Assembly: GCF_000695095.2 (NCBI RefSeq)
Contig: NZ_CP011454.1
Coordinates: 1,488,001 to 1,552,000, forward strand
Direction of reading: 5' to 3'
DNA: 64,000 nucleotides
Source of the DNA: Gemmatimonas phototrophica
Lineage (GTDB): Bacteria > Gemmatimonadota > Gemmatimonadetes > Gemmatimonadales > Gemmatimonadaceae
Shown: in pieces, positions 1 through 64,000 of the stretch
How the letters are laid out: each line of letters begins with the position of its first letter
Position numbering within the stretch: the first letter of the stretch is position 1
The notes under the pieces: model-generated
What the model was told of the DNA's origin: nothing
Seen by the model: only the letters and a program-made list of their open reading frames with translations
Databases searched by the model: none
Made by a program: the position numbers and the translations under genes

Positions 1-16
1 CGAGGAGGCGCTGATG

Positions 17-691
17 TCAGCGCTTCCTCGTCCAACGCAGGAACAGGAGGTGCGAATTCATTCCCGGATTCGCGCCTCCCATGCTGGCATTGGAGAGGTG
101 GTGCAGCGCGTAGCCCACCGCCATGGCACTCTGGCTCCCCACGTCCTGCTGGAACGCTACGCCGGGGGCCACGGTAAAATTGGCCTGCGTAGCCTTGCCG
201 TACGGCACGACCTGGCTGAACCACGCCCCGCCCGAGGTCACATTGACAATGAGGTGCGTGTGGGCCGCCAGCGGCATTTGCGCTTCCGCCCCGAAGGGCG
301 CGATACCCACCCCGACACTGCGCCGTAGCGAATACCGGGCAAGACGTTCCGGGTTTCCCGCTTCCGCCGGGTCATTGGCCAAGGTTGGTACGCGTTCCGG
401 TGGGGCACCGGACAGGACCCGAATGACGGGTTGGATTTCCACCAACCACGAAAACGTCGCCCCGCGCCACCGCACCAACGGCTTGGCGACCTGCACCGCG
501 ACGGTGCTGAAATCGCCGTCGATGAATTCGTTGTGCGACGCGGTGCGGGTGGACACCGCGTCGCTGAGCGCCACCTGCCACTGCAGGGCACTGCCGCGCA
601 GCAGTTGTGGCTGCGCGACCGCCGGCGTGGGGGCCACCATCGCCCCCACGCTGACGGCCAATACCTGAGTGCCTCGTTTGATGCGCATCAT
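17..691 (-). CDS. Lipid A 3-O-deacylase-like outer-membrane protein (PagL / acyloxyacyl hydrolase family)
   Basis: Predicted 224-residue exported protein. The start at 691 (ATG ATG) gives a clean signal peptide ending near AVAQ; the longer frame to 715 begins with TTG and is less likely. The C-terminal end carries the PagL signature: His198-x-Ser200-Asn201 followed by NPG and an aromatic final strand (LLFLRWTR). PagL enzymes are eight-stranded outer-membrane barrels whose His/Ser pair removes a 3-O acyl chain from lipid A, and the length fits. The gene lies about 33 bp behind the S9 peptidase on the same strand and is probably co-transcribed. The family call is fairly firm; activity on lipid A is inferred. 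Confidence 0.72.
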   Translation of the reverse strand: MMRIKRGTQVLAVSVGAMVAPTPAVAQPQLLRGSALQWQVALSDAVSTRTASHNEFIDGDFSTVAVQVAKPLVRWRGATFSWLVEIQPVIRVLSGAPPERVPTLANDPAEAGNPERLARYSLRRSVGVGIAPFGAEAQMPLAAHTHLIVNVTSGGAWFSQVVPYGKATQANFTVAPGVAFQQDVGSQSAMAVGYALHHLSNASMGGANPGMNSHLLFLRWTRKR

Positions 692-724
692 TGTCGAAAC
701 GGCCTTACGCCACAAACGACCGCA

Positions 725-3394
725 TTACATTGCCGCCGGCTTCTTGGGCGCGTTGGCGTTCTTCACGTACTTGTCGAGCCACGCCACCCAGCGCCCCCAT
801 TGATCGAGCACGGTCTCGCGCGCGATCGGACCGTGATCCTCATAGGGATACATGTACAGCGAGGTCGTCTTGCCGAGCCCCATGAGCGCGTGGTACAGGC
901 GCGTGGAGTTGATGGGATCGGTGCCCACGTTCTGGTCTTCGGTGCTGTGGTACATGAGGAGCGCGCCGTTCAACTGGTCGGCATACAGGAACGGTGACAT
1001 GTCCAGATAGGTCTGCCGGCCGGCCCAGAGGTCGCGACGTTCGGACTGGAACCCATTCGGCGTGAGTGTCCGATTGTACGCGCCGTCGCCGGCAATGCCC
1101 GCCTTGAAGAAGGGCGTATGCACCATGGCGTTCACGGTGCTGAAGGCACCGTAGCTGTGACCACCGAGGCCGAGACGGTGGCGGTCGATGATGGCCAGCG
1201 TGTCGAGCGCATCGATGACAGCCGACAAGTTGTTGCGCAGGTCTGCCACGTAGTTGTCGTTGGGCAGCTGGCCTTCGCTGGCAAAGATCGGCGCGTCGGG
1301 TTCGACCACCGCATAGCCCTGCGTGACCAGGAACGCCAACGAGCGCGGGCCGTACGTGGCGTACCGGCGTTCGCGCTGAGCGTTCTGTGTCGCGGCCCGA
1401 TCGTACGCGGCCTGATTGTCGTACTCATACGGATAGAACCAGAACATGGCCGGAAGACGAGTGCCGTCCTTGTAATCGGCCGGCAGCGTGACCTTCACGT
1501 TGAACGTGTAGCCGTCGGCACGACGCGCAATGACGGTCTTCTTTACTGCTGCCGACAGTTCGGGCATGATGTCCACGTTCTGCGTAAGCTGCTTGGCGTC
1601 CTTCGTGGCCAGCGTCAGCGCAAACGATTGCGGAATCATCGTCGCCGATTCGCGCTGCACGACGGCTTTCGAGAAATCATCGTCGAGAGGCGCCGAAATC
1701 GACTCGACCATGGAGCCGTCACTTTCGTACAGGCGGGAGATGCTCCCGGTCTTGATCTCGATCTTCTCCACCCATGTGTTCTGCACCTTGGCCGTGTCGG
1801 GTGCTGTTCCGGTACGGAAGACGAACTTCCCATCGGTGGAGACCATCACCACGGGAACCCCCTTGCGTCCGGGACGCGTGACCAACCCGTCGGGTTGCCG
1901 TCCCCCGAAGCCGCCGCGCACTTGCGTGGTGTCGGCGCCACGGCGCGGCGTGAGCACCGTGTACTTGGTGTTGTTCTCGGTCAGGAAGATGGCCTGCTCA
2001 AAGGTGCCGCCCGTGCCGCTTTCCGTCACGAAGAGAATGGTGCCGGCATCATTGAACCGGGTCGCGGTAATCCGGTTGGCACTTTCGTACAGCACGCTGG
2101 CGCTCATGGAGTCGAACGGCGGCTTCCAGTGCATGACGCGATCGTTGCGTCGCGCGGTGGCGGCACTGTCGGCGCGTGCCGGCGCCGCTGGCGAGGTGCC
2201 ATCGCGACGGGCCACCGGCGCCAGCTGCTGGTACAAGAGCCCCGGCGCATACGGATGCCACCGGATGTCGCGCTTGCTGGTATCTACCGCAGTCCGGCCG
2301 CGCACGGCCATGGGGTCGGACGGATCGTCGCTCTCCCGCAACGGACGCTTCGCCACTTCCTTCACGATGGCGCCGGCGGCATCCAGCACCACGTCACGGG
2401 CGCCGTACGACACTACCGGTAGCGCATATGAGAACGGCTTCTCCACGAACGTCACCTTGAAGTACTGCCCATCGGGTGACGCATCGATCCCGCGAATGAG
2501 TCCGGGCGCCCCAATCTTTCGAATCGCGCGGCTCCTGGTGTTCACAACCGCCAGCTGTCCGTTCAGGTGGTACGCCAGCAGATCCTTTTCGTACGGCGTC
2601 ATGACCAGATCAGCGTACGTGCGCGTCTTGAGCTTGTTGCTTTCGTTGAGGCGCACCATGGGGCCGCTGGCCAAGACCGGCTCTTTCGGTTCGGGTCCAC
2701 GTCCATCTGGTACCAGCACCGTAACCAGTGATTGTCCATCAGCCGTCCAGACCGGTGATGTCACCGTGGTGGCGAGTACTGTCCGCGGCGACACCGCCCG
2801 CGATTTGCCGGTCGCGGCATCCGCCACGAAGAGCTGGGTCGCGTCGTCAAACAGCGCAAAGAACGCGATCTGCGTACCGTCAGGAGACCAGACCGGCGCG
2901 CCGACGCGCGCACCCACCGGGATGCTGACGGACGTCCGCTTCCCCGTGGCCCACTCGGTGACTTCAATGCCTGCCGTGCTGCGCATGGTAAGTGCGCGCT
3001 CCCGGTTGGCCTGCTGATCGATCTGCAGCCCTCCCAGATTGTGATGCGCTTTGCCGACCAGTCGGAGGGCTGGGAGTCCGTCACTCACGGTCCGCATGAA
3101 ATACTGGCGGGTCCCCGGGCTCGGAGCCGAGAAGCTCACGTTCTTGTCGCGTGGAGCGGTCACCAGCTTCGCAATCGCCTCGGGGGGCGTCACGTAGCCT
3201 TCGTCGGCCAGCAGTTCACCCTTGCCGGCGGTGGCGCTGTTGCCAGTCTGGTTTTGCGCGGCCGCCTTTGCGGGAACGGCCCAGAGGAGCGCGAGCAGCC
3301 CCAGCAGGGCCAATGATCGCAGGGAGTCGGAGGACGGTCGGGGCTTCAGCACGTTGGGCTGCCTCGGGAACAATGGAGGGACAAGGCGGGGCAT
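725..3394 (-). CDS. Exported S9 family (prolyl oligopeptidase-type) peptidase
   Basis: About 889 residues from the ATG at 3394, which opens directly into a basic n-region and hydrophobic signal peptide (LALLGLLALLWAVPAKAAAQ); the frame stays open to a TTG at 3442. The middle is a beta-propeller-like PD40 region (SPDGTQIAFFAL near the first quarter). The C-terminal alpha/beta hydrolase domain has GGHSYGAF with nucleophile Ser747, a probable Asp820 (STEDQNV) and His854 (YEDHGP). The domain order matches bacterial S9 glutamyl or dipeptidyl peptidases that work in the periplasm on imported peptides. Substrate specificity cannot be read. It is followed by the PagL-like gene. Confidence 0.88.
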   Translation of the reverse strand: MPRLVPPLFPRQPNVLKPRPSSDSLRSLALLGLLALLWAVPAKAAAQNQTGNSATAGKGELLADEGYVTPPEAIAKLVTAPRDKNVSFSAPSPGTRQYFMRTVSDGLPALRLVGKAHHNLGGLQIDQQANRERALTMRSTAGIEVTEWATGKRTSVSIPVGARVGAPVWSPDGTQIAFFALFDDATQLFVADAATGKSRAVSPRTVLATTVTSPVWTADGQSLVTVLVPDGRGPEPKEPVLASGPMVRLNESNKLKTRTYADLVMTPYEKDLLAYHLNGQLAVVNTRSRAIRKIGAPGLIRGIDASPDGQYFKVTFVEKPFSYALPVVSYGARDVVLDAAGAIVKEVAKRPLRESDDPSDPMAVRGRTAVDTSKRDIRWHPYAPGLLYQQLAPVARRDGTSPAAPARADSAATARRNDRVMHWKPPFDSMSASVLYESANRITATRFNDAGTILFVTESGTGGTFEQAIFLTENNTKYTVLTPRRGADTTQVRGGFGGRQPDGLVTRPGRKGVPVVMVSTDGKFVFRTGTAPDTAKVQNTWVEKIEIKTGSISRLYESDGSMVESISAPLDDDFSKAVVQRESATMIPQSFALTLATKDAKQLTQNVDIMPELSAAVKKTVIARRADGYTFNVKVTLPADYKDGTRLPAMFWFYPYEYDNQAAYDRAATQNAQRERRYATYGPRSLAFLVTQGYAVVEPDAPIFASEGQLPNDNYVADLRNNLSAVIDALDTLAIIDRHRLGLGGHSYGAFSTVNAMVHTPFFKAGIAGDGAYNRTLTPNGFQSERRDLWAGRQTYLDMSPFLYADQLNGALLMYHSTEDQNVGTDPINSTRLYHALMGLGKTTSLYMYPYEDHGPIARETVLDQWGRWVAWLDKYVKNANAPKKPAAM

Positions 3395-3448
3395 CTGCCC
3401 CCGCTCATCAACGCAGGGCGGGGGCAAAACGCTTGCCGCCAACGATAC

Positions 3449-3478
3449 GTTACACCCGGAACCGCTGTCCCGTACCTT
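3449..3478 (+). promoter_or_regulatory. Candidate promoter for the 3499 gene
   Basis: GTTACA at 3449-3454 and TACCTT at 3473-3478 are separated by 18 nt. They sit 20 nt before the ATG at 3499, leaving room for a short leader with the AGGAG site. This was found by eye only; the -35 match is 4 of 6. Confidence 0.35.
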
Positions 3479-3498
3479 GTGACCAGCAGGAGCGCACC

Positions 3499-4002
3499 AT
3501 GAGCAATCCCGAAACCGGGGGCCTCAATGCCCCACGTGACACGAATGCCCCGACCGTCGCCCCGTCCTCCGGGGCGCCCGATGGCGTCTTGCCGGTGGAG
3601 CTCCCCGTGGCGTCTGCCGAGGAGCTGCAACGCCTCGAGGTGGCCCGGACGCTGCTGCTCAAGGTGCATCGCGCCCTCCTGGAGGCGGAGCGCGTCCGGT
3701 ACGAGAAGGCACGCGGCCGGATTGAGAACAACAGCGCCTTCCTGCAACTCGTGATCAACGATCCGTGGTTCGACTGGCTGAGGCCCATGGCCCAGATGGT
3801 GCTGCTCATCGACGAGCGGACCTCGGACAAGAAGTCGCCGCTGGGACGGGATGAAGCGCGAGCGCTGCTGGACCGCGCCCGGGCGCTGCTCAAGGCCGAT
3901 CCGGACGGCGACGCCTTCCAGCGGCTTTACGCCGACGCGTTGCAGCATTCGCCGGCCCTGGCGGTGATCGCCCGACAGGTCTCCACGGTGCTGCGCGGCT
4001 AA
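3499..4002 (+). CDS. Conserved hypothetical protein, 167 aa, helical
   Basis: The start at 3499 is supported by an AGGAG ribosome site at 3488-3492 and a TACCTT -10-like box at 3473-3478; the longer upstream reading frame overlaps the divergent S9 gene and is rejected. The first 45 residues are Pro/Ala-rich and probably disordered. The rest is a compact, charged, helix-rich domain with the stretch LLKVHRALLEAERVRYEKA and a DPWFDWLRP motif. I recognise this as resembling an uncharacterised proteobacterial-type family with DPWF.WLRP, but know no function for it. No signal peptide or membrane segment is visible, so it is probably cytoplasmic. Confidence 0.7.
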   Translation: MSNPETGGLNAPRDTNAPTVAPSSGAPDGVLPVELPVASAEELQRLEVARTLLLKVHRALLEAERVRYEKARGRIENNSAFLQLVINDPWFDWLRPMAQMVLLIDERTSDKKSPLGRDEARALLDRARALLKADPDGDAFQRLYADALQHSPALAVIARQVSTVLRG

Positions 4003-4098
4003 CCCGCGGCGTCAGGCACGGGGCGCCCAAGTCTCACCCGCGGGGCGGGTTCTCCCTCTGGTCTGGACCGGCGGCGTTTTGTGCCCCATGCTTCAGGT

Positions 4099-5262
4099 AT
4101 GCATCGCGCAGGGCACTCCCTGGCAGCGCTCGCCGTCGTTACGGCCGCGCTCGCATCCTCCTGCGTGCGCACGCCAACGCGTCTCCCTCCTGCGTCGGCA
4201 TCGCACGTCGCTCCGTATGTGGCGCAATTCGACACGCTGTGGACGCGTTTTCAGGACGTTTATCCGTCCTTCGTCTACAAGCAGATCGACTGGCGGTCAC
4301 AGCGCGCGCGCTATCGCCCGCGTGCGGAGCGCGCACGGACTCAGGATGAGCTGGTGGCCGTGCTGTTGGAGATGCTGGCGCCGCTTCGTGATCTCCACGT
4401 CTGGTTCGTCGATCCCCGCGGGCACGTGGTCCCCACCTACCGTCCCGGCGGCGTGCTCAATTTTGACCGTGCACGGTGGCAAGCCGCATTGCGTGATGCG
4501 TCCTACACGCCGCGCAGCCCCTCCGTGGGCGATGGAACCGTGGGAGGTTATGCCTACTTCCACATCGGCAGTTGGAAGGCGCCACTGACCGACGACGTAC
4601 TCGACGGGATGCTGGAACGCGCCCGCGAAGCGCAGGGGCTCATCATCGACGTCCGCACCAACGCCGGGGGGAGTGATGCGCTGGCGCTGGGCTTTGCGGG
4701 CCGTTTCACGCGCCGGCCGTTTGCCGCCTCCTACGTGCGCATCAATACCGACCCCCGCGTCACCGGGGTGGAGATGCCGCTCGCCCGCACCATCAATCCG
4801 CGCGGGCTCTGGCAGTTCACGCGACCGGTCGTCGTCATCAGTGGGCGCGGAGGCTTCAGTGCCACGGAGAGTTTTGTGGCGGCCATGCGCACGTTGCCGC
4901 AGGTGACCGTCATTGGCGACACCACCGGCGGCGCCTCGGGGAACCCCGCCACTTTTGCGCTGGGGAGTGGCTGGCAGTTTACGGTGCCGCGTTGGATGGA
5001 GTATGGCCCCGATCGTGAACCCATTGAGTGGCGTGGCGTGGCCCCACATCTCGCGCTGAGCTGGGAAAGCGTCCAGTACGATCGTCAACGCGACCCGCTC
5101 ATTGACGCAGCGGTCGGTGTGCTTGGCGAGCGTACCGGCGTGTATCGCATGGCCGCTCCCCTGTCGGTGGGCGATACGCCGAACCGGCCGCAGGATGTGC
5201 GGCCGGAGTCGCGGCCGGAGCCGCGCCATGAGTTGCGGCGGGACAGTGCGCCGCCGCCGTAA
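4099..5262 (+). CDS. S41 family exported peptidase (tricorn/CtpA-like)
   Basis: 387 residues from the ATG at 4099; an in-frame GTG at 4081 is also possible. The N-terminus is a signal sequence ending in LASSC, so it may be a lipoprotein, although the lipobox is poor. The protein has an N-terminal helical region with YPSFVYKQIDW, then a S41 core: GLIIDVRTNAGGSD, a repeated structural motif of the family, and GGFSATESF, with Ser254 as candidate nucleophile. No obvious PDZ domain is seen, as in the shorter S41 subgroup. The C-terminus is a low-complexity Pro/Arg tail. It is probably a periplasmic or outer-membrane-anchored serine protease. A second S41 protein is encoded at 34900-36321. Confidence 0.82.
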   Translation: MHRAGHSLAALAVVTAALASSCVRTPTRLPPASASHVAPYVAQFDTLWTRFQDVYPSFVYKQIDWRSQRARYRPRAERARTQDELVAVLLEMLAPLRDLHVWFVDPRGHVVPTYRPGGVLNFDRARWQAALRDASYTPRSPSVGDGTVGGYAYFHIGSWKAPLTDDVLDGMLERAREAQGLIIDVRTNAGGSDALALGFAGRFTRRPFAASYVRINTDPRVTGVEMPLARTINPRGLWQFTRPVVVISGRGGFSATESFVAAMRTLPQVTVIGDTTGGASGNPATFALGSGWQFTVPRWMEYGPDREPIEWRGVAPHLALSWESVQYDRQRDPLIDAAVGVLGERTGVYRMAAPLSVGDTPNRPQDVRPESRPEPRHELRRDSAPPP

Positions 5263-5274
5263 CCCGAAACGGTC

Positions 5275-6447
5275 ATGGAACTGATGACACCTAACGTGCC
5301 GGTCTGGGACGATGGACTGTGGACGCCTCTCCCCGCACTCACCGGCCATCTCAGCGCCGATGCGTGCGTGATTGGCCTCGGCGGCTCGGGGCTCACGCTC
5401 ATCGAAGAACTACTGCGGCGTGATGAACGCGTGATCGGATTGGACGCGTTTGACGTGGGCGCTGGAGCGGCCGGTCGAAACGGTGGCTTTCTGTTAGCGG
5501 GCACTTACGATTTTTATCACGACGCCATTCGTCGGCACGGCCACGCGCGGGCCCGGGCCATCTATGCCGCGACATTGCAGGAGATGCCACGCATTGCGGA
5601 GGCGGCACCCGGCACGGTGCGCTTCGTGGGCTCCAAGCGCATTGCCGCCTCCGACGCCGAACTGGTTGATTGCGAAGCGCAGTACGCCGCCATGCGCGCC
5701 GATGATCTCCCGTGCGAATGGTACGACGGGGCTGATGGACGCGGGCTGTTCATTCCCACCGATGGCGCCTTTGATCCGCTGACGCGCTGCCGCCTCTTGG
5801 CCGGTGCCGTGCGCGACGACGGAGCCACCCTCTTTGCGCAGTCGCCGGTGCTCGACATCAGTGGCAGCTGCGTGAAGACCCCAATGGGCACTGTGCACGC
5901 CGGCCGTATTTTTGTGGCGGTGGACGGCCGGGTTGAGCAGCTGGTGCCGGAGCTTGCGTCGCAGGTGCGCACGGCGCGGCTGCAGATGCTGGCCACGGAA
6001 CCGACGCGTGAAATCACCGTGCCGTGCCCGATGTATTACCGCGAAGGGTACGAGTACTGGCAGCAGTTGCCTGATGGCCGGATCGCCCTTGGGGGCTTTC
6101 GGGATGCCGGAGGCGAAGAGGAGTGGACCACGAGCACCGCACCCTCGCCCACGGTGCAGGCGCAGCTGGAGCGATTCCTCCGCGAACACCTTGGTGTTCA
6201 GGCGCCCATCTCGCATCGATGGGCGGCGTCGGCGGGATACACCACGACCGGGCTCCCCGTTATTGCGCAGGTGCGCGAGAACGTGTGGGCGTTCGGGGGG
6301 TACTCCGGAACGGGGAACGTCATTGGAGCGCTCAGTGCGCGCGCCGTAGCGGCTGCGGCACTGGATCATGACATGTCGGGTGTCCGGATGTTCCTTGGGG
6401 ACGGCTGGTTGCCCACCGACACCCATGGGCAGGGAGCCTCGCACTAG
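5275..6447 (+). CDS. FAD-dependent oxidoreductase, gamma-glutamylputrescine oxidase-like (DAO family)
   Basis: 390 residues. An N-terminal Rossmann motif, GLGGSGLTLIEELL (about residues 34-47), is followed by GAGAAGRNGGF, the second signature of the DAO/PuuB group. The C-terminal end has WAFGGYSGTGNVIG, which closes the FAD site. PuuB-like enzymes oxidise the amino group of gamma-glutamylated putrescine or related amines. The substrate is not determined by sequence, but the SSAT-like acetyltransferase one gene downstream makes an amine-catabolic role plausible. The start is 13 nt after the S41 stop, so the two are probably in one transcript. No signal peptide is present, so it is cytoplasmic. 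Confidence 0.83.
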   Translation: MELMTPNVPVWDDGLWTPLPALTGHLSADACVIGLGGSGLTLIEELLRRDERVIGLDAFDVGAGAAGRNGGFLLAGTYDFYHDAIRRHGHARARAIYAATLQEMPRIAEAAPGTVRFVGSKRIAASDAELVDCEAQYAAMRADDLPCEWYDGADGRGLFIPTDGAFDPLTRCRLLAGAVRDDGATLFAQSPVLDISGSCVKTPMGTVHAGRIFVAVDGRVEQLVPELASQVRTARLQMLATEPTREITVPCPMYYREGYEYWQQLPDGRIALGGFRDAGGEEEWTTSTAPSPTVQAQLERFLREHLGVQAPISHRWAASAGYTTTGLPVIAQVRENVWAFGGYSGTGNVIGALSARAVAAAALDHDMSGVRMFLGDGWLPTDTHGQGASH

Positions 6448-6490
6448 ATTGCGATGTCCCGCCTTCCTTTGGTCTTTTCCGAGAGTGCCC

Positions 6491-7393
6491 GTGCGTGTGT
6501 CGCCCTGTTGTCGTGTCTTCTCCGGCCTGATCCTGCTGAGTGTCTTGAGCGGGACCGCTACAGCCGTCGCGCAGCCTCGGCCGAGCGGGCCGCCCCCCGG
6601 GGCCAAGCGTATTTCGGCAAAGATTCCCGACAGCATTGCGGCGCGTCTCCCCAAGACGCCCAAGATGCCCACCGGGGATCAGGAGATCTTCACGCAGCGC
6701 GATGCGCGTGCCCGCAATGTGCTGGGATACTTCGATTGCCTCACCCGTACCGTGAAGGCGTCACGTGAGGGCTTGCTGGGCACCGTCCCCGCCGCCGCCA
6801 TGCTGATATGTGTTCAGGAGAAGCGTGAGTGGCGCGGGGTCGTGGCGGAACCGGTCAACCAGATGCCAGGGATTGCCGTGCGGGCCCAGTTCGCCATGCG
6901 TGGCAAGGGTGTGCTGGTACGCGATCCGGTGGACACCTTTACGGTGCTGGCCACCGCGCGCGGCCAGCGCCGTGCCGTGCAGGCCAAGGCGATGTCGTCG
7001 GGACCGGCCAGCCTGTCGCCAGTCGTGCTTCCCTATGACTCCTATCTGGAAGTCCTGTACGTTCCCGTGCCCGGGGCGACGAATACCACGCTGTTTGTGG
7101 GCGGCGATTCCGTTATTCAGATGGCGCCCGACGGCAGCCGTGAACTGGGGCACTCGCGTGCGGCACCGCCTATAACGCCGCTCACGGTCAATACCGGCAC
7201 AGCAGGCGAAGCGCTGATTCGGAGCACTCAGCCGCAGGTGCCGTTGGTCAGTGAATTGGTCGCCGCCCGCGCACTGCTTCCGCGATATCGCATCGTGAAG
7301 CTGCAATCCGGCGATTACACCTTTACGCTCACCAGAACCGCTGCCCCCGCCGTTGGCCCCGCCGACGGCCTGTGGACCTCCGCCGCGCGCTGA
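6491..7393 (+). CDS. Exported protein of unknown function
   Basis: About 300 residues. The frame is open from inside the previous gene. The likely start is GTG at 6491 (or GTG at 6485), because it opens straight into a signal peptide (SGLILLSVLSGTATAVAQ). The mature protein begins Pro-rich (RPSGPPPGAKR). It then has an alpha/beta region with FDCLTRTVKASREG and two Cys (about 70 residues apart), possibly a disulphide, and ends with short beta-rich segments (VPLVSEL, YTFTLTRT). I do not recognise the family. It sits between an amine oxidase and an acetyltransferase on the same strand, but nothing ties it to them functionally. Confidence 0.6.
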   Translation: MRVSPCCRVFSGLILLSVLSGTATAVAQPRPSGPPPGAKRISAKIPDSIAARLPKTPKMPTGDQEIFTQRDARARNVLGYFDCLTRTVKASREGLLGTVPAAAMLICVQEKREWRGVVAEPVNQMPGIAVRAQFAMRGKGVLVRDPVDTFTVLATARGQRRAVQAKAMSSGPASLSPVVLPYDSYLEVLYVPVPGATNTTLFVGGDSVIQMAPDGSRELGHSRAAPPITPLTVNTGTAGEALIRSTQPQVPLVSELVAARALLPRYRIVKLQSGDYTFTLTRTAAPAVGPADGLWTSAAR

Positions 7394-7413
7394 TCTCTCC
7401 CTCGATCCCGATC

Positions 7414-7899
7414 ATGTCTCTTGTGTTGCGGGCCGCTTCGGCGCCCGATGTGCCCGTCATTCGCGAGTTGATTGAAGGACTGGCTGACTATGAAGAGTTG
7501 CGCCACGAGTGTATCGCTACCGATGCGCTGTTGCAGCAGGCGCTCTTCGGCGAGCGCCCGTATGCGGAGGTCGTGCTCGCCGAGCTGGACGGACAGGTGG
7601 CCGGCTTTGCGCTGTTCTTTCACAATTTCTCCACCTTCCTTGCGCGTCCCGGGATCTACCTCGAAGATCTGTTCGTGCGCCCCGCCGTTCGTGGCCACGG
7701 GGTGGGCAAGGCACTGTTGCAGCATCTGGCCCAGCTGGCGGTGTCCCGTGGCTGTGGCCGGTTGGAGTGGTCGGTACTGGATTGGAACGTTGACGCCATT
7801 GGGTTTTACGAGAAGCTGGGCGCCCGCGCCCAGGATGCCTGGACTGTTTACCGTGTCACGGGTGATGCCCTGACGCAACTCGCCTCTGGAGACGCTTGA
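7414..7899 (+). CDS. GNAT N-acetyltransferase, diamine acetyltransferase (SSAT)-like
   Basis: 161 residues from the ATG at 7414; an upstream in-frame ATG at 7372 lies inside the previous gene. The acetyl-CoA core is clear: YLEDLFVRPAVRGHGVGKAL contains the Q/R-x-x-G-x-G/A loop, and VLDWNVDAIGFYEKLGA is the strongly conserved C-terminal segment of the spermidine/spermine or thialysine acetyltransferase (SAT1/SAT2) subgroup. It would transfer acetyl from acetyl-CoA to a small amine. The closeness to SAT1/SAT2 is from pattern memory; the exact amine is unknown. The stop is one base before the next start, so it is likely translated in series with the 7901 gene. Confidence 0.82.
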   Translation: MSLVLRAASAPDVPVIRELIEGLADYEELRHECIATDALLQQALFGERPYAEVVLAELDGQVAGFALFFHNFSTFLARPGIYLEDLFVRPAVRGHGVGKALLQHLAQLAVSRGCGRLEWSVLDWNVDAIGFYEKLGARAQDAWTVYRVTGDALTQLASGDA

Positions 7900-7900
7900 G

Positions 7901-8785
7901 ATGATCGAATCGTCGAACTCCCCGTCTGGTGCGCCGACGCGCCGTGACGTGTTGCGCCTGTTGGCCACTGGCGTGGCCGGTAGTGCCTTGCTTCCTCACC
8001 TCGCCCGTGCTGCTGGAGCCCTTGAAGGAGGAGCGGTGCCACGTATCGATCGCATGGGGTTGCAGATGTATACCGTCCGTGCCGCTCTCTCGAAGGATAT
8101 CGAGGGGACGATTGCCGCCATTGCCAAAGCCGGCATCACGGAGCTCGAGTTCTTCAATGGGTTCGGCAAGGACGTCACGTGGTGGCAGGCGCTGCTCAAG
8201 CAGCATGGCCTCACGGCACCATCGGCGCACGAAGCCTTGCCCAAGACTGACGACGCATGGAAGCCCATCTTCGATCGGGCGCATGGCATGGGGCACAAGC
8301 TGGTCATCGTGCCATTTGTTGGTGACGACTACCGCGGCTCCAAGGCCAACTGGCAGCGGCTGGCCGATCGGTTGAACGCGGGGGCCACGCTGGCCAAGGC
8401 CGCCGGCCTGCAGTTTGCCTATCACAACCACGACTTCGAGTTTACGCCGGTTGACGGCACCACCGGCTACGAGGTCATCACCGCGCAGACTGACAAGGAT
8501 CTGGTGAAGCTCGAACTGGATCTGTATTGGACTGTGAAGGCCGGACAGGACCCGCTGGCCATCATGAAGCGGTGGCCCGGTCGTATCGTCGCAGTACACG
8601 TGAAGGACGCCGGACCGGCCCCCGAGCGGAAGATGCTCGAAGTGGGTGCCGGCACCATCGACTTCAAGACCATTCTCGCGACCGGCCGCAAGCAGGGGCT
8701 CAAGCACTGGTTCATTGAGCACGACAACCCCACCGATCCCATTGCATCCATTACGGCCAGCGCCAAAGCGCTGAAGGCGCTGTAA
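7901..8785 (+). CDS. Tat-exported sugar phosphate isomerase/epimerase-like TIM-barrel protein
   Basis: 294 residues. The N-terminus has a twin-arginine motif (PTRRDVLRLLATG) followed by a hydrophobic stretch, so it is probably exported folded to the periplasm. The body matches the xylose isomerase-like / AP-endonuclease-2 TIM barrel: IDRMGLQMYTVR, ITELEFFNGFG, FAYHNHDFEF (metal ligands), LELDLYWTVKAG, VHVKDAG and HWFIEHDN. Such Tat-exported members are common beside Gfo/Idh/MocA oxidoreductases and DUF1080 proteins in bacteria that degrade glycans. Here those partners are 3-9 kb away. The reaction cannot be named from sequence. Confidence 0.82.
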   Translation: MIESSNSPSGAPTRRDVLRLLATGVAGSALLPHLARAAGALEGGAVPRIDRMGLQMYTVRAALSKDIEGTIAAIAKAGITELEFFNGFGKDVTWWQALLKQHGLTAPSAHEALPKTDDAWKPIFDRAHGMGHKLVIVPFVGDDYRGSKANWQRLADRLNAGATLAKAAGLQFAYHNHDFEFTPVDGTTGYEVITAQTDKDLVKLELDLYWTVKAGQDPLAIMKRWPGRIVAVHVKDAGPAPERKMLEVGAGTIDFKTILATGRKQGLKHWFIEHDNPTDPIASITASAKALKAL

Positions 8786-8787
8786 CC

Positions 8788-10215
8788 ATGCGCCGCCTCG
8801 GCTTCCTGTTCTTGGTCAGCACACTGGCCATCGCGATGGAGGCCGAGGCGCAGCGGGCGCCGGTCGGCCCGTCCACGCGCAGCTTTGTGCGGTTTGATAC
8901 CGCCGTGCTGGCACTCACCAATGCCCGTGTCATTGACGGCACCGGCGCGGCGCCGCGCGAGAATCACACGGTGGTGATTCGCGATGGCCGCATCGCATCC
9001 ATGGGGCCGACGGCCAGCACGGCCGTCCCGGCGGGCGCGCTCACCGTTGATATGGCGGGCAAGACACTCATGCCCGGGCTCGTGATGGTGCACGAGCATC
9101 TGTATTACCCTGTGGGCGCCGGGACCTACGCCAACCTCACCGAAAGTTTTTCGCGGCTGTATCTCGCCGGTGGCGTGACCAGTATGCGCACCGGTGGCAA
9201 CATGAATGGCTTTGCCGAACTGTTGGTGGCCAAGGCCATCGCGCGTGGCGAGAAGCCCGGGCCATTCATCGATGCGACCGCGCCGTATCTGGAAGGCCCC
9301 GGCATGGGGTTCAATCAGGTGGTGGCACTGCGCGATACCAGTGACGCCAAGGCGCTCGTGTCATACTGGGCGGCGCAAGGGGCGACGTCGTTCAAGGCGT
9401 ACATGAACATCTCCCGCGACGAACTGCGCGTGGCGGCGCGGGAGGCGCATGCCCGCGGGCTCAAGATCACGGGCCATCTTTGTTCTGTCACGTACCGCGA
9501 AGCGGCCGACGCCGGCATTGATGATCTCGAACATGGCTTCTTTGCCATGAATGATTTTGTGCCCAACAAGAAGCCCGATATCTGCGTGGGGCGTGGCGGT
9601 GCCGCCACCGCGTCCATGGCCCAGCTGGATCCCAACAGCGCCGACGTGCAGGCCTTGTTTCGCTACCTCATCGAAAAGAAGGTCGCGGTCACCAGCACGC
9701 TCACCATCTTCGAGACCTTTACTCCCGGACGTCCGCTGCCTGCCGGTCTCGATGTGCTATTGCCACAGCTGCGCGAGGAATACGAACGTCGGCATGCCGC
9801 GACGGCGCGCAATACGCAGTCGCCGTATCTCAAGGCCTTTGCCAAAGGCATGGCGTTCGAGCGGGCCTTTGTGAAGGCGGGGGGAACGCTCATTGTGGGT
9901 ACGGATCCAACGGGCGGCGGCGGCCTGGTGCCGGGCTTCAGCAATCAGCGGGCACTCGAACTCCTCGTTGAAGCCGGCTTCTCACCGCTCGAGGCCATCC
10001 GCATTGGGACGCTCAATGGGGCAACCTACCTAGGGCGCGGCGCGCTGACCGGTTCCTTGGAGGTCGGAAAGCTGGCCGATCTGGTGGTGATCAATGGCAA
10101 CCCGGCGGTCACCATTGGTGATGTACGCAAGGTGGAATGGGTGTTCCGTCAGGGCGTCGGATATGATCCCGCCGCCATGATTCAAAGCGTGCGGGGGAAG
10201 GCAGGGCTGTGGTAA
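8788..10215 (+). CDS. Exported amidohydrolase (imidazolonepropionase-like)
   Basis: 475 residues with a short signal peptide (LFLVSTLAIAMEAEA). Metal-dependent amidohydrolase features follow in order: DMAGKTLMPGLVMVHEHLYY (the H-x-H ligand pair), SFKAYMNISRDEL (bridging Lys candidate), LKITGHLCSV (His), IDDLEHGFFAMND (His), and GTDPTGGGG (Asp). The chain ends with the usual GSLEVGKLADLVVI composite beta domain. This is the exported subgroup often annotated as amidohydrolase or Xaa-Pro dipeptidase-like. Substrate is unknown; peptides or cyclic amides are likely. It starts 2 nt after the preceding stop and is probably in the same operon. Confidence 0.85.
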   Translation: MRRLGFLFLVSTLAIAMEAEAQRAPVGPSTRSFVRFDTAVLALTNARVIDGTGAAPRENHTVVIRDGRIASMGPTASTAVPAGALTVDMAGKTLMPGLVMVHEHLYYPVGAGTYANLTESFSRLYLAGGVTSMRTGGNMNGFAELLVAKAIARGEKPGPFIDATAPYLEGPGMGFNQVVALRDTSDAKALVSYWAAQGATSFKAYMNISRDELRVAAREAHARGLKITGHLCSVTYREAADAGIDDLEHGFFAMNDFVPNKKPDICVGRGGAATASMAQLDPNSADVQALFRYLIEKKVAVTSTLTIFETFTPGRPLPAGLDVLLPQLREEYERRHAATARNTQSPYLKAFAKGMAFERAFVKAGGTLIVGTDPTGGGGLVPGFSNQRALELLVEAGFSPLEAIRIGTLNGATYLGRGALTGSLEVGKLADLVVINGNPAVTIGDVRKVEWVFRQGVGYDPAAMIQSVRGKAGLW

Positions 10216-10235
10216 GTTTTCCGTCCCACCCCTCC

Positions 10236-10243
10236 GGACGGAG
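10236..10243 (+). promoter_or_regulatory. Ribosome binding site deciding a GTG start
   Basis: GGACGGAG lies 6 nt before GTG at 10250. The competing TTG at 10244 would abut it directly, so GTG 10250 is chosen. Confidence 0.5.
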
Positions 10244-10249
10244 TTGCCT

Positions 10250-11848
10250 GTGTCCCAGCCTCGTGTGTATCAGAGCCCGTATCCGTCAATCGAAATTCCG
10301 GATACGCCACTCGTTCCTTATGTCTTCCAGCGCGCTGCGGCGCTGGCCGACAAGCCCGCCCTGATTTGCGGTGCCAGTGGGCGCCAACTCACGTATGGAC
10401 AACTTGAGAAAGCCATCCGTCAGGTTGCCTGCGGCTTGCATGCACACGGGATTCGGAAAGGCGACGTCGTCGGACTGGTGTGCCCCAATGTCCCTGATTT
10501 TGCGGTGGTGTTTTATGCCGTCACCACGTTGGGGGCCATCTGTTCCACGGTGAATCCCATTGCAACCGCCGAGGAGATCGGGGCGCAGTTCGCCGATAGC
10601 GAAGCGGTCATGCTGGTCACCATCCCTGACCTCTTCGAGAAGTGCTCGGCGGCGGCACGACTTGCCAGCACGGTGCGGGAAATCGTGGTCATGGGTGAGG
10701 TGGACGGCAGTACGCCTTATGCCACGCTGTTCACGCATGGGGACGCGCCACCGCACGTGGACATTAATCCAGCGGTAGACGTGTGTGTGCTGCCGTATTC
10801 CAGTGGCACCTCAGGCATTCCCAAGGGCGTGATGCTCACGCACCGGAACCTCGTGGCCAACCTGGCCCAGTGTAGCGCTGTGGGCGTTGGCGTCAATGAG
10901 CAGGATGTGCTGCTGGGCGTGCTGCCGTTCTTCCACATCTACGGCATGGTGGTCATCATGGGCGGCGCGCTGGTGCAAGGGGCCACCATTGTGTCTCTCC
11001 CCCGATTTGAGCTCGAACAGTTCCTTTCGGTAATCCAGACACGGCGCATCACCTATGCCAATCTGGTACCTCCCATCGTCCTGGCGTTGGCAAAGCATCC
11101 GCTGGTGGCCAGCTACGACTTGTCGTCGCTACGCATGATTCTCAGTGGTGCCGCGCCCCTCGGCGCCGAGCTTGCCGATGCCTGTGCTGCTCGCTTGGGA
11201 TGCATGGTGCGTCAAGGCTACGGCCTCACCGAAACCAGCCCGGTCACGCACTTTCATCCTCTTGAAAGTGACGTGGTGGATGGCGGGTCTGTCGGACCGG
11301 CCATCGCCAATACGGAGTGTCGGTTGGTGGATCCGGCCACCAGTGACGACGTCGCCGAGGGCGAACGGGGCGAATTGTGGATTCGCGGTCCTCAGGTGAT
11401 GAAGGGCTACTTCAACAAGCCGGAAGCCACGGCCGCCTGCATGACCGATGACGGGTGGTTCAAGACGGGTGACGTGGCCGTGATCGACGGTCGCGGCTGG
11501 TACAGCATTGTGGATCGCGTCAAGGAACTCATCAAATACAAGGGATTGCAGGTCGCGCCGGCTGAGCTTGAGGCGGTCCTGCTCTCCAATCCCCTCATTG
11601 CCGACGTGGCCGTCATTCCGGTGCCGGATGTGGAAGCCGGGGAGGTCCCCAAGGCGTTTGTCGTGGCCCGGGGCGAACTCTCGGCTGACCAAGTCATGGC
11701 GTTCGTGGCGGAGCGCGTCTCTCCGTACAAAAAAGTACGGCAGGTGGAGTTTGTGGAGGCGATTCCCAAGTCCCCTTCCGGAAAGATCCTTCGACGCCTG
11801 CTGGTAGACCGGGAGCGTGCGAAGCAGCAGTCGAATCCCCCCGCCTGA
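10250..11848 (+). CDS. AMP-binding acyl-CoA ligase, 4-coumarate-CoA ligase-like
   Basis: 532 residues from GTG 10250. ANL superfamily motifs are complete: YSSGTSGIPKGVMLTH (P-loop, Lys192), GYGLTETSPVTHF (motif II), WFKTGDVAVID (Asp for ribose), IKYKGLQVAPAELEAVL (hinge and CoA-side motif), and SPSGKILRR, with the adenylating Lys512. The pattern is that of 4-coumarate-CoA ligase and medium-chain acyl-CoA synthetases, which make acyl-AMP and then acyl-CoA. Luciferase-type C-terminal peroxisomal signals are absent, as expected. The true acid substrate is not evident. It lies 34 nt after the amidohydrolase and may be the last gene of that operon. Confidence 0.87.
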   Translation: MSQPRVYQSPYPSIEIPDTPLVPYVFQRAAALADKPALICGASGRQLTYGQLEKAIRQVACGLHAHGIRKGDVVGLVCPNVPDFAVVFYAVTTLGAICSTVNPIATAEEIGAQFADSEAVMLVTIPDLFEKCSAAARLASTVREIVVMGEVDGSTPYATLFTHGDAPPHVDINPAVDVCVLPYSSGTSGIPKGVMLTHRNLVANLAQCSAVGVGVNEQDVLLGVLPFFHIYGMVVIMGGALVQGATIVSLPRFELEQFLSVIQTRRITYANLVPPIVLALAKHPLVASYDLSSLRMILSGAAPLGAELADACAARLGCMVRQGYGLTETSPVTHFHPLESDVVDGGSVGPAIANTECRLVDPATSDDVAEGERGELWIRGPQVMKGYFNKPEATAACMTDDGWFKTGDVAVIDGRGWYSIVDRVKELIKYKGLQVAPAELEAVLLSNPLIADVAVIPVPDVEAGEVPKAFVVARGELSADQVMAFVAERVSPYKKVRQVEFVEAIPKSPSGKILRRLLVDRERAKQQSNPPA

Positions 11849-11962
11849 CAACGAATCCATCCCCCGGGGAGGAAAGACTGTACGCTGCTGTATCCACTGT
11901 GGTAATTTCGTCCGGTACACCCGTGTTTTCAGTAACGTCATCTCCCCGAACACCCTCGACGC

Positions 11963-13198
11963 ATGCCTGGTAATCGACTCGGTATCGGATTCATTGGATC
12001 CGGCTTCAACGCCCGTTTCCACATGCAGGGCTTCCGCTATGTTCGCGACGCTGATGTGCTCGGCGTGTGGAGCCCCAATGCAAAAAACGCGGCCTCTGCT
12101 GCGAAGTATGCGCGCGATCTCGATATCGGCGACGCCAAGGCCTACAAGACCATTACCGATATGGTCGCCGATCCCAACATCGATGCGATCTGGCTGAATG
12201 GTCCCAACCATGCGCGCATCGAGAACGTCGAGGAGATCGTGCATGCCGTGACGAGCGGTAAGGGGACGCTCAAGGGCATCGCCTGCGAGAAGCCACTTGG
12301 GCGCACGGTGGCCGAGGCCAAGCACATCCTGAAGCTCGTGGAAAAGGCCGGCATCATGCACGGCTATCTCGAGAATCAGTTTTTCTCGCCGCAGGTGTCG
12401 GTGGGGCACAACCTCATCTGGCGTCGTGGTGCGGCGACCACCGGCCGGCCGTATCTTGCACGCGCCGCCGAAGAGCATAGCGGGCCGCACGGCCCGTGGT
12501 TCTGGAACGGTATTCAGCAGGGCGGCGGCGTACTGAACGACATGATGTGCCATTCGGCGCTGGTGGTTCGCCAGCTGCTCTCGGAGCCCGGAAAGCCCCT
12601 CTCCGACCTCAAGGTCAAGCGCATCACCGGCCATATTGCCTCGCTCAAGTGGACGCGGAAGGAATACGCGGCGCAGCTCAAGCGCGATATGAAAGTCGAT
12701 TTTCTCAAGGCGCCGTCGGAAGACTTTGCCAGCCTGAACATCGAGTTCGAAACGCCCGAAGGGAAAATGGCGATCGGCGAAGCCACCACGTCGTGGAGCT
12801 TCGTTGGCCCCGGCCTGCGCCTCAGCGCCGAGTTGCTTGGTCCCGAGTACTCGATGAAGTGGAACACGCTCGAGTCGGGACTCGACCTCTTCTTCTCACG
12901 CGCCGTCAAGGGCAAGACCGGCGAAGACATCGTGGAAAAGCAGATGGCCGAGCAGGGGCAAATGCCGGTGGTGGTAAACGAAGCGATCGCCTACGGCTAC
13001 GAAGCCGAAGACAACCACTTCGTGCGCGCGTTCCTGGGCAAGGAGAAGCCGCTGCTCACCTGGCACGATGGTCTCGATGTGGTGCGCATCCTCATGCACG
13101 CCTACAAGAGCGCCGAGTTGGGCAAGACGCTCGACTACAAGGAGAACGGCGTGGACAAATTCGTGCCGCAGGTCGGGCAGGGTACTTGGAAGCCGTGA
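11963..13198 (+). CDS. Gfo/Idh/MocA family NAD(P)-dependent oxidoreductase
   Basis: 411 residues. The N-terminal Rossmann fold has GFIGSGFNARFHMQGF (about residues 8-23). AIWLNGPNHARIENVEEIV and ACEKPLGRTVAEA follow; the EKP motif contains the conserved catalytic/cofactor Lys. The C-terminal half is the substrate-binding beta-sheet domain. The family oxidises or reduces sugars and inositols. There is no Tat signal, so it is cytoplasmic. It runs convergently into the GH20 hexosaminidase operon, with the long hairpin at 13228-13328 between the two stops. The neighbouring GH20, DUF1080 and TIM-barrel genes suggest a carbohydrate role. Confidence 0.87.
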   Translation: MPGNRLGIGFIGSGFNARFHMQGFRYVRDADVLGVWSPNAKNAASAAKYARDLDIGDAKAYKTITDMVADPNIDAIWLNGPNHARIENVEEIVHAVTSGKGTLKGIACEKPLGRTVAEAKHILKLVEKAGIMHGYLENQFFSPQVSVGHNLIWRRGAATTGRPYLARAAEEHSGPHGPWFWNGIQQGGGVLNDMMCHSALVVRQLLSEPGKPLSDLKVKRITGHIASLKWTRKEYAAQLKRDMKVDFLKAPSEDFASLNIEFETPEGKMAIGEATTSWSFVGPGLRLSAELLGPEYSMKWNTLESGLDLFFSRAVKGKTGEDIVEKQMAEQGQMPVVVNEAIAYGYEAEDNHFVRAFLGKEKPLLTWHDGLDVVRILMHAYKSAELGKTLDYKENGVDKFVPQVGQGTWKP

Positions 13199-13227
13199 CG
13201 AGTATGCTCGCCCGCTGATTCGCTCGC

Positions 13228-13328
13228 GAAAAACTCAAAGCTCAAAACCCGAACTCAAAACCCGAACTCAAAACCCGGAACTGATCAGTTTCGGGTACTG
13301 GGTTCGGGTTTTGAGTTTTGAGTTTTTC
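13228..13328. repeat. Family-A structured repeat, copy 1 (TGATCA-centred long hairpin)
   Basis: A 101-nt imperfect inverted repeat between convergent genes. The outer 12-nt arms (13228-13239 and 13317-13328) are perfect complements. Tandem AACTCAAA/ACCCG words follow, and the core 13273-13296 is a 24-bp palindrome with one mismatch, centred on TGATCA. The GH20 stop codon (13327-13329) overlaps the end of the outer arm. Copies 2 and 3 share the words AACCCGAACTCA, ACCCGG and ACTGATCAGTT. It probably acts as a bidirectional terminator and mRNA-end stabiliser, but the repeated sequence also suggests a mobile or protein-bound element. Confidence 0.85.
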
Positions 13329-14967
13329 AAGGCGTTATACTCGCCTTATCCAACCTGCGGTAGTTCACATCCAGCGCATCGAGCCGCTTGAGGTGCACCG
13401 GCAACCGCTGCATGAAGTCACCGAAGTCCCGACGATCGGTGCGACTCCACAGCGCTTCGCAGAGCGCCACGAGACGCGGGTACGCCATGTATTCAAGCTG
13501 ACGCGGATTGGGGATGTACTCCGTCCACAGCTGCGCCTGTGCACCGAGAATGTGCTTGGCTTGTTCCGGCGTCAGCTCGGCCGGCAGTGGTTCAAAGCCG
13601 TACACCCTTTCGATGTTGGTGAAGCCGCCAATGGCCAGCGGTTCGCTCGCCTTGTCCTGCGACTGATAATGATCGAAGTACGTATGGCTTCCCGGCGCCA
13701 TCACCACATCGTGTCCTTCCTTCGCTGCGGCAATGCCACCCGCCATACCGCGCCAGCTCATGACCGTCGCGTTCTCGGCGAGCCCGCCTTCGAGGATTTC
13801 ATCCCAGCCAATGAGGCGGCGTCCCTTCTTGGTGAGGAACGCATCCATCTGGCGGATGAACCAGCTCTGCATCTCGTGCTCGTCCTTGAGCCCCAGCGAC
13901 TTGATTCGCGCCTGAATCTGCGGACTGGCTTTCCACTGATCCTTGATGGCCTCATCGCCGCCAATGTGAATCCACGGCGACGGGAACAGGGCGAGCACCT
14001 CGGTCAGCACGTCCTGCATGAAGGCCACGCTGCGGTCTGACGGATTGAGGATGTACGGACTCACGCCCCAGATGGTACGCAGCCCGGGAATGGAATCGGT
14101 CGTGCTGGCGAGAAACGGATAGGCATACACCGCTGCCTGCACATGGCCGGGCATTTCGATTTCCGGCACCACGGTGACCATGCGTTCGGCGGCGTACGCC
14201 ACCACCTCACGCACATCATCCTGCGTGTAAAAGCCGCAATGACGCCGGCCATCAAACACCTGCTTCTTGGGGTCGTCGGTGAACGGCCCGACCAGCGTTT
14301 GTTCGCGGCACGATCCGACCTCCGTGAGCCGCGGATACTTCTTGATCTCAATGCGCCACCCCTGGTCTTCGGTGAGATGCCAGTGGAAGCGGTTCATTTT
14401 GTGGCGGGCGAGCAGGTCGATGTATTTCTTGACGAACTCCTTGGGCATGAAGTGGCGCGCCACATCGAGGTGGGCGCCGCGCCACGAGAAACGTGGGGTG
14501 TCTTCCACGTGCACGGCTGGAACCGTCCACGCCGTACCCGGCACCGGCGCCGAACGGTAGATCGCCGGCGGCAGCAGTTGCTTGACGGTCTCCAGTGCAT
14601 AAAACGCGCCGCTGGGCGTGCTGGCTTCGGCCACAATGCCGCGCGCCGTGACATCAAGTCGATACGCGTCAGCGGCGAGACCCTTTACCTGACGCAACAC
14701 GATACCGCTGGCGGTACGGGTGGCGGCGGAGGTGCTCAGGTCGTAGCCCGTGGGGTTGGCGATGTCGCGGACAAACCGACGGGCCACCGCCGCAAATGCC
14801 GGGCTGGCCGCCACTACGGTGCCTCGGCCAATGGTGTAGCGGCCCGTACCGGGGGTGAGCACGGCGGGGCGGGGAATGATGGCGTAGCGCTCGCCCATCG
14901 ACGCCTGGGCGCTGAGCGCCTCAGGACACACGAGGAGCGCGGCGGTACAAGCAGTCAGCAGGCGCAT
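13327..14967 (-). CDS. Glycoside hydrolase family 20 beta-N-acetylhexosaminidase
   Basis: 546 residues from the ATG at 14967, which begins the signal peptide (LLTACTAALLVCPEALSAQ); the frame extends further upstream without a better start. The N-terminal GH20b domain (YAIIPRPAVLTPG) precedes the TIM barrel: FSWRGAHLDVARHFMP, NRFHWHLTEDQGWRIEI, VPEIEMPGHVQAA, WIHIGGDEAI with the catalytic Asp338-Glu339 pair, and a late WTEYIPNP segment. The enzyme removes terminal GlcNAc or GalNAc by substrate-assisted catalysis, probably in the periplasm. It is the last gene of a minus-strand series DUF1080 - MFS - CutC - GH20. Confidence 0.93.
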   Translation of the reverse strand: MRLLTACTAALLVCPEALSAQASMGERYAIIPRPAVLTPGTGRYTIGRGTVVAASPAFAAVARRFVRDIANPTGYDLSTSAATRTASGIVLRQVKGLAADAYRLDVTARGIVAEASTPSGAFYALETVKQLLPPAIYRSAPVPGTAWTVPAVHVEDTPRFSWRGAHLDVARHFMPKEFVKKYIDLLARHKMNRFHWHLTEDQGWRIEIKKYPRLTEVGSCREQTLVGPFTDDPKKQVFDGRRHCGFYTQDDVREVVAYAAERMVTVVPEIEMPGHVQAAVYAYPFLASTTDSIPGLRTIWGVSPYILNPSDRSVAFMQDVLTEVLALFPSPWIHIGGDEAIKDQWKASPQIQARIKSLGLKDEHEMQSWFIRQMDAFLTKKGRRLIGWDEILEGGLAENATVMSWRGMAGGIAAAKEGHDVVMAPGSHTYFDHYQSQDKASEPLAIGGFTNIERVYGFEPLPAELTPEQAKHILGAQAQLWTEYIPNPRQLEYMAYPRLVALCEALWSRTDRRDFGDFMQRLPVHLKRLDALDVNYRRLDKASITP

Positions 14968-14986
14968 GTGAAGCAGGGGGGAGAAG

Positions 14987-15694
14987 TCAGGAGTTCTGCA
15001 GCGCGCGAATGACGTCGCGCACAATGGCGGGGTCGGCGGCTCGCGCGTGGACCTGACGCACTTCACTGCGCTGAACGAGCTCGCGGACGTTCGTGCCCCG
15101 CACGTTACCGCCGGCCAATATCGTCAGGCGGTCACCGGCCCGCTGCCGGAGGGCGTTCAGCGTGGCCGCCCCATCCAGCGCAGTGGCCGCCTGGCCACTG
15201 GTGAGTACAAGGTCCACGCTGGCCTGCATGAGCGCATGGAGGGCGGCAAAGGCGTCGGGTGTCCGGTCGAAGGCGCGGTGGAACGCCACCTTCAGTGGGC
15301 GCGCCAACTGCACCAGTGCCATGAGCTGCTGCAGGTGCACGGTGTCATCGCGCTGCAGTGGACCAAGTACGACGCCGTCCATCCCCAGCGCTTTCGCGGT
15401 GACGATGTCGTTGGCCATCACATCGAGATCGTCGTCGTGATACACAAAATCACGAGTGTGTGGACGGATCATGACATGCAGCGGCACGCTCATCAGGTCG
15501 CGGCACCGGGCCATGAGGCCGAGCGATGGGGTGGTGCCCCCATCGCCCGGACCGCACAGCTCAATGCGGTCCGCACCGGCGTTCTGTGCCGCCAGTGCGG
15601 TGTAGACGGAATCGCAACACGCCTCCACCAGGACGCCGGCAGAAGGACTTTCCTGCGGACGCGACGCCGTCGGGGACGAGGAGGCTGTGGACAC
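14987..15694 (-). CDS. cutC: CutC family TIM-barrel protein
   Basis: 235 residues starting with GTG at 15694, two bases past the stop of the upstream MFS gene, so probably translationally coupled. Typical CutC landmarks are present: VLVEACCDSVYTALAA, GADRIELCGPGDGGTTPS, PLHVMIRPHTRDFVYH, GMDGVVLGPLQRDDTV, KVAFHRAFDRTPD and DLVLTSGQAATALDGA. CutC was named for copper homeostasis in E. coli, but a direct copper role is doubtful. Its position inside a glycan-utilisation operon here supports a sugar-related enzymatic function, which remains inference. It is followed after 19 nt by the GH20 gene. Confidence 0.88.
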   Translation of the reverse strand: MSTASSSPTASRPQESPSAGVLVEACCDSVYTALAAQNAGADRIELCGPGDGGTTPSLGLMARCRDLMSVPLHVMIRPHTRDFVYHDDDLDVMANDIVTAKALGMDGVVLGPLQRDDTVHLQQLMALVQLARPLKVAFHRAFDRTPDAFAALHALMQASVDLVLTSGQAATALDGAATLNALRQRAGDRLTILAGGNVRGTNVRELVQRSEVRQVHARAADPAIVRDVIRALQNS

Positions 15695-15696
15695 GA

Positions 15697-16920
15697 TCAG
15701 TGCGCTGCGGCCGCGCGGTTCACGGTCGCCGCCGGACGGAACAGGAAGAGGAACACGGCGAATACCGCCAAGGCGCCAATGGCCGCGACCTGCCACACTT
15801 GCAGCCAGTCGTGTGCAGGCGCGCCGGCGGCATTGGTGGTGGCGTAGCGGTTGACGACACTGCCCGACACCGACGCGCCGACGAAGTAGCCGATACCGTT
15901 GGTGACGAGATTCAGGAACCCTTGAGCGGCCGCACGGATCTTCGGGCCGGCCACTTCGTCGGTGTAGATCTGTCCCGCCACGAAGAAGAAGTCGTAGCAA
16001 ATCCCATGCAGCAGGATACCGGCATAAATCAGCACCATACCGCCCCCCGCGTCACCGCGGCTGAAGGCGAAGTAGCGAAGTCCCCACGCCAACATGCCCA
16101 CCAGCATGATCCACTTGATCCCGAGGCGACGTAGGGCGAACGGAAGCAGCAACATGAAGCCGACTTCCGAGGCCTGGCCGAACGACATGATGCCAGCGGC
16201 GTTCGCGACGCCGATTTCATTCATGAAGGGGTTGGCGAACGCGTAGTAGAACTGCAGCGGGATGCAGAGCAGAAACGACCCGAGGACAAAAATGACAAAG
16301 TCGGTTCGCCTGAGGAGCTGCAAGGCGTCGAGCCCCAAGGCATCACGAACGCTGAATGGTGCGCCTGCCGCTCGTGGCGGCGTATGTGGCAGGAGCAACG
16401 CAAAAAGGCCCAGCGCGACCGAGCCGGCCGCGGAGATCTGCATGGGGATCGCCAGCTTGTCTGCCTTCAACACAAATCCCACGAGCACGCCAGAGGCAAC
16501 AATCCACCCGATCGTTCCGAAGACCCGGATGATGGGAAAATCGCGCGTCGAGTCGGTCACATTGTGCAGCGAGATGGAATTCGTGAGCGACAGCGTGGGC
16601 ATGTAGCAGAATGCATACGCCAACAGCAGCGGATAAAAGCCACTCCACTCCGTCTGCTGCGACAAAAGGAACATCAGTCCCGCACCAACGAGATGCAGCA
16701 CCGCCAACAGCTTTTCCGAGGCGAAAAAGCGATCCGCGACGATGCCCATGAAGAACGGCGAGACGATGGCGGCAATGGCGGTCGCCCCATACGCGCTGCC
16801 GATCTGGGTATCCGTGAACCCGCGAGTGGCCCCCAGATAGGTGCCCATCGTGACGAACCACGAACCCCACACGAAGTACTGCAGAAACATCATGATCGAC
16901 AGCCGGGTCTTCGTACTCAT
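15697..16920 (-). CDS. MFS transporter, nucleoside:H+ symporter (NupG/XapB) type
   Basis: 407 residues and about 12 hydrophobic segments. The start resembles NupG closely: [18 protein letters not shown], then [41 protein letters not shown], and [18 protein letters not shown]. The family imports nucleosides with protons, but relatives in glycan-degrading bacteria occur beside GH20 or DUF1080 genes and may carry sugars. Its ATG overlaps the DUF1080 stop by one base (TAATG arrangement), and cutC follows almost immediately. Inner-membrane location is clear; substrate is open. Confidence 0.85.
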
Positions 16921-17648
16921 TACAGCAACTCCCTGATGCGAACGTTGCGGAAATAGACCCGATCGCCATGGTCCTGCAGGGCGATGTGTCCACGGGTCGC
17001 GCGGCCATATCGATCGGCGCCGGCAAATTTGCTGGCTTTCCGACGGGCTTCCCAGTCGGCGGAGCCAAGCTCGTACTCCACCATTTTCTGACCATTGAGC
17101 CAGTGCTCAACGTGCGTCCCGTGTACCACGAGACGCACCTGATTCCACTCACCAGGCCCCTTGACCACGCCTCGGGGCGCGGCATGCAGCGCGTAGTTGG
17201 CACCTGCCGAGGTGAGCGGGTTCTGGCCATCGCGATGCACGGCATCATCGAGGATCTGCATCTCCGGGCCGCTCACATACGTTTTTTCGCCGCTGTGATC
17301 GATGCGGTAGATGACCCCGCTGTTGCCACCTTTCTCCACTTTCCAGTCGAGCTCGAGTTCGAAATTTCCGAACTGTTTATCGGTGGTGAGATCCCCGCCG
17401 GCCCCTGAGCGAATAAGGATGCCGTTCTCCACGCTCCAGCCAGCCACCGGTTGCCCCGGGGTGTCGTAATTGTGCCACCCCGCGAGCGAGCGTCCGTCAA
17501 ACAGTGGCGTCCAGGGGCCAGGCTTGGGTTGCGCGTTCAAAGCGGGGGCGGCAAGGCTCACCGCACTGATGGCAGCAAGCAGGAGAGGGACGAACGCACG
17601 GCGGAATGTGACGCCGGGGCGGGGACGCCCCGGAGAAAACGGCATCAT
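16920..17648 (-). CDS. Exported DUF1080 (3-keto-disaccharide hydrolase/LamG-like) protein
   Basis: 242 residues from ATG 17648 (or 17645), preceded by a GGAG ribosome site. The signal peptide ends near APALNAQ. The domain shows the usual DUF1080 markers: [94 protein letters not shown]. Members have a concanavalin-like jelly roll; some act on 3-keto-glycosides made by Gfo/Idh/MocA-type oxidoreductases. It is the first gene of the four-gene minus-strand carbohydrate operon. Periplasmic location and a role in sugar processing are inferred. Confidence 0.87.
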
Positions 17649-17806
17649 GGCAGCTCCAACTGCGGGATGAACAAGGCGGGAGGATCCGGCAATGCTATGG
17701 CCCGTGCTCGCTGCGCGGAAGGCATTCCGTGAACATGGCATCGGTTGTGCTTCTGGGAGCAGTGGCGACATGTGCCCTTCGCTGGCGCAGGTTGCGTTCC
17801 CTTAAC

Positions 17807-17810
17807 GGAG
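17807..17810 (+). promoter_or_regulatory. Shine-Dalgarno site of the YeaQ-like gene
   Basis: GGAG, 6 nt before ATG 17817, fixes this start over the longer open frame beginning at 17745. Confidence 0.6.
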
Positions 17811-17816
17811 AAAACG

Positions 17817-18071
17817 ATGTCATTACTATGGACCGCCCTGATTGGGCTGCTTGCCGGGGCCTTGGCCAAGGCCATCATGCCGGGACGTGATCCCGGCGGG
17901 ATCATCACTACGATGTTGCTGGGCGTGGCCGGTGCCATGCTGGGCGCATTTCTGGGACGAAGTCTCGGATGGTATCAGTCGGGGGAAACCGCCGGCCTCG
18001 TGGCTGCGGTGATCGGCGCCATCATTCTGCTTTTCGGTTACCGGGTCTTTCAGGGACGTTCAACCACCTGA
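17817..18071 (+). CDS. GlsB/YeaQ/YmgE family small membrane protein
   Basis: 84 residues, three hydrophobic segments with glycine zippers: LLWTALIGLLAGALAKAIMPG, then GGIITTMLLGVAGAMLGAFLG, and TAGLVAAVIGAIILLFGY. This is the classical pattern of the transglycosylase-associated (YeaQ/YmgE) family, small stress-associated inner-membrane proteins without a known enzymatic activity. The DPGG loop between segments one and two is conserved. It is transcribed divergently from the DUF1080 operon and is probably monocistronic. Confidence 0.9.
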   Translation: MSLLWTALIGLLAGALAKAIMPGRDPGGIITTMLLGVAGAMLGAFLGRSLGWYQSGETAGLVAAVIGAIILLFGYRVFQGRSTT

Positions 18072-18148
18072 GTCCGCATCCACCTGTGACGTCTTGTCGC
18101 TGATGCGGCGGCCGGGCGTGACAGGGCGGTCATCGATTAATTTGTGGT

Positions 18149-18700
18149 ATGTCCAATGACCACATCGATCCCAGCTATCCCATCGGCCGCTTCCAGCGCT
18201 CGCCGGAATACACGGCGACGGAACGGGCGGAGCACATCGCCCGCATCGGCCTGCAGCCCACGCGTCTGGCGGCGGTTTTGGAGCCACTCGCGGATACCGA
18301 TTTTGCCTCGCCGTACCGACCTGGCGGCTGGACCGTGGGACAGCTGGTGCATCACATGGCTGACAGCCACCTCAACGCCTTCGTCCGCGTCAAGTTGGGG
18401 CTCACGGAAGAGCACCCCACCATCAAGCCGTACGATCAGGATGCCTGGGCCGCGCTCCCTGATGCCACCAGTCTGTCGCCGCACGTGTCGGTCGCGCTCT
18501 TCGCGGCCACCCATATTCGACTGCACGCGGTTCTGGAGGCCATGACGCCCGCGCAGTTCGCCCGCACCATTCTGCATCCGGAGAATGGCGCCATGACGCT
18601 CGATCAGGTGGTTGCCATGTACGCTTGGCACGGCGATCACCACATTGCCCAGCTGGAGCGGTACCGCGACCTCTACCGAGCGGGATCGGTCGACTCGTAA
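18149..18700 (+). CDS. YfiT-like putative bacillithiol transferase (DinB/YfiT superfamily)
   Basis: 183 residues. YPIGRFQ opens the protein, then YRPGGWTVGQLVHHMADSH supplies a metal-binding His, ADSHLNAFVRVKLGLTEEHPTIKPYDQ follows, and YAWHGDHHIAQLERY supplies the other two His of the DinB-fold metal site. This is the YfiT branch, whose B. subtilis relative is annotated as a putative metal-dependent hydrolase or bacillithiol S-transferase. A bshB1 gene at 62934-63653 makes bacillithiol use in this organism plausible. The upstream TTAATT box is 6 nt (TAATTT 5 nt) from the ATG, a near-leaderless arrangement. The last 28 nt overlap the stop end of the opposing gene. Confidence 0.83.
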   Translation: MSNDHIDPSYPIGRFQRSPEYTATERAEHIARIGLQPTRLAAVLEPLADTDFASPYRPGGWTVGQLVHHMADSHLNAFVRVKLGLTEEHPTIKPYDQDAWAALPDATSLSPHVSVALFAATHIRLHAVLEAMTPAQFARTILHPENGAMTLDQVVAMYAWHGDHHIAQLERYRDLYRAGSVDS

Positions 18701-20712
18701 ATCTTGCCGGCCTCTCCGACCGCGGCCACGGCCCCGGTTCCTGGGAGGCCGAACAGGGCGTACACGATGCTCCGCCATGGTGCGGTCACCGGCTGCCAGC
18801 TGACGCCGTTGAAGCGTACCACAGTTCCGCTGTCCCCCACGGCGTACACCTCGGTCGGGCCACGTCCCCAGAGGGCCCGCAAGTCACGCGTCGTCGGTTT
18901 GGGCAGTGGTTGCCATGACACGCCATCAAAGCGGATCGCCGTACCGGAATCACCAACGGCAAAGACATCCGTGGTACTGGTGCCCCAAATGGCACGTAAC
19001 CGACTCTGTGTGGGCGCCACCATGGGTTGCCACCGGCCACCGTCGAAGCGCAGGACGGTGCCTGAATCTCCCACGACAAAGACGTTTCCCGGGTCCGTGC
19101 CCCAGGCCGCTCGCAGGAATCGCTGCGTGCCACTTTGCTGTGGCGTCCAGCCGGCGCCGTTCGATCGCAGAATGGTGCCGCGTTCGCCGACAATGAGGTG
19201 CTGACCGCCACTGCTCCAACTGCTGCGCAGCACCAGGCGGGTCGGCGAGTCGTCCACACGCCACGTGGTGCCGTTGTAGCGAAGGATGCTGCCCGTATCG
19301 CCGACGGCGATGATGTCGGTCGCACTGTTGCCGCTGATGCCATAGAGGTCGTTGGCCGACGGGACGCGCTCGGTGATCCACGCCGTGCCGCTGCGGCGGA
19401 ACACCGACCCCCCGAAGCCCACGGCGAACATGGGGCCCTGTGGGGCGCCGTACACCGAGAGCAGAGGCGGGTCACTGATGTTGACCGTGGATACGATGCC
19501 GGCGCCGGCACCGCGCAGCGTGATGACGGTGCCATACCATCCCGCCAGCCGCAGTGTCCCGTCTCCGCGCAGCGTAATCGCGCGCAGGTTGGAGCCGATG
19601 CCGATCGAGAGCGCACTCCAGCTGTTCCCGTCGAAGTGATACGTCGCTCCGTTGTTGCCCACCGCGTACACATCGTTAAACGCCCGCCCGCGCAACGCGA
19701 ACAGATTGGCGGCGCCCGGTGTGGTCATCCGCTGCCACTGCACGCCGTCAAATCGCACAATGGTGCCTTGCACACCGACGGCGAACACGTTGCCGGCACT
19801 GGTGCCCCAGATGTCAAAAAACGGGGCCGCCTCCGGCACCGCCTGTCTGGTCCACGTGCTGCCGTTGAAGCGCAGGATGGTCCCGTTGTTCCCCGCCATG
19901 AAGACGGTGGTGCTGTTGGCGCCCCAGATGCCCCACAGTTCATCGGTCACGCCACTGGCCATGGATTCGATAGCCACGCCGTTCCAATGCAGAATGGTGC
20001 CACGGTCGCCGGCGAAGTAGACGTCGTCCGCCGCCAGTCCCCAGACCTCCAGCAGGGTGAACGAAGTGCCGCTGTTCACCCGCGAAAAGGTGGTCCCATC
20101 GCCGCGGAGAATCAGCCCGGCGCCGCCGACCAGCCAGATGTCAGTGGGGGAACTGCCCCATACGCCCACCAGTGTTTCGGTCGTCCCCAGCGGAACCACT
20201 TCCCATGGCCCGTCCTGACGCGAACGCAGCAGCCCACCGTTCTGCCCGACCGCGTAGGTGGTACCAGCTCCGTCGTCCCATACGCCGAGAAACGTCACGT
20301 CGGACACGCCACTGCGCGCGGGACGCCACGCGGTAATGCCGGCGGCGTCAGCCGTCACGGTCACCGTGACCAATGCCGACAGTGGCCCGGACACGCCCAC
20401 GGCGTTCGCCGTGATGCGCGCCACACCCGGCGCGATGGCGCGTACCACGCCCGCGGTGTCAACAGCCGCGACCGCCGGAGCGTCGCTGCGCCACGTCAGG
20501 GCGGCATCGGTCACGCTGGTGCCGGCGAGGTCACGCGCCTCGACGCGCAGGGGACTCTGGAGCCCGGCCGCCAGATTGAGCGACGCCGGGACTACCACCA
20601 GCGAGGCGAGGCGAGGCGGGGGAAGTTGTGGCCCGGATGGCCGGTCGGCGCAGCCAAACACAGCAAGCAGCAAAGCCATTGCCAGCGATGCGCGGAGCAG
20701 ACGCGGTATCAT
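18673..20712 (-). CDS. Lipoprotein with Ig-like domain and 14-unit beta-propeller repeats
   Basis: 679 residues from the ATG at 20712. A lipobox (LLAVFGC) makes it a lipoprotein. Residues of about 30-125 form a BIG2-type Ig-like domain (SLVVVPASLNLAAG, LTWRSDAPAVAAVD, GVARITANA). The remainder is 14 consecutive units of about 39 residues with consensus L-x-x-[IV]WG-x4-[DN]VFAVG[DN]SGT-[IV]-LRF[DN]G-x-W; units 11-13 are nearly identical, the last is degenerate. Fourteen units would fit two seven-bladed propellers. It is probably a surface-exposed binding protein; the ligand is unknown. A TAGGCT box sits 7 nt before the ATG. Confidence 0.82.
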   Translation of the reverse strand: MIPRLLRASLAMALLLAVFGCADRPSGPQLPPPRLASLVVVPASLNLAAGLQSPLRVEARDLAGTSVTDAALTWRSDAPAVAAVDTAGVVRAIAPGVARITANAVGVSGPLSALVTVTVTADAAGITAWRPARSGVSDVTFLGVWDDGAGTTYAVGQNGGLLRSRQDGPWEVVPLGTTETLVGVWGSSPTDIWLVGGAGLILRGDGTTFSRVNSGTSFTLLEVWGLAADDVYFAGDRGTILHWNGVAIESMASGVTDELWGIWGANSTTVFMAGNNGTILRFNGSTWTRQAVPEAAPFFDIWGTSAGNVFAVGVQGTIVRFDGVQWQRMTTPGAANLFALRGRAFNDVYAVGNNGATYHFDGNSWSALSIGIGSNLRAITLRGDGTLRLAGWYGTVITLRGAGAGIVSTVNISDPPLLSVYGAPQGPMFAVGFGGSVFRRSGTAWITERVPSANDLYGISGNSATDIIAVGDTGSILRYNGTTWRVDDSPTRLVLRSSWSSGGQHLIVGERGTILRSNGAGWTPQQSGTQRFLRAAWGTDPGNVFVVGDSGTVLRFDGGRWQPMVAPTQSRLRAIWGTSTTDVFAVGDSGTAIRFDGVSWQPLPKPTTRDLRALWGRGPTEVYAVGDSGTVVRFNGVSWQPVTAPWRSIVYALFGLPGTGAVAAVGEAGKIYESTDPAR

Positions 20713-20808
20713 GCAGGTGAGCCTAGCAGTGGCGCCCATCCCCCCGCAACCGTTTCGCCGTAGCTTCCGTCGATCCGTCTTTCTCCCTTTTGCCGCTGTG
20801 AGCCTTCC

Positions 20809-21723
20809 ATGCGCCTCTCGCTCGTTCTGGTCGCGACGGTTGTTCTCGCCCCCCTCCCTGTTGTCGCACAGCCGGGCATTCCGCGCACCTCGCCGCCTGC
20901 GCCCTCGTCGGAGGTGTTTCTGGTTCCCCTGATCGGACACGGCAGCACTCTTGCCGCCGGCGCGCCGCGCAACGTGACGAATCGCAACGGCTACGACAAC
21001 CAGCCAGCGTTCTCCGGCGATGGGCGCAGCGTGTACTACACCTCCACCCGCGACGATGCCCAGGCCGATATCTATCGCTTTGACATTGCCGGCAGCAGCA
21101 CATCGCGCATAACGCGCACCGCCCCCGAAAGCGAATATTCAGCCGCCGTCTCACGCGACGGAAAGGCGCTGCACGTCATTCGGGTGGAAGCCGATTCCAC
21201 GCAGCGGATCTGGACCGTGCCATTGGATGGGACACCTGGCCACGCGGTGTTTCCCGACACCAGGCCGGTGGGCTACTTCGCACAGCCCAACGACAGTGCC
21301 TGGGTCATGTTCGTGCTGGGGACCCCGGTCACCATGCATCTGGGCTACCACGGGCGCGGCCGCACCGAAGTGGTAGGGCGCAACATCGGGCGCTCCCTGC
21401 ATCGCATTCCCGGCACCAGCAGGGCCAGCGTGGTGCAGAAGGGCAGTGCCCCCTGGCAGGTCATGGAGTTCGACCCCGACCGCAAAACGTTCACCGCGCT
21501 GGTCTCGCTCCCCGCTGGAAGTGAAGACGTGGCGTGGGCAGACGGCAATACGCTGCTCGTCGGCAGCGGCGGCAAATTGCTCCGTTGGACGCGCGGGAGC
21601 AGTGGCTGGAAGGAGATCGCCGACTATACCGGCGCCGGGCTGAAAAACATCACGCGACTGGCGGTCAGCCCGACGGGGGACATGCTGGCAATGGTCGCGG
21701 ACGTACCGCGGCAACTGCCGTAA
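20809..21723 (+). CDS. Exported TolB/PD40-type beta-propeller protein
   Basis: 304 residues with a clear signal peptide (LSLVLVATVVLAPLPVVAQ). PD40 repeats are visible: NQPAFSGDGRSVYYTSTRDD followed by ADIYRFDI, then SAAVSRDGKALHVIRVE, later RLAVSPTGDMLAMVAD. This resembles the propeller half of TolB or of S9 peptidases, without a catalytic domain, so it is a periplasmic binding or scaffold protein of unknown partner. It is divergent from the propeller lipoprotein, with only 96 bp between, and it ends in a TAA that forms the first TAACTGCG word of the downstream repeat array. Confidence 0.75.
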   Translation: MRLSLVLVATVVLAPLPVVAQPGIPRTSPPAPSSEVFLVPLIGHGSTLAAGAPRNVTNRNGYDNQPAFSGDGRSVYYTSTRDDAQADIYRFDIAGSSTSRITRTAPESEYSAAVSRDGKALHVIRVEADSTQRIWTVPLDGTPGHAVFPDTRPVGYFAQPNDSAWVMFVLGTPVTMHLGYHGRGRTEVVGRNIGRSLHRIPGTSRASVVQKGSAPWQVMEFDPDRKTFTALVSLPAGSEDVAWADGNTLLVGSGGKLLRWTRGSSGWKEIADYTGAGLKNITRLAVSPTGDMLAMVADVPRQLP

Positions 21724-21840
21724 CTGCGTCATGGGTCATGGGTTATCGGGTCACCGAATAACTGCGGAGTAACTGCGGAGTTACTGCGGGGTGACTGCGG
21801 TCACCGTGTTAACGCGGTCACCCGATAACCCATAACGCTT
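21724..21840. repeat. Family-D structured repeat with 11-mer tandem units
   Basis: Between convergent genes. Perfect 14-nt inverted arms (21738-21751 and 21820-21833, ATGGGTTATCGGGT type) enclose four tandem 11-mers at 21759-21802 (TAACTGCGGAG twice, then two variants) and a second palindromic stretch around GGTCACCGTG. The upstream gene's TAA is part of another TAACTGCG word. It is likely a bidirectional terminator, and the tandem words suggest expansion by slippage. Confidence 0.8.
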
Positions 21841-21858
21841 TTACAAGCAGTTCCGCCG

Positions 21859-23172
21859 TTACGGTTTGGTAACCCCTCTGAATCTTGGCGTATAATCCGG
21901 GAAGATCACGCCAAGGTTCGGGTTGCCGAGTCGGTTTTGCACGATTTCGGCGAGAATGTCACGATGGTCCAACGTGACGCGCAAATCCTGACCGGATTCG
22001 AGAACTTCGCGGGCCAAGCCCGGCCAGCCGTTGGTGAGCACACGGCCGCCATTGATCTTGCGCCCCATGGTGAACGCCACATTGCCACGGCCATGATCGG
22101 TGCCACGGTCGCCGTTCTCGCGCGCGTTGCGGCCAAACTCCGAAATCACCACCACCGTGACGCCGTACGTTGTCGTACCCTGCACGACATCAGCATGAAA
22201 GGCTGCCAGCGCGTTGGCCAGATCGAGCATGTTGTTGTGCATGCCCTGACCATCCATGCCCGGCACGTTGCCCTGGTTGGAGTGGGTATCCCACCCACCC
22301 TTGAAGGCGTGAATCGCCTCGACGCCCACATCGGCCTTGATCAGCGCCGCCGTCGAGCGCAGTACATTGCCAAAGCCGGAAGTGGGGTACACCGCGCCAT
22401 TGGCCGGACGATAGCCGGTGATGTTGATGCTTTGCAGCAGCGCAATGGTGTTGGTGGAATCGAGCGCGTTGGCCGAGACCGGATTGACCGCCTGGCTGTA
22501 GTTCTGCGCCAACCACTGCGTACGGGCCGTTGCCGTGGCGACATTTCCGCCGATCGTGAAGTTGGTGGGGTTGGGAATGGGCAATGCTTTCGGACCCAAC
22601 TCCAACGTCTTGGGCAACCCTGCGGTAAAGCCAATAGCCCGCAGCGGCGCATCACTGCGCAATGGCGCGCTGGTGGCCAGATGCCGACCCAGCCAGCCAC
22701 CGGCCACATTCACGTCCCGCGGTTTGCCGACCTCGATGTACCGCTGCGCATCGAAATGCGAGCGCGAGTTGTCCACCGAGCCCGTCGCATGCGCAACCAG
22801 CAGGTCTCCTGCCTGATACGCCGGATATAGCGGGGCCATGCCCGGCGAGAAGCCGAAAAATCCGTCGAGATTGGTGGCGCGATTCGCGGTGCCGGCCGCC
22901 GCATCGGGGCGCGCAATCGCGATCGTCGGGCGCCCGGTGTAGTAATCCGGATCGCCGTAGGGCACGACCATGGACATGCCATCGGTTCCACCACTCAGGA
23001 AGACCGACACCACAATATCGCGTGACGAATTCGACGACTGCGCCATGACCACCTGCGGCAGCCAGGTTGGCACGAACGCGGCCAATCCGACACCGCCGGC
23101 CATGGTGAGGAAGTCGCGGCGGGCCAGCGTCTGGTATTCCTGACATCCGGTGTCGATCGTATCGTCGCTCAT
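21859..23172 (-). CDS. DUF1501 domain protein, Tat-exported
   Basis: 437 residues. A twin-arginine signal (LARRDFLTMAGGVG) occurs at about residues 17-30. The body shows the DUF1501 alkaline-phosphatase-superfamily signatures: VVSVFLSGGTDGMSMVVPYGD, RSHFDAQRYIEVG, GGWDTHSNQG, VVVISEFGRNARENG, and TDHGRGNVAFTMG with His/Asp metal ligands. Function is unknown; members almost always pair with a DUF1800 protein, here immediately upstream (31 nt). The pair may be envelope-located and metal-binding. The stop lies about 25 bp beyond the family-D hairpin. Confidence 0.9.
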   Translation of the reverse strand: MSDDTIDTGCQEYQTLARRDFLTMAGGVGLAAFVPTWLPQVVMAQSSNSSRDIVVSVFLSGGTDGMSMVVPYGDPDYYTGRPTIAIARPDAAAGTANRATNLDGFFGFSPGMAPLYPAYQAGDLLVAHATGSVDNSRSHFDAQRYIEVGKPRDVNVAGGWLGRHLATSAPLRSDAPLRAIGFTAGLPKTLELGPKALPIPNPTNFTIGGNVATATARTQWLAQNYSQAVNPVSANALDSTNTIALLQSINITGYRPANGAVYPTSGFGNVLRSTAALIKADVGVEAIHAFKGGWDTHSNQGNVPGMDGQGMHNNMLDLANALAAFHADVVQGTTTYGVTVVVISEFGRNARENGDRGTDHGRGNVAFTMGRKINGGRVLTNGWPGLAREVLESGQDLRVTLDHRDILAEIVQNRLGNPNLGVIFPDYTPRFRGVTKP

Positions 23173-23203
23173 GCGTCAGGTGTGCGGTGAAGGGTGCGGA
23201 ACA

Positions 23204-24781
23204 TCAATACCACTGGAATTCGTTGGCGCTCATCGCCAACGAAAGCGTTTCACGGACACGCGCATCGTTGTACGTACCACCGCGCAGATAGCTCAACAGC
23301 GACGCCCGCAACGCCGTCGGCATCTCCCCGGCAAACAGGCGCGTCGTAATCTGCTGCACCACCCCGTCGGCATTGTCCGGCGCACGGAAGAGCATCGAGT
23401 CGCTGCGGTACGTGGTGGTAGAGGTTTGCGCCGACAGGTACTGCATGTGCGTCCAGCGGGAGAGCACGAGCCCGCTCCACCACGCGATGGAATCAGGGAA
23501 GCCGTCGGGCTGATCCCACCGGAACAGCGGCATTCCCAACCCCTCGTTGTTGCGTCGGGCGTTGCGCACGTTGGGGACCGTGGCCGGCGTCGCCCCCAGC
23601 GCGCGCATGGCGGAAATGGCCAGATGAAAAGGACGCTTGTACTTGGCCGGTGCCGCCATGAGGTTCTTGCTGGTCACGATCGTGCGGATCATGGCCCGGA
23701 TGTCACCGCCCGTCCGCGTGAAGGTCGCGGCCGTCGCGTCAATCACACTCGCCGGTGGCTCATACGACAGCAGCCACCGCGCCATCTTGGTGCTCACGAA
23801 ACGCGCCGTGCTGGGATGTGCCAGCAGCATGTCGATGGCACGATCGCCCTCCCCCTTCATCTCAACATCGGTGGCCGTGGAGGCCATGCCCGGGAACAAC
23901 TGCCCGAGGAACGTCTTGGCGTTCCGGTCGTGATACGTCCGGCGCCACAGAAACGTGCCGTCGGTGTTGGTGCTCCATCCCGTCAGGATGCGCGAGAGTT
24001 CGGCCACATCGGTCTGGGTATATCCACCATCGACCCCCAGCGTGTGGAGCTCCATGATCTCACGCGCATAATTCTGATTGGGCGTGGGCGTGCGACTGGA
24101 GTTCTGGTTGAGGTAATTCAACATGGCCGCGCTCTGCGCCGACGCCTTCAGCAGATCACGGAAATTGCCCATCGCATGACGGCGAATCACGTCGCGATCA
24201 TCGAGCAGCTTGTTGAAGCCCACGTTCCCCACTTCAATGTCAATGCTGAAATGGTCCGTCCAGAACTCCACCATGCGCTCATACAACTGCTTGCGCGAGA
24301 ACAACGCCCGATACCACGCGGCGTCCGCCAACTGGTTCATGACCTCCGTGCGGTCCTGCGTGCGCAGCGCCGCGCCGGTCATCGCCAGCATGGGGAGCCG
24401 CGTGGCCAGCAGCGTGTCCACAACACTGTCGTCAATGGCCGCCGGGTTGAGCTGATACTCGAGATACCCGCTGAAGCCCAACTGGCGGGCCCGAGCCACT
24501 TCGTCCGGCGACAGCCCCATCGTGAGCCGTCGGACCAGGCGCAACACCGGGTCGCGCCACCCGAGCGAAACATCGGCACCAGGTGTGGTGCCCGCCGGCA
24601 ACGGCGCCCCTCGTCCGCCGCCCGCCCGCGGAGGCTGCGCCGAGACGGCCTGCGCTGCCGCCAGGGCGGCAACGGCACTCGTCCCCATGGCAAAAAACCG
24701 CCGACGGCTGGGAGCCGCCTCCGGCACGGTCGCGATGTCGCTCTCGGTGCCGCCCTGCTCGAGCTCGGTAGGGTTGATCAT
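23204..24781 (-). CDS. DUF1800 domain protein, Tat-exported
   Basis: 525 residues with a twin-arginine signal PSRRRFFAMGTSAVAALAA near the N-terminus. DUF1800 landmarks follow: LVRRLTMGLSPDEVARARQLG, YLEYQLNP, FWTDHFSI, RDVIRRHAMGNFRDLL, NYAREIMELHTLGVDGGYTQ, DVAELSRILTGW. It is the first gene of a two-gene unit with DUF1501. The biochemical role of the family is not known; the constant pairing suggests a complex or a sequential pathway in the periplasm. A TTGACA-like hexamer lies in the 162-bp upstream region, but no matching -10 is obvious. Confidence 0.9.
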   Translation of the reverse strand: MINPTELEQGGTESDIATVPEAAPSRRRFFAMGTSAVAALAAAQAVSAQPPRAGGGRGAPLPAGTTPGADVSLGWRDPVLRLVRRLTMGLSPDEVARARQLGFSGYLEYQLNPAAIDDSVVDTLLATRLPMLAMTGAALRTQDRTEVMNQLADAAWYRALFSRKQLYERMVEFWTDHFSIDIEVGNVGFNKLLDDRDVIRRHAMGNFRDLLKASAQSAAMLNYLNQNSSRTPTPNQNYAREIMELHTLGVDGGYTQTDVAELSRILTGWSTNTDGTFLWRRTYHDRNAKTFLGQLFPGMASTATDVEMKGEGDRAIDMLLAHPSTARFVSTKMARWLLSYEPPASVIDATAATFTRTGGDIRAMIRTIVTSKNLMAAPAKYKRPFHLAISAMRALGATPATVPNVRNARRNNEGLGMPLFRWDQPDGFPDSIAWWSGLVLSRWTHMQYLSAQTSTTTYRSDSMLFRAPDNADGVVQQITTRLFAGEMPTALRASLLSYLRGGTYNDARVRETLSLAMSANEFQWY

Positions 24782-24943
24782 GGATCCAATGCTTCACGTA
24801 GAGGGCGATTCTGTCAATGAACGGAACACAATCTTTGCAAACCCACCGTGCGCACCGTCACACAGCGTGAGTGCCGAGGCCCGCCGGGTGACAGCTGTTC
24901 ATGAAGCCGGAAAGTCCGGCCAGCCTGACGTGCGTCAGACGGC

Positions 24944-26206
24944 TCACAACGGGTTGGCGTTAAGACCATAAATGGCCTGCAGCAGCGCGAGCGCCACAAA
25001 CGCGACGACCCCGCCAAAGCCCAGAATCATCACCGGCTCAATCAGCGTCACCGCACGCCCCAGTTGGCGTTCGGCCGCCTCGTCCGCCGCCTCGGCGGCC
25101 CGGGCGGCCAGCGATGCCAGCGCTCCGCCAGCCTCGCCGGCCTGCAGGAGCTGACGGGCCAGCGGCGGGATATCGCTCCCCAAGGCCTCCACCACCGACT
25201 CGCCGTTTCGCACCCGCTCTTCGGCCGGCGCCAATTGCGCGGCATACGCGACGTTCCCCACCGTAGCCCGGGCCAATTCCATGGCGCGCAGCAATGACAC
25301 GCCGGCGTCGAGCGCCAGCGCCAGCGTCCCCAGATAGCGCGCCACATCCCGCTGGCGCTCAAAGGCACCAACCAGTGGCCAGCGCAGGCGACGCGCATGC
25401 CAAGCCGCCCGCCGGCTCGGATCGCGAAGGCTGCGCTGCCACAGCGCCGCGCCAACCGCCAGCAGCGGAAAGAGCACCCAGCCGCCGCGGGCGAGGGCGG
25501 CACTCATCAGCATCAATCCCTGCGTGGACAACGGCAGGCTCTGTCCCGTATCACCGAGCAAGGTGGCGAATCGCGGCACCACCACGAGCAGAATCACCAG
25601 CGTCCCGACAATCGACGAGAGGCCGAGCACCGCCGGATACACCAGCGCACTGCGAACACGCGCGGCGACCTGTCCGCGCCGCTCCAGCGCTTCGGCGAGT
25701 CGCCGGAACGTCAGTGCCAGTGCGCCGGTGGCTTCGGCGGCGGCCACCGCAGGGGCAAAGAACGAGGGCAATGCGCCGGCACCGGCCATGGCGTCGGCCA
25801 TGGAGCGTCCATCGCGCACGGATCGCTGGACTTGACCAAACACCTCGCGCCACTGCTGCTCCATGGCGCCGGCGCGACCACCCAGGTCGTCCGGCTGAGC
25901 GGCAAAGTCGAGGGCGCGTTCGGCCGGTACACCGGCGGCCAGCAACGTGGACACCACTCGGGTGATACTGGCCAGCGACTCCTCGTCCTGACCGGACCAG
26001 CGCGCCCACGTTATTGCCGCGCGTTGCCACCATCCGGAGATGGCCCCGGTGCCGGCCGACACGGCAGGCGCACTGTCGGGGTGCAACTCAATGACCCACA
26101 GCGACTGCTGGCGCAGCTGTGCCAGCGCTCCTGCGGCCGTCTCGGCGCGCAGCTCCCCCCGCAGTTCACGGCCGGATGCATCGGCTGCCACGTACGACCA
26201 GGTCAC
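24944..26206 (-). CDS. gspF: Type II secretion-like inner-membrane protein F (GspF)
   Basis: 420 residues with a GTG start overlapping the GspE stop (GTGA). Two GspF domains of about 120 residues are present, each with the family's hydrophobic ends: ALVYPAVLGLSSIVGTLVILLVVVPRF closes the first, and AVTLIEPVMILGFGGVVAFVALALLQAIYGLN closes the second with the conserved EP and glycine motif. The N-terminal stretch (YVAADASGRELRGELRAE) is the usual small cytoplasmic domain. GspF anchors the assembly ATPase at the inner membrane. It is the last gene in the operon. Confidence 0.9.
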   Translation of the reverse strand: MTWSYVAADASGRELRGELRAETAAGALAQLRQQSLWVIELHPDSAPAVSAGTGAISGWWQRAAITWARWSGQDEESLASITRVVSTLLAAGVPAERALDFAAQPDDLGGRAGAMEQQWREVFGQVQRSVRDGRSMADAMAGAGALPSFFAPAVAAAEATGALALTFRRLAEALERRGQVAARVRSALVYPAVLGLSSIVGTLVILLVVVPRFATLLGDTGQSLPLSTQGLMLMSAALARGGWVLFPLLAVGAALWQRSLRDPSRRAAWHARRLRWPLVGAFERQRDVARYLGTLALALDAGVSLLRAMELARATVGNVAYAAQLAPAEERVRNGESVVEALGSDIPPLARQLLQAGEAGGALASLAARAAEAADEAAERQLGRAVTLIEPVMILGFGGVVAFVALALLQAIYGLNANPL

Positions 26207-27708
26207 CCCTCGTCTCCGGCGTTGAGCACCCGGGTCAACTCGGCCACGGTGGTCTGCCCCTCCCGAACGAGACGCACGCCATCATCGCGCAGTGAGGACA
26301 CCCCGAGGGCGCGCACCGCCTGCCGCATGGCGTTCGACGAATCGCCGCGCGTGAATTGCTCACGCAAAGCATCCGTCATCGTCATCAACTCCACGATGGC
26401 CAGCCGTCCGCGATACCCGGTCCCCGAACAGCGGTCGCACCCGCGCCCTTCGCACACCTTTTCCGGGATTGCTCCGTTGCCCAGCAGTGCGCGCTCCTCC
26501 GGCAAGACTGCGCGCCACGCACCACAGTCGCGACACACACGCCGCACCAGCCGCTGCGCGACCACCCCCTGCAGCGTGGCCGTGAGCAGATAGGCCGGCA
26601 CTCCCATGTCGCGCAGACGGGCCAACGCCCCAATGGCATCGGTGGTATGCACCGTGCTCAGCACGAGATGGCCCGTGAGCGCCGCGCGCACGGCGATTTC
26701 CGCCGTCTCGGCATCACGCATCTCACCCACGAGAATCACATCGGGGTCGTGTCGCAGGATGGCGCGCAACGCTTCCGCGAAGCCAAAGCCGGCCCGCGTG
26801 TTCACCGGCAGCTGCACCACATCATCGAGACGGTACTCCACCGGGTCTTCCACGGTCACGACTTTCACCCCCGGTGCACTGCGCTCTCGCAGGGCGGCGT
26901 ACAGCGTGGTGGTTTTTCCCGAGCCGGTAGGGCCGGTCACGAGCACCAGACCACTGCTGCGATGCAGCAAGGCGCGAAGTGCCTCACGCGTGGCGTCGGC
27001 CATCCCCAGCGCGTCGAGCAACAGCGGCGTGGATGTCGCCGCCTGTTCTTCACCGCCATCCAGCAGTCGCAGCACAATGCTCTCGCCGTGCAGAGCCGGC
27101 AGCGTGGAAATGCGAATATCCATTTCGCGCTGTCCGACACGCACGCGGGCCCGCCCATCCTGCGGCAGTCGGCGCTCCGCAATATCGAGACCGGCCAGCA
27201 CCTTGATGCGGGACACCACCGCCGCACGAAACTCCTGCCCCAACTGCTGGACGTCGCGCAGAACCCCATCGAGCCGCATGCGAATGCGCACCCCATCCGC
27301 GCGCGTCTCGACATGGATGTCACTGGCGCCGGCGCGCAGCGCTTCGGCCAGCATGGCATTCACGACCTGAACTACCGGTTCGCGGTTGGCCAGCGCCTTG
27401 AGGCTGTCGAGCGACTCCACGACATCACCGGCCAGCGTCTCCGCGGTGGCCGCGGGCGTGTCGCGCGGGATGGCGACCAGGGCCGCACGGATATCACCGG
27501 CTCCTGCCGGCACGATCTCCACGCTCGCGCCGAGTGTGCGTTCGAGCGCGTCGAGCACATGCAGGGGCGGCATCCCGTCGGCCGCCACGCGTGCGACTGT
27601 GCCGTCGAGGGACAGCGGCAACACCGCCTGCTCCTCCAGCCAGCGCGCCGGAAAACGGCGAGCCAGTGGCTCAGCAGCAGCCGCGCGGAGGTCGCGTGCA
27701 TCCGTCAT
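26203..27708 (-). CDS. gspE: Type II secretion-like assembly ATPase (GspE)
   Basis: 501 residues. A short N1E-like domain is followed by DIHVE-R-DGVRIRMRLDG, a conserved Arg-rich linker, and the RecA-type core: Walker A GPTGSGKTTT with Lys265, Asp box VTVEDPVEYRL, Walker B DPDVILVGEMRD, and the His box TGHLVLSTVHTTDA. The C-terminal four-cysteine metal-binding element of GspE/PilB is present (CRDCG about 30 residues before CEGRGCDRCSG). It hydrolyses ATP to drive pseudopilus assembly. It lies 7 nt after gspD and overlaps gspF. Confidence 0.93.
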   Translation of the reverse strand: MTDARDLRAAAAEPLARRFPARWLEEQAVLPLSLDGTVARVAADGMPPLHVLDALERTLGASVEIVPAGAGDIRAALVAIPRDTPAATAETLAGDVVESLDSLKALANREPVVQVVNAMLAEALRAGASDIHVETRADGVRIRMRLDGVLRDVQQLGQEFRAAVVSRIKVLAGLDIAERRLPQDGRARVRVGQREMDIRISTLPALHGESIVLRLLDGGEEQAATSTPLLLDALGMADATREALRALLHRSSGLVLVTGPTGSGKTTTLYAALRERSAPGVKVVTVEDPVEYRLDDVVQLPVNTRAGFGFAEALRAILRHDPDVILVGEMRDAETAEIAVRAALTGHLVLSTVHTTDAIGALARLRDMGVPAYLLTATLQGVVAQRLVRRVCRDCGAWRAVLPEERALLGNGAIPEKVCEGRGCDRCSGTGYRGRLAIVELMTMTDALREQFTRGDSSNAMRQAVRALGVSSLRDDGVRLVREGQTTVAELTRVLNAGDEG

Positions 27709-27715
27709 GAGCGAC

Positions 27716-29515
27716 TCAGCGCGATGGCGGTCGCTTGACCGGCGTGTCGTTCAACGCGCCCGGCGACTTCTCTTCCATCCGCTTGCGAATACGCTCCCGA
27801 ATCGCGTCGGCATCGGTGTCGGAACGCACGATGTACGGCGTCACGAAGATGGCCAATTCGGTGCGCTGCCGTGTGGTGGATTGGCGTCGGAAGAGTCCGC
27901 CGAGGTACGGGATGTCCATCAGCAGCGGGATCCCCTGATCCTGCACCTGACGCGTGTCGCCAATGAGGCCGGCAATCACCACCGTTTGTCCATCACGCAG
28001 TACCGCCCGCGTACTGGCTTCGCGCGTGGAGATAATGGGCGCGCTGAGTGCCGCTGACACCGTTTGCGGCGTGAGGGAGCTGACTTCCTGCAGCAGCTGC
28101 ACCGAGACATAGCCATCATCGTTGATGGTGGGCAGAATGGAGAGCTTGGTGCCGACATCCTGGTACTGCACCGCGCGGTCGATGGAGATGTCATTGCCCA
28201 GGCGGGTGCTGGCAATGAACGGGACCTTGCTGCCCACCAGAATGGTCGCTTCGCGATTGTTGACCGCAATGATCTCCGGCGTGGACAGCACCTGCACCTT
28301 GCTGGTGGAGGCAATCGCACGCAACAGGGTGCGGACGCCCGTGCCATCCAGTCGAACCAACCGCAACAATGCCGAGGTCGATCCGGTATCCGGGATTTCC
28401 GGGTTGCCGAACTGCCCCTGCACGTCGCCACCGCGATTCACCGCGGCCCAATCCACACCGAATTCAAAGCCGCGTCCCAGCGCGATCTCGGCAATCGTCA
28501 CCTCGAACAGCACCTGCGCCGGTCGGATATCCAGCGCGTCAATGGTTTCCCGCAGCATGGGGAAGTTGGGAGGCGCCGTCCGTATCACGAGCGCATTGGT
28601 GGGGCCGTTGGCGACCACCGTCGTACGTCCCACCAGCAACCCGGCGGCTGAATCGCGCGGCGCTCCGGCGGCTACGGGGGCGGCGGAGCCGGCGCCACCC
28701 TGTGGCAGCGCTGCGTTGCGCGTGCGGAACGTTTCGGTCTCGCGAGCCCGGAAGCTGTCGAGGGCCCGGGTCAACGAGCGGTCGCTCAGGGATCCGATGT
28801 TGGTGTTGGCCACCTGCACACCGAACAGCTGGCCAATGGCGGAAGCGAGATCTTCCGCCGACGCATACTTGAGATTCACCACATACGTGCGCAGCCCCGC
28901 TTCGCCGGCCGGCGACGCGTCGAGCGTGCGCAGGAGTTCCAGGTACCGCGCCATGTTACTGCCGCGATCGGTGATGAGCAGGGCATTGGAGCGTGCGACG
29001 GTCTCCACGCGCGCGCCCTTGGCCAGTACCGCGCGCAATGCTTCGGCGCCTTCGTCGGCGCGAATGCTTTGCAGCGGCACCAGCTGCGTGACCAGTCCCA
29101 GAGGCGGCGGATCGGGAAAGGCAAAGCCGGTGCGCAGCGCACCGGCCGACGGTGCCTTGTCGGTTGGCAGCACCTGCGCCACCATGCCGCTCGGCACCAG
29201 CATCAGCCCGTGGGCCTCCAGCAGCGATTCCAGCACGCGCTCCACGTCGGCGGTCTGCACCGCCGCCGGGGTCGCGAACGTCACGCGCACATCGGGGATA
29301 TCGCTGAGGATCACGGTGCGCCCCAGCACCTGTGCGAGTGCGCGGATAACATCGGCCAGTCGTGCATTGGCAAAATCGAGTGATGCTGATTTCGACGTCT
29401 CGGTGGGCCGGACTTGTGCGCCGAGCGGATGCACCGGGCCCCAGGTGACGGCCAGCGAGAAACCCAGCACCAGCGCCCCGATCCGGGCGCAATGACGCAT
29501 ACAGAAAACCTTCAC
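27716..29515 (-). CDS. gspD: Secretin (GspD/PilQ type) of the T2SS-like system
   Basis: 599 residues. The start is GTG at 29515 overlapping the gspC-like stop, with ATG at 29500 as an alternative; both give a signal peptide ending near GAQ. N0 domain (LDFANARLADVIRALAQVLG), then N1/N2-like KH repeats (YVVNLKYASAEDLASAI; TNALVIRTAPPNFPMLRETIDALD), then the secretin barrel: VLSTPEIIAVNNREATILVG, DVGTKLSILPTINDDGYV, VLRDGQTVVIAGLI, and IPLLMDIPYLGGLF near the end. It forms the outer-membrane channel. No obvious S-domain for a pilotin is seen. Confidence 0.92.
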   Translation of the reverse strand: MKVFCMRHCARIGALVLGFSLAVTWGPVHPLGAQVRPTETSKSASLDFANARLADVIRALAQVLGRTVILSDIPDVRVTFATPAAVQTADVERVLESLLEAHGLMLVPSGMVAQVLPTDKAPSAGALRTGFAFPDPPPLGLVTQLVPLQSIRADEGAEALRAVLAKGARVETVARSNALLITDRGSNMARYLELLRTLDASPAGEAGLRTYVVNLKYASAEDLASAIGQLFGVQVANTNIGSLSDRSLTRALDSFRARETETFRTRNAALPQGGAGSAAPVAAGAPRDSAAGLLVGRTTVVANGPTNALVIRTAPPNFPMLRETIDALDIRPAQVLFEVTIAEIALGRGFEFGVDWAAVNRGGDVQGQFGNPEIPDTGSTSALLRLVRLDGTGVRTLLRAIASTSKVQVLSTPEIIAVNNREATILVGSKVPFIASTRLGNDISIDRAVQYQDVGTKLSILPTINDDGYVSVQLLQEVSSLTPQTVSAALSAPIISTREASTRAVLRDGQTVVIAGLIGDTRQVQDQGIPLLMDIPYLGGLFRRQSTTRQRTELAIFVTPYIVRSDTDADAIRERIRKRMEEKSPGALNDTPVKRPPSR

Positions 29516-30051
29516 GGTTCGACCCCGTTGGAGTCCGACGGAAATTTGCGGCGCAGGCGCACGGTGCGCGTGCCCGACTCAGACGCTAGCTCCACACGAT
29601 CCACGCCAATGGCACGCACCCGGTATCCACCTACACGGTCACCGGTTTGCACAACACGCGGCACACTGTCTAAGCCGGGCACACGCAACAAGGCTCGACG
29701 CACCCCATTCACCATGAGCACCCCCTGCAGTTCCGGGGCATCCGTGCTCAACGAAGTGACAGGATCCGCCATCGGCACCATGAGCGGTTCCTGCCCGGGA
29801 AGTACAAAGCGCACCCGGGGGGCTTGTCGCGTGGCACTGAAGAGATTCGTGCGGACCATGCTCCTCATGCTGCTGTCCGACTGATTGTCCGACGGCGGGC
29901 GGTCCAGTGGGGCGGGGGATATCTCCACGGGCCGTTCGGCAATCGGCGCGATTGGTACCACAAGCGCGATCAGGCCCAGGACGACCACCATGGCAGACGC
30001 GGCATGCAGCCAGGCAGGCGTCACGCGGCGAGGGGTTGTTGGCGGCGCCAT
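29512..30051 (-). CDS. GspC/PilP-like inner-membrane protein
   Basis: 179 residues. One transmembrane helix is predicted near residues 12-35 (SAMVVVLGLIALVVPIAPIA), then a Pro/Asp-rich linker and a small beta domain with ELQGVLMVNGVRRALLRV and VVQTGDRVGGYRVRAIGVD. This is the HR-type fold of GspC, which binds the secretin N0 domain; PilP shares it. The placement directly before gspD supports the call. No PDZ or coiled-coil C-terminal domain is present, so it is a short form. The ATG overlaps the GspM-like stop by one base. Confidence 0.72.
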   Translation of the reverse strand: MAPPTTPRRVTPAWLHAASAMVVVLGLIALVVPIAPIAERPVEISPAPLDRPPSDNQSDSSMRSMVRTNLFSATRQAPRVRFVLPGQEPLMVPMADPVTSLSTDAPELQGVLMVNGVRRALLRVPGLDSVPRVVQTGDRVGGYRVRAIGVDRVELASESGTRTVRLRRKFPSDSNGVEP

Positions 30052-30626
30052 CAGCGGGGCCTCTCGTCGCGTATCACAGCGGCCCGCACACTGAGGGACA
30101 GCTGCAGGACATCCGGCGCGCCGCGGAGCGCGCTGTTCTGTTGCACCGTAAAGCGCTCCACCTGCACCAGCCGCGCCCCCGATTCCAGCGTGCGGAGCAG
30201 CGCCGCCAATCCGTGGATATCGCCTACCGCCGTGAGCGTACCGCGCACGGCTTCGGTGCTGTCGCTCTCCGGCTCTACCTCCACGCGAGACACGGCCATC
30301 CCCGCACCTTCGGCCGCGTCCTGCAACAGTGTTTGCAAGGCGCTGGCCGCCAGTGAGGCGTCCGAGGCATGCAGCGCACGCCGAGGAGAGGCGGCAAGCC
30401 AGCGCTCATCGGCATCGGCGGTCCGCTCAAGGTCACTCGTACGGGCGATGTAGCCGGCGAACAAACCCGCGCGCTCCCGCGTGGCCGAGATTTGCAATTC
30501 GCGGCTCTGAAAATGACGCCACAGCGGCAGCAGCCCGTAAACCACCAGCAGGGCGGCGGTCGCAATCAGTGCGCCGCCCCTCACCACCAGCCGCTCCCGC
30601 TGTTGCTCAGAACGCGAGGCACTCAT
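30051..30626 (-). CDS. GspM/PilO-like inner-membrane protein
   Basis: 191 residues. A single helix (ALIATAALLVVYGLLPLWR) follows a charged cytoplasmic start. Then comes a coiled-coil-like stretch (SRELQISATRERAGLFAGY) and a ferredoxin-like domain (LLRTLESGARLVQVERFTVQQN). These features match GspM of type II secretion or PilO of type IV pili, which partner GspL or PilN. The position after the gspL-like gene with an ATGA overlap supports the pairing. Primary sequence identity to model systems is low, so the name rests mainly on architecture and order. Confidence 0.7.
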   Translation of the reverse strand: MSASRSEQQRERLVVRGGALIATAALLVVYGLLPLWRHFQSRELQISATRERAGLFAGYIARTSDLERTADADERWLAASPRRALHASDASLAASALQTLLQDAAEGAGMAVSRVEVEPESDSTEAVRGTLTAVGDIHGLAALLRTLESGARLVQVERFTVQQNSALRGAPDVLQLSLSVRAAVIRDERPR

Positions 30627-31741
30627 GGCGTTTGCCCGGTGGGAGAGGCCGCAAGAGCAAAGGACAGGGAGAAGGAACTCCGCGGCTGTCCTCCATCAAG
30701 AAAGCGGGTACTGGGGGCCAGACTGCGTACATCCCCCACTCCCGGCAGCCCCGCCAGCAGTGGTACCAGCGACGCGGCATCACGTGCACTGCCGTCGAGG
30801 CGCCAACGGCTGCCATCCCATTCTGCGCGCTGCACGAACACATCCGCCGGCAGTCGCTCACCGAGCAGTGCCAACACCTCACTGATGCGAGGGTGGGTCG
30901 TGCCTTCCGTCAGCAGCTGACGTTCGCGCTGTGCCCGCTGCCGACGGGCGTCTGCATCAAGTGCCGGTTGCGCCCGGATTGCCAGCGCCTCGCGCTGCGC
31001 GTTCCCCTCGGCCAGCGCACGCTCGCGCCACTGATCGGCACTCCACAGGCAGAAGGCGATCGCCGCGACGCCAATACCGGCGGCGCGCCACCAGGCGCCC
31101 TGCCGCCGCGCGAGCATCCGACGCTCCAATGCCGGATCGAGCAACTGCCAATCGAGGGGCAGTGCCCCCGCGTTTAGAAGGGCGGTCGCGCAGAGAGAAT
31201 CATCGAGTACGGTTGCGTTTGCCGGCGGTGACTGCCGCAGGCGACGAACCTGCCGCAACGTGCCTTGGCGGAACTCCATCACTCCGGTTTCACCAGACGC
31301 CGCCGTGGTATGCACCGTGCCGTCCACACCGGCCAACTGCGCTGCCTGAGGGAGTGCGACTACTGCGTCCACCGGCGCAATGGTGGCAAACGACCGGACC
31401 CACGTGGTGAGCGTGTCCGCCGGCATCGCGAGCGCCACACCATCGGCGATCGCCACGGCAGGGGGCGCGGCAAACGGAAACCAGCGGTCCGCATCCAGCT
31501 GCAGCATGCGTCGCTGTTGCGCCAATGGTACCGGAGGCAATGTCAGCGGCACCGCCTCAAGCCAGGCGAGTCCCACCACGAGTACCAGCTGCGTCGGTTG
31601 GTGGGGCAGGGCGGCGAGTGTACGCACCGCCGCTTCGGGGGCGTCGGACTGCCAGGGCACGACGGCCACCGGGGTCACCGTTCCCGCGGCGTACACGCGC
31701 ACCTGGTCGCTGGTCAACATCAAGGCCCAGCGCCGGCTCAT
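30623..31741 (-). CDS. GspL/PilM-PilN-like protein
   Basis: 372 residues from ATG 31741, chosen because it overlaps the gspK-like stop as ATGA. The N-terminal about 230 residues look like an actin-like cytoplasmic domain (VVPWQ, LQLDADRWFPF, VLDDSLCATALLNAG). A transmembrane helix (WWRAAGIGVAAIAFCLWSA) and a PilN-like periplasmic domain follow (RISEVLALLGERLPADVFVQRAEWDG, LVPLLAGLPGVGDV). GspL couples the ATPase GspE to the periplasmic machinery. Identity with classical GspL is low; a fused PilM-PilN description fits equally. Confidence 0.75.
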   Translation of the reverse strand: MSRRWALMLTSDQVRVYAAGTVTPVAVVPWQSDAPEAAVRTLAALPHQPTQLVLVVGLAWLEAVPLTLPPVPLAQQRRMLQLDADRWFPFAAPPAVAIADGVALAMPADTLTTWVRSFATIAPVDAVVALPQAAQLAGVDGTVHTTAASGETGVMEFRQGTLRQVRRLRQSPPANATVLDDSLCATALLNAGALPLDWQLLDPALERRMLARRQGAWWRAAGIGVAAIAFCLWSADQWRERALAEGNAQREALAIRAQPALDADARRQRAQRERQLLTEGTTHPRISEVLALLGERLPADVFVQRAEWDGSRWRLDGSARDAASLVPLLAGLPGVGDVRSLAPSTRFLDGGQPRSSFSLSFALAASPTGQTP

Positions 31742-32631
31742 CGTGACTGCTCCCGCCACCGTACCAGGCGCAATTCGCGACCTTCCACGGCGTACACGGC
31801 CTGAATTTCATGAGTGACGGCCGTGCCGGGCTGCCATCCACGCCCCACGATGCTCAGTCGGGTTGGGCGATCGACCAGCGACCCACTCGCGGCGGCGCGC
31901 ACCGCCCGCGACGCATGCCGACGGTCAATGCGTCCATCGCCATCAACGGTCAGCTCATCGGCTATTGGAGCCATCCACCGGGCGTCGTCACCCAGCAGCT
32001 GCTGGACCTCGTCCAGCGAATCGAAGGGACGCAGCAGCCGAGGGGCTGCGCGACGCCCCAACAAGCTCGCCACGAGCGAGTCACGCGTGGCCAGGGAATC
32101 GCGTGTGGGCGCCGACAGCCGGTCGCCGCGCACATGGGTGTCCAGCATGGTGGCGATTCGCACGGCGACATCCGCCGGCGCTACCGTACGCAGGAGTGAG
32201 GTCAATCCCTCCACCCCCGCGGTGTTCACATCGAGGCGAGCACTCACGTTCACCAGCGTGGCCGCAAAGGCGCCATACTCAAGACTGTCACTGGCGAGTG
32301 GGCGGCTCCGATCCGTCGGCGCCAGCAGGGCATCGAACATGGCGTCCTCCGCCAACGAATCCGTTGCCGCGTCCAGCTGCGTTTCCACGGTGACACGCGC
32401 CGCGAGTACCGCACTCTCCGCCATGGCCCGTGCGGTCGCCATGGCACGGCTGTTCACGGTGAGGTGGGCGGAATCCCGCGCCGCTTTGCCGGCCATCGCC
32501 GTCAGACTCACCAGTACCGCGATGGTCATGAGGGCGGAGAGCAGCGCGGCGCCACGGCGCTGCCGTGTGACCGGGCCTACCGGGCGACGAAAGGCCGGTT
32601 CCGTCGTGAGGTCCATCGTTACGTATGTCAC
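31738..32631 (-). CDS. GspK-like minor pseudopilin
   Basis: 297 residues with a GTG start overlapping the gspJ-like stop (GTGA); ATG at 32616 is an alternative. The N-terminus has RQRRG followed by AALLSALMTIAVLVSLTAMAG, a prepilin-type helix without Glu at position 5, as is normal for GspK. Helix-hairpin-helix-like segments (RLDVNTAGVEGLTSLLRTV; FDSLDEVQQLLGDD) match the SAM-like GspK domain. GspK caps the pseudopilus tip with GspI and GspJ. The length is normal for the family. Confidence 0.83.
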   Translation of the reverse strand: MTYVTMDLTTEPAFRRPVGPVTRQRRGAALLSALMTIAVLVSLTAMAGKAARDSAHLTVNSRAMATARAMAESAVLAARVTVETQLDAATDSLAEDAMFDALLAPTDRSRPLASDSLEYGAFAATLVNVSARLDVNTAGVEGLTSLLRTVAPADVAVRIATMLDTHVRGDRLSAPTRDSLATRDSLVASLLGRRAAPRLLRPFDSLDEVQQLLGDDARWMAPIADELTVDGDGRIDRRHASRAVRAAASGSLVDRPTRLSIVGRGWQPGTAVTHEIQAVYAVEGRELRLVRWREQSR

Positions 32632-33230
32632 TGGCCGCTCCCGTCCGTCGCCAACGGACTGAGGACGACCACCAGCGGCTCACCTGGCGTGTCCTTCTGC
32701 CGCCAGTGCAGACGCACGGCGGCGGGCCGCGTTTGCGCAATTGGCCAATCAGCGCGCCACGCGGCAGCCTCGCCGGCACGCGTTGGCTCCAGTACCTCGA
32801 TGTCAAGCGCGGCACCATTCGGCAGCTGCATCGTGATGGCCGGTGTCGTGACGTCCTCGCGTACCGGGACCGCCTGCAGCCGGAGCCCCGTGCTGTCCTC
32901 CCACAGGGTCGCCCGCCACACGGGGCCAGCGCCAAAGGGGGCGTGCACGCCAGTCGTCAGAAATTCCAGCACCGTGCCATCCACGTTCCGACGGATCTGC
33001 AGTAACGGTTCCGACGCACGGTCCCCGCTAGGCGCGTGCCGAAGCATGTCGGTGAGCATCGCCCGCAGGCGCACATCCGCCCCGCGGACCTCTCCATGCG
33101 CTTCGACACGCTCACCGGTCCGGCGCGCGGCTACCATGGTGGTCCCAGCCAGCGCGGCGGCAATGGCGGTGAGCGTGAGAGCGAGCATGAGCTCCACCAA
33201 CGTGAAGCCCGTCCGGCGAATGCGCGGCAT
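32628..33230 (-). CDS. GspJ-like minor pseudopilin
   Basis: 200 residues. A short basic leader ends in TG, then FTLVELMLALTLTAIAAALAG gives a canonical type IV prepilin signal with Glu5. The globular part has the beta-rich character of GspJ (LQIRRNVDGTVLEFLTTG, AVRLHWRQKDTPGEPLVVVLSP). It would be cleaved and N-methylated by a GspO peptidase, which is not encoded in this window. It starts 2 nt after the gspI-like stop and overlaps the gspK-like start. Confidence 0.83.
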   Translation of the reverse strand: MPRIRRTGFTLVELMLALTLTAIAAALAGTTMVAARRTGERVEAHGEVRGADVRLRAMLTDMLRHAPSGDRASEPLLQIRRNVDGTVLEFLTTGVHAPFGAGPVWRATLWEDSTGLRLQAVPVREDVTTPAITMQLPNGAALDIEVLEPTRAGEAAAWRADWPIAQTRPAAVRLHWRQKDTPGEPLVVVLSPLATDGSGQ

Positions 33231-33232
33231 GC

Positions 33233-33541
33233 TCAGCGCCCAACCGTTGGCCGTTCCATCAGCCGAACCAGTTCCACCTGTCCGCCGTCCGGCTGGGGGA
33301 CGCGCACCCGCACCAGCTCCAGACGTGGGTTGGCGGCATAGCGCTGGCGGTCCACGGACACCCCTTTACCTGCCGGGAGTCCCAGCACGGCGGCCGCCAG
33401 TTCACTCTCCGCCCGAACGGTCGCCGCGCTCACCAGTTCCGCTTTGCGCTGCAACTGCGCGGCGTTACGCGTTCCCTCCAGGCAGCCAATGGCCACCACC
33501 GACAGGATCACCGTCGCCAGCAGCGCTTCCAGTAGCGTCAT
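33233..33541 (-). CDS. GspI-like minor pseudopilin lacking a leader peptide
   Basis: 102 residues beginning MTLLEALLATVILSVVAIG, which is the mature N-terminus of a GspI pseudopilin with Glu5 but without the basic leader and Gly(-1). Upstream in frame are only five codons before a TGA, none of them a usual start. The ATG overlaps the preceding stop (ATGA). The remaining domain is short (family members are about 120). Either this protein is inserted uncleaved, or a sequencing or annotation frameshift hides the leader. Neighbours leave the assignment firm. Confidence 0.75.
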   Translation of the reverse strand: MTLLEALLATVILSVVAIGCLEGTRNAAQLQRKAELVSAATVRAESELAAAVLGLPAGKGVSVDRQRYAANPRLELVRVRVPQPDGGQVELVRLMERPTVGR

Positions 33542-33996
33542 CGCCTGGTCCGGGGCTCAACCGTCCACCGGCATTTCCCCGCATCAAACGCGGCGCGATG
33601 CTCCTCGCTGGGAATCCACCCGGGCGAGGGGCGGCAGGTGCCGCGGGCGTCCACCGTGAGGTCGAGCGGGGCAGGAGGGGCCGTGATGTTGCCGGCGGCT
33701 ATCGGGTCCGTAAGGTCGGGCGCCACGACGCTCCACAGCCCGTCGTTGTACACCCGCACGCGAAGCGACTGCTGCCGCTGTACGGCCAGACGGCGCGCGC
33801 TGTCCACCACCGCCTTCATGTCACTGGCCGACTCGGCACGCCGTGTACCGCTTTGGGTGACCTGTCGGGACAGCAGCAGAGCGCCCGCAATCCCGAGGAT
33901 CACGAGCACCACCAGCACTTCCATGAGGGTCAGCCCCACCCGTAAACGCAGGGGGGGCAGAGGGCGCGACCGGGAGGCATGCAAAAGGAGAGGCAC
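33538..33996 (-). CDS. GspH/FimT-like pseudopilin
   Basis: About 152 residues from GTG 33996; the frame is open to a TTG at 34038, giving an implausibly long leader. RLRVG precedes LTLMEVLVVLVILGIAGALLL, a prepilin helix with Glu5. The globular part (DMKAVVDSARRLAVQRQQSLRVRVYNDG) is GspH/FimT-like. It is the first gene of the ten-gene operon. No gspG lies near it, so it may also act as the main subunit, though the sequence is closer to GspH. A TTGACT hexamer lies within the discarded upstream part of the frame. Confidence 0.72.
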   Translation of the reverse strand: MPLLLHASRSRPLPPLRLRVGLTLMEVLVVLVILGIAGALLLSRQVTQSGTRRAESASDMKAVVDSARRLAVQRQQSLRVRVYNDGLWSVVAPDLTDPIAAGNITAPPAPLDLTVDARGTCRPSPGWIPSEEHRAAFDAGKCRWTVEPRTRR

Positions 33997-34071
33997 GGCA
34001 GACAATCTCGGGGCCTTCCCGGGGAAGTCAACAAACAATAGTCACAACACCGGCATTCCCTGCTCCGGGAT

Positions 34072-34105
34072 CCCCGCGCCGTTCGCGACGCGAAACGGCG
34101 CGGGG
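34072..34105. terminator. Perfect 12-bp hairpin behind the 34114 gene
   Basis: Arms 34072-34083 and 34094-34105 (CCCCGCGCCGTT type) are perfect complements with a 10-nt loop, just after the stop of the minus-strand gene. No T-tract follows, so it is a stabilising hairpin or a factor-dependent terminator separating that gene from the T2SS operon. Confidence 0.55.
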
Positions 34106-34113
34106 CGGGGCAG

Positions 34114-34869
34114 TTACTTCTTGATCAGGGGCACAATGGCGGCCGGTACCGACACTTCCACGGCGGCGTTGGTCTGCACGTCCTTGATCGTCATGATCAT
34201 CGTCTGCGGACCCATCGTGGTCTGCGCCTTGGTGGCAAACTTGATGCCGCCAAAGGTCTTGTAATCCGACACGACGGTGGAGGTCTGAATGCTCCCCATT
34301 TCGCTGGTGATCGTCGCCTCTCGGCCAACTTCCAGTCCCGAGGCCGCAGAGAAGTAGATCCAGCTTTCCGAGCCAGTTCCCTTACGTACGAACTTGAGCT
34401 TCCACGTCTTTTCTCCGGCGAAATCCACCGACCCTTCGTTGGTGATGGACGTATAGCGATCGGCGTCGTACAGCATGCTGTAGAAATCGGCCTGCTCCAT
34501 CATCTGATCCTTTTCCTTGCCTTCCACCAACCGCGGACCCTGCATGGGGTTCACGGACCAGGCATTCTGGCCGTCCGTTCCCGTCAGGACTTCGCCCATA
34601 CCGCCCAGCACCATCTTGGTGGACACCTTGTTAGGCGCCACTGCTGCCAATTCCATCTCCGCCGTCAGGCCGGCACCCGGGAGCTCCATGGTGCCGATCT
34701 GCTTGTACGACGTCATCTTGGCGATCGCGTCCTTGCCGCCAATGGCTGCCACGTGCTTGGCAATCACCTCGGCCGCGGTCGGTGCCGCCTGCGCGACCAG
34801 GGCCTGCGCCGACAACAGCAGCGCGGCCGACACCGTGAACGCAGTACGAACCGTCTTCAATGCAAACAT
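34114..34869 (-). CDS. Exported outer-membrane lipoprotein-sorting-like protein (LolA/LolB-type fold)
   Basis: 251 residues, signal peptide TVSAALLLSAQALVAQA, ribosome site GAGGAG upstream. APTAAEVIAKHVAAIGGKDAI is a recurrent opening of periplasmic proteins of the LolA-like superfamily, followed by MTSYKQIGTMELPGAGLTAEM, TGTDGQNAWSVNP, YFSAASGLEVGREATI and a final GGIKFATKAQTTMGPQTM. The half-barrel LolA/VioE-like fold binds lipid chains. No partner is visible; it lies between the S41 lipoprotein and the T2SS operon on the same strand. Function is inferred only at fold level. Confidence 0.75.
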   Translation of the reverse strand: MFALKTVRTAFTVSAALLLSAQALVAQAAPTAAEVIAKHVAAIGGKDAIAKMTSYKQIGTMELPGAGLTAEMELAAVAPNKVSTKMVLGGMGEVLTGTDGQNAWSVNPMQGPRLVEGKEKDQMMEQADFYSMLYDADRYTSITNEGSVDFAGEKTWKLKFVRKGTGSESWIYFSAASGLEVGREATITSEMGSIQTSTVVSDYKTFGGIKFATKAQTTMGPQTMIMTIKDVQTNAAVEVSVPAAIVPLIKK

Positions 34870-34899
34870 GCGAGGGTGCTCCTCAGGGAAATGGGACCT

Positions 34900-36321
34900 T
34901 CAGGGAATAAGCGGGCGCGCTGCGCGGCGCGCCGCCCAGAGAATCGCTGCGTCGAGCGCAGGATCCTGTCCGTCCAGCAACGCGCGACGGAGCAGTGGGG
35001 TCACAGTATCGGGACGAACGCCGTCGCCTTCCACCGGTTTGCCAGTGGGGCCCAGGAAGTCCGCGATCGCGTGATACAGGATGTCACCGTTCGGCAGTCG
35101 CTCCGGCACTGACGGGAGCGCCTGCCCGGCGGTTTGCGTACCAAAAACCGTAGCGCGGCCAATCGCCTGCAGCCCACCGGCAAAGATCTCGGTGGTACTG
35201 GCCGACAGCGGGTCCACCACCAGCGCCAACGGGCCGGCAAAGGGGCGGACCGGACGATTGCGGGTATCGCTGCGACGGGGGTTGGCCAGGAACTTCATGG
35301 TGCTGCCGCGCTGGTGCATTTCGCCAAGCGCGTAGGCGCTATCGACGAAGTGCCCGGCAAATCCCATGGACATGCCACCCACACCGCCAAAATTGCCGCG
35401 CACGTCGAGCACAATGGCATCGGCCCCGCGCAGCGAATCCATGGCGGCATCAAAACGGGCCGCCAGTACCGGCATCCAGATGTTGAATCGGATGATCCCC
35501 ACCGTGCGCCCGTCGCGCTTGACCCGCTGCCACTCGAGATGGGCCTCTACCGGCGGCAGATTGCCAAATTTCACCACCGAGCCGCGCACCGGCGCAAAGA
35601 CCAATGGCACCGTCCGCATCTGGTTGGCGGCATCGCGGAAGGTTACCGCCAACGTGTCCCCCTCGGCGCCGGACAGCGCTCCCGCCACCATCTGGTAGGC
35701 CATGAGCGTGCGGCGTCTCGGTTCCAGGGTGGTTGGCAGTTGGGCGACCCGGGGGGCTACCGGGCAGCCACGAATGCCCTCCACCGTCCAGCCGGTACGC
35801 ACGCCAGCTTGCCAGGCGGGGCCTGTGGAATCGATCGAGGACACCACCGTCAACGACTCCACCAGCCGGGTCTCGAAGCCGAGGGTACCCGTGGGGCGCC
35901 CGCTACTGCCGCCACCGTTCGAGGCCCCCGTGGCGTCCGAGACTTCCTGCGGGATGATGGCGAAGTGCGACTGCTTGAGTCGGCTTACCATGTCGGAGAG
36001 TACCAGCCGCAGCTCGCCTCGCGTCCGGGCGGCCTGCGCCCGCGGACGGAGCTCCTCCCGTACCGCCAGCCAGTTTACCCCATTATACGTCGTGTCCCAA
36101 TGGGTCCGGCGGATAATCGCCCAGGCGGTGTCAAAAGTGACCAGGGGATCGGTCGCGGGAGCGTCCGCCAGCGAAGACGAGGACTGCGACGCCGGTACGC
36201 CGCAGGCGGCGGCGAGGGGGGCGGGCACGGACGTGCTCGCCGACACGGCTCCCGGCGCACGGCCAGCGCAGGCCGCGAGCACCAGTGCACATCCGGGGAG
36301 GAACAGAGCGCGAGAGACCAT
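34900..36321 (-). CDS. S41 family peptidase lipoprotein
   Basis: 473 residues, with lipobox LVLAAC near residue 18. An N-terminal helical cap (FDTAWAIIRRTHWDTTYNGVNW) precedes a PDZ-like part (VVSSIDSTGPAWQAGVRTGWTVEGIRG), then the S41 core: VGIIRFNIWMPVLAARFD, ADAIVLDVRGNFGGVGGMSMG, PLALVVDPLSASTTEIFAGGLQAIGRA with Ser in SASTTE as nucleophile candidate, and VFGTQTAGQALPS. It is an outer-membrane or periplasmic serine protease. A TATCTT box ends exactly 6 nt before the ATG, so the mRNA may be leaderless. Confidence 0.88.
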   Translation of the reverse strand: MVSRALFLPGCALVLAACAGRAPGAVSASTSVPAPLAAACGVPASQSSSSLADAPATDPLVTFDTAWAIIRRTHWDTTYNGVNWLAVREELRPRAQAARTRGELRLVLSDMVSRLKQSHFAIIPQEVSDATGASNGGGSSGRPTGTLGFETRLVESLTVVSSIDSTGPAWQAGVRTGWTVEGIRGCPVAPRVAQLPTTLEPRRRTLMAYQMVAGALSGAEGDTLAVTFRDAANQMRTVPLVFAPVRGSVVKFGNLPPVEAHLEWQRVKRDGRTVGIIRFNIWMPVLAARFDAAMDSLRGADAIVLDVRGNFGGVGGMSMGFAGHFVDSAYALGEMHQRGSTMKFLANPRRSDTRNRPVRPFAGPLALVVDPLSASTTEIFAGGLQAIGRATVFGTQTAGQALPSVPERLPNGDILYHAIADFLGPTGKPVEGDGVRPDTVTPLLRRALLDGQDPALDAAILWAARRAARPLIP

Positions 36322-36327
36322 AGTAGC

Positions 36328-36333
36328 AAGATA
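36328..36333 (-). promoter_or_regulatory. -10 box 6 nt before ATG (leaderless candidate), S41 gene
   Basis: TATCTT on the minus strand, with the 6-nt spacer 36322-36327 to ATG 36321. There is no Shine-Dalgarno sequence between them. Confidence 0.55.
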
Positions 36334-36494
36334 GTTCGGAAATCCGACTGAATTGTTTCAATTTAATAGGGAGTAGCTTTATCGGCTATAAGAAAGTGTT
36401 TTCAGAAACAATTGCCCACTGCTCTCCCCGGGGCCCTGTGCAGCACATTACCATGCAGTGTTGGACCATTACTCCACGTGTTTCTCCGGATCCC

Positions 36495-37625
36495 ATGTCC
36501 GCTCGCTTGCACGCGCTGCACGCCGCCGGCCAGTCACTCTGGCTGGACTATATCGATCGCACCATGCTCTCCAATGGAGATCTGGCGCGCCGCATCGCCG
36601 AGGATGCCCTCACGGGCATGACCTCCAATCCGACCATCTTCGAGAAAGCGCTGGCAGAAGGCGCGGCCTACGATGGACAGCTCGCCTCGATTGATGCGGC
36701 CCTGTCTGATCGCGAGGCCTTTTTCACGTTGGCCGCCACTGATGTGCGAAACGCCTGCGATGCATTTCGCGGTGTGTACGACCGCACGCAGGGTGTGGAC
36801 GGGTATGTCTCTCTCGAAGTCTCGCCCGATCTCGCCAAGGATGCAGCGGGAACGGTAGCGGAAGCGCGTCGCCTTTGGGCGATTGTGGACCGCCCCAACC
36901 TCATGATCAAAGTGCCCGGGACGGTCGAGGGCGCGGTCGCCATTCGCGAACTCATCGCCGATGGTATCAACATCAATGTCACGCTGCTCTTTGCCGTCGA
37001 TGCGCATGCGCGGGTCATTGAAGCCTACCTGGCCGGTCTGGAGCAGCGCGCAGCAGCGGGCTTGCCCATTGATCGGATCAGCTCTGTGGCCAGCTTCTTC
37101 GTGAGCCGGGTGGATTCAGCTATCGACAAGCAACTGACCACGATGGCCGCTGCGGCTCCCGAGCACGCCACGACGCTCCTGGCGCTACAGGGGAAGGCCG
37201 CCATTGCCAACGCCAAGCTGGCGTATCGTCTGTTCACCGCCTCGTTCTCCGGTCCACGTTGGGCGGCACTCGCCGCACATGGCGCGCGCGTACAGCGTCC
37301 GCTGTGGGCGTCCACGAGCACGAAGAACCCGGCGTATCGTGACGTGATCTATGTGGAGGAGCTGGTGGGCACCGATACGGTGAACACGTTGCCGCCCGCG
37401 ACCCTCGAAGCCTTTCGCGATCACGGCGAAGTGCGGGTTTCCGTGACGGAGCAGGTGGCCGATGCCGAGCGCGCACTTGCCGCGCTGGAGGCGCACGGCG
37501 TCTCGTTGCAGGCTGTGACGGATGTTTTGCTGGCTGAAGGGCTCGCCTCGTTCGAGCAGTCGTTTGTGACCCTCCTCGCCGGGCTCGCGCGCAAGCGCGC
37601 GACGCTGGCGTCTTCCACCGCTTGA
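36495..37625 (+). CDS. tal: Transaldolase
   Basis: 376 residues from ATG 36495. The frame runs upstream to a GTG at 36396, but family alignment favours LHALHAAGQSLWLDYIDRTML at the start. Signatures are TGMTSNPTIFEKAL (substrate phosphate side), VSLEVSPDLAKDA, and NLMIKVPGT with the Schiff-base Lys139. INVTLLFAVDAHARVIEAYLAGLE and SVASFFVSRVD are also typical. It exchanges dihydroxyacetone units in the pentose phosphate pathway. The length matches the class of 370-residue transaldolases. The upstream 170 bp are unusually AT-rich for the window and probably hold the promoter. Pyruvate kinase follows 36 nt later. Confidence 0.93.
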   Translation: MSARLHALHAAGQSLWLDYIDRTMLSNGDLARRIAEDALTGMTSNPTIFEKALAEGAAYDGQLASIDAALSDREAFFTLAATDVRNACDAFRGVYDRTQGVDGYVSLEVSPDLAKDAAGTVAEARRLWAIVDRPNLMIKVPGTVEGAVAIRELIADGININVTLLFAVDAHARVIEAYLAGLEQRAAAGLPIDRISSVASFFVSRVDSAIDKQLTTMAAAAPEHATTLLALQGKAAIANAKLAYRLFTASFSGPRWAALAAHGARVQRPLWASTSTKNPAYRDVIYVEELVGTDTVNTLPPATLEAFRDHGEVRVSVTEQVADAERALAALEAHGVSLQAVTDVLLAEGLASFEQSFVTLLAGLARKRATLASSTA

Positions 37626-37661
37626 TTGCCGGTTGATCCTTTGGCTACCACCACCCGCGTT

Positions 37662-39149
37662 ATGACCATTCCACGTACCGGCCCCGAACGTGCCGCATCC
37701 CTGGCGGCAGACTCTGATGCCATGACCAGTGTTTTCAAGCGCGCACACATTCCTCGCACCAAGATCGTGGGCACGTTGGGGCCGGCCAGCAACACCGCCG
37801 AGTCCATTCGGGCCCTGGTGGACGCGGGGCTCGATGTGGCGCGCATCAACTTCTCGCACGGCACGCACGATCAGCATGCGCGCACCATTGCCACGGTGCG
37901 GGAAGTCTCCGAAGCCGCGGGACGCCCAGTGGCCATTTTGGGCGACCTGCAGGGACCGCGTATCCGCATTGGGGCGCTGGCGGCCCCCGTTGAACTTGAA
38001 GTGGGCGGCACCGTCGTCCTGGTGCCCGAAGACGTTGCCAGCGGCGACGAAATCCCCATCACCTACGCCGACCTCTGTCACGACGTGACCACGGGCAACC
38101 GCGTGCTCATCAACGATGGCCTGTTCGAGTTGGTGGTGACCCGGGTGGAAGAACCGCGCGTCTGGTGCACGATCGTGCACGGCGGCAAGCTCACGAGCAA
38201 CAAGGGTATGAACCTGCCCGGCATTGCCGTGTCTGCACCGTCACTCACCGAAAAGGATCGGGCCGATCTGGCGTTCGCCGTGGCGAACGATCTTGACATG
38301 GTGGCGCTCAGCTTCGTTCGCCGCGCGCAGGACATCCATGAACTGCGTGCGCTGATTCCCAAGACGATGCTGGTGGTAGCCAAGATCGAAAAGGATGTGG
38401 CTCTCGACAACATCGAAGAGATCATGCAGGCCACCGACGCGGTCATGGTGGCACGTGGTGACCTTGGCGTGGAACTGCCCTTCGAAGAAGTGCCGATTGC
38501 CCAGAAGCACATTATTGCCACGGCCAATCGCATGGGACGACCGGTCATTACGGCCACGCAGATGCTGGAGTCGATGATCGACAACCCGCGACCCACGCGC
38601 GCCGAGGCCAGTGACGTGGCCAACGCCATTCTCGATGGGACCGACGCGGTGATGCTGTCGGCGGAAACGGCCGCAGGGCACTATCCCCGCCTGGCCGTCG
38701 AAGCCATGCGCCGTATCATCCACGAAATCGAAACACGTCCGCGTCCGGGGGCACACAGCCACCTTGATCGTCGCGTCGTGAACGGCGTGAACACGGAAGA
38801 AGCCATTGCGGCGGCCACCGTGGCCGCCGTGCGCATGCTCGAGGCGCCGCTGGTGGTCGTCTTCACCAAGAGCGGCTTCACGGCGCGCATTGTCTCGTCG
38901 CACCGGCCGTCCGTGCCCATTCTCGCGCTCACCGACGAACCGCGCGTCTGCCGGCAGCTGGCGCTGGTCTGGGGCGTGGTGCCGCGGCTCGTGCCCACCG
39001 CTCGTGGCTACGACCACATGGTCGCCATGGCGCTGCGCGAGGCGCTCGATCTCAATCTGGTCACCAAGGGCGATCGTGTCCTCGTCACGGCCGGTGTGCC
39101 GTTTGACGTGCCCGGGACCACCAACCTGCTCAAGGTCGAGACGGTTTGA
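37662..39149 (+). CDS. pyk: Pyruvate kinase
   Basis: About 495 residues from ATG 37662; ATG 37722 would give a start closer to the family's usual N-terminus (RTKIVGTLGPASN), and an in-frame TTG abuts the tal stop. Motifs are ARINFSHGTHDQH, GDLQGPRIRIG, LPGIAVSAPSLTEKD, MLVVAKIEKDVALDNIEEI (active-site Lys), DAVMVARGDLGVELPFEEVP, and TATQMLESMIDNPRPTRAEASDVANAILDGTDAVMLS. It transfers phosphate from PEP to ADP. The adjacency to transaldolase suggests one central-carbon transcript. Confidence 0.94.
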   Translation: MTIPRTGPERAASLAADSDAMTSVFKRAHIPRTKIVGTLGPASNTAESIRALVDAGLDVARINFSHGTHDQHARTIATVREVSEAAGRPVAILGDLQGPRIRIGALAAPVELEVGGTVVLVPEDVASGDEIPITYADLCHDVTTGNRVLINDGLFELVVTRVEEPRVWCTIVHGGKLTSNKGMNLPGIAVSAPSLTEKDRADLAFAVANDLDMVALSFVRRAQDIHELRALIPKTMLVVAKIEKDVALDNIEEIMQATDAVMVARGDLGVELPFEEVPIAQKHIIATANRMGRPVITATQMLESMIDNPRPTRAEASDVANAILDGTDAVMLSAETAAGHYPRLAVEAMRRIIHEIETRPRPGAHSHLDRRVVNGVNTEEAIAAATVAAVRMLEAPLVVVFTKSGFTARIVSSHRPSVPILALTDEPRVCRQLALVWGVVPRLVPTARGYDHMVAMALREALDLNLVTKGDRVLVTAGVPFDVPGTTNLLKVETV

Positions 39150-39180
39150 TCATGGATCGGCGCCCGTTGCGCCTGATCGA

Positions 39181-39996
39181 GTGCCACGGACGTCGTCGCT
39201 GACGGCGTCCGTGCGACTCACGTTTCTCGGCACCGGCACCAGTTTCGGCGTGCCCCAGATCGGGTGCGCCTGTGCCGTCTGCCGTTCGTCCGATCCGCGC
39301 GATCGACGGACCCGCTGCGGCGCCGTCATTGAGACCGACCACGGGTCCCGGTTGCTGATCGATACGCCTCCCGAGCTGCGGCTGCAGCTGGTGGCCACCG
39401 GGATCATGTCCATCGACGCCGTGCTCTTTACGCACGAACACGCCGATCACATTCACGGCATCGATGACCTGCGGGCGTTCAGCATCCGGCGTGACACGCC
39501 GCTGCCCATGTTCGCCGAAGCGGCGACCTTTGCCACCCTGCAGGCGCGCTTCCCCTACATTTTTGACGCGTCGTTTCGACCGTTACCCGGCACCACGCGT
39601 CCCGAGGGGGCGCCGCAGGTCATTGTCCCCGGTGTCCCGTTTCAGGTGAACGCCACCACCGTGCTGCCCATCGCCGTGCCGCACGGACGCGCGTCGGTTG
39701 TGGGGTTCCGGGTGGGCGACCTCGCCTACATCACCGACGCCAAGACCCTGCCTGAAACGGCGCTTGAGGCGTTGCGCGGCGTGCGGGTGCTGGTGCTCAA
39801 CGCGCTGCTTCGAACGCCGCATCCCACGCACCTCTCCATTGCCGAGGCCGTGGAGATGGCACAACGCGTGGGCGCGCAACGCACATTCCTCACGCATCTC
39901 ACGCACGACACTCTTCACTCGGAGCTGGCCGCCGAACTGCCCGCCGGCATTGCGCCGGCCTACGACGGTTTGGTCGTGGATCTGCCGGGGCGCTGA
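39181..39996 (+). CDS. MBL-fold metallohydrolase (PhnP-like)
   Basis: 271 residues from GTG 39181 (GTG 39211 also possible); the frame is open inside the pyruvate kinase gene and is not used there. FLGTGTSFGVPQIGCACAVC contains a PhnP-type cysteine cluster (C-x-C-x2-C). SRLLIDTPPELR, the metal motif FTHEHADHIHGIDDLR, PHGRASVVGFRVGDLAYITDA, and FLTHLTHD follow. PhnP is a cyclic ribose phosphate phosphodiesterase in phosphonate breakdown; no phn genes are near, so another phosphodiester or lactone substrate is likely. Cytoplasmic. Confidence 0.85.
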   Translation: MPRTSSLTASVRLTFLGTGTSFGVPQIGCACAVCRSSDPRDRRTRCGAVIETDHGSRLLIDTPPELRLQLVATGIMSIDAVLFTHEHADHIHGIDDLRAFSIRRDTPLPMFAEAATFATLQARFPYIFDASFRPLPGTTRPEGAPQVIVPGVPFQVNATTVLPIAVPHGRASVVGFRVGDLAYITDAKTLPETALEALRGVRVLVLNALLRTPHPTHLSIAEAVEMAQRVGAQRTFLTHLTHDTLHSELAAELPAGIAPAYDGLVVDLPGR

Positions 39997-40295
39997 CTCA
40001 TGGCCCTGTCGTTCGACTTCATCCAAAGAAGGACTGGCGTTGTGCCGCTCGGAGTGGGCATGACGGAGGCCTCGTGGCGTGTTGCCGCCGCGCCGTTCGC
40101 CTGCGGTCTCCTGGAGCGCGCCGGCGGCAACCAGCCCCGGCCGCAGTGGGATGCGTTGCCCAAGTCTGACCCACGATGGGCGATGTAGGGCGATATCGGA
40201 CACTCGGGGCCCCTCCGGGGGCTTGCCGCACGTGTCCTCACTGTGGGAACTTTCCCGGGTAGATGTACCCGCATTCTGAACCCTGATCACTCCCC
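39997..40295. other. 299-bp intergenic region, no supported gene
   Basis: Between the MBL hydrolase and the aldolase. A 62-codon frame (40000-40188) starts 3 nt after the MBL stop, but its composition (Trp/Pro/Arg-rich, no fold-like pattern) does not look coding. A short imperfect inverted GGCCCC/GGGG stretch is near 40206-40220. The aldolase promoter and leader are presumably in the last 100 bp. Confidence 0.5.
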
Positions 40296-41717
40296 ATGTC
40301 TGAATCCACGATCAAATCGGCGACGCTTGTTGGCGGCGCCGTGACCGTCGCCGATGGTGCGGTACACGTTCACGATGTCGCCGCGCTGGCGACCGACAAG
40401 TTTGATGGGTTGGTGCACCAGGCCGTGTTTGGCGCCACCGAAGCCGAGCGCGATTTTGCCCGCTGGGTGATCTGGGAAATTGGCCAGCACGTGGGCGTGC
40501 GCCCCGCCTCCATTCACGAGCTCTACGAGGCGCGAGGCCAGGGCAAGTGCGGCGGCTTCACGGTGCCCGCCATGAACATCCGCGCCATGTCGTACGATAC
40601 GGCGCGCGCCATTTTCCGCACCGCCATCAAGCTCGAGGCAGGCGCGTTCATTCTGGAAATTGCCCGCTCGGAAATCGCCTACACCGAACAGCGCCCCGCC
40701 GAATACGTCACGGTGATGTTGGCGTCGGCGTTGCGCGAAGGGTTCCGCGGCCCGGTGTTCATCCAGGGTGACCACTTCCAGGTGAACCACAAGAAGTTCG
40801 CCGTCGATCCGGTCACCGAAGTGAACGCCGTGAAGGCGCTGGTCACCGAAGCGGTGGCCGCCGGCTTCTACAACATCGACGTGGATACCTCCACGCTGGT
40901 GGATCTTTCCAAGGAGACGTTGGCCGAACAGCAGCGCCTCAACTACGAAGTGTGCGTGGACATCACGCGCTTCGTGCGCGCCGCCGAGCCCGCCGGTGTC
41001 ACCATCTCCATTGGTGGCGAGATCGGTGAAGTGGGCACCGAGAACAGCACGCCGGAAGAACTCACGGCGTTCATGGAAGGCTTCAACGCCACGCTGGCCG
41101 CGCAGGCCCCGGGAATGGCCGGTCTCTCCAAGATCTCCGTGCAGTCGGGTACGTCGCACGGTGGCGTGGTGCTCGCCGACGGCAGCATTGCCGATGTGGC
41201 GCTCGACCTCGATACGCTGGAAACACTCTCCAAGCTCGGCCGCGACAAGTACGGCATGGCTGGGGCGGTGCAGCACGGTGCTTCAACGCTGCCGGACGCG
41301 GCGTTTGGCAACTTCCCCAAGCGTGAGACGGCCGAGATTCATCTGGCCACCAACTTCCAGACCATGATGTTCGATCATCTGCCGGCGGAGCTGCTGCAGG
41401 AGATCTATGCCTGGTTGGATGTCAACGCCAAGGATGAGCGCAAGGCCACCGACAGCGATGCGCAGTTCTACTACAAGACGCGCAAGAAAGCGATTGGGCC
41501 CTTCAAGAAGACGTTGTGGGCCTTGCCGGCTGACTTGCGTGCCAAGCTAGGCGCGGCGTACGACGCCAAGTTCACGTTCCTCTTCACGCAGCTGGGCATC
41601 AGCGGCACGAAGGCGTACGTGGAGCAGTATGTCACCGCTCCAGCGCAGCACCGTCCGTTGCCCACCGGCGCGTCCACGATCATTGCGGCGCCCGATGACG
41701 CGGATCTTTCGGACTGA
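40296..41717 (+). CDS. fba: Class II fructose-bisphosphate aldolase
   Basis: 473 residues, longer than E. coli FbaA, as in other divergent bacterial class II enzymes. Zinc and substrate motifs are VFIQGDHFQVNHKKF (Asp159/His160), GFYNIDVDTSTLVDLS, ISIGGEIGEVGTENST, SKISVQSGTSHGG (Zn His), and GAVQHGASTLPDAAF. The enzyme cleaves fructose-1,6-bisphosphate in glycolysis and reverses this in gluconeogenesis. With tal and pyk upstream it forms a central carbon neighbourhood, though not one operon. The last 50 residues form a tail not found in short aldolases. Confidence 0.88.
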   Translation: MSESTIKSATLVGGAVTVADGAVHVHDVAALATDKFDGLVHQAVFGATEAERDFARWVIWEIGQHVGVRPASIHELYEARGQGKCGGFTVPAMNIRAMSYDTARAIFRTAIKLEAGAFILEIARSEIAYTEQRPAEYVTVMLASALREGFRGPVFIQGDHFQVNHKKFAVDPVTEVNAVKALVTEAVAAGFYNIDVDTSTLVDLSKETLAEQQRLNYEVCVDITRFVRAAEPAGVTISIGGEIGEVGTENSTPEELTAFMEGFNATLAAQAPGMAGLSKISVQSGTSHGGVVLADGSIADVALDLDTLETLSKLGRDKYGMAGAVQHGASTLPDAAFGNFPKRETAEIHLATNFQTMMFDHLPAELLQEIYAWLDVNAKDERKATDSDAQFYYKTRKKAIGPFKKTLWALPADLRAKLGAAYDAKFTFLFTQLGISGTKAYVEQYVTAPAQHRPLPTGASTIIAAPDDADLSD

Positions 41718-41790
41718 GTGACCAGTAGTGAGGGGGAGGCCGTGTGTGGCGTTTGCTCCGCCCGGCCGCCCCTTGGGACCCTGAACCTGC

Positions 41791-41797
41791 AGGAGGT
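41791..41797 (+). promoter_or_regulatory. Strong Shine-Dalgarno, AGGAGGT
   Basis: Four bases before ATG 41801; it selects this start over the frame opening at 41744. Confidence 0.7.
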
Positions 41798-41800
41798 CAT

Positions 41801-42319
41801 ATGGCGCGCGACAGCTACGACGACGACCGGGTGGTCGTGATCGAGAAGGACAGCGGCAACGGGATCGGCATGTTGCTGCTGGGCTTGGCGATCGGTGCGG
41901 GGGCGGCGCTGTTGTTTGCCCCCGCCAGCGGCGAAGAAACCCGCGAACGGATTGCCCGCGAAGCCCGCCGGGCCGGACGTCGAGTCAAGGACATGACCGA
42001 CGAACTTGGCGACAAGCTGGCCGATCAGGTGGAGCGCGCCCGCTATTCGGTTGACGACCGGATGGGGCGGGCGAAGGACGCCGTAAAGACGCGTGTGGAC
42101 GCGGTGAACGAAGCGGTGACGGCCAGTCGTGATGCCGCCATGCAAGCGCGTGGCGACATCGAGCGGGCTGTGGAGAACAGCAAGCGCGCCTACGCCGACG
42201 GGCGCCGCGCCTACGGAGAGCGAACGCGCCGTGCGGGCGAGGCCGGACCGCGCGCCGATGATGTGGCACCGCACAACGGTGCAGAGGGCGCCACTGAAGG
42301 GATTGCGGACGACGTTTGA
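41801..42319 (+). CDS. YtxH-domain membrane-associated stress protein
   Basis: 172 residues. After a short acidic start, one hydrophobic helix (GIGMLLLGLAIGAGAALLFAP) carries the YtxH pattern and is followed at once by ASGEETRERIAREARRAG. The rest is a long amphipathic, alanine/arginine-rich helix set (late-embryogenesis-like repeats of 11 residues). YtxH proteins are small general-stress proteins with an unknown biochemical role. The best ribosome site of the window precedes it. Its last 59 bases overlap the BrkB-type gene if that gene starts at 42261. Confidence 0.83.
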   Translation: MARDSYDDDRVVVIEKDSGNGIGMLLLGLAIGAGAALLFAPASGEETRERIAREARRAGRRVKDMTDELGDKLADQVERARYSVDDRMGRAKDAVKTRVDAVNEAVTASRDAAMQARGDIERAVENSKRAYADGRRAYGERTRRAGEAGPRADDVAPHNGAEGATEGIADDV

Positions 42320-43268
42320 GCCCTGGTGGGACATTCTTCGGCGCGTCTGGAACCAGAGCGCCGAAGACAATGTCCCCTTTCTCGCGGGCGGGCTGGCGTT
42401 CAATACGCTGCTCGCCCTCGTGCCGTTTGTGCTGCTCCTCATTTCCGGGCTCTCCTTTTTGCTCGGCAGCGAGCCGACGCAAGCGGCGGCAACCGTCACG
42501 GCGCTGGTGGAGCAACTGCTCCCCAATAACGCTCCATCAGCCAGCGCGCTGTTACGGGGCGTCCTTACCGATGTCACGAGTACCCGCGGTACGGTCACAC
42601 TGTATTCCGCGATCGGATTTGCCTGGTTCTCCACACGATTGTTCGGCTCGCTGCGCAGTGTGCTGGCGTTGATCTTCGACGGCACGGATCGCGGCATTGT
42701 GGCAGGCAAGCTTTTTGACTTCATGGCCACGGCGGTGGCGACCGTGGCCGTGGTGGTGTACGTCGTGTTTTCCGCGTACCTCGATCTGGCCGCTACCCAG
42801 GGCGTCGCACTGCTGCGTCGTGCCGGAGTGGTGGCCGACGCGATGAGCGGCCTGCAGTACGTCGCCGGGCGCGCACTCGCGCTGACGCTGGTATTTGCCC
42901 TCTTCTACGCGCTGTATCGCGGTCTGCCGCGCCGGCGCCCCAGCGTGCGGGTGGCCTTCGTCGCGGCTACCTCGGCGTCGGTACTCTTTGAACTTGCCCG
43001 CAACGCCTTTGCCCTGCTCGTCGGCGCCGTCGATCCCACGTCGCTGTATACCGGGACCATTGCGGCGATCGTGGCCGTGGTGTTCTGGACCTATTACAGT
43101 GCCTTCCTGTTTCTGCTGGGCGGCGAAGTGGCGCAGGCCTATGAACTGCGGCGCAACGAATTGGCACGGCTTGAGGCCAGCGATGCGGCGATCCCCAGCG
43201 TAGTCCCTGCGATACAATCACGTCGCCCCGTACCGGCGCCGCGCCCAACTCCCAAGCCCAAGCCTTGA
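42261..43268 (+). CDS. YihY/BrkB family inner-membrane protein
   Basis: About 335 residues from ATG 42261 (ATG 42258 and GTG 42279 are alternatives). Six transmembrane helices follow the YihY order: VPFLAGGLAFNTLLALVPFVLLL, GTVTLYSAIGFAWFSTRLFGSL, FDFMATAVATVAVVVYVVFSAYL, GRALALTLVFALFYALYRGLP, VAFVAATSASVLFELARNAF, and IAAIVAVVFWTYYSAFLFLLGGEVAQAYELR. The ARN/GGE motifs fit BrkB. The old RNase BN name is wrong for this family; function is unresolved. The tail is Pro-rich. Threonine aldolase follows in 2 nt. Confidence 0.87.
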   Translation: MWHRTTVQRAPLKGLRTTFEPWWDILRRVWNQSAEDNVPFLAGGLAFNTLLALVPFVLLLISGLSFLLGSEPTQAAATVTALVEQLLPNNAPSASALLRGVLTDVTSTRGTVTLYSAIGFAWFSTRLFGSLRSVLALIFDGTDRGIVAGKLFDFMATAVATVAVVVYVVFSAYLDLAATQGVALLRRAGVVADAMSGLQYVAGRALALTLVFALFYALYRGLPRRRPSVRVAFVAATSASVLFELARNAFALLVGAVDPTSLYTGTIAAIVAVVFWTYYSAFLFLLGGEVAQAYELRRNELARLEASDAAIPSVVPAIQSRRPVPAPRPTPKPKP

Positions 43269-43270
43269 AT

Positions 43271-44314
43271 ATGTCCGCTCCGTCTTTCATCGATCTGCGC
43301 AGCGATACCGTCACGCGCCCCACGGCCGCCATGCGGCGTGCAATGGCGGAGGCGGAGGTCGGTGACGATGTGCTCGATGGCGATCCGACCACGCGGGCGC
43401 TGGAAGCCACGGTCGCGGAACGGTTGGGCAAGGAACGCGCGCTCTTTTTTCCCAGTGGATCCATGGCCAATCAGGCCGCCATCTGGGTGCACACCACGCC
43501 GGGCACCGAGCTGCTGTGCGACGCGGAAGCGCACATCTATCACTGGGAAATTGCCGCCGTGGCTGCTCTCTGTGGCGTGCAGTGTCGTCCGGTGAGAGGG
43601 CAGGGGCGGGTGTTCCGCGCGGAGGATCTGCGCGCGCACATTCGCACGCCCTCCATTCATGCGCCCGAGCCTTCGCTCGTCTGTCTCGAGAACACTCACA
43701 ACGGTGCCGGTGGCGCGGTCACGTCACTCGCTGACATGCAGGCCCTGCAGGCCGTCGCACGCGAGCATCACCTGCCGGTGCATCTCGATGGCGCGCGACT
43801 CTGGAATGCGGCGACGGCGTTGCAGCTCCCCCTCAGTGCGCTGGCGTCGTGCGCCGACAGCGTGATGGTGAGCTTCTCCAAGGGCCTTGGGGCACCGGTG
43901 GGCGCCTGTCTCGCGGGCTCCGAGGCCTTTATCACCAAGGCACATCGGGTGCGCAAACGGTTTGGTGGCGGCATGCGGCAAAGCGGCATTCTCACCGCGG
44001 GTGCCATGTATGCGCTGCAACACCAGTACGACCGACTTGCCGAAGATCACGCCAGTGCCACCTACCTCGCGCACGTCGTGGACGGAGCGGGCGGTGCCAC
44101 GGTGGTCGCCCCAGACACGAACATTGTGATGATCGATTTGCCCTCGCCGAAGGCCGCGCAGGTGGTCGCGCGCGCCGCGGCGCTGGGTGTGCGCATTACC
44201 GAATGGCACTCCAGCCGTGTGCGGGCAGTCACGCATCTGGATGCGCCGGCCGGCGTGGTGGCCGACGCGGCGGCGCGCATTCGGCAGGCGTTTGAGGACG
44301 TCCTTGTTGCCTGA
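43271..44314 (+). CDS. ltaE: Low-specificity L-threonine aldolase
   Basis: 347 residues from ATG 43271. PLP fold type I, beta-eliminating lyase family: FIDLRSDTVTRPTAAMRRAMAEAEVGDDVLDGDPTT at the start, ERALFFPSGSMANQAAIW, EAHIYHWEIAAVAAL, LVCLENTHNGAGG, LDGARLWNAA, and VMVSFSKGLGAPVGACLAG with PLP-Lys204, then RVRKRFGGGMRQSGILTAG. It cleaves threonine or allo-threonine to glycine and acetaldehyde. Directly behind it lies the SRP RNA gene. Confidence 0.93.
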   Translation: MSAPSFIDLRSDTVTRPTAAMRRAMAEAEVGDDVLDGDPTTRALEATVAERLGKERALFFPSGSMANQAAIWVHTTPGTELLCDAEAHIYHWEIAAVAALCGVQCRPVRGQGRVFRAEDLRAHIRTPSIHAPEPSLVCLENTHNGAGGAVTSLADMQALQAVAREHHLPVHLDGARLWNAATALQLPLSALASCADSVMVSFSKGLGAPVGACLAGSEAFITKAHRVRKRFGGGMRQSGILTAGAMYALQHQYDRLAEDHASATYLAHVVDGAGGATVVAPDTNIVMIDLPSPKAAQVVARAAALGVRITEWHSSRVRAVTHLDAPAGVVADAAARIRQAFEDVLVA

Positions 44315-44316
44315 GG

Positions 44317-44345
44317 TTCCCAATCGGCACCGGCGTACCTAACTT
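44317..44345 (+). promoter_or_regulatory. Promoter of the SRP RNA gene
   Basis: TTCCCA (44317-44322), a 17-nt spacer and TAACTT (44340-44345). The first base able to pair in the terminal helix of the RNA is 6 nt further on. This calibrates the distance from -10 box to transcript start in this genome. Confidence 0.6.
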
Positions 44346-44351
44346 GACGGT

Positions 44352-44450
44352 GCTCCGGGTCCCGGAGGGCGTCAGACCGCCAAATCGGTCAGGACCCCGA
44401 AGGTAGCAGCCGCACGTGGACCCTGTCGTCGCTTCGTCAGGCCCGGAGTA
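44352..44450 (+). ncRNA. ffs: Signal recognition particle RNA (4.5S type)
   Basis: About 99 nt. The terminal helix GCTCCGGG (44352-44359) pairs with CCCGGAGT (44442-44449). The apical domain is unmistakable: GGTCAGGACCCCGAAGGTAGCAGC contains the Ffh-binding symmetric and asymmetric loops (GTCAGG and AGCAGC strands) around a short tetraloop-like turn. Length and shape match the small bacterial SRP RNA without Alu domain. The RNA joins Ffh to target ribosomes to FtsY. It has its own promoter and a rho-independent terminator. Confidence 0.93.
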
Positions 44451-44451
44451 T

Positions 44452-44501
44452 CGCGCGCGGGACGATTCGCTCTGTGAGCGGGTCGCCCGCGCGCGTTTTT
44501 T
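44452..44501 (+). terminator. Rho-independent terminator of the SRP RNA gene
   Basis: Perfect 10-bp stem, CGCGCGCGGG (44452-44461) with CCCGCGCGCG (44486-44495), followed by six T (44496-44501). Confidence 0.93.
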
Positions 44502-44513
44502 GTGCGAGACCGC

Positions 44514-45035
44514 CTAGAAGGCGCGGTCTGTGGAGAAATCGGGCCCCACATTATGCCACGATGCGTTCCCCGTGTAGCTGCCCAGGGAAATCGAACCCGC
44601 CGCGTGTTCCGACTGGTGAATGCGGCCATCTACCGAGACAAAGGCCAGGCCGTAGCTGTCGGCGCTGCGGCTCATCGCCATCAGCGATTGCGCCCCCACC
44701 GACAGCGTCAGGCGATGAACCGTATCGCGTGCGGCGCGCCATCTGATACTGGGCTGGAACGCGCTCGTTCCCCCCGCCGGGTGACTGTAGTACGAGACGC
44801 CGGCCCCCAGTTCCAGATTGTGGGCCAGCCCGCGATAGGCGCGCGGATTGAGCCGTAGCCAGCCACCGGCCGTGAACGGCGCGACGTAGGACAGGGCGTC
44901 GATGGCGTACTGATGGTGGCCGGCGGCGGTGATGTCGCCGTCAAAGGTTGATTGGGCCAGCAGCGATGGCGTCGTCGCCAGGGTCAGAACAGCTATGAGA
45001 CTGATCGGACCGCGTCGCCTGCGGGGAAGGTGCAC
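44514..45035 (-). CDS. Exported protein of unknown function, probably outer-membrane beta protein
   Basis: 173 residues from GTG 45035, which follows a GGAG site and opens into a signal peptide (RRRRGPISLIAVLTLATTPSLLAQ). The frame is open to ATG 45194, but those extra residues are low-complexity. The mature protein has alternating beta strands: AGGWLRLNPRAYRGLAHNLELGAGVSYY, VHRLTLSVGAQSLM, YGLAFVSVDGRIHQ. No family was recognised; a small outer-membrane barrel or lectin-like sandwich is possible. It is divergent from dnaX. Confidence 0.6.
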   Translation of the reverse strand: MHLPRRRRGPISLIAVLTLATTPSLLAQSTFDGDITAAGHHQYAIDALSYVAPFTAGGWLRLNPRAYRGLAHNLELGAGVSYYSHPAGGTSAFQPSIRWRAARDTVHRLTLSVGAQSLMAMSRSADSYGLAFVSVDGRIHQSEHAAGSISLGSYTGNASWHNVGPDFSTDRAF

Positions 45036-45211
45036 GACAGCTCCGGAATGGGTGATGTCCGGAGTTTCCGGCGCATCATATTCCGCTTGATACGGACCAA
45101 AGCCGTATATCGCCGCGGGTCCCACGAGGGCTGGTGCCGCTGGTGCAGCGGCCGTGCGGGGGGCACCACCGGCATACGCGACGTTCGTCGGCATTGTCGG
45201 CCCCGGGTGAC

Positions 45212-45217
45212 TAAATT
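45212..45217 (+). promoter_or_regulatory. -10 box 6 nt before ATG (leaderless candidate), dnaX
   Basis: TAAATT, followed by CCCGGG (45218-45223) and the ATG at 45224. CCCGGG also occurs at 45202-45207, so a 6-bp stem can form in DNA across the box. Confidence 0.55.
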
Positions 45218-45223
45218 CCCGGG

Positions 45224-47011
45224 ATGTCCCTCGCTCTTGCCCGCAAATACCGCCCCCGGAACTTCGCGACTGTGGCGGTGCAGTCCCACGTTGCCAACAC
45301 CCTCAAGGGGGCCATTGCGCGCGGTCGGGTGGCGCATGGCTACCTGCTCTGTGGCCCGCGCGGGACCGGCAAGACGACCCTCGCCCGTGTGCTCGCTATG
45401 GCCCTCAACTGCGAGCGGCGTGGCGATCCGGAGCTCGCGGGAGAGCCGTGCGGCGAGTGCCAGAGCTGCCAGCGCATCTGGAGCGGCTCGGCGTCGCTCG
45501 ATGTGGTGGAAATCGACGCCGCCTCCAATGGCGGTGTGGCCGACGCCCGCGAACTGCGTGAACGCGCCATGTACGCGCCATCCGGCGATGACCGCTACAA
45601 GGTGTACATCATCGACGAGGCGCATATGCTCTCGCGTGATGCCTGGAACGCCTTGCTCAAGGTGCTCGAAGAGCCACCGCCACGGGTGGTGTTCGTCTTT
45701 GCCACCACCGAAGCCCAGAAGGTGTTGCCGACGGTCATTTCCCGGGTGCAGCGCTTCGATCTCAAGCGCATTGGCCCGGCGGAAATTCGCGAACGGTTGG
45801 CGGCGGTGCTCACGCAGGAGGGCATTCGCTTCGAGGCCGACGCGCTGGCCATGATTGCCGGCGCGGCCGATGGCGGGCTGCGTGATGCTTTGTCGCTCAC
45901 CGATCAGGTGCTGTCGCTTGGCGACACCGCCGACGTGACCGCTGAGCATGTGCGGGTCGCGTTGGGGCTGGTGCCGGAAGAAGAGTATCTCGCCCTGCTG
46001 GACATCGTGGTTGAACGGCGCGCCGTAGATGTCTTTCCTGCCGTGCAGCGGCAGGTCGATGCGGGGGTGGATTTGCAACTGCTGCTCGCCGGCCTGGGGC
46101 GCATGCTGCGCGCGCTCATGGCCATGGGGCTGGGCGGAGCGCCACCGGAATTGTCCGATCGCCTGCGCACGGAACTGGAGAAACGCGCCCGCGTGCTGCA
46201 CTCCGGCGACCTGTTGCGCATGCTGCATGCACTGCTCGAACTGGAGCCCATGTATCGCAAGAGCGGACAACCGCAATTGCTGCTTGAAACGCTCCTCGTC
46301 CGCTTCGCACTGTTGGATCGCACGGTGGAGCTCGAAGAAGTGCTCAAGGGATTCGGCGCCGGCAGCCATGAGGATCCGCCGCCGCGTCGCGTCGCGCACG
46401 AATCCCGCGTGGCATCGGCGCACGCCCTGCCGCCCGCGCCGCCGGCCGCCGTGGCCCCGGCGTTGACGTACAGCGCCAGCGCCGCGGCGCCGTTTTCACC
46501 GCCGCCGCCATCGCGAACCGCCACGCAGCAGGTGGCCGAAGCCGCCGCCGCCGCGCAAACGGCCGCCGCGTTGCCGCCGCGTCGTACCGCGGGGGGCCCG
46601 GTGCCATCGCTGGAGCAGGTGAAGGCCAGCTGGCATAGCGTCTCCGACACCATTCGCAGCAACGGGCGCGGCATGCTGGCGCAGGCCGTGCAGCGACTCG
46701 CCCCCATGCAGATCACGCCCGACGGCGCGCTCGTGCTTGGACACGACGCGGCCGAAGACACCTTCTCCAAAGCCGTGGAAGGGGCCCGGGCCGATGTATT
46801 GGCGGCGCTGCAGAGCTGTTTGGGCGGCATCCGCTCATTCAGTGTGCAGGCCAGTGGCGCGGCAGCCGCCATGGTGCCGCAGGCCTCACGCGGTCTCACC
46901 AAACGTCTCACCGCGCACGACGTGCAGCAGCAACGCACGGAACAGTTGGCGGCGAAAGATCCCTTGTTGGAAGCGGCCGTAAAGGCGCTGGATCTCGAGT
47001 TGCTGGACTAA
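45224..47011 (+). CDS. dnaX: DNA polymerase III clamp-loader subunit gamma/tau
   Basis: 595 residues. Walker A GPRGTGKT (44-51), zinc ligands Cys63, Cys76, Cys79 and Cys82, Walker B VYIIDEAHMLS, sensor 1 FVFATTEAQKV, and sensor 2 region DGGLRDALSLTDQ. Domain III follows, then an Ala/Pro-rich linker (about residues 385-460) and a C-terminal tau domain (VKASWHSVSDTIRSNGRGMLAQ, TPDGALVLGHDAAEDTF). No A-rich slippery sequence for programmed frameshift was seen, so a gamma form would need another mechanism. It begins the dnaX-ybaB-recR unit. Confidence 0.95.
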   Translation: MSLALARKYRPRNFATVAVQSHVANTLKGAIARGRVAHGYLLCGPRGTGKTTLARVLAMALNCERRGDPELAGEPCGECQSCQRIWSGSASLDVVEIDAASNGGVADARELRERAMYAPSGDDRYKVYIIDEAHMLSRDAWNALLKVLEEPPPRVVFVFATTEAQKVLPTVISRVQRFDLKRIGPAEIRERLAAVLTQEGIRFEADALAMIAGAADGGLRDALSLTDQVLSLGDTADVTAEHVRVALGLVPEEEYLALLDIVVERRAVDVFPAVQRQVDAGVDLQLLLAGLGRMLRALMAMGLGGAPPELSDRLRTELEKRARVLHSGDLLRMLHALLELEPMYRKSGQPQLLLETLLVRFALLDRTVELEEVLKGFGAGSHEDPPPRRVAHESRVASAHALPPAPPAAVAPALTYSASAAAPFSPPPPSRTATQQVAEAAAAAQTAAALPPRRTAGGPVPSLEQVKASWHSVSDTIRSNGRGMLAQAVQRLAPMQITPDGALVLGHDAAEDTFSKAVEGARADVLAALQSCLGGIRSFSVQASGAAAAMVPQASRGLTKRLTAHDVQQQRTEQLAAKDPLLEAAVKALDLELLD

Positions 47012-47013
47012 CG

Positions 47014-47100
47014 GAAGCAGGAAGCAGGGAGCAGGAAGCAGGCCGCAGGAAGCAGTGACCTGCTCCCTGATCTCTGCCCCCCGCCACCTGCTGCCTCCCT
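47014..47100. repeat. Family-B repeat array, copy 1 (GAAGCAG 7-mers)
   Basis: Six tandem 7-mers at 47014-47055 (GAAGCAG four times, GGAGCAG, GCCGCAG), then complementary CTGCTCCCTG words from 47060. It can fold into a long imperfect hairpin between dnaX and ybaB. Confidence 0.85.
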
Positions 47101-47128
47101 TGTCATAGAAACCCATCCAAATCCCCCC

Positions 47129-47437
47129 ATGGATATTTTCAAGATGCTGGGCCAGTTCAAGGACATGCAGGCGCGTATGCAAACCATGCAGGAGGAGATG
47201 GGGCAGCGCACCTTCAGCGCACTGGCAGGCGGTGGCATGGTGAGCGCCGATGTGGACGGCAAGATGCAGCTCAAGCGCATCCAGATTGATCCGTCCATCA
47301 TGGCCGACAAGGACATGGTTGAGGACCTCATCGTGGTGGCCGTGGCCGAAGCGCAAAAGAAGGCGGCCGAAGCCATGCAGATGGAATTGCAGAAGGTCAC
47401 TGGCGGGATCGACCTGCCGTTCAAGCTCCCCTTCTGA
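47129..47437 (+). CDS. ybaB: YbaB/EbfC nucleoid-associated protein
   Basis: 102 residues: IFKMLGQFKDMQARMQTMQEEMG, a coiled-coil start, then GGGMVSADVDGKMQLKRIQIDPSIMADKDMVEDLIVVAVAEAQKKAAE and a short C-terminal tail (GGIDLPFKLPF) that completes the YbaB fold. YbaB is a dimeric DNA-binding protein; its conserved place between dnaX and recR is found across bacteria. It is separated from dnaX by the family-B repeat array and followed by recR 23 nt later. Confidence 0.93.
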   Translation: MDIFKMLGQFKDMQARMQTMQEEMGQRTFSALAGGGMVSADVDGKMQLKRIQIDPSIMADKDMVEDLIVVAVAEAQKKAAEAMQMELQKVTGGIDLPFKLPF

Positions 47438-47460
47438 TATTCGGCTGGACTGGCCCCAGC

Positions 47461-48051
47461 GTGTCCATCATCGATGAACTCACCAGTGAGTTGGCGCGGT
47501 TGCCCGGCATTGGCCGGAAAACGGCGCTGCGACTCACATATCACCTGCTCCGGCAGCCAGCCTCCCAGAGCCGCAAGCTGGCCGAAGCGCTGGTGTCGCT
47601 CACCGAGCGCATCCGGCAGTGTGAACGGTGTTTCAACCTCACCGAACACGCGCTCTGCTCGCTGTGCGCCGACAGCCGTCGCGACTCCTCCACGCTCTGC
47701 GTGGTGGAAGAGGCCAGTGATATCGCGTCCATCGAGCGGGCCGGGGAGTTCCGGGGACGCTACCATGTGCTGGGGGGGCGGCTGTCCCCCCTGGATGGCG
47801 TCGGGCCCGACGATCTGACTATCGGGGCGCTGCTGGCACGGCTGGAGCCGGAAGGGGTACAGGAGGTCATTCTGGCCACCAATCCGTCGCTGGAAGGGGA
47901 AGCCACGGCGCTCTACTGTCAGCGCCAGCTGTCGGCGCGGTCGGTGCGGGTCACCCGCATTGCCCGCGGGCTGCCGGTTGGCGGCGACCTGGAGTACGCC
48001 GACGGTGTGACTATCGCGCAGGCGCTCTCCGCCCGGCGCGAGATGCTCTGA
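47461..48051 (+). CDS. recR: Recombination mediator RecR
   Basis: 196 residues with GTG start 47461. Helix-hairpin-helix LARLPGIGRKTALRLTYHLL, zinc finger Cys54, Cys57, Cys66 and Cys69, Toprim domain (LCVVEEASDIASIERAGEFRGRYHVLGG with the acidic Glu, then ILATNPSLEGEATALY), and Walker-B-like tail LPVGGDLEYADGVTIAQAL. RecR acts with RecO/RecF to load RecA on gapped DNA. The length is typical. Third gene of the dnaX block. Confidence 0.95.
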   Translation: MSIIDELTSELARLPGIGRKTALRLTYHLLRQPASQSRKLAEALVSLTERIRQCERCFNLTEHALCSLCADSRRDSSTLCVVEEASDIASIERAGEFRGRYHVLGGRLSPLDGVGPDDLTIGALLARLEPEGVQEVILATNPSLEGEATALYCQRQLSARSVRVTRIARGLPVGGDLEYADGVTIAQALSARREML

Positions 48052-48084
48052 TGCGCTCCTGGGAGCTGCTCTGACGAGGGAGGA

Positions 48085-48387
48085 ATGATGCGGATTCGTC
48101 GTGACCGGAAGAACGGATGGTCCACCCTGGGCATGGTGGGGCTCGGAGTGGCCGTCGGTGCGGCCGTGGGGCTGGTGGGGTGGAGCCTGGCCCAGCGCCG
48201 GCACCGTCGCAGCCTGTTCTCCCCCGATAAACTCAAGCGATTGGCCGCCCTCGGTTACCTTCGGGCCCATCCAAGCGTTGATAGTGCGCGGCTCCTTCGC
48301 GACTATCTGCAATGGGAACCGCATCCGCTTCTGCGCCGTCGTGCCCGAGGGGTCCTGCGGCGCACGGAACGGGCGTTACGTTCCTAG
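48085..48387 (+). CDS. Small membrane-anchored protein, unknown function
   Basis: 100 residues (start ATG 48085 or 48088), preceded by a GAGGGAGGA ribosome site. One glycine-rich transmembrane helix (LGMVGLGVAVGAAVGLVGWSLA) sits near the N-terminus. The cytoplasmic part is very basic (KLKRLAALGYL, LLRDYLQWEPHPLLRRRARGVLRR), which could bind nucleic acid or acidic lipids. I do not recognise a family. The position after recR and before the roadblock gene is the only context. Confidence 0.65.
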   Translation: MMRIRRDRKNGWSTLGMVGLGVAVGAAVGLVGWSLAQRRHRRSLFSPDKLKRLAALGYLRAHPSVDSARLLRDYLQWEPHPLLRRRARGVLRRTERALRS

Positions 48388-48402
48388 TCTTGCCGCTTCG
48401 CC

Positions 48403-48430
48403 TTGCCAGTCGTGGTTGACGGGTTATTGT
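48403..48430 (+). promoter_or_regulatory. Candidate promoter for roadblock-mglA-pgsA
   Basis: TTGCCA (48403-48408), a 16-nt spacer, TATTGT (48425-48430), about 46 nt before the ATG at 48477. Found by eye. Confidence 0.35.
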
Positions 48431-48476
48431 CACAGTTCTGGCAGTCCGTCCCTGGTCACCGGTCACTCCTGCATTC

Positions 48477-48965
48477 ATGCCCATCGGCGCCGCCACCTGG
48501 TCGTTTACCGAGGACGACTTCGGGGCCATCACGATTACCCTGCAGCGGTTCCTCTACGACGCCAAGGCGCGCTGCGCCTTGCTGGTCGACCGCAGCGGGC
48601 AACTCGTTGCCACCGTGGGCGAGCCGCCCAATTTCGACGCCACCGCGTTTGCCACGCTCACGGCGGCCGATTTCAGCGCCAATGATCAGCTGGCCCGGCT
48701 CATTGGCGAGAGCGACTTCAACGTGCTCTTCCATCAGGGCGAAAAGGAATCCATGTACCTCGCCGACATCGCTCGGCGAGTCATCCTGGTGGTCCTCTTC
48801 GACAACCGCACCACCCTCGGCCTGGTGCGCCTGCGCATGAAAACGGCTGTGGACGAACTCACACGGACATTCGAAGGGGTCTTCGCCCGCGGCAACGCCC
48901 GCGACGCGACCCCTCCCGGCTTCCTGGCCGGTGCGGAAGACGAGATCGACCGCTTGTTTCAGTAA
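48477..48965 (+). CDS. Roadblock/LC7 domain protein (MglB-like)
   Basis: 162 residues. The roadblock fold is visible as alternating strands and helices: CALLVDRSGQLVATVGEPP, FATLTAADFSANDQLARLIGE, FNVLFHQGEKESMYLADIARRVILVVLFDN, GLVRLRMKTAVDELTRTFEG. The pattern is that of MglB, the GAP partner of MglA-type GTPases; the putative GTPase follows after 12 nt. The C-terminal 30 residues are an acidic tail. Together they form a polarity or motility switch module; which process it controls here is unknown. Confidence 0.85.
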   Translation: MPIGAATWSFTEDDFGAITITLQRFLYDAKARCALLVDRSGQLVATVGEPPNFDATAFATLTAADFSANDQLARLIGESDFNVLFHQGEKESMYLADIARRVILVVLFDNRTTLGLVRLRMKTAVDELTRTFEGVFARGNARDATPPGFLAGAEDEIDRLFQ

Positions 48966-48977
48966 CGGAGCGCGTCG

Positions 48978-49655
<678 letters not shown>

Positions 49656-49665
49656 CCCTCCTGCC

Positions 49666-50334
49666 GTGAACCTTCCCAACGCAATCACCGTGGGCCGCAT
49701 TGCCCTGACGCCGCTGATTGCGTGGCTCCCGTTCACGACGTCGTGGAGCGCGCGGCTGTTCGCGTTTGTGCTGTTCCTGATTGCCGCGATAACGGATTAC
49801 TGGGACGGTCATCTCGCACGCTCACGCAACCTCGTGACCGACCTGGGCCGCATGCTCGATCCGCTGGCCGACAAGCTGTTGCTGCTGGCCACGATGATCC
49901 CCATGTACTTTCTGCAGCGTCACCACGCGTTCGTGGAGTCCAGCGGCGGCGACGCCAGCCCGTTCCTCTTTGAGATGCCGTTCGGCAAAGTGTCCCTGCC
50001 GCTCTGGATTGTGCTGGTCGTGCTGGGGCGGGAAGCGTTCATGACGGTGTTCCGTCAGATTGCCGCCCGTCGGGGGTTGGTGATCTCGGCCATCGGCCCG
50101 GCCAAGTGGAAAACCACCTTCCAGAGCATCTGGATGGGGGCCGCCTATTTCTGGTTCTTCGCCATCACGCTGGCCGAACATCGCCAGTGGGTGGGCGACA
50201 GTGCCTGGCAGGCCTTCGCCTGGTTCAACGGCTTTGTGGGCGTCGTGAGCATGACCGGCGCCGTACTCCTCACGGTCTACTCCCTCGTGCTGTATCTGCG
50301 ACGCTACGGCAGTCAGGTACTGCGCGCGGCGTGA
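49666..50334 (+). CDS. pgsA: CDP-diacylglycerol-glycerol-3-phosphate 3-phosphatidyltransferase
   Basis: 222 residues, GTG start 49666. The CDP-alcohol phosphotransferase motif is intact: DYWDGHLARSRNLVTDLGRMLDPLADK (DG-x2-AR-x8-G-x3-D-x3-D). Opening MNLPNAITVGRIALTPLIAWLPF and several transmembrane helices fit PgsA. It makes phosphatidylglycerol phosphate from CDP-DAG at the inner membrane. The lumenal segment around residues 85-105 (HAFVESSGGDASPFLF) is an insertion compared with E. coli PgsA. It ends 100 bp before the left inverted repeat of the GxxExxY element. Confidence 0.92.
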   Translation: MNLPNAITVGRIALTPLIAWLPFTTSWSARLFAFVLFLIAAITDYWDGHLARSRNLVTDLGRMLDPLADKLLLLATMIPMYFLQRHHAFVESSGGDASPFLFEMPFGKVSLPLWIVLVVLGREAFMTVFRQIAARRGLVISAIGPAKWKTTFQSIWMGAAYFWFFAITLAEHRQWVGDSAWQAFAWFNGFVGVVSMTGAVLLTVYSLVLYLRRYGSQVLRAA

Positions 50335-50435
50335 GTTCCCCCCCTTGGTGGCGTTGGTGTGAACAGCCCGTCGGTGGCACGGGGGGACGGAGGGCACGGG
50401 TAAACGAGACACAAGTTTCGTAGCGCCGAGCGGTG

Positions 50436-50473
50436 CCTGATCGACGGAGGTGAAGAGCTGTGGAGGTGAGGAG
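50436..50473. repeat. Left inverted repeat of the GxxExxY element
   Basis: 38 nt starting CCTGATCG and containing two GGAGGTG words. It is complementary to 50951-50988 at 31 of 38 positions. Confidence 0.8.
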
Positions 50474-50485
50474 AATCTCGTTGGA

Positions 50486-50884
50486 TTAGGGGACCATGCG
50501 CGCATTGTTGATCCGGTTAATGCCGTCGATCATTCGATCAAGGCCGAAGTTTGCAACCAATCCTACCGGCAGTCGCAAGATCCGCAAATAGGTCAGTAAC
50601 TGACGTGCGTGGATGCGGGCGGATTTCTCTGTTGCCTTGACTTCAATGACGACACGCTGGTCGACCAGGATGTCAATGCGAAAGGCATGCTCCAGTATTC
50701 GCCCGCGGTACGTGAGTGGCAATTCTTTCTGCCTCTCAACTTTGTGCCCACCTCTTTCCAATTCGTCTGCCAGCAGAACTTCGTACACTGATTCAAATAG
50801 CCCGGGCCCCAGATCGCGGTGGATCTGAATACAGGCGTCAACGATGTTCTCGGTAATCTGATCAAGGTGAGAGTCGTCGAACAT
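50486..50884 (-). CDS. GxxExxY family protein, PD-(D/E)XK nuclease-like
   Basis: 132 residues. The eponymous motif is GLFESVY (Gly28, Glu31, Tyr34), preceded by ENIVDACIQIHRDLGP. The nuclease-like core has Asp71 (FRIDILV) and Glu81-x-Lys83 (VVIEVKA), so all predicted catalytic residues of a PD-(D/E)XK enzyme are present, then LLTYLRILRLPVGLVANFG. Family members occur in many copies in some genomes, with no settled role. The gene is flanked 13 bp from its stop and 67 bp from its start by inverted repeats, between pgsA and cinA. Its GC content is visibly lower than its neighbours, suggesting acquisition. Confidence 0.92.
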   Translation of the reverse strand: MFDDSHLDQITENIVDACIQIHRDLGPGLFESVYEVLLADELERGGHKVERQKELPLTYRGRILEHAFRIDILVDQRVVIEVKATEKSARIHARQLLTYLRILRLPVGLVANFGLDRMIDGINRINNARMVP

Positions 50885-50950
50885 CTCACATCTTCGGTAG
50901 ATCGCGTCATCGCATCGTCATCACCGTGCCTCCGGCAAGCTGTTCGTTGT

Positions 50951-50988
50951 CCTCTCACCTCCACACCTCCGCACCTCCTCCGATCAGG
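50951..50988. repeat. Right inverted repeat of the GxxExxY element
   Basis: Reverse complement reads CCTGATCG, then GGAGGTG-type words, matching the left copy at 31 of 38 positions. The internal words are themselves tandem (GGAGGTG three times). Confidence 0.8.
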
Positions 50989-51048
50989 CCCAACGGTCTC
51001 GAAAATCAGCGGAGAATCAGTCAGCAAGCCCCGCACTGGTGCCATCGC

Positions 51049-51054
51049 TAGATT
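51049..51054 (+). promoter_or_regulatory. -10 box 6 nt before ATG (leaderless candidate), cinA
   Basis: TAGATT, a 6-nt spacer (51055-51060), ATG 51061. No Shine-Dalgarno sequence is present. Confidence 0.55.
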
Positions 51055-51060
51055 CCCCGC

Positions 51061-52341
51061 ATGAACATTGAAATCGTCACGATCGGCGACGAGCTGCTGC
51101 TCGGCTTCACCATCGATACCAACGCGGCGCATTTGGCGCGTGAACTGGCGGCCCTCGGCGTGCGCATCGTACGGCGCGCAACCTGCGGCGATGATGCCAG
51201 CAGCATTCAGGCGGCGGTGCGTGAGGCCCTGCAGCGCACGGGGGCCGTGATCACGACCGGTGGGCTCGGGCCCACGGCCGATGACATGACGAAGCCGGCC
51301 ATTGCCGAGATCTTCGGTCAGGCGATGGTATTGGATCCGGAGATCCTGACCAACCTGCAGGAACGCTGGCGCAAGCGGTTCAATCATGAGTTGCCGGTCA
51401 GCAATCACCAGCAGGCCATGGTCCCACTGGGGGCCACGATCCTCAAAAACAATCACGGCTCTGCGCCAGGCATCTGGCTCGAAGATGCCGACGGGAAATG
51501 GGTGGCCATGTTGCCCGGCGTGCCGCGGGAAATGCGAGGGATGGTGGCCGATACCATTCTGCCGCGGTTGCGCGATCGGTTGCCGTCGGATGGCCCGGTG
51601 ATTCGCAGTCGTACGCTGCGCACCGCCAACATTGCCGAATCGGCGCTGGCCGACCGGCTGGGCGAGTTGGCGCGCGGAGTGAACGGGCTGTCGCTGGCGT
51701 ACCTGCCGGGCAATGACGGCGTGGACCTTCGGCTTACCAGTTGGGACCGGGATGCGCGGGGCACCAGCAGTGCCCTGGAGGCCGCCGCTGCTCTGGTGCG
51801 GGCCAAGGTGGAGCCGTTCATCTACGGTGAAGGCGATGACGATCTGGCCGCAATCATGCTGGCCGAATGTGCCGCGCGCGGCGCCACCGTGGCGGTGGCG
51901 GAGAGCTGCACCGGCGGCATGCTGGGGATGCGCCTCACCGCCGTGCCGGGCTCCAGTCGGACCGTACTGGGCGGCACCATTGCCTACGCCAACGAAGTAA
52001 AGATCCGGGAGCTGGGCGTGCCGGCCGAGCTCATTGCCGACCAGGGGACCGTCAGTGAAGCCGTCGCCCGGGCCATGGCCAGCGGCGTGCGCCAGCGCTT
52101 CGGCAGCACCATTGGCTTCGGCATTACCGGTATCGCCGGCCCTGATGGCGGCACTCCGGAAAAGCCAGTGGGTACTGTTTGGGTGGCGGTCGATCTGGCG
52201 GGGGAGGTGCACGCGGTGCGGGCGATTCTTCCCGGTGACCGCTTCGAGATTCGCTGGCGGGCGGCCCAGTTGGCCCTCGATCGCCTGCGGAAAACCTTTG
52301 CCCGGGACACCGACGCCACCGGGTGGACGTCCCGGAGTTAA
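51061..52341 (+). CDS. cinA: CinA family competence/damage-inducible protein (nicotinamide-nucleotide amidase)
   Basis: 426 residues. The N-terminal MoCF-like domain (IVTIGDELLLGFTIDTNAAHLA, VITTGGLGPTADDMTKPAI, MLPGVPREM) is the COG1058 part, an ADP-ribose pyrophosphatase in some species. The C-terminal PncC domain (VAVAESCTGGMLGMRLTAVPGSS, YANEVKIRELGVP, GFGITGIAGPDGGTPEKPVGTVWVA) deamidates NMN. Both are complete, in the usual order. The gene follows the GxxExxY element and may use a leaderless mRNA. Confidence 0.94.
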   Translation: MNIEIVTIGDELLLGFTIDTNAAHLARELAALGVRIVRRATCGDDASSIQAAVREALQRTGAVITTGGLGPTADDMTKPAIAEIFGQAMVLDPEILTNLQERWRKRFNHELPVSNHQQAMVPLGATILKNNHGSAPGIWLEDADGKWVAMLPGVPREMRGMVADTILPRLRDRLPSDGPVIRSRTLRTANIAESALADRLGELARGVNGLSLAYLPGNDGVDLRLTSWDRDARGTSSALEAAAALVRAKVEPFIYGEGDDDLAAIMLAECAARGATVAVAESCTGGMLGMRLTAVPGSSRTVLGGTIAYANEVKIRELGVPAELIADQGTVSEAVARAMASGVRQRFGSTIGFGITGIAGPDGGTPEKPVGTVWVAVDLAGEVHAVRAILPGDRFEIRWRAAQLALDRLRKTFARDTDATGWTSRS

Positions 52342-52357
52342 ACCGGGGCCGTTTGCG

Positions 52358-52417
52358 ACCGGGCTCGGCGGGGGCGGCAGAAGTTGACGTCGACCGCTTG
52401 AGCCGAGCCCCGGTTTC
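52358..52417 (+). terminator. Terminator-like hairpin behind cinA
   Basis: ACCGGGCTCGGC (52358-52369) pairs with GCCGAGCCCCGGT (52402-52414), with one bulged C, and three T end the stem. The loop of 32 nt is long. It lies 17 bp after the cinA stop. Confidence 0.55.
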
Positions 52418-52431
52418 CCAGAAGTTTCCCG

Positions 52432-52437
52432 TATCAT
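52432..52437 (+). promoter_or_regulatory. Possible -10 box of grpE-dnaJ
   Basis: TATCAT, 114 nt before the grpE ATG. The -35 is unclear and no CIRCE operator is present, so HrcA control is not indicated here. Confidence 0.25.
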
Positions 52438-52551
52438 ACTAGGCATTTCCGGACCGTTGGTTCGGTAACTTTGGGCAGCCCCGTACGTACGGGACTGCAC
52501 GACCGCTGGCGCTCAGGGCGCCACGGATTCCCGGCTGCATCCAGGACGACC

Positions 52552-53094
52552 ATGACTGATCCCATGTCGAACGCTGACGCGACGATCGAATCCCTTGCCG
52601 ATATGGACGCGCCCGACCCGGCAGCGCCCATCGACGCGTCGGACGATCGTCAGCGTGAAATTGATGACCTGAAGGACAAGCACCTGCGCCTCGCGGCGGA
52701 GTACGACAATTTCCGACGTCGTGCCGCAAAGGAACGGCAGGAAGCCGGCTGGCGCGCGCAGGGAGAGCTCGTGCGCGGCCTCATTGACGCCATCGACGAT
52801 ATCACGCGCTTTGCGCATGTCGATCCGGCCACGGTGGACAGCAAGACCGTCGTGGATGGCGTGTTGCTGGTGGAGAAGAAGCTCTTCAAGTCGCTGGCCG
52901 GTCATGGCTTTGAAGTGCTCGACCCCACCGGGCAGGCGTTCGACCCCAATCTGCACGAGGCGGTCAGTACGCAACCCGCACCCCTGCCGGAGGAAGATGG
53001 CATGGTCGCCGTCTGCTTCCAGTCAGGCTATGTCATCAACGGCCTCGTGCTGCGCCCCGCGCGCGTGATCGTGAAGCAGTGGACCGGCGCCTGA
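52552..53094 (+). CDS. grpE: Nucleotide exchange factor GrpE
   Basis: 180 residues from ATG 52552 (ATG 52564 possible). An acidic disordered start is followed by the long coiled coil (IDDLKDKHLRLAAEYDNFRRRAAKERQEA), a helical bundle, and the beta-wing: LKALDPTGQAFDPNLHEAV-type segment here read as FEVLDPTGQAFDPNLHEAVS, then GYVINGLVLRPARVIV. GrpE releases ADP from DnaK. dnaJ follows 42 nt later; dnaK itself is not in the window, an arrangement found where the chaperone genes are split. Confidence 0.94.
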   Translation: MTDPMSNADATIESLADMDAPDPAAPIDASDDRQREIDDLKDKHLRLAAEYDNFRRRAAKERQEAGWRAQGELVRGLIDAIDDITRFAHVDPATVDSKTVVDGVLLVEKKLFKSLAGHGFEVLDPTGQAFDPNLHEAVSTQPAPLPEEDGMVAVCFQSGYVINGLVLRPARVIVKQWTGA

Positions 53095-53136
53095 GCCCAC
53101 GGCTCATCCGTCACTTACCAGGCCTCAACGCTTAGC

Positions 53137-54282
53137 ATGGCCAACGGCACCGATTACTACGCAGTCCTCGGCGTTTCGTCGTCTTCAACCGCCGACGAAA
53201 TCAAGAAGCAGTACCGGCGACTCGCCAAGCAGTACCATCCCGACGCCAATCAGAACGACCCCAAGTCTGCTGATCGCTTCAAGGAAATCTCCGAAGCGTA
53301 CAACGTGCTGGGGGACGCTGAGAAGCGAAAGCAATACGACGACATGCGCCGTCTGGGCGCCTTTGGCGGCGTGGGCTTTGGTGGTGGGGCGTCGCGCGCC
53401 TCGGCCCGTCCTGGCGGCTTCGGATCGACCGGCCCGGGACAATCAGGGGCCGGGACATTCACCGACTTCGACGTGGGAGGGATTGGCGGTCTCGGCGATC
53501 TCTTCTCGTCCATGTTTGGTGGTGCTGCAGGCGCGCGAAATACACGCAGCAAGGGGCCCGAAAAAGGGCAGTCCATCGAACAGCTCGTGGACGTTCCGTT
53601 TCGCATCGCGGCCGCCGGCGGCAAGGTGCCAGTAGAGCTCGAGGTGAACGAAGAGTGCATCATGTGTCACGGCAACGGTGCCGCACCTGGCGCCCAGATC
53701 AAACCGTGTGGTGAGTGCAGCGGCCGCGGCGTGATTTCGTTCGGGCAGGGGAGCTTTGCCGTCAACCGCCCCTGTCCGGTGTGCATGGGCCGTGGCAGTG
53801 TGCCCACGGAACGATGCAGCACCTGCCGAGGTACAGGAGAGGCACGGGCGCGTCGCACCGTGAACATCACGGTACCGGCGGGCGCGGAGTCGGGCAGTAA
53901 AGTGCGGCTGCGCGGTCAGGGTGGCAAAGGTGCAGCCGGTGGGCAGGCCGGCGATCTCGTCATCACGTTCAACGTGCAGCACGATCGGTTCTACAAGCGC
54001 GATGGGCTCGATCTCATTGCCACGGTCCCCATCAACATCGCCCAGGCGACGTTGGGGTCGCGGGTCAGCGTGAAGACACTCGATGGCAAGAAGGTCGCCA
54101 TCCGGATTCCCGCTGGCACCTCGGCTGGCCGCCGCTTCAAGGTGGCCGGGCAGGGGATTGAGAAAGACGGGAAGAAGGGCGACTTACTGGTTGAAGTAAC
54201 CATCACCGTACCGGACAGCCTCACCGAGGCGCAGGAGAAGGCGATGCGTGAATTTGCCGAAGCCAGCGGGATGAAGTTTTGA
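53137..54282 (+). CDS. dnaJ: Molecular chaperone DnaJ
   Basis: 381 residues. J domain with His34-Pro35-Asp36, a Gly/Phe-rich linker (about 75-110), then the zinc region with four C-x2-C-x-G-x-G repeats (CIMCHGNG, CGECSGRG, CPVCMGRG, CSTCRGTG) and two C-terminal substrate domains (KDGLDLIATVPINIAQA-type strand, RRFKVAGQGIEKDGKKGDL). It delivers unfolded clients to DnaK and stimulates its ATPase. It is followed by a one-base stop/start overlap with the next gene. Confidence 0.96.
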   Translation: MANGTDYYAVLGVSSSSTADEIKKQYRRLAKQYHPDANQNDPKSADRFKEISEAYNVLGDAEKRKQYDDMRRLGAFGGVGFGGGASRASARPGGFGSTGPGQSGAGTFTDFDVGGIGGLGDLFSSMFGGAAGARNTRSKGPEKGQSIEQLVDVPFRIAAAGGKVPVELEVNEECIMCHGNGAAPGAQIKPCGECSGRGVISFGQGSFAVNRPCPVCMGRGSVPTERCSTCRGTGEARARRTVNITVPAGAESGSKVRLRGQGGKGAAGGQAGDLVITFNVQHDRFYKRDGLDLIATVPINIAQATLGSRVSVKTLDGKKVAIRIPAGTSAGRRFKVAGQGIEKDGKKGDLLVEVTITVPDSLTEAQEKAMREFAEASGMKF

Positions 54283-54806
54283 TGACTCTCTCTCGTGGGA
54301 CGCGTGCGGCCTGCCTGGCTGCGTGGTTGAGCGCGGTGCCCACGGTCACGTGGGCGCAGGCTACGCCGGCCGCGTCTGACAGTACGTCACGCACACCAAC
54401 GACGCGCTGGCAGTTTGACCAGTGCATGGGTGGGCTCACGTATGGTGCGCCCCTCAAGTGGGCGCTGTCGTACGGCATGGGCTTTGTGCGTGAAAGTGAA
54501 AAGCGCGACTGGTGCTTTCTTGGGGCCGCCAAGGTGGGATTCGGTGGCGCCAGTTTCAACGTGGGGCTCGCCAATTCGCTGGGGCACTGGGGCAGTGGTG
54601 TGGCCGTCACGGGTGGTCTGCTGCGCACCTTCAATGACCCCATGGGGGCCATTGCCAAGCGCACGTATGTGGGAGGCACGGTGCATGTGTGGCCACTGCT
54701 CGCGCTGGGCGGCGAGATTGGCTACTACACGCGTATCGGCGCCGACCCTGCCGGAATGACGCGTGGCCGCGGTATGGTGACCTGGTCTACCGGGTTCGGC
54801 TTCTAG
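54282..54806 (+). CDS. Exported small outer-membrane-like protein, unknown
   Basis: 174 residues. ATG 54282 overlaps the dnaJ stop (TGATG), so it is translated after dnaJ. A signal peptide (CLAAWLSAVPTVTWAQA) precedes a glycine-rich series of amphipathic beta strands: GAPLKWALSYGMGFV, AAKVGFGGASFNVGLANSLGHW, SGVAVTGGLLRTF, YVGGTVHVWPLLALGGEIGYY, ending in a terminal Phe (GFGF), as in outer-membrane barrels. No family recognised. Coupling to dnaJ is odd for an envelope protein. Confidence 0.68.
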   Translation: MTLSRGTRAACLAAWLSAVPTVTWAQATPAASDSTSRTPTTRWQFDQCMGGLTYGAPLKWALSYGMGFVRESEKRDWCFLGAAKVGFGGASFNVGLANSLGHWGSGVAVTGGLLRTFNDPMGAIAKRTYVGGTVHVWPLLALGGEIGYYTRIGADPAGMTRGRGMVTWSTGFGF

Positions 54807-54850
54807 CCTCCCTCGCGCGACGGCGGCACATGCCGTAGGTTCGCGCGGAT

Positions 54851-56113
54851 ATGTCCGACGCTACCAGACCCTCTTCACTCCGTTCGCAGGGCGTACAGGT
54901 CACGCTGGGGCTCCTGGCGGGCCTCGCCCTGGGGATGCTGCTCTCGCAGCAGTCAACGCCCACCGCCATCACCGGCGGCCTGCTGGCCACCCTCGATGTG
55001 GTGGGGACGGCGTGGATCAATGCCGTGCGCATGACGGTCATTCCGCTGGTGGTGCCGCTGCTCATCGTTGGCGTGGCCGGTGGTGATGACCTGCGGGCTA
55101 CCGGCGCCGTGGGAGCGAAGGCCTTTGGCTGGATGCTGGTGCTGCTGGTGGCCTGCGCCGTGTTCTCGAGCGTCGTCTCCACGGTGTGGTTCGAATCGCT
55201 GGTGCTCGATCCGGCGGCGACCACGCGACTGCGTGAGTCGGCAAAGATTGATGTGCCATCGTCCGACGCGTTGTCGGTGCGCACGTTCATCCTGTCGCTC
55301 ATCCCCCTCAATCCCATCAAGGCCGCCGCCGACGGGACCCTGTTGCCGGTGGTGCTCTTCACGCTGCTCTACGCGTTTGCCTTGGGCCGAGTAGCGGAAA
55401 CTCCGCGCGCCGCGCAGCTGTCGTTCTTTCGCGGCATGGCTGACACCATGCTCGTGGTGGTGCGCTGGATGCTCGCCCTTGGGGGCATTGGCATCTTCGC
55501 GTTGGCCACGGTGCTGGGGCAAAAGCTGGGCACCAATGTGCTGGGGGCCATCGGCTTTTACTTCCTCGTCAATATCGTCCTGCATCTCATTGCCACCGCG
55601 GCCATTTACGTGGCGGTCGCGGTTTCCGGGCGGGTGTCATTGCGCGACTTTGCGCGCGCTCTCGTGCCGGCATCCGTGGTGGGCATGGGATCGCGCAGTT
55701 CACTGGCCAGCTTGCCCGCCATGGTCAAGGGGGCCACGGACGTGTTGCGCCTGCCGCCCACCGCTACCGGCTTTGTGCTGCCGCTGTGTGCGAGTGTCTT
55801 CAAGCTGACCAGCGCCATTTATTGGGTGGTGGGCGCGCTGTTCATTGCCAAGCTGTATGGCATTGACCTGAGCACCGCCAACCTCGCACTCGTCGCCGCG
55901 TCGAGTGTCGTGCTGAACTTCAGCACACCCGGCATCCCCAGCGGCGGCATGCTGCTGCAAGTGCCGCTTTACGCGAGCATCGGATTGCCGGTGGAGGGCA
56001 TTGGCATTCTCATTGCGCTCGACACGTTGCCGGACATGTTCAAGACGCTGCTCAACGTGACCGCCGATATGTTTGTGGCGGTGATGACAGTGCCGAGAGC
56101 CGAAGTGCCCTGA
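54851..56113 (+). CDS. Dicarboxylate/amino acid:cation symporter (DAACS, GltP/DctA type)
   Basis: 420 residues and eight transmembrane helices with two hairpins. Markers: AWINAVRMTVIPLVVPLLIVGVAGG (the first signature), FILSLIPLNPIKAAADGTLLPVVLFTLLYAFALG, SRSSLASLPAMV (the serine-rich hairpin 1), LPPTATGFVLPLCASVFKLTSAIYW, and NFSTPGIPSGGMLL (hairpin 2). It imports C4-dicarboxylates or glutamate with Na+ or H+. Which solute is not decided. The family-A repeat follows 5 nt after its stop. Confidence 0.9.
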   Translation: MSDATRPSSLRSQGVQVTLGLLAGLALGMLLSQQSTPTAITGGLLATLDVVGTAWINAVRMTVIPLVVPLLIVGVAGGDDLRATGAVGAKAFGWMLVLLVACAVFSSVVSTVWFESLVLDPAATTRLRESAKIDVPSSDALSVRTFILSLIPLNPIKAAADGTLLPVVLFTLLYAFALGRVAETPRAAQLSFFRGMADTMLVVVRWMLALGGIGIFALATVLGQKLGTNVLGAIGFYFLVNIVLHLIATAAIYVAVAVSGRVSLRDFARALVPASVVGMGSRSSLASLPAMVKGATDVLRLPPTATGFVLPLCASVFKLTSAIYWVVGALFIAKLYGIDLSTANLALVAASSVVLNFSTPGIPSGGMLLQVPLYASIGLPVEGIGILIALDTLPDMFKTLLNVTADMFVAVMTVPRAEVP

Positions 56114-56117
56114 AGAC

Positions 56118-56187
56118 ATAACCCGAACTCATTACCCGGAACTGATCAGTTCCGAGTCGTGGGTTCGAGTCTTTGGTTGGGGGTTAT
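56118..56187. repeat. Family-A structured repeat, copy 2
   Basis: 70-nt hairpin. Outer arms are ATAACCC (56118-56124) and GGGTTAT (56181-56187). The core CGGAACTGATCAGTTCCG (56137-56154) is a perfect 18-bp palindrome. The stop of the minus-strand lipoprotein (56184-56186) lies inside the outer arm. Confidence 0.85.
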
Positions 56188-56510
56188 TGCGGTGGCGGCA
56201 GCACGGGCCGGGTTGGGCTGCCACCCTTGCCCGCGCGACGCGGATCGCCAGCGGCGGGGGCGCCGTCGTTGCCGGAGCGCATCCAGATGCAGCGATGGGT
56301 ATCGCCCACCTGCACACGCGCCATGGCGTCCGGCCCCACTTTGCACAGCGCATTGCCAGCCAGCAGCGTGTCCTCACCGCTTTTGCCGGTAACCACCTGC
56401 GAGGATAACTCGCGCTGGCCAGGCAACGGAATGCAGGCGCAAAACGTGCTCGCAACAATCACGGTGCGCGCGATTCGGGCAAGTAACTGTGGCACGCGAC
56501 GCACCTCCAT
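56184..56510 (-). CDS. Small exported/lipoprotein-like protein bracketed by repeats
   Basis: 108 residues from ATG 56510. TVIVASTFCACIPLPG is a signal with possible lipobox Cys. The mature part is short: SSQVVTGKSGEDTLLAGNALCKVGP, AMARVQVGDTHRCIWMRSGNDG, with two more Cys (perhaps a disulphide), then a Pro/Arg/Gly tail. No family recognised. It is bracketed by family-A copies 2 and 3, which both lie in the same orientation, and its coding frame ends within copy 2. Coding status rests on signal peptide and composition only. Confidence 0.5.
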   Translation of the reverse strand: MEVRRVPQLLARIARTVIVASTFCACIPLPGQRELSSQVVTGKSGEDTLLAGNALCKVGPDAMARVQVGDTHRCIWMRSGNDGAPAAGDPRRAGKGGSPTRPVLPPPQ

Positions 56511-56532
56511 TGCTGTGAAGAACAGAACCCTG

Positions 56533-56606
56533 AACGCATAACCCGAACTCACAACCCGGCACTGATCAGTTTTGGATTCTGAGTTCGAGCAGTGCGTTTG
56601 TGCGTT
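56533..56606. repeat. Family-A structured repeat, copy 3
   Basis: 74-nt hairpin. Outer AACGCATA (56533-56540) pairs with TGTGCGTT (56599-56606), inner GAACTCA (56545-56551) with TGAGTTC (56580-56586), and the ACTGATCAGT core is at 56561-56570. The mnmA stop (56605-56607) overlaps the arm end. Confidence 0.83.
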
Positions 56607-57768
56607 ACCCGGCCAGGAGTGGCAGCGAGCGCGTTCGTGCTACCGGGGCGGCACCCGCCATCCCCCGCTCAATAACGCCGCCGCCCAGTACGACGTCACC
56701 GTCGTACATGACCAGCGACTGCCCCGGCGAAATGGCCTGAATGGGCTCGTCGAGCGCGAGCTCAATACCGTCGCCATCCAGCCGTACCACCGTGGCCGCC
56801 GATGGGCGGGCGCGGTTTCTCACCTGCACCTGAATGGGCGCGCCAACGCGTGGGGCATCGGCGAGCCAGTTGACCTCGCGCGCCTCAACGCCGCGCCCCA
56901 GCAACGCTTCGCGTGGCCCAATTACCACCGCCCGCTCCGCCGGCACGATCTCCACCACGAACATGGGGTCGGCGAATCCGCCGGGCAGCCCTTTGCGCTG
57001 CCCAATGGTGTAGCGCGCAAAGCCCTGATGCTCGCCCACCACTTCGCCACTGGCGAGGCGCAGGGGGCCAGGCTGCAACGCCGGCGCGTCGGCACCAAGG
57101 TGTTCAGCAATCACGCGTACGTGATCGCCATCGGGCACAAAGCAGATGTCCTGACTTTCGATTTTCTCCGCGGTGCGCAGCCCGAACCGCCGCGCTATGT
57201 CGCGCGTCTCCGCCTTGGTCTGCGTACCAATGGGCAGCACCAGCCGGTCCAGTACCGGCCGGTCAATGCCCCAGAGGAAGTAGCTCTGGTCTTTGCCGGC
57301 ATCGAGCCCGCGCAACATCACGGCGCTGTCGCCCACGCGTCCCATGCGCGCGTAGTGGCCGGTGGCCAGCCACGGTGCATCAATCGCGTCGGCTTTGACC
57401 AGCAGATCGCGGAACTTCGTGAACGTGTTGCAACGCACGCACGGAATGGGCGTACGGCCGCGTGCGTACTCCTGCACGAAGTCATCCAGCACGTCGTGGC
57501 CAAAGTTGTCTACGAGGTTGGTCACGTAGTGCGGAATCCCGAGGGTCTCGCACACCCGGCGCGCATCACTGGTGGCATCAAGTGAACAGCACGGACGGTC
57601 GGGCACATCCGCGCCGTCGCCGTGCAATTTCATGGTGACACCCACCACATCACACCCTGCGTCCACCAGCAACGCCGCGGCCACGCTCGAGTCCACGCCG
57701 CCACTCATGGCCACGAGAACGCGGTCGCCTTTTTGCGGCGTGAAGGGGAGGGCGGGGGACGGTGTCAT
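56605..57768 (-). CDS. mnmA: tRNA-specific 2-thiouridylase MnmA
   Basis: 387 residues. PP-loop SGGVDSS (22-28), catalytic Cys in CCSLDATSDARRV, CVRCNTFTKFRDLL with the second Cys, GKDQSYFLWG, LPIGTQTKAETRDIARRFGL, ESQDICFVPDG, and the C-terminal beta domain ending in MYDGDVVLGGGVI. It thiolates uridine 34 of Lys/Glu/Gln tRNAs with sulphur relayed from a cysteine desulfurase, which is encoded directly upstream. The pair makes a coherent unit, split by a family-B array. Confidence 0.95.
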   Translation of the reverse strand: MTPSPALPFTPQKGDRVLVAMSGGVDSSVAAALLVDAGCDVVGVTMKLHGDGADVPDRPCCSLDATSDARRVCETLGIPHYVTNLVDNFGHDVLDDFVQEYARGRTPIPCVRCNTFTKFRDLLVKADAIDAPWLATGHYARMGRVGDSAVMLRGLDAGKDQSYFLWGIDRPVLDRLVLPIGTQTKAETRDIARRFGLRTAEKIESQDICFVPDGDHVRVIAEHLGADAPALQPGPLRLASGEVVGEHQGFARYTIGQRKGLPGGFADPMFVVEIVPAERAVVIGPREALLGRGVEAREVNWLADAPRVGAPIQVQVRNRARPSAATVVRLDGDGIELALDEPIQAISPGQSLVMYDGDVVLGGGVIERGMAGAAPVARTRSLPLLAG

Positions 57769-57784
57769 GCTAGGCTGGAAACAG

Positions 57785-57825
57785 GAAGCAGGGAGCAGGT
57801 TGCAGGGAGCAGAAAAACTCTGCTC
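57785..57825. repeat. Family-B repeat array, copy 2
   Basis: Four 7-mers at 57785-57812 (GAAGCAG, GGAGCAG, GTTGCAG, GGAGCAG), then a GAGCAG (57807-57812) / CTGCTC (57820-57825) hairpin with an A-rich loop. The desulfurase stop (57824-57826) overlaps the arm. On the transcribed minus strand the loop reads as a T-run. Confidence 0.8.
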
Positions 57826-59008
57826 AGAACTCGACGGTTTCGAAAACGGGAGCCGCCTTGGGCTGGCGGACCTTGTCGGCCAGCGTGCCCAGCACCTCCA
57901 CGGTACGCGTGATGCATTCCGGGGTGCTGAGGCACCCCAGTGACAAACGCAGCGCGGCGTTGGCCAGCTCCGGGGACACGCCCATGGCGCTCAACACGTG
58001 CGACGCCGATACGCTCCCACTCTGACAGGCCGATCCGGCGCTGCAGGCGATGCCGCGAAGATCCAACGCCATGAGCAGCGACTCGCTGTTCATCCCCGGG
58101 ATGGACACGTTCACCACGTGCACCGCGCGCGGGGCACTCGCCCCGTGAATAACGGCGCCGGGAATACGCTCACGCAGGCCCTGCTCAAGCGCATTGCGCA
58201 ACGCCATGAGCCGGGTGTGTTCATGGTCCTGTTCGGCCAGCAGCAGCTCGGCAGCCGTGGCCAGTCCCACCGCGAAGGCCACGTTTTCGGTGCCGGGGCG
58301 GCGCCCACGATCCTGTGAGCCGCCGTGCAGCAACGGTTCGAGCGGCGTGTCCCGACGGATGTACAGCGCCCCAATTCCCTTGGGGGCGCCAATCTTGTGG
58401 CCGGAGATGGTAAGCAGGTCGAACGGCTGCGTGCGCGCGTTTACCGCGACCTTGCCAAAGGCCTGTACACCGTCGGTATGAAAGACCACGCCGGCGGCCT
58501 TGGCCATGGCCGCCAGTGTTGGCACGTCCTGAATGACGCCCACTTCGTTGTTCACCCACATGACGCTCGCCACAGCGGCCTGGGCGTCGAGCAGTTGGGC
58601 AAAGTGGTCATGGTCCACCAATCCGTTGGCATCTACCCGCACGAGGCGCTCTTCCCCCCCCTCGTGCGCTACCTGATGCACGGCCGCGAGTACGGCCTTG
58701 TGCTCAATGGGCGTGGAGATGGCGGCGGTCCGCCCCTGCGTCTTGAGGGTGCGATAGGCGCCCAGAATGGCAAAGTTGTCCCCCTCGGTGCCCCCGGAGG
58801 TGAAGCAGAGCTCGTCGGAGTTGGCGCCGAGGCAGGCGGCGAGACGCTCGCGGGCCTCGTCGAGGGCCACACGCGCCTCGCGCCCCCAGCGATGGACACT
58901 GCTGGGGTTCCCGAAACGGGGGCCAAAGAATGGGGCCATGGCGGCCATGACCTCGTCGCGCACCGGCGTGGTGGCGGCGTGGTCGAGGTACACGGGGGAG
59001 TGGGACAT
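57824..59008 (-). CDS. Cysteine desulfurase (NifS/IscS type)
   Basis: 394 residues. Start MSHSPVYLDHAATTPVRDEV, GNPSSVHRWGREA, ELCFTSGGTEGDNFAI, VMWVNNEVGVIQD, FHTDGVQAFGK, SGHKIGAPKG with PLP-Lys205, and the mobile-loop Cys328 in SACQSGS. It takes sulphur from cysteine as persulphide, for MnmA and probably iron-sulphur clusters. Its own TAATTT box is 6 nt before the ATG. It is transcribed divergently from the zinc-ribbon pair; 71 bp separate the starts. Confidence 0.93.
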   Translation of the reverse strand: MSHSPVYLDHAATTPVRDEVMAAMAPFFGPRFGNPSSVHRWGREARVALDEARERLAACLGANSDELCFTSGGTEGDNFAILGAYRTLKTQGRTAAISTPIEHKAVLAAVHQVAHEGGEERLVRVDANGLVDHDHFAQLLDAQAAVASVMWVNNEVGVIQDVPTLAAMAKAAGVVFHTDGVQAFGKVAVNARTQPFDLLTISGHKIGAPKGIGALYIRRDTPLEPLLHGGSQDRGRRPGTENVAFAVGLATAAELLLAEQDHEHTRLMALRNALEQGLRERIPGAVIHGASAPRAVHVVNVSIPGMNSESLLMALDLRGIACSAGSACQSGSVSASHVLSAMGVSPELANAALRLSLGCLSTPECITRTVEVLGTLADKVRQPKAAPVFETVEF

Positions 59009-59014
59009 TCTGGA

Positions 59015-59020
59015 AAATTA
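59015..59020 (-). promoter_or_regulatory. -10 box 6 nt before ATG (leaderless candidate), desulfurase
   Basis: TAATTT on the minus strand; spacer 59009-59014, ATG 59008. Confidence 0.55.
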
Positions 59021-59067
59021 ACAGGACCGGGGTCGAAATTCCGGGGGAACGACGGCCCGCCATGGTG

Positions 59068-59073
59068 TAAACT
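59068..59073 (+). promoter_or_regulatory. -10 box 6 nt before ATG (leaderless candidate), zinc-ribbon gene A
   Basis: TAAACT; spacer 59074-59079, ATG 59080. Two divergent boxes share one 71-bp region. Confidence 0.55.
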
Positions 59074-59079
59074 TCACCC

Positions 59080-60168
59080 ATGTTCACCACGTGTATTCAC
59101 TGCACCGGAAAACTGGGCAGCAATGAAGCGTTTGAGCTGTTCCCGGTGGGGTCGCGGCTCGCCTTTGACCCGCGCCAGGGTCGACTCTGGGTCATCTGCC
59201 GGGCCTGTGACCGGTGGAACCTCTCCCCACTCGACGAGCGCTGGGAAGCCATTGAGGCCATGGAGGCGCGCTTCCGGGACACCCGGCTGCGGGTCAGCAC
59301 CGACAATGTGGGACTGGCGCGCCTCCGCGAAGGCGTGGACCTCATTCGCATTGGTGAACCGCAGCGCCCGGAAATGGCGGCGTGGCGCTACGGCGATCAG
59401 TTTGGTCGGCGGCGCAACCGGCAGCTGCTGATAAGTGGTGCAACGCTTGGCAGTGCCGCCGCCATTTTTGGCGGAATTATGGCTCTCGGGGTAAGTGTCG
59501 GGAGCTTTGCGGGGATCTATGGCAACTCCGCCATGTGGCAGGCCCTCATTCACGGCCGGCAATCCAAGTCCATTGGGCACGTCGCGCTGCCTGACGGATC
59601 ACTGGTCGAACTGGAGCGACGGCATGCGCGCATGTCCGTTCTGGAACGGTCCCGGTCGGGGGATGAACTGCGCCTCCGTCTGGAGTCGAGGCTTGGCACG
59701 CATCTGTTGGTTGGCGCCGATGCCATGCGCGCAGCGCAGCGCATCATGTCCACCGTGAACAACTTTGGTGGATCGAAAGCCAAAGTGCAGGAGGCGGTGG
59801 CGCTACTGGAACAGGCAGGCGATCCGCTCAAGGTGTGGACGACCGTGCAACAGCAACACGGGTGGCGTCCCGGGGATGATCAGTGGGGCAACGGCCAGTG
59901 GATTGACGGGACGAACAAACGCAACACCGTGCGCAAAATTCCCGGCGCTCTGCACACGCTCAACATCCGCGACCGCCTCGCGCTCGAAATGGCGCTCCAC
60001 GAAGAGACGGAGCGCCGCGCCATGGAAGGCGAACTGCAACTGCTGGAAGTGGCGTGGCGCGAAGCCGAAGAGATTGCCAAGATCGCCGACAACATGTTCA
60101 CGCCTGCACAGATTGAAGCACGACTTGGCGAACTCCAACGGGAATCGGCAAACAAACCGTCCCCCTGA
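59080..60168 (+). CDS. Zinc-ribbon membrane protein, tandem paralog A, unknown function
   Basis: 362 residues. N-terminal zinc-ribbon pair Cys5-x2-Cys8 and Cys40-x2-Cys43 (TCIHC, CRACDRW), then a conserved cytoplasmic block (GRLWVICRAC, FRDTRLRVSTDNVGLARLREGVDLIRIG, AAWRYGDQFGRRR), one or two glycine-rich membrane segments (about residues 114-147), a variable middle, and a conserved C-terminal helix (LALEMALHEETERRAMEGELQLLE). Paralog B has the same plan. I do not recognise any named family. It may sense metal or redox state at the membrane, but that is a guess. Confidence 0.75.
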   Translation: MFTTCIHCTGKLGSNEAFELFPVGSRLAFDPRQGRLWVICRACDRWNLSPLDERWEAIEAMEARFRDTRLRVSTDNVGLARLREGVDLIRIGEPQRPEMAAWRYGDQFGRRRNRQLLISGATLGSAAAIFGGIMALGVSVGSFAGIYGNSAMWQALIHGRQSKSIGHVALPDGSLVELERRHARMSVLERSRSGDELRLRLESRLGTHLLVGADAMRAAQRIMSTVNNFGGSKAKVQEAVALLEQAGDPLKVWTTVQQQHGWRPGDDQWGNGQWIDGTNKRNTVRKIPGALHTLNIRDRLALEMALHEETERRAMEGELQLLEVAWREAEEIAKIADNMFTPAQIEARLGELQRESANKPSP

Positions 60169-60170
60169 CG

Positions 60171-60207
60171 ATCTGCTCTCCGCTCCCTGTTCCCTGCTCC
60201 CTGTCTC
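60171..60207. repeat. Family-B repeat array, copy 3 (minus orientation)
   Basis: CTGCTCT, CCGCTCC, CTGTTCC and CTGCTCC in tandem, the complement of the GGAGCAG words. The array ends 4-5 nt before the GTG start of the next gene, so it would form that gene's leader. Confidence 0.8.
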
Positions 60208-61281
60208 GTGTACTCCACCTGTATCCACTGTCGCACGCGTTTCGCGAGCAACGAGTCGCTGGAGGCATTGCCCATCGGTCAACGCCTCGCGTTCGACGCC
60301 GCGATGGGTCGCCTCTGGGTCGTGTGTCGCGCCTGCGAACGCTGGAACCTCACGCCGTTTGACACCCGCTGGGAGGCCATCGAACAGGCGGAGCGGGCGT
60401 TTCGCGACACCCGCGTGCGGGTCAGCACTGAACAGATTGGTCTCGCTCGGTTGCGTGATGGTACGGAGCTCGTGCGCGTCGGGAAGCCTCTGCGGCCGGA
60501 GTTTGCCGCGTGGCGCTACGGTGATCAGTTCGGTCGCCGTCGCCGACGCACGCTGCTCATGGGCGCTGGTGCGGCGTTAGGCGGCGGTGTGGTCTTGGCC
60601 GGGGCCACGGCGTTTGGTGCGGGTCTCGCTACGCTACTCCCCGTGGTGCACGTGCTCAATCTGTCCACGATTCTCCGGGCCATCACAGCGCGCGGGAGCG
60701 AGCACCGGCTGCCCGACGGCGGGCGTTTTGTGCCCATCGGGCAACCGCGTCTCATTGCCTCTGGTCCGGAAGGGTGGGGGATTGATATCGGCTACGCCAT
60801 GCGTCGTGCGGCCGGCGATACCCGCGGCCCCGCCATGTTCTCACTCTTTGGTGAAGGCAAGAACGAACAGGGTCGCATCCAACTCTATGGGCACGACGCG
60901 TTGCCATTGCTGCGCGAATATCTGCCGCGCATCAATCGCACCGGAGCATCCGCGGCGCGAGTGGTTGATGCCGTGACGTTGCTGGAACAGGCCGGCGCCG
61001 CCGATGCCTTTCCCCGCTGGGCAGCAAGTATGCGCCGGACGTGGGATGCGAAAGCCACGTGGGGCGATGCGGGTGATCTCAACTACATCCCCGCGCCAGC
61101 GCGCCTGGCGTTCGAAATGGCGCTGCACGAAGAGGCGGAACGCCGCGCCCTCGAAGGGGAACTGGCCGAGCTCGAACGTGCCTGGGCCGACGCCGAGGGG
61201 ATCGCTGCCATTGCCGACAGTCTTACCATCCCGCCCACTATCGACGTGCGGCTGGAACAGCTACGTCAGCGGCCGGAGTAA
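60208..61281 (+). CDS. Zinc-ribbon membrane protein, tandem paralog B, unknown function
   Basis: 357 residues with GTG start. It has the same plan as the upstream protein: TCIHC and CRACERW zinc ribbon, WEAIEQAERAFRDTRVRVSTEQIGLARLRDG, EFAAWRYGDQFGRRRRR, then a longer membrane region (AALGGGVVLAGATAFGAGLATLLPVV), a diverged middle domain (HRLPDGGRFVPIG, GIDIGYAMRRAAG) and the conserved ending LAFEMALHEEAERRALEGELAELE. Conservation of both ends with a free middle suggests a constant anchor and variable sensor. Its 3' end overlaps the cyclase gene on the other strand by 21 nt. Confidence 0.75.
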   Translation: MYSTCIHCRTRFASNESLEALPIGQRLAFDAAMGRLWVVCRACERWNLTPFDTRWEAIEQAERAFRDTRVRVSTEQIGLARLRDGTELVRVGKPLRPEFAAWRYGDQFGRRRRRTLLMGAGAALGGGVVLAGATAFGAGLATLLPVVHVLNLSTILRAITARGSEHRLPDGGRFVPIGQPRLIASGPEGWGIDIGYAMRRAAGDTRGPAMFSLFGEGKNEQGRIQLYGHDALPLLREYLPRINRTGASAARVVDAVTLLEQAGAADAFPRWAASMRRTWDAKATWGDAGDLNYIPAPARLAFEMALHEEAERRALEGELAELERAWADAEGIAAIADSLTIPPTIDVRLEQLRQRPE

Positions 61282-61914
61282 CGCCCGTACCGGCGCCGCG
61301 TCGGCGCCGTACACCAACAACGGTGGGGCCAGCAGTTCATACGCCCCGGTGGGCACGTCGCGTAAATCGAGATTCTCCAACACGAACGCCTCGTGGCCGA
61401 GCAGCGCGTGATGCACGTCCAGCGTTTTGCTCTCCCGTCGGTCCACACTGGGAGCATCCACGCCCCACAGGCGAAGCCCCTGGCTCACCAGCCACGAAGC
61501 GGCCGACGCGGACAGGCACGGCCAATCCAGCGGGAACGCGCCACCGGCGACGGAATGCTGCGTGCGCAGCAGCACCCGCAACGGCACGATGCCGCCGAGC
61601 AGCGTGATCATCTGCTCGACCTCAAGGTCCTGCGTGATGTCGTACCCCACCGGCAGTTCAATCACCCGTACCGGCCCCACAAAGGCATCCAGTGCCAGCG
61701 CTTCCGACGCCGGCCATGCCGAGTGCACATGCAGCGGGGCATCGGCGTGTGTCCCCACGTGAAAGCTGGTGGTGATCGCCGCGAGGTTCACACTGCTGCC
61801 GTCTTCGCGACGGCAGGTCCAGCCGCAGCTGAACGGCTGGTCGCCGGGCCACTCGGGCGTGCTGCGGCCCATGGGAATGGAGATGTCGAGGTGTCGCTGG
61901 TCACGAGTGCTCAT
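61261..61914 (-). CDS. Cyclase/kynurenine formamidase-like metal-dependent hydrolase
   Basis: 217 residues. LDISIPMGRSTPEWPGDQPF and SFHVGTHADAPLHVHSAW carry the HGTH-x-D-x-P-H-type metal motif (HVGTHADAPLH), then the conserved GLRLWGVDAPSVDRRES and HHALLGHEAFVLENLDL. This matches KynB, which hydrolyses N-formylkynurenine in tryptophan breakdown, or polyketide-type cyclases; no other kyn gene is near. It begins 9 nt after the MBL lipoprotein gene. The putative -10 (TAGATT) includes that gene's stop codon, so it may be chance. Confidence 0.85.
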   Translation of the reverse strand: MSTRDQRHLDISIPMGRSTPEWPGDQPFSCGWTCRREDGSSVNLAAITTSFHVGTHADAPLHVHSAWPASEALALDAFVGPVRVIELPVGYDITQDLEVEQMITLLGGIVPLRVLLRTQHSVAGGAFPLDWPCLSASAASWLVSQGLRLWGVDAPSVDRRESKTLDVHHALLGHEAFVLENLDLRDVPTGAYELLAPPLLVYGADAAPVRALLRPLT

Positions 61915-61920
61915 GCCGCA

Positions 61921-61926
61921 AATCTA
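61921..61926 (-). promoter_or_regulatory. Possible -10 box 6 nt before ATG, cyclase
   Basis: TAGATT; spacer 61915-61920. Its TAG (61924-61926) is the stop codon of the upstream gene, so evidence is weaker than for the other boxes. Confidence 0.35.
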
Positions 61927-62922
61927 TCGTCTGCTGCTATCGGGCGCGGTGATTGGTGGCGTGTTGGCGCGCACGAGAAAGCGGACATCCCCAATGGTGA
62001 CCTGCTCCTGTGTCGTCCCCTGTGTACGGCGTACCCCGCCGCCGGCGCGGAGTGTGCGCACCGCCGCTGCTACAGCAACCAAACGCGACGGCGGCGCAGA
62101 GATGGTATTGTGCGCCGGAAGCAGCCGCCGCAGCGATGGCGCCAGCGCCGCGAGCCGTGTCATGGTCTGCTCGTAGGCCACAAGGTCCGTCTCGCTCGAA
62201 AAAAACCACAACACCGAGTCGTAGTACGAGTCCCCGGTCATGAGCAACCCGTTGGCACGGTCGAGCAACACGATGGCATCCGGTGTGTGTCCCGGGGCGG
62301 CGACAATCTCGAGCGTTCGACCGCCCAGATCTATCGTGTCACCACTGGCCACCCGCCGGGCCACCCGCCACGATCGCGATCGAAACGTGGCCGTATCGGC
62401 AACCGCCGGCGGGCGGCCGCAAAAAGCGTCGACGGCCACTTCACTCGCCACTTCCAGATGTGCCTTGCCGCGCTCGTTGGCCTGCGTGAACGGGTGATCG
62501 AGGGCCAGCACATCGGTAAACTCGAAGTTCGCTCCCACGTGATCGAAATGCGAATGCGAGTTGAGCACGGATACGGGCAGCGTGGTGAGTGCATCCACCA
62601 CGGGCCGCAGCGGTACCAGCCCAATGCCGCTGTCGAACAGCAAGGCGCTGCTGGTGCCAACCAGAAGATACGAGATGGCTTCCTGAAACTGTCGCGGCTC
62701 CACAATCGCGAACACACCAGGCTCCACCTGATACACCTCGTGCCAGTCTCCCGGTACTGGCACTCGCTCGAAGGCGGCGTTTACGGCACGGGGCAGGGCG
62801 CTGCACCACGAAGTTGTCGCGGAATCCCCAGCGGCGTTCTGTATGCTCGGCAATACCGGCTCTTCGCGCGGTGCACACGACGACAGCAACAAGGCGGCAA
62901 GCCCGCTCTGGATTCCGCGCAT
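61924..62922 (-). CDS. MBL-fold metallohydrolase lipoprotein
   Basis: 332 residues. LAALLLSSC gives a lipobox, so it is membrane-anchored. Beta-lactamase-fold motifs: VLNSHSHFDHVGANFEF (H-x-H-x-D-H), EIVAAPGHTPDAIVLLDRANGLLMTGDSYYDSV (His and bridging Asp), LLPAHNTISAPPSRL (last His). This is a class B-like architecture, but the metal set is that of glyoxalase-II/quinone-lactonase relatives; antibiotic hydrolysis should not be assumed. It lies 11 nt after bshB1 in one operon. Confidence 0.85.
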   Translation of the reverse strand: MRGIQSGLAALLLSSCAPREEPVLPSIQNAAGDSATTSWCSALPRAVNAAFERVPVPGDWHEVYQVEPGVFAIVEPRQFQEAISYLLVGTSSALLFDSGIGLVPLRPVVDALTTLPVSVLNSHSHFDHVGANFEFTDVLALDHPFTQANERGKAHLEVASEVAVDAFCGRPPAVADTATFRSRSWRVARRVASGDTIDLGGRTLEIVAAPGHTPDAIVLLDRANGLLMTGDSYYDSVLWFFSSETDLVAYEQTMTRLAALAPSLRRLLPAHNTISAPPSRLVAVAAAVRTLRAGGGVRRTQGTTQEQVTIGDVRFLVRANTPPITAPDSSRR

Positions 62923-62933
62923 CCCGGCCCCCG

Positions 62934-63653
62934 TCAGAATGTGGACACGCCCAGCGAGGTCACGTCCGCCACATCCATGGTCTCGTCGGTGAAGAAGGGT
63001 TCGCCGTACTGCGTACGAATGAGCGAACCGTAGTGGGCCGCATGATGACGGACCATGTCGTAGAGCGGCTCCCCGTTGGGGTAGACCTCACCCGCTTGCG
63101 TGGTCCCGTCAAACTGCGAGCCGTACACCTTGATGGCGTTGAGCTTGCGCTCGAACTGGGCCGTGATGTTCACCACGAACGTGGGCTTGGTATAGTCCTC
63201 ACGATACGTAATCACGTGCAGCAGCTTGAACGGACGAAATGGCTCATGGTCTCCTGGCGCGTAGCGTTTCAGCCCCGCCAGAAAACAGGCATCGCGCACG
63301 AGTTCCGTGGTACGCCGATGGTCGGGATGACGTCCGCGTGGTGCGGGGGCAATGACCACTCGCGGGCGCAACTGACGAATGACCTGCACCAGTGCTGTCC
63401 GTGTCTCGTTGTCGTTCGTGATGCCCGCGTCGGGCAACCCGAGATTCTGCCGCACGTGCACGCCCATGACCTGCCGCGCGGTTTCCGCCTCCTGCGCCCG
63501 CAGCTCCGCCGATCCGCGCGTTCCCATCTCGCCCTGCGTGAGATCCAGAATGCCTACCCGTTTCCCATCGTCCACGGCTTTGATGAGCGTACCACCGCAC
63601 GTGAGTTCGACATCGTCACGATGCGGACCAACGGCCAACAGGTCGAGCGACAT
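62934..63653 (-). CDS. bshB1: Bacillithiol biosynthesis deacetylase BshB1
   Basis: 239 residues from ATG 63653. LmbE/PIG-L fold: LLAVGPHRDDVELTCGGTL (the usual HPDD is HRDD here; His and both Asp kept), GILDLTQGEMGTRGSAELRAQEA, RQNLGLPDAGITND, VVIAPAPRGRHPDHRRT with the third ligand His, and the BshB1-type C-terminus (AIKVYGSQFDG). It deacetylates GlcNAc-malate to GlcN-malate, the second step of bacillithiol synthesis. BshA and BshC are outside the window. The protoporphyrinogen oxidase-like gene is 89 bp upstream. Confidence 0.93.
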   Translation of the reverse strand: MSLDLLAVGPHRDDVELTCGGTLIKAVDDGKRVGILDLTQGEMGTRGSAELRAQEAETARQVMGVHVRQNLGLPDAGITNDNETRTALVQVIRQLRPRVVIAPAPRGRHPDHRRTTELVRDACFLAGLKRYAPGDHEPFRPFKLLHVITYREDYTKPTFVVNITAQFERKLNAIKVYGSQFDGTTQAGEVYPNGEPLYDMVRHHAAHYGSLIRTQYGEPFFTDETMDVADVTSLGVSTF

Positions 63654-63742
63654 GAGCACCGGCACCTATGCAGCAATGTGAAAAACAAACGGCGCGAGCA
63701 GGTCCGCTGGCGCCGTTCGCACGCAAGACAACATCCGCTGCG

Positions 63743-64000
63743 TTATCCCGCCCGGGTGAGGTAAGCGGCCACCCGTTCGGCCACTTGCTGACCACTGGCC
63801 ACGCAGTCACCCACCGACACGCCATTGCGGAAGTTCCCGGCCAGATACAGCCCGGGGTTCTGCTGCTCCGTGAGATCTGCGGCGTCCTTCACGGACTGAT
63901 AGCCCACGGTGTACTGCGGAATGGCACGCGACCAGTACACGTGCTTGGCAAATACCGGCTCGCCACGGACGCCGAGAAGCTGGCGCAGGTCGAGCAGCAC
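63743..64000 (-). CDS. Protoporphyrinogen/coproporphyrinogen oxidase-like protein, C-terminal fragment
   Basis: Only the last 85 residues are in the window; the 5' part lies beyond 64000. WSRAIPQYTVGYQSVKDAADL, then NPGLYLAGNFRNGVSVGDCVASGQQVAERV is the closing FAD-binding segment of HemY/HemG-type oxidases (usual form GN-x4-G-x-PDC). It would oxidise a porphyrinogen in haem synthesis. The change of P to G before DC is modest. Other FAD amine oxidases share a similar end, so the call is not fully secure. Confidence 0.78.
   Translation of the reverse strand: MLLDLRQLLGVRGEPVFAKHVYWSRAIPQYTVGYQSVKDAADLTEQQNPGLYLAGNFRNGVSVGDCVASGQQVAERVAAYLTRAG

What the first reader, a model, noticed from the sequence alone, without database searches (positions are those of the whole stretch)
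24944..33996. T2SS-like operon in order H-I-J-K-L-M-C-D-E-F without GspG
All other core parts are in one coupled series, but the major pseudopilin GspG and the peptidase GspO are absent, and the usual C-D-E-F-G-H order is rearranged. The GspC-like protein is short and the L/M-like pair could equally be PilN/PilO. The system may be a distinct type IV filament branch with GspG elsewhere, or with the GspH-like protein as main subunit.
Basis: partly seen in the sequence, partly recalled or inferred. Interest (0 to 1): 0.5.

Follow-up and report, generated by a model that had tools for sequence, protein, structure and literature searches.

The report
Secretion machine with ready-made tip subunit
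A protein-export machine in a soil-type bacterium turns out to be a fairly ordinary type II secretion system whose main filament gene sits elsewhere in the genome, but one of its filament-tip subunits appears to be made without the start-tag that such subunits normally have cut off.

Summary
In detail: window 24944-34038 (- strand) holds gspH-I-J-K-L-M-C-D-E-F without gspG or gspO. It is not a new filament branch. The order is the textbook C-D-E-F-G-H-I-J-K-L-M opened at G and rotated; relatives carry H-I-J-K-L-M-C-D-E-F-G in one run. In this genus gspG is missing there, and a complete GspG lies 1 Mb away behind an SH3-type gene (22 loci in the genus). Two prepilin peptidases lie elsewhere. 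L is a fused GspL by predicted architecture. So: a type II secretion system (T2SS) with a displaced major pseudopilin.

Two unexpected points. (1) The orphan GspG groups with GspG of a second Gemmatimonadota T2SS lineage, so the pseudopilin was probably swapped (AU test does not exclude the alternative). (2) GspI lacks a leader peptide: its start codon is mature residue +1, in a 4-base overlap with gspH in 20 of 22 such loci. 22 of 34 related loci show this; the other 12 have normal leaders, and H, J, K, G keep theirs. My paper searches showed no report of a leaderless pseudopilin. DUF1800/DUF1501 neighbours are possible cargo. Function is untested.

The parts
33538..34038 (-). gspH-like minor pseudopilin, 166 aa from first possible start (TTG); motif RVG^LTLMEV
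   Evidence: (TIGR01708 29.5 bits, under cut-off)
33233..33541 (-). gspI, 102 aa, starts MTLLEALLATV: start codon is mature residue +1, no leader; in-frame TGA six codons upstream
33538..33541 (-). 4-base ATGA overlap of the gspH stop with the gspI start
32628..33230 (-). gspJ-like minor pseudopilin, 200 aa, RRTG^FTLVEL
31738..32631 (-). gspK, 297 aa, RRG^AALLSAL (no Glu5, as usual for GspK)
30623..31759 (-). gspL, 378 aa, fused actin-like half + long helix + ferredoxin-like half
30051..30626 (-). gspM, 191 aa
   Evidence: PF10741 36.3 bits; NF040576 56.9 bits; PilO E 0.28
29512..30051 (-). gspC, 179 aa, short; no Pfam domain found, so no PDZ seen
   Evidence: (GspC 2lnv E 0.47)
27716..29515 (-). 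gspD secretin, 599 aa, N0 + Secretin_N + Secretin
26203..27708 (-). gspE ATPase, 501 aa
24944..26206 (-). gspF platform, 420 aa
24782..24943 (-). 162-bp gap where relatives carry gspG between gspF and the DUF1800 gene
23204..24781 (-). DUF1800 protein, 525 aa, N-terminal SRRRFF Tat-like motif; T2SS-linked subfamily; possible cargo
21859..23172 (-). DUF1501 protein, 437 aa, RRDFL Tat-like motif; possible cargo or partner

Best explanation
This is a T2SS of Gemmatimonadota ('type A' here) that probably secretes folded periplasmic proteins, perhaps including the two Tat-type neighbours DUF1800 and DUF1501. SHOWN from sequence: a full set of parts minus gspG in the cluster; a single complete GspG gene at another locus (SH3-type gene - gspG) and prepilin peptidases elsewhere; relatives with gspG between gspF and the DUF1800 gene; a gspI whose only or best-placed start codon is the mature +1 codon in 22 related loci, overlapping the upstream ORF by 4 bases in 20 of them. 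INFERRED: the native gspG was lost in the Gemmatimonas-like clade and a GspG of the second ('type B') Gemmatimonadota T2SS lineage took its place, so the machine is a chimera; a PilD-type peptidase matures G, H, J and K, while GspI is inserted in its final form (Glu5 present, no leader to cut), skips peptidase processing and probably N-methylation, and helps seed the tip that starts the pseudopilus; GspE/F/L/M then add GspG, and cargo leaves through GspD.
For: Orphan GspG is the only PF08334 in the genome; PF00482 proteins lie at three loci and there are three secretins, so no second T2SS is seen for GspG to serve. In the genus, 23 of 26 genomes with type A GspD have a GspG; 22 of 27 GspG matches sit behind the SH3 gene, four of the other five in type B clusters, one (L186) not to be told. 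Relatives keep G right after F. In the GspG tree type A GspG is a separate side (98/97*) and the orphans lie with type B (too). Leaderless GspI: +1 codon is ATG (17) or GTG (5) in 22 of 34 type A loci with gspI in view; 14 of 22 have no ATG/GTG/TTG in frame within 40 codons upstream, 9 of them with a stop 2 to 10 codons upstream; 20 of 22 overlap the upstream ORF's stop by exactly 4 bases. The 12 others have CTC/TTC/CTG at +1, Gly at -1 and an upstream start. Controls: over all loci with the motif, an upstream start within 40 codons for H in 29 of 30, J in 34 of 35, G in 35 of 35; K in 32 of 32 type A loci. No charge in residues 6-20 of any of the 22. Leaderless as one clade fits a seven-gene tree. 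DUF1800-DUF1501 follow the cluster in 20 of 22 leaderless loci, the other two ending at contig edges, and sit beside type B clusters too.
Against: No expression or protein data. AU test does not reject orphan GspG with type A GspG (p 0.153; p 0.125). G111, G166 and G167 carry type A GspD but no GspG, SH3 or Rrf2 match (G111 only pilin-like matches up to 35 bits); these are drafts, so gap or loss cannot be told apart. In G161 the only GspG found is in a type B cluster. Eight of the 22 leaderless loci do have an in-frame start 7 to 40 codons upstream (L076, L078, L079, L086, L118, L119, L124, L140); none of these has Gly at -1, and only L076 has Ala. L107 has Gly at -1, the window and four others Ala; of these six only L076 has an upstream start. 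In the GspE+F tree and in the free seven-gene quick tree the leaderless rows are not one clade. Glu5 was part of the motif used to find +1, though no gspI row was lost by it. DUF1800/DUF1501 were not seen beside the 12 canonical-leader clusters (some of those loci end early), and some linked DUF1800 proteins show no Tat motif.
Confidence: 0.75

Rival explanations
1. A distinct type IV filament branch in which the GspH-like protein is the main subunit and the orphan GspG is unrelated to the cluster.
For: gspG is 1 Mb away; the type A H profile matches E. coli GspG better than GspH (P98 against P95), as does J (P95 against P91 for GspJ); G111, G166 and G167 show no GspG.
Against: Close relatives have gspG in the same run directly after gspF; the genome has one T2SS-like set; 21 of the 22 genomes with an SH3-gspG locus carry type A GspD, the exception (G153) being 57% complete.
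Confidence: 0.05
2. GspI is made with a leader after all, from an upstream or non-standard start codon or a frameshift out of gspH.
For: In 13 of 22 loci the frame upstream of +1 is open for more than 10 codons and in 8 it holds a start within 40 codons; L107 has Gly at -1; in the window the -1 residue would be Ala.
Against: In 9 of 22 (window, L073, L075, L077, L087, L104, L105, L125, L130) a stop lies 2 to 10 codons upstream with no ATG/GTG/TTG between; 20 of 22 have the 4-base overlap exactly at +1; the upstream residues are not alike between most loci.
Confidence: 0.1
3. The orphan GspG is the type A GspG that simply moved, without a swap.
For: AU test p 0.153 for orphan + type A; GspG is short (143 columns).
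Against: Best tree puts type A GspG apart with 98/97*, orphans among type B; likelihood 14 units lower when forced; mean identity orphan-B 60.6% against orphan-A 55.1%.
Confidence: 0.25
4. gspI lost its leader because it is decaying and no longer needed.
For: GspI is short (102 aa) and scores weakly against the GspI model (19.4 bits, cut-off 44.35).
Against: None of the 22 has a charge in residues 6-20; the predicted fold is a clean long helix with three strands (pLDDT 94.8) whose three best matches are T2SS minor-pseudopilin entries; frame and place are kept across the group, and the overlap in 20 of 22.
Confidence: 0.06

Closest known systems
Type II secretion system (Gsp/Xcp/Xps), e.g. E. 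coli K-12 gspCDEFGHIJKLMO
   Same: Counterparts of C, D, E, F, G, H, I, J, K, L, M; order is the K-12 order opened at G; fused GspL; GspK without Glu5.
   Different: gspG unlinked and probably of other T2SS descent; no gspO in the cluster; GspC short; GspI without leader (K-12 GspI starts MNKQSG^MTLLE).
T2SS with scattered genes and shared PilD (Acinetobacter, PMC4713064, passages read)
   Same: T2SS genes in separate loci; the T4P prepilin peptidase also serves the T2SS.
   Different: There five loci; here one cluster plus an orphan gspG. No leaderless GspI in the passages read.
Gemmatimonadota type B T2SS (e.g. G054, G078, G056; loci L090, L091, L188)
   Same: Sister lineage in the GspE+F tree; DUF1800/DUF1501 neighbours.
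   Different: Order G-F-H-I-J-K-L-M-C-D-E with gspG in place; GspI with Gly at -1 in L090, L091, L101.
MSH pili, which lack their own peptidase (PMC6668835, passages read)
   Same: Would borrow the prepilin peptidase of another system.
   Different: MSH is a separate branch there; gene content here is T2SS.

Membership tests
Type II secretion system | GspD secretin with N0 domain | tested here: met
   PF00263 159 bits, type_II_gspD_N0 31.1 bits; TIGR02517 346.1 bits against PilQ 186.5, curated cut-off 351.35 narrowly missed
Type II secretion system | GspE ATPase and GspF platform | tested here: met
   GspE model 508 bits against PilB 449; GspF 283 against XpsF 174, HofC 159, PilC 150; all under the curated equivalog cut-offs
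Type II secretion system | GspG major pseudopilin in the genome | tested here: met
   PF08334 138 bits, profile 1-108 of 108, C1:2553368-2553700
Type II secretion system | Minor pseudopilins H, I, J, K with K lacking Glu5 | tested here: met
   H and J assigned by order and weak models
Type II secretion system | GspL as one actin-like + ferredoxin-like protein | tested here: met
   one chain with both halves: EpsL Z 13.2 (185 aligned, rmsd 3.1), tied with PilM 12.3; PulL periplasmic Z 9.1 (74 aligned, rmsd 2.5), tied with PilO 8.4
Type II secretion system | GspC and GspM | tested here: met
   GspC_delta in 18 of 18 members, window 22 bits against cut-off 150; GspM_XpsM 56.9 of 60 bits, T2SSM_b over cut-off. 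Weak
Type II secretion system | Prepilin peptidase available | tested here: met
   two PF01478 genes outside the window, one shown to have A24_N; which serves the T2SS is not tested
Type II secretion system | Phylogenetic place inside classical T2SS | tested here: inconclusive
   clade with type B 100/99*, but T2SS/T4P backbone 71/63 and T4P rows not one side; GspE tree backbone unresolved
Type II secretion system | Secretes proteins across the outer membrane | not testable with these tools
   needs gspD/gspG deletions and a secretome
Type IV pilins (class III signal peptide), for GspI | Hydrophilic leader of 6-26 aa ending in Gly/Ala, cut by prepilin peptidase | tested here: not met
   no leader at the gene level in the window; start at +1 in 22 of 34 type A loci; definition from PMC4471445 and PMC10191384, passages read
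Type IV pilins (class III signal peptide), for GspI | Hydrophobic helix with Glu5 and helix-plus-sheet fold | tested here: met
   (Glu5 was part of the search motif)
Type IVa pilus | Separate PilM and PilN; retraction ATPase PilT with the set | tested here: not met
   fused L; genes that read as PilB, PilT and PilC lie together at another locus, L012

The most novel reading that the evidence does not exclude
A type IV filament subunit family that is made already mature: in one lineage of T2SS the tip pseudopilin GspI has lost its class III leader for good, is inserted and assembled without prepilin peptidase (and probably without N-methylation), and works in a machine whose major pseudopilin was exchanged for that of another T2SS lineage.
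Probability: 0.57. Interest if true: 0.65.

Novelty: new variant of a known kind. Interest (0 to 1): 0.52.

Why it matters
Reviews define type IV pilins by a leader that a dedicated peptidase removes before assembly (PMC10191384, PMC4471445, passages read). A natural, evolutionarily stable exception at a tip subunit would show which steps (membrane targeting, topology, keeping the subunit inactive until cut, N-methylation) the leader is really needed for. It also gives a natural experiment: related machines with and without the leader. The gspG displacement suggests that the main filament subunit can be exchanged between T2SS lineages, and that cluster-based detection may call such systems incomplete. 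The DUF1800/DUF1501 link gives two proteins of unknown function a testable route out of the cell.

Tried and rejected
Distinct filament branch and GspH-as-main-subunit: rejected because relatives have gspG in the run and this genome has one GspG and one T2SS-like set.

GspE tree over T2SS, T4P and PilT rows: type A is one clade (100/99*) and its 11 leaderless rows are one clade (88/86), but the backbone is open and several rows are very long; not used for placement. GspE+F tree: firm for A + B, weak against T4P; in it the leaderless rows are split by the canonical ones. The seven-gene quick tree (26 rows) also split them, but the tree that holds the 15 leaderless rows together is 45.6 log units better than the free search (p-AU 0.999), so one loss fits best. 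A long Gemmatimonas branch may explain the split; not tested further.

Foldseek with the GspI model gave nothing significant. The VIA second look put chains of the XcpGHIJK filament model, the EpsI:EpsJ dimer and the XcpV:XcpW complex on top at Z 6.6, 6.4, 6.1; the answer does not name which chain is GspI, and these Z are modest (unrelated rows reach 5.5). Profile comparison of C, L and M with single E. coli sequences was uninformative. The K scan used a motif that missed 9 K rows and misplaced others; one search repeated it (upstream start in 32 of 32 with motif; one row without motif, one locus without K). In one search the first motif missed eight gspI rows: five type A ones (L086, L104, L105, L124, L140), read with a wider motif, and three type B ones (L090, L091, L101), read by eye as Gly at -1.

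No promoter-like site was found in 24700-34300; shuffles give 0.8 on average. Empty searches for SH3 and Rrf2 in G111, G166, G167 have no positive control in the same call. Papers: ten searches of the held library. The listings showed no leaderless pseudopilin, no paper with both DUF1501 and type II secretion (zero), none with both Gemmatimonas aurantiaca and type II secretion (zero). Two papers name DUF1501 and DUF1800 together and were not opened. Most subscription papers are not held; apart from passages of five papers only listings and abstract starts were seen.
Full report
WHAT WAS CHECKED. The window is C1:1488001-1552000 of a 4,716,552-bp single-contig genome. Named relatives of the cluster are nearly all Gemmatimonadota, several filed as Gemmatimonas; that the size fits Gemmatimonas phototrophica AP64, and G019 (4,636,964 bp) G. 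aurantiaca T-27, is recalled. The others score weakly alone, so I built family alignments from relatives (18 members each): C hits the GspC model in 18 of 18, L hits PilN in 18 of 18, K finds GspK structures, I hits the GspI model in 12 of 18 (and PilV in 8). The predicted L model (pLDDT 91.2) matches EpsL/GspL cytoplasmic domains in its N half (Z 13.2 and 13.1; PilM 12.3 is tied) and PulL/XcpY periplasmic domains in its C half (Z 9.1 and 9.0; PilO 8.4 is tied). Both halves in one chain is the GspL architecture.

WHERE ARE G AND O. One PF08334 protein exists in the genome, complete, at C1:2553368-2553700: 144 aa, RRG^FTLLEVLVV near its start, directly after a 264-aa gene with weak zinc-ribbon and SH3 matches (under Pfam cut-offs), and followed by an Rrf2 regulator. 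Prepilin peptidases lie at C1:2814354 (306 aa, with A24_N) and C1:3703817, the latter among genes that read as Tad. The genome has T2SSF proteins at three loci and three secretins, so one T2SS.

RELATIVES. In 150 Gemmatimonadota genomes PF08334 matches in 50, 39 of them above 90 bits, and the window GspD matches at E 1e-20 or better in 65 (this includes weak secretin matches). The stronger GspD matches fall in two groups: type A (window-like, about 48% identity or more) and type B (about 34-43%). I fetched loci, removed 10 duplicates of 85 and annotated 75. Type A relatives such as L078, L079, L086, L125, L130 read H-I-J-K-L-M-C-D-E-F-G-DUF1800-DUF1501. Gemmatimonas-like loci (window, L073-L076, L104, L105, L107, L112, L115, L118, L119, L122) have the same run without G. 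G079 (L077) also lacks G there and has an orphan GspG. In the genus, 30 genomes were searched: 26 have type A GspD (25 strong, G162 a contig-edge piece) and 23 of these 26 have GspG; G111, G166 and G167 do not. Of 27 GspG matches, 22 lie behind the SH3 gene, 4 in type B clusters (one of them the only GspG of G161), and L186 has too short a contig to tell. So 21 of the 26 show an SH3-gspG locus. SH3, GspG and Rrf2 are all unseen in the three drafts, as if the whole locus were missing.

A SWAPPED GspG. In the GspG tree the 23 in-cluster type A proteins form one side of a branch (98/97*), and the orphans, with the orphan of G079, lie with type B. With outgroup rows the orphans again fall in the type B clade (99/100*), though type A is then not one clade and a long rhodobacterial row falls into it. 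Mean identity orphan-B is 60.6%, orphan-A 55.1%. Forcing orphans with type A costs 14 log units but the AU test does not reject it (p 0.153). I hold the swap probable, not shown.

A LEADERLESS GspI. The window gspI starts MTLLEALLATV; a TGA lies six codons upstream in frame and no ATG/GTG/TTG lies between. Of 38 loci with a gspI in view, 34 are type A: 22 have ATG (17) or GTG (5) exactly at mature +1, and 12 have a Leu/Phe codon there, Gly at -1 and a start upstream; the 3 type B and 1 rhodobacterial loci also have Gly at -1. In 14 of the 22 no start codon lies in frame within 40 codons upstream, in 9 of these because a stop lies 2 to 10 codons upstream; in 8 of the 22 there is one 7 to 40 codons upstream, never with Gly at -1. 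In 20 of the 22 the stop of the upstream ORF (gspH by order) overlaps the +1 codon by 4 bases (ATGA/GTGA); L076 has a 31-bp gap and in L125 no upstream ORF was found. Rows are related (L104 and L105 look near-identical), so these are not 22 independent events. The seven-gene tree fits one loss and the GspE tree groups the leaderless rows (88/86), but the GspE+F tree does not. Controls: the same scan over all loci finds an upstream start within 40 codons for H in 29 of 30 (L078 has one at -48), J in 34 of 35 (the exception, L150, is cut by the contig edge) and G in 35 of 35 with the motif (rows without motif left out: H 3, J 4); K in 32 of 32. Within the 22 leaderless loci J has one in 22 of 22 and H in 19 of 20 with motif. 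None of the 22 has a charge in residues 6-20; Glu5 was part of the search motif, but no gspI row was lost by requiring it. The predicted fold is a long helix with three strands (pLDDT 94.8); its best matches are T2SS minor-pseudopilin entries. Reviews state that leaders are 6-26 aa, end in Gly or Ala and are cut before assembly (PMC4471445, PMC10191384, passages), and that the tip order is H-J-I-K (PMC10790768, passages). Mechanism (inferred): GspI inserts by its own helix, needs no peptidase, and helps seed the tip complex. How it keeps its N-terminus inside without a basic leader is open: the region just after the TM is not less positive than in canonical relatives (2.91 against 2.67 Lys+Arg, net -1.27 against -2), so no compensation was seen.

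CARGO. DUF1800 and DUF1501, both with Tat-like N-termini in the window, follow the cluster in 20 of 22 leaderless loci (the other two end early) and were seen in none of the 12 canonical type A loci (some end within or soon after the cluster). They also flank type B clusters in L090, L091, L188, L192, L194, not in L101. A tree separates this subfamily (23 of 33 rows, SH-aLRT 100*) from a general DUF1800 copy that also occurs in six sampled genomes without GspG or GspD match. The RR motif is present in all 11 type A neighbours read and in four of five type B ones, three of these without a clear hydrophobic stretch. That these proteins are secreted by this T2SS is inference from neighbourhood.

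VERDICT. Ordinary at the level of the question asked: a T2SS with a displaced gspG; scattered T2SS genes and a shared peptidase are known (PMC4713064, passages). Worth a test: the leaderless GspI and the probable GspG swap.

Noticed in passing
window 34114-36321: An S41-family peptidase gene and a secreted-looking gene without family match sit just upstream of gspH in most Gemmatimonas-like loci, not seen in the more distant type A loci.
   Followed up: partly
G000:C1:704000-713000 (L201): A second DUF1800-DUF1501 pair, of the general subfamily that also occurs in genomes without T2SS matches.
   Followed up: partly
L119 and L152: Contigs labelled Candidatus Kuenenia and Chloroflexi carry type A Gemmatimonadota-like T2SS genes; probably misbinned or mislabelled MAG contigs.
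   Followed up: no
L010 8298-9092: The gene before the orphan gspG codes for a protein with weak zinc-ribbon and SH3 matches; its pairing with gspG in 22 loci suggests a role in GspG use, unknown.
   Followed up: partly
window 59080-61281: Two adjacent, similar-looking genes whose products start with a CIHC motif (362 and 357 aa).
   Followed up: no
G079 (L077, L095): A genome of the same family but another genus with a type A cluster lacking gspG and an orphan GspG that also looks type B-like; possibly a second displacement.
   Followed up: partly

Follow-up and report, generated by a model that had tools for sequence, protein, structure and literature searches.

REPIN/RAYT (TnpA-REP) systems combine dispersed palindromic sequences, arranged as inverted doublets that could form hairpins, with a nuclease-type gene lying by cognate copies and with words that are specific to each genome (PMC3116915). 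The Gemmatimonas phototrophica locus described here resembles them in all of these respects, but it carries a PD-(D/E)XK nuclease where they carry an HUH Y1 transposase, and tandem 7-9-nt units where they have REP sequences. The intervening sequences of 23S rRNA, in which S23 proteins are encoded between terminal inverted repeats, offer a second likeness, namely a small ORF in a terminal-inverted-repeat loop that occurs sporadically at fixed sites (PMC4990558); unlike these, the present element is intergenic, its ORF is an unrelated nuclease, and its arms are multicopy and periodic. Tandem 7-nt intergenic words, often arranged as convergent inverted pairs, are also familiar as cyanobacterial STRR and as intergenic heptameric repeats, of which Xanthomonas campestris has 70 convergent inverted pairs (PMC4692102). 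Such heptamers are reported as over-represented or abundant yet uncharacterised (PMC4692102, PMC4679880) and, like STRR, are described without an associated gene, whereas in our data the words stand on both sides of a gene, with a length of 7 nt at four-helix-bundle genes and of 8 nt at GxxExxY genes. With MITEs and their parent insertion sequences the present system shares one gene-bearing unit, many gene-less units and common termini; the differences are that no target duplication is recognised here, that the gene is fixed at one site, and that the termini are wholly diverged between orthologous copies. Finally, the protein resembles the Cas4/lambda-exonuclease branch of PD-(D/E)XK nucleases, from which come the nearest solved fold and a weak Cas4 profile match, but it is shorter, has other N-terminal helices and lies in no CRISPR context. 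GxxExxY and four-helix-bundle genes are common and often multi-copy, and we know of no role assigned to either.

The element lies in the intergenic region between pgsA and cinA (50335..51060, no strand) of the window, by which we mean the whole 64,000-nucleotide stretch of G. phototrophica DNA analysed, and this junction was read both here and in congeners. The neighbours are a pgsA-like gene (top match TIGR00560, 1e-28, slightly below the curated cut-off) and cinA (NF001813, above cut-off). Between them a single gene, on the minus strand (50486..50884, 132 aa), occupies the loop between two inverted arms. The arm on the 3' side of the gene (50434..50473, plus strand) reads TGCCTGATCGACGGAGGTGAAGAGCTGTGGAGGTGAGGAG and consists of tandem 8-nt units (GTGAAGAG/CTGTGGAG/GTGAGGAG); the second, inverted arm, on the 5' (upstream) side (50954..50989, minus strand), reads GCCTGATCGGAGGAGGTGCGGAGGTGTGGAGGTGAG on the minus strand. 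Positions 50435-50470 and 50954-50989 show 86% complementarity across 36 nt, and a comparison of the 777-bp junction with itself returns the inverted match at E = 1e-7. The GC content of the element is 54%, against 60-69% in its surroundings. The inverted flanks around one gene, the pgsA/cinA position and the lower GC had all been described in an initial annotation of this DNA, correctly in each case; the GGAGGTG word style it gave to the repeats is indeed present in the arms, as one phase of an 8-nt unit that is repeated about three times per arm. An Rfam search of the element matched no known RNA family, and the site is intergenic, outside the 23S rRNA gene.

Profile searches place the 132-aa product in the GxxExxY / PDDEXK_3 nuclease family, with matches to PF13366 at 9e-36 and to TIGR04256 at 1e-36, both above the curated cut-offs (123.2 bits against 22, and 125.7 against 35, respectively). 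Glu31, Asp71, Glu81, Lys83, Gln95 and Tyr99 are invariant in an alignment with 17 diverse relatives, a set that includes the Asp71 and Glu81-x-Lys83 already singled out by the initial annotation. The AlphaFold2 model of the protein (pLDDT 95) has a restriction-endonuclease-like fold whose closest solved counterpart is SSO0001 (Z 9.2), which we take to be a Cas4 protein, with restriction enzymes and Hjc resolvases ranking lower (Z about 6-7 for the archaeal Hjc resolvases); a sequence search of solved structures found no relative of the GxxExxY protein. The best PADLOC matches were weak Cas4 profiles (7.8e-5, across part of the protein). We rejected a CRISPR Cas4 identity because this match is weak and partial and because the neighbours are pgsA-like and cinA, with no CRISPR context at the locus; a defence-system reading because PADLOC gave weak Cas4 similarity at best; and an HUH/Y1 (RAYT) transposase identity because profiles and fold make the product a PD-(D/E)XK protein.

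The arms belong to a family dispersed throughout the genome. An arm model (R1), searched against the single contig of 4,716,552 bp at an E of 0.01 or less, finds 55 arms, and for 51 of these an opposite-strand arm lies within 600 bp, compared with 0.5 expected under uniform placement. R1 was seeded from the window arm at 50434-50473, so the position of that arm as best-scoring of the 55 is a biased rank and not evidence. The doublets come in two geometries, one with heads outward and loops mostly of 3-60 bp, the other with heads abutting at a spacing mostly of 2-23 bp; many of the heads-abutting arms start TACC, not TGCC. The GxxExxY gene is the loop (480 bp) of one heads-outward doublet, the sole doublet from the 55 arms to hold it; another doublet has a 204-bp loop, and some hold terminator-like hairpins. 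Most arms, then, occur without a GxxExxY gene, an outcome which the initial annotation had held to speak against its proposed mobile unit. The combination of gene-less sites and inverted pairing points away from an accident and towards doublets that are either miniature derivatives lacking the gene or passengers. Arm counts in 25 congeners range between 0 and 7 (seven in G066, four each in G075 and G063, two in G070, none in the others), and comparison with the 55 found here indicates that expansion of the family took place chiefly in this lineage. The same arms, with AAACTGAAATGCAGCAGTGCTCC loops, also make up a 0.6-kb hairpin array with a period of ~101 bp (L023, G000:C1:1076527-1077119).

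Three more GxxExxY genes are present in the genome, each beside other palindromic repeats. The termini of the pgsA-cinA element, for which a look at such genes had been proposed as a check, were sought around all three and found at none. Palindromic repeats of CAGTCCTCG/CGAGGACTG stand on both sides of the L004 gene (1337-1410, 1909-1976), palindromic GACAACAGCA/TGCTGTTGTC lies near the L003 gene (1350-1460), and a CACAGAGGACACAGAGG hairpin is found on the 3' side of the L002 gene (1365-1476). In 464 kb of the genome taken as a sample, the L004 units turned up at other places; those of L002 and L003 did not.

At pgsA-cinA, a GxxExxY gene in the same orientation is shared by this genome and four congeners (G061, G073, G048 and G070). 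All five fall into a single clade (95/89), which indicates that the gene is vertically inherited at the site and not freshly inserted. Inverted repeats bracket it in four of the five orthologues, with sequences that differ from genome to genome (GGAGGTGAAGAGCTG here, GAGGCACGGAG-type in G061, GAGGCGCGGAG in G073, GGAGGCGCGGAGCCGCGGAGGCACGGAG in G048), and no arms were seen in the flanks of the gene in G070, the closest orthologue. Several dispersed octamer copies in G048 share a GGAGCCGCGGAGGCAC core with the arms of its gene, so that these arms, too, resemble an amplified word. G066 and G075 (L072, L073) have no gene at the junction and hold there a ~215-bp palindrome of AAGAACGCAAGAGCACAGG units, 71-78% complementary; L075-L078 and L087 have short pgsA-cinA spacers alone, and gene-less congener spacers measure 33-70 bp. 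Elsewhere, gene-less doublets vary in presence or absence among congeners, as at site 1,665,898, where one is found in G066 and not in G075. The comparison of related junctions proposed at the outset has thus supplied pgsA-cinA sites without the gene; a target duplication, sought at this and at the present/absent sites of gene-less doublets, was not recognised, the flanks being too diverged to define one, and no insertion with clean boundaries was seen among the compared congener sites. A recently transposed insertion sequence was rejected as the explanation of this copy, since the genes that occupy the site in five congeneric genomes, this one among them, are orthologues. The earlier suggestion of a minimal transposon-like or repeat-maintaining element accordingly survives in part: the layout of termini plus nuclease is recurrent and the arms are multicopy, for which 'repeat-maintaining' is the best description, but recent transposition of the 553-bp unit is not supported, given the orthologues and their clade.

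The gene-between-arms layout extends across phyla. A protein-pattern scan, in which loci were picked by protein sequence alone, yielded 80 GxxExxY loci spread over roughly a dozen phyla, and flank tests were made on 74 of them. The upstream flank aligned to its own reverse-complemented downstream flank with a median score of 22.5, as opposed to 8.5 for flanks swapped between loci and 8.0 in direct orientation; the own partner ranked first of 74 at 32 loci, and about one third of the 74 fell below the 95% swap threshold. Over-sampling of sphingomonads does not account for this result, which stands when 24 loci of sphingomonads and related Alphaproteobacteria, many of them in similar surroundings, are left out: 32 of the remaining 50 loci score above the 95% level for swapped pairs, and the sum over these loci (1004) is higher than in any of 2000 permutations (maximum 588). 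By eye and by regular expression, each arm consists of about three octamers in tandem, purine-rich and approximately RYRHRRAG, which read along the coding strand in the upstream arm and in the inverted sense in the downstream arm. Strand counts for the octamer expression over the 74 loci are 47 coding and 5 other upstream, 4 coding and 46 other downstream, and matches on both sides in the inverted sense occur at 37/74 GxxExxY loci and at 0/124 neighbour genes. The period is 8 in 45 of 49 periodic GxxExxY flanks. Chance or composition as the cause is ruled out by swapped flanks, neighbour genes, shuffles and the reversed pattern, the last being an imperfect control in that the reversed octamer partly matches the same arrays. 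In the sphingomonads (L107-L127), the GxxExxY gene has ACGCGGAG-type arms and, in many, a very similar neighbourhood, with flanks that look like fabD/fabG (fatty-acid synthesis); this is probably another vertically kept site.

Four-helix-bundle genes (TIGR02436, S23/IVP) show the same layout with a different unit length. In the window's phylum and in cyanobacterial plasmids (L181-L210, L261-L271) these genes are bracketed by inverted 7-nt arms, less cleanly in the plasmids, with units that include GGAGTCA, AGGTATC and GAGAGTT. Within the phylum, 23 of 29 such loci lie above the 95% level of swapped flanks, and the period is 7 in 29 of 32 periodic four-helix-bundle flanks. Several of the eleven cyanobacterial plasmid copies have GGAGTCA, GGGAGTA, GGGAACA or GGTGACA units, in inverted pairs that are not always clean, and some are located inside operons (cas6|cas4, cas10|cmr3, or between two ribonucleotide reductase genes). 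An 8-nt repeat brackets a four-helix-bundle gene in G155.

Abundance of the octamers is associated with presence of the GxxExxY gene. The window's phylum was represented by 150 genomes, and five or more octamer triplets were found in 17/48 genomes with GxxExxY and in 0/102 without (p = 4e-10, kinship ignored). The split persists, again ignoring kinship, among genomes with four-helix-bundle genes (15/41 vs 0/40) and among those lacking them (2/7 vs 0/62), as well as within the window's family at a threshold of at least four copies (14/35 vs 0/18). Similar words occur both at the gene and elsewhere in the genome in G023, G036, G048 and G. phototrophica. G026 and G053 have more than 200 octamer-triplet matches each, and in the stretches read their ACGAGAAG-type words do not bracket their own GxxExxY genes; the link at genome level is for this reason not always cognate, and the idea that word and gene are cognate everywhere must be abandoned.

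From these observations we propose a REPIN/RAYT-like system of nuclease plus palindrome, with a PD-(D/E)XK nuclease in RAYT's place, a proposal for which we consider belief and doubt to be about evenly balanced. The GxxExxY gene would encode a small PD-(D/E)XK nuclease whose putative recognition sequence is the inverted arms of tandem 8-nt units; gene-less inverted doublets with short loops, predicted to be able to form hairpins or cruciforms, would make up the population scattered in intergenic DNA. The nuclease may bind the octamer arms as hairpin or duplex and cut at their outer end (TGCC/TTCAC), and such cutting, in the course of replication or repair, could allow doublets to leave a site or to be copied to new places between genes. 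Within this genus, the gene at pgsA-cinA would have kept its ancestral position, where it is passed on vertically or lost, with arm sequence and doublets turning over fast. The data directly show the layout with its orientation rule and its period, the association at genome level, doublets that are present in some congeners and absent from others, and the vertical inheritance of the gene; an action of the protein on the arms, as the force behind their spread, is what we infer. In favour of this proposal are the 55 arms with 51 paired (0.5 expected) against 0-7 in congeners, the orthologues with different arms, the variable gene-less doublets, the matched flanks and period of 8 at GxxExxY loci, the restriction of octamer-rich genomes to those with the gene, and the invariant catalytic residues; counter to it are the failure to find clean-edged insertions or target duplications at the compared sites, the non-cognate words of G026/G053, the arm-less orthologue of G070, the octamers at the four-helix-bundle gene of G155, and the roughly one third of loci under threshold.

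The REPIN/RAYT-like proposal has two main rivals, a cassette mobile as a whole and a palindrome-tolerating repair enzyme. The first would be selfish and would resemble the 23S rRNA intervening sequences, for which movement as a unit has been proposed: gene and arms would insert together into intergenic sites and operons, gene-less doublets would be MITE-like internal deletions, and the protein would serve its own spread. The S23/four-helix-bundle genes, encoded in rRNA IVS elements (PMC4990558), share the layout, copies do lie within operons (cas6|cas4, cas10|cmr3, ribonucleotide reductase genes; cyanobacterial plasmids), and the G. phototrophica gene is the loop of one doublet; but that gene is vertically inherited at one site in the genus, one alone of the doublets from 55 arms holds it, and the examined loci gave no sign of arms and gene arriving together, which leads us to regard the cassette as unlikely. 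In the second, the repeats would precede the nuclease, with slippage and template switching giving rise to palindromes and to purine-rich tandem repeats of 7-9 nt, and the nuclease would be a hairpin- or junction-trimming repair enzyme (SbcCD- or Holliday junction resolvase-like) kept where such DNA is common. The association of gene and genome without cognate arms in G026/G053, and the additional resemblance of the fold to archaeal Hjc resolvases, are consistent with this account, but it leaves unexplained the matched arms that directly bracket the gene, their one orientation and their gene-family-specific period, and we judge it improbable. That the arms are merely gene-expression features (a long mRNA stem, terminators) of an ordinary nuclease, e.g. 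a defence protein, is more doubtful still, and very improbable, since terminator-like hairpins do occur in some doublets but the arms are mostly without the gene and lie upstream as well as downstream of it, and the best PADLOC matches are weak Cas4.

Beyond the REPIN/RAYT-like proposal for this locus, the two gene families may represent a general class of bacterial element, in which small DNA- or RNA-acting proteins (GxxExxY with 8-nt units, four-helix-bundle with 7-nt units) each sustain and propagate a set of inverted tandem-repeat arms of their own; we advance this tentatively, with doubt somewhat outweighing belief. The literature within reach of our search, mostly outside the subscription journals and with preprints outside its scope, includes a paper that names GxxExxY only as the neighbour of a reverse transcriptase and does not deal with repeats; it does not discuss the repeat words and has nothing relevant on four-helix-bundle/S23 proteins with intergenic repeats. 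To the extent of that search (few subscription journals, no preprints), the link of GxxExxY and four-helix-bundle proteins to matched inverted arms of a specific period appears new. It gives a possible owner to widespread unexplained bacterial repeats and, with unit length set by protein family, provides both orphans, protein and repeat, with a testable partner. If true, the general class would explain the orphan repeats of 7-9 nt, such as CACAGAGACACAGAG, CGCAAAGACGCAAAG and GGAGTCAGGAGTCAG, that are widespread in the intergenic DNA of bacteria, and a second, unrelated nuclease fold would join the REPIN/RAYT way of keeping chromosomal repeat populations.
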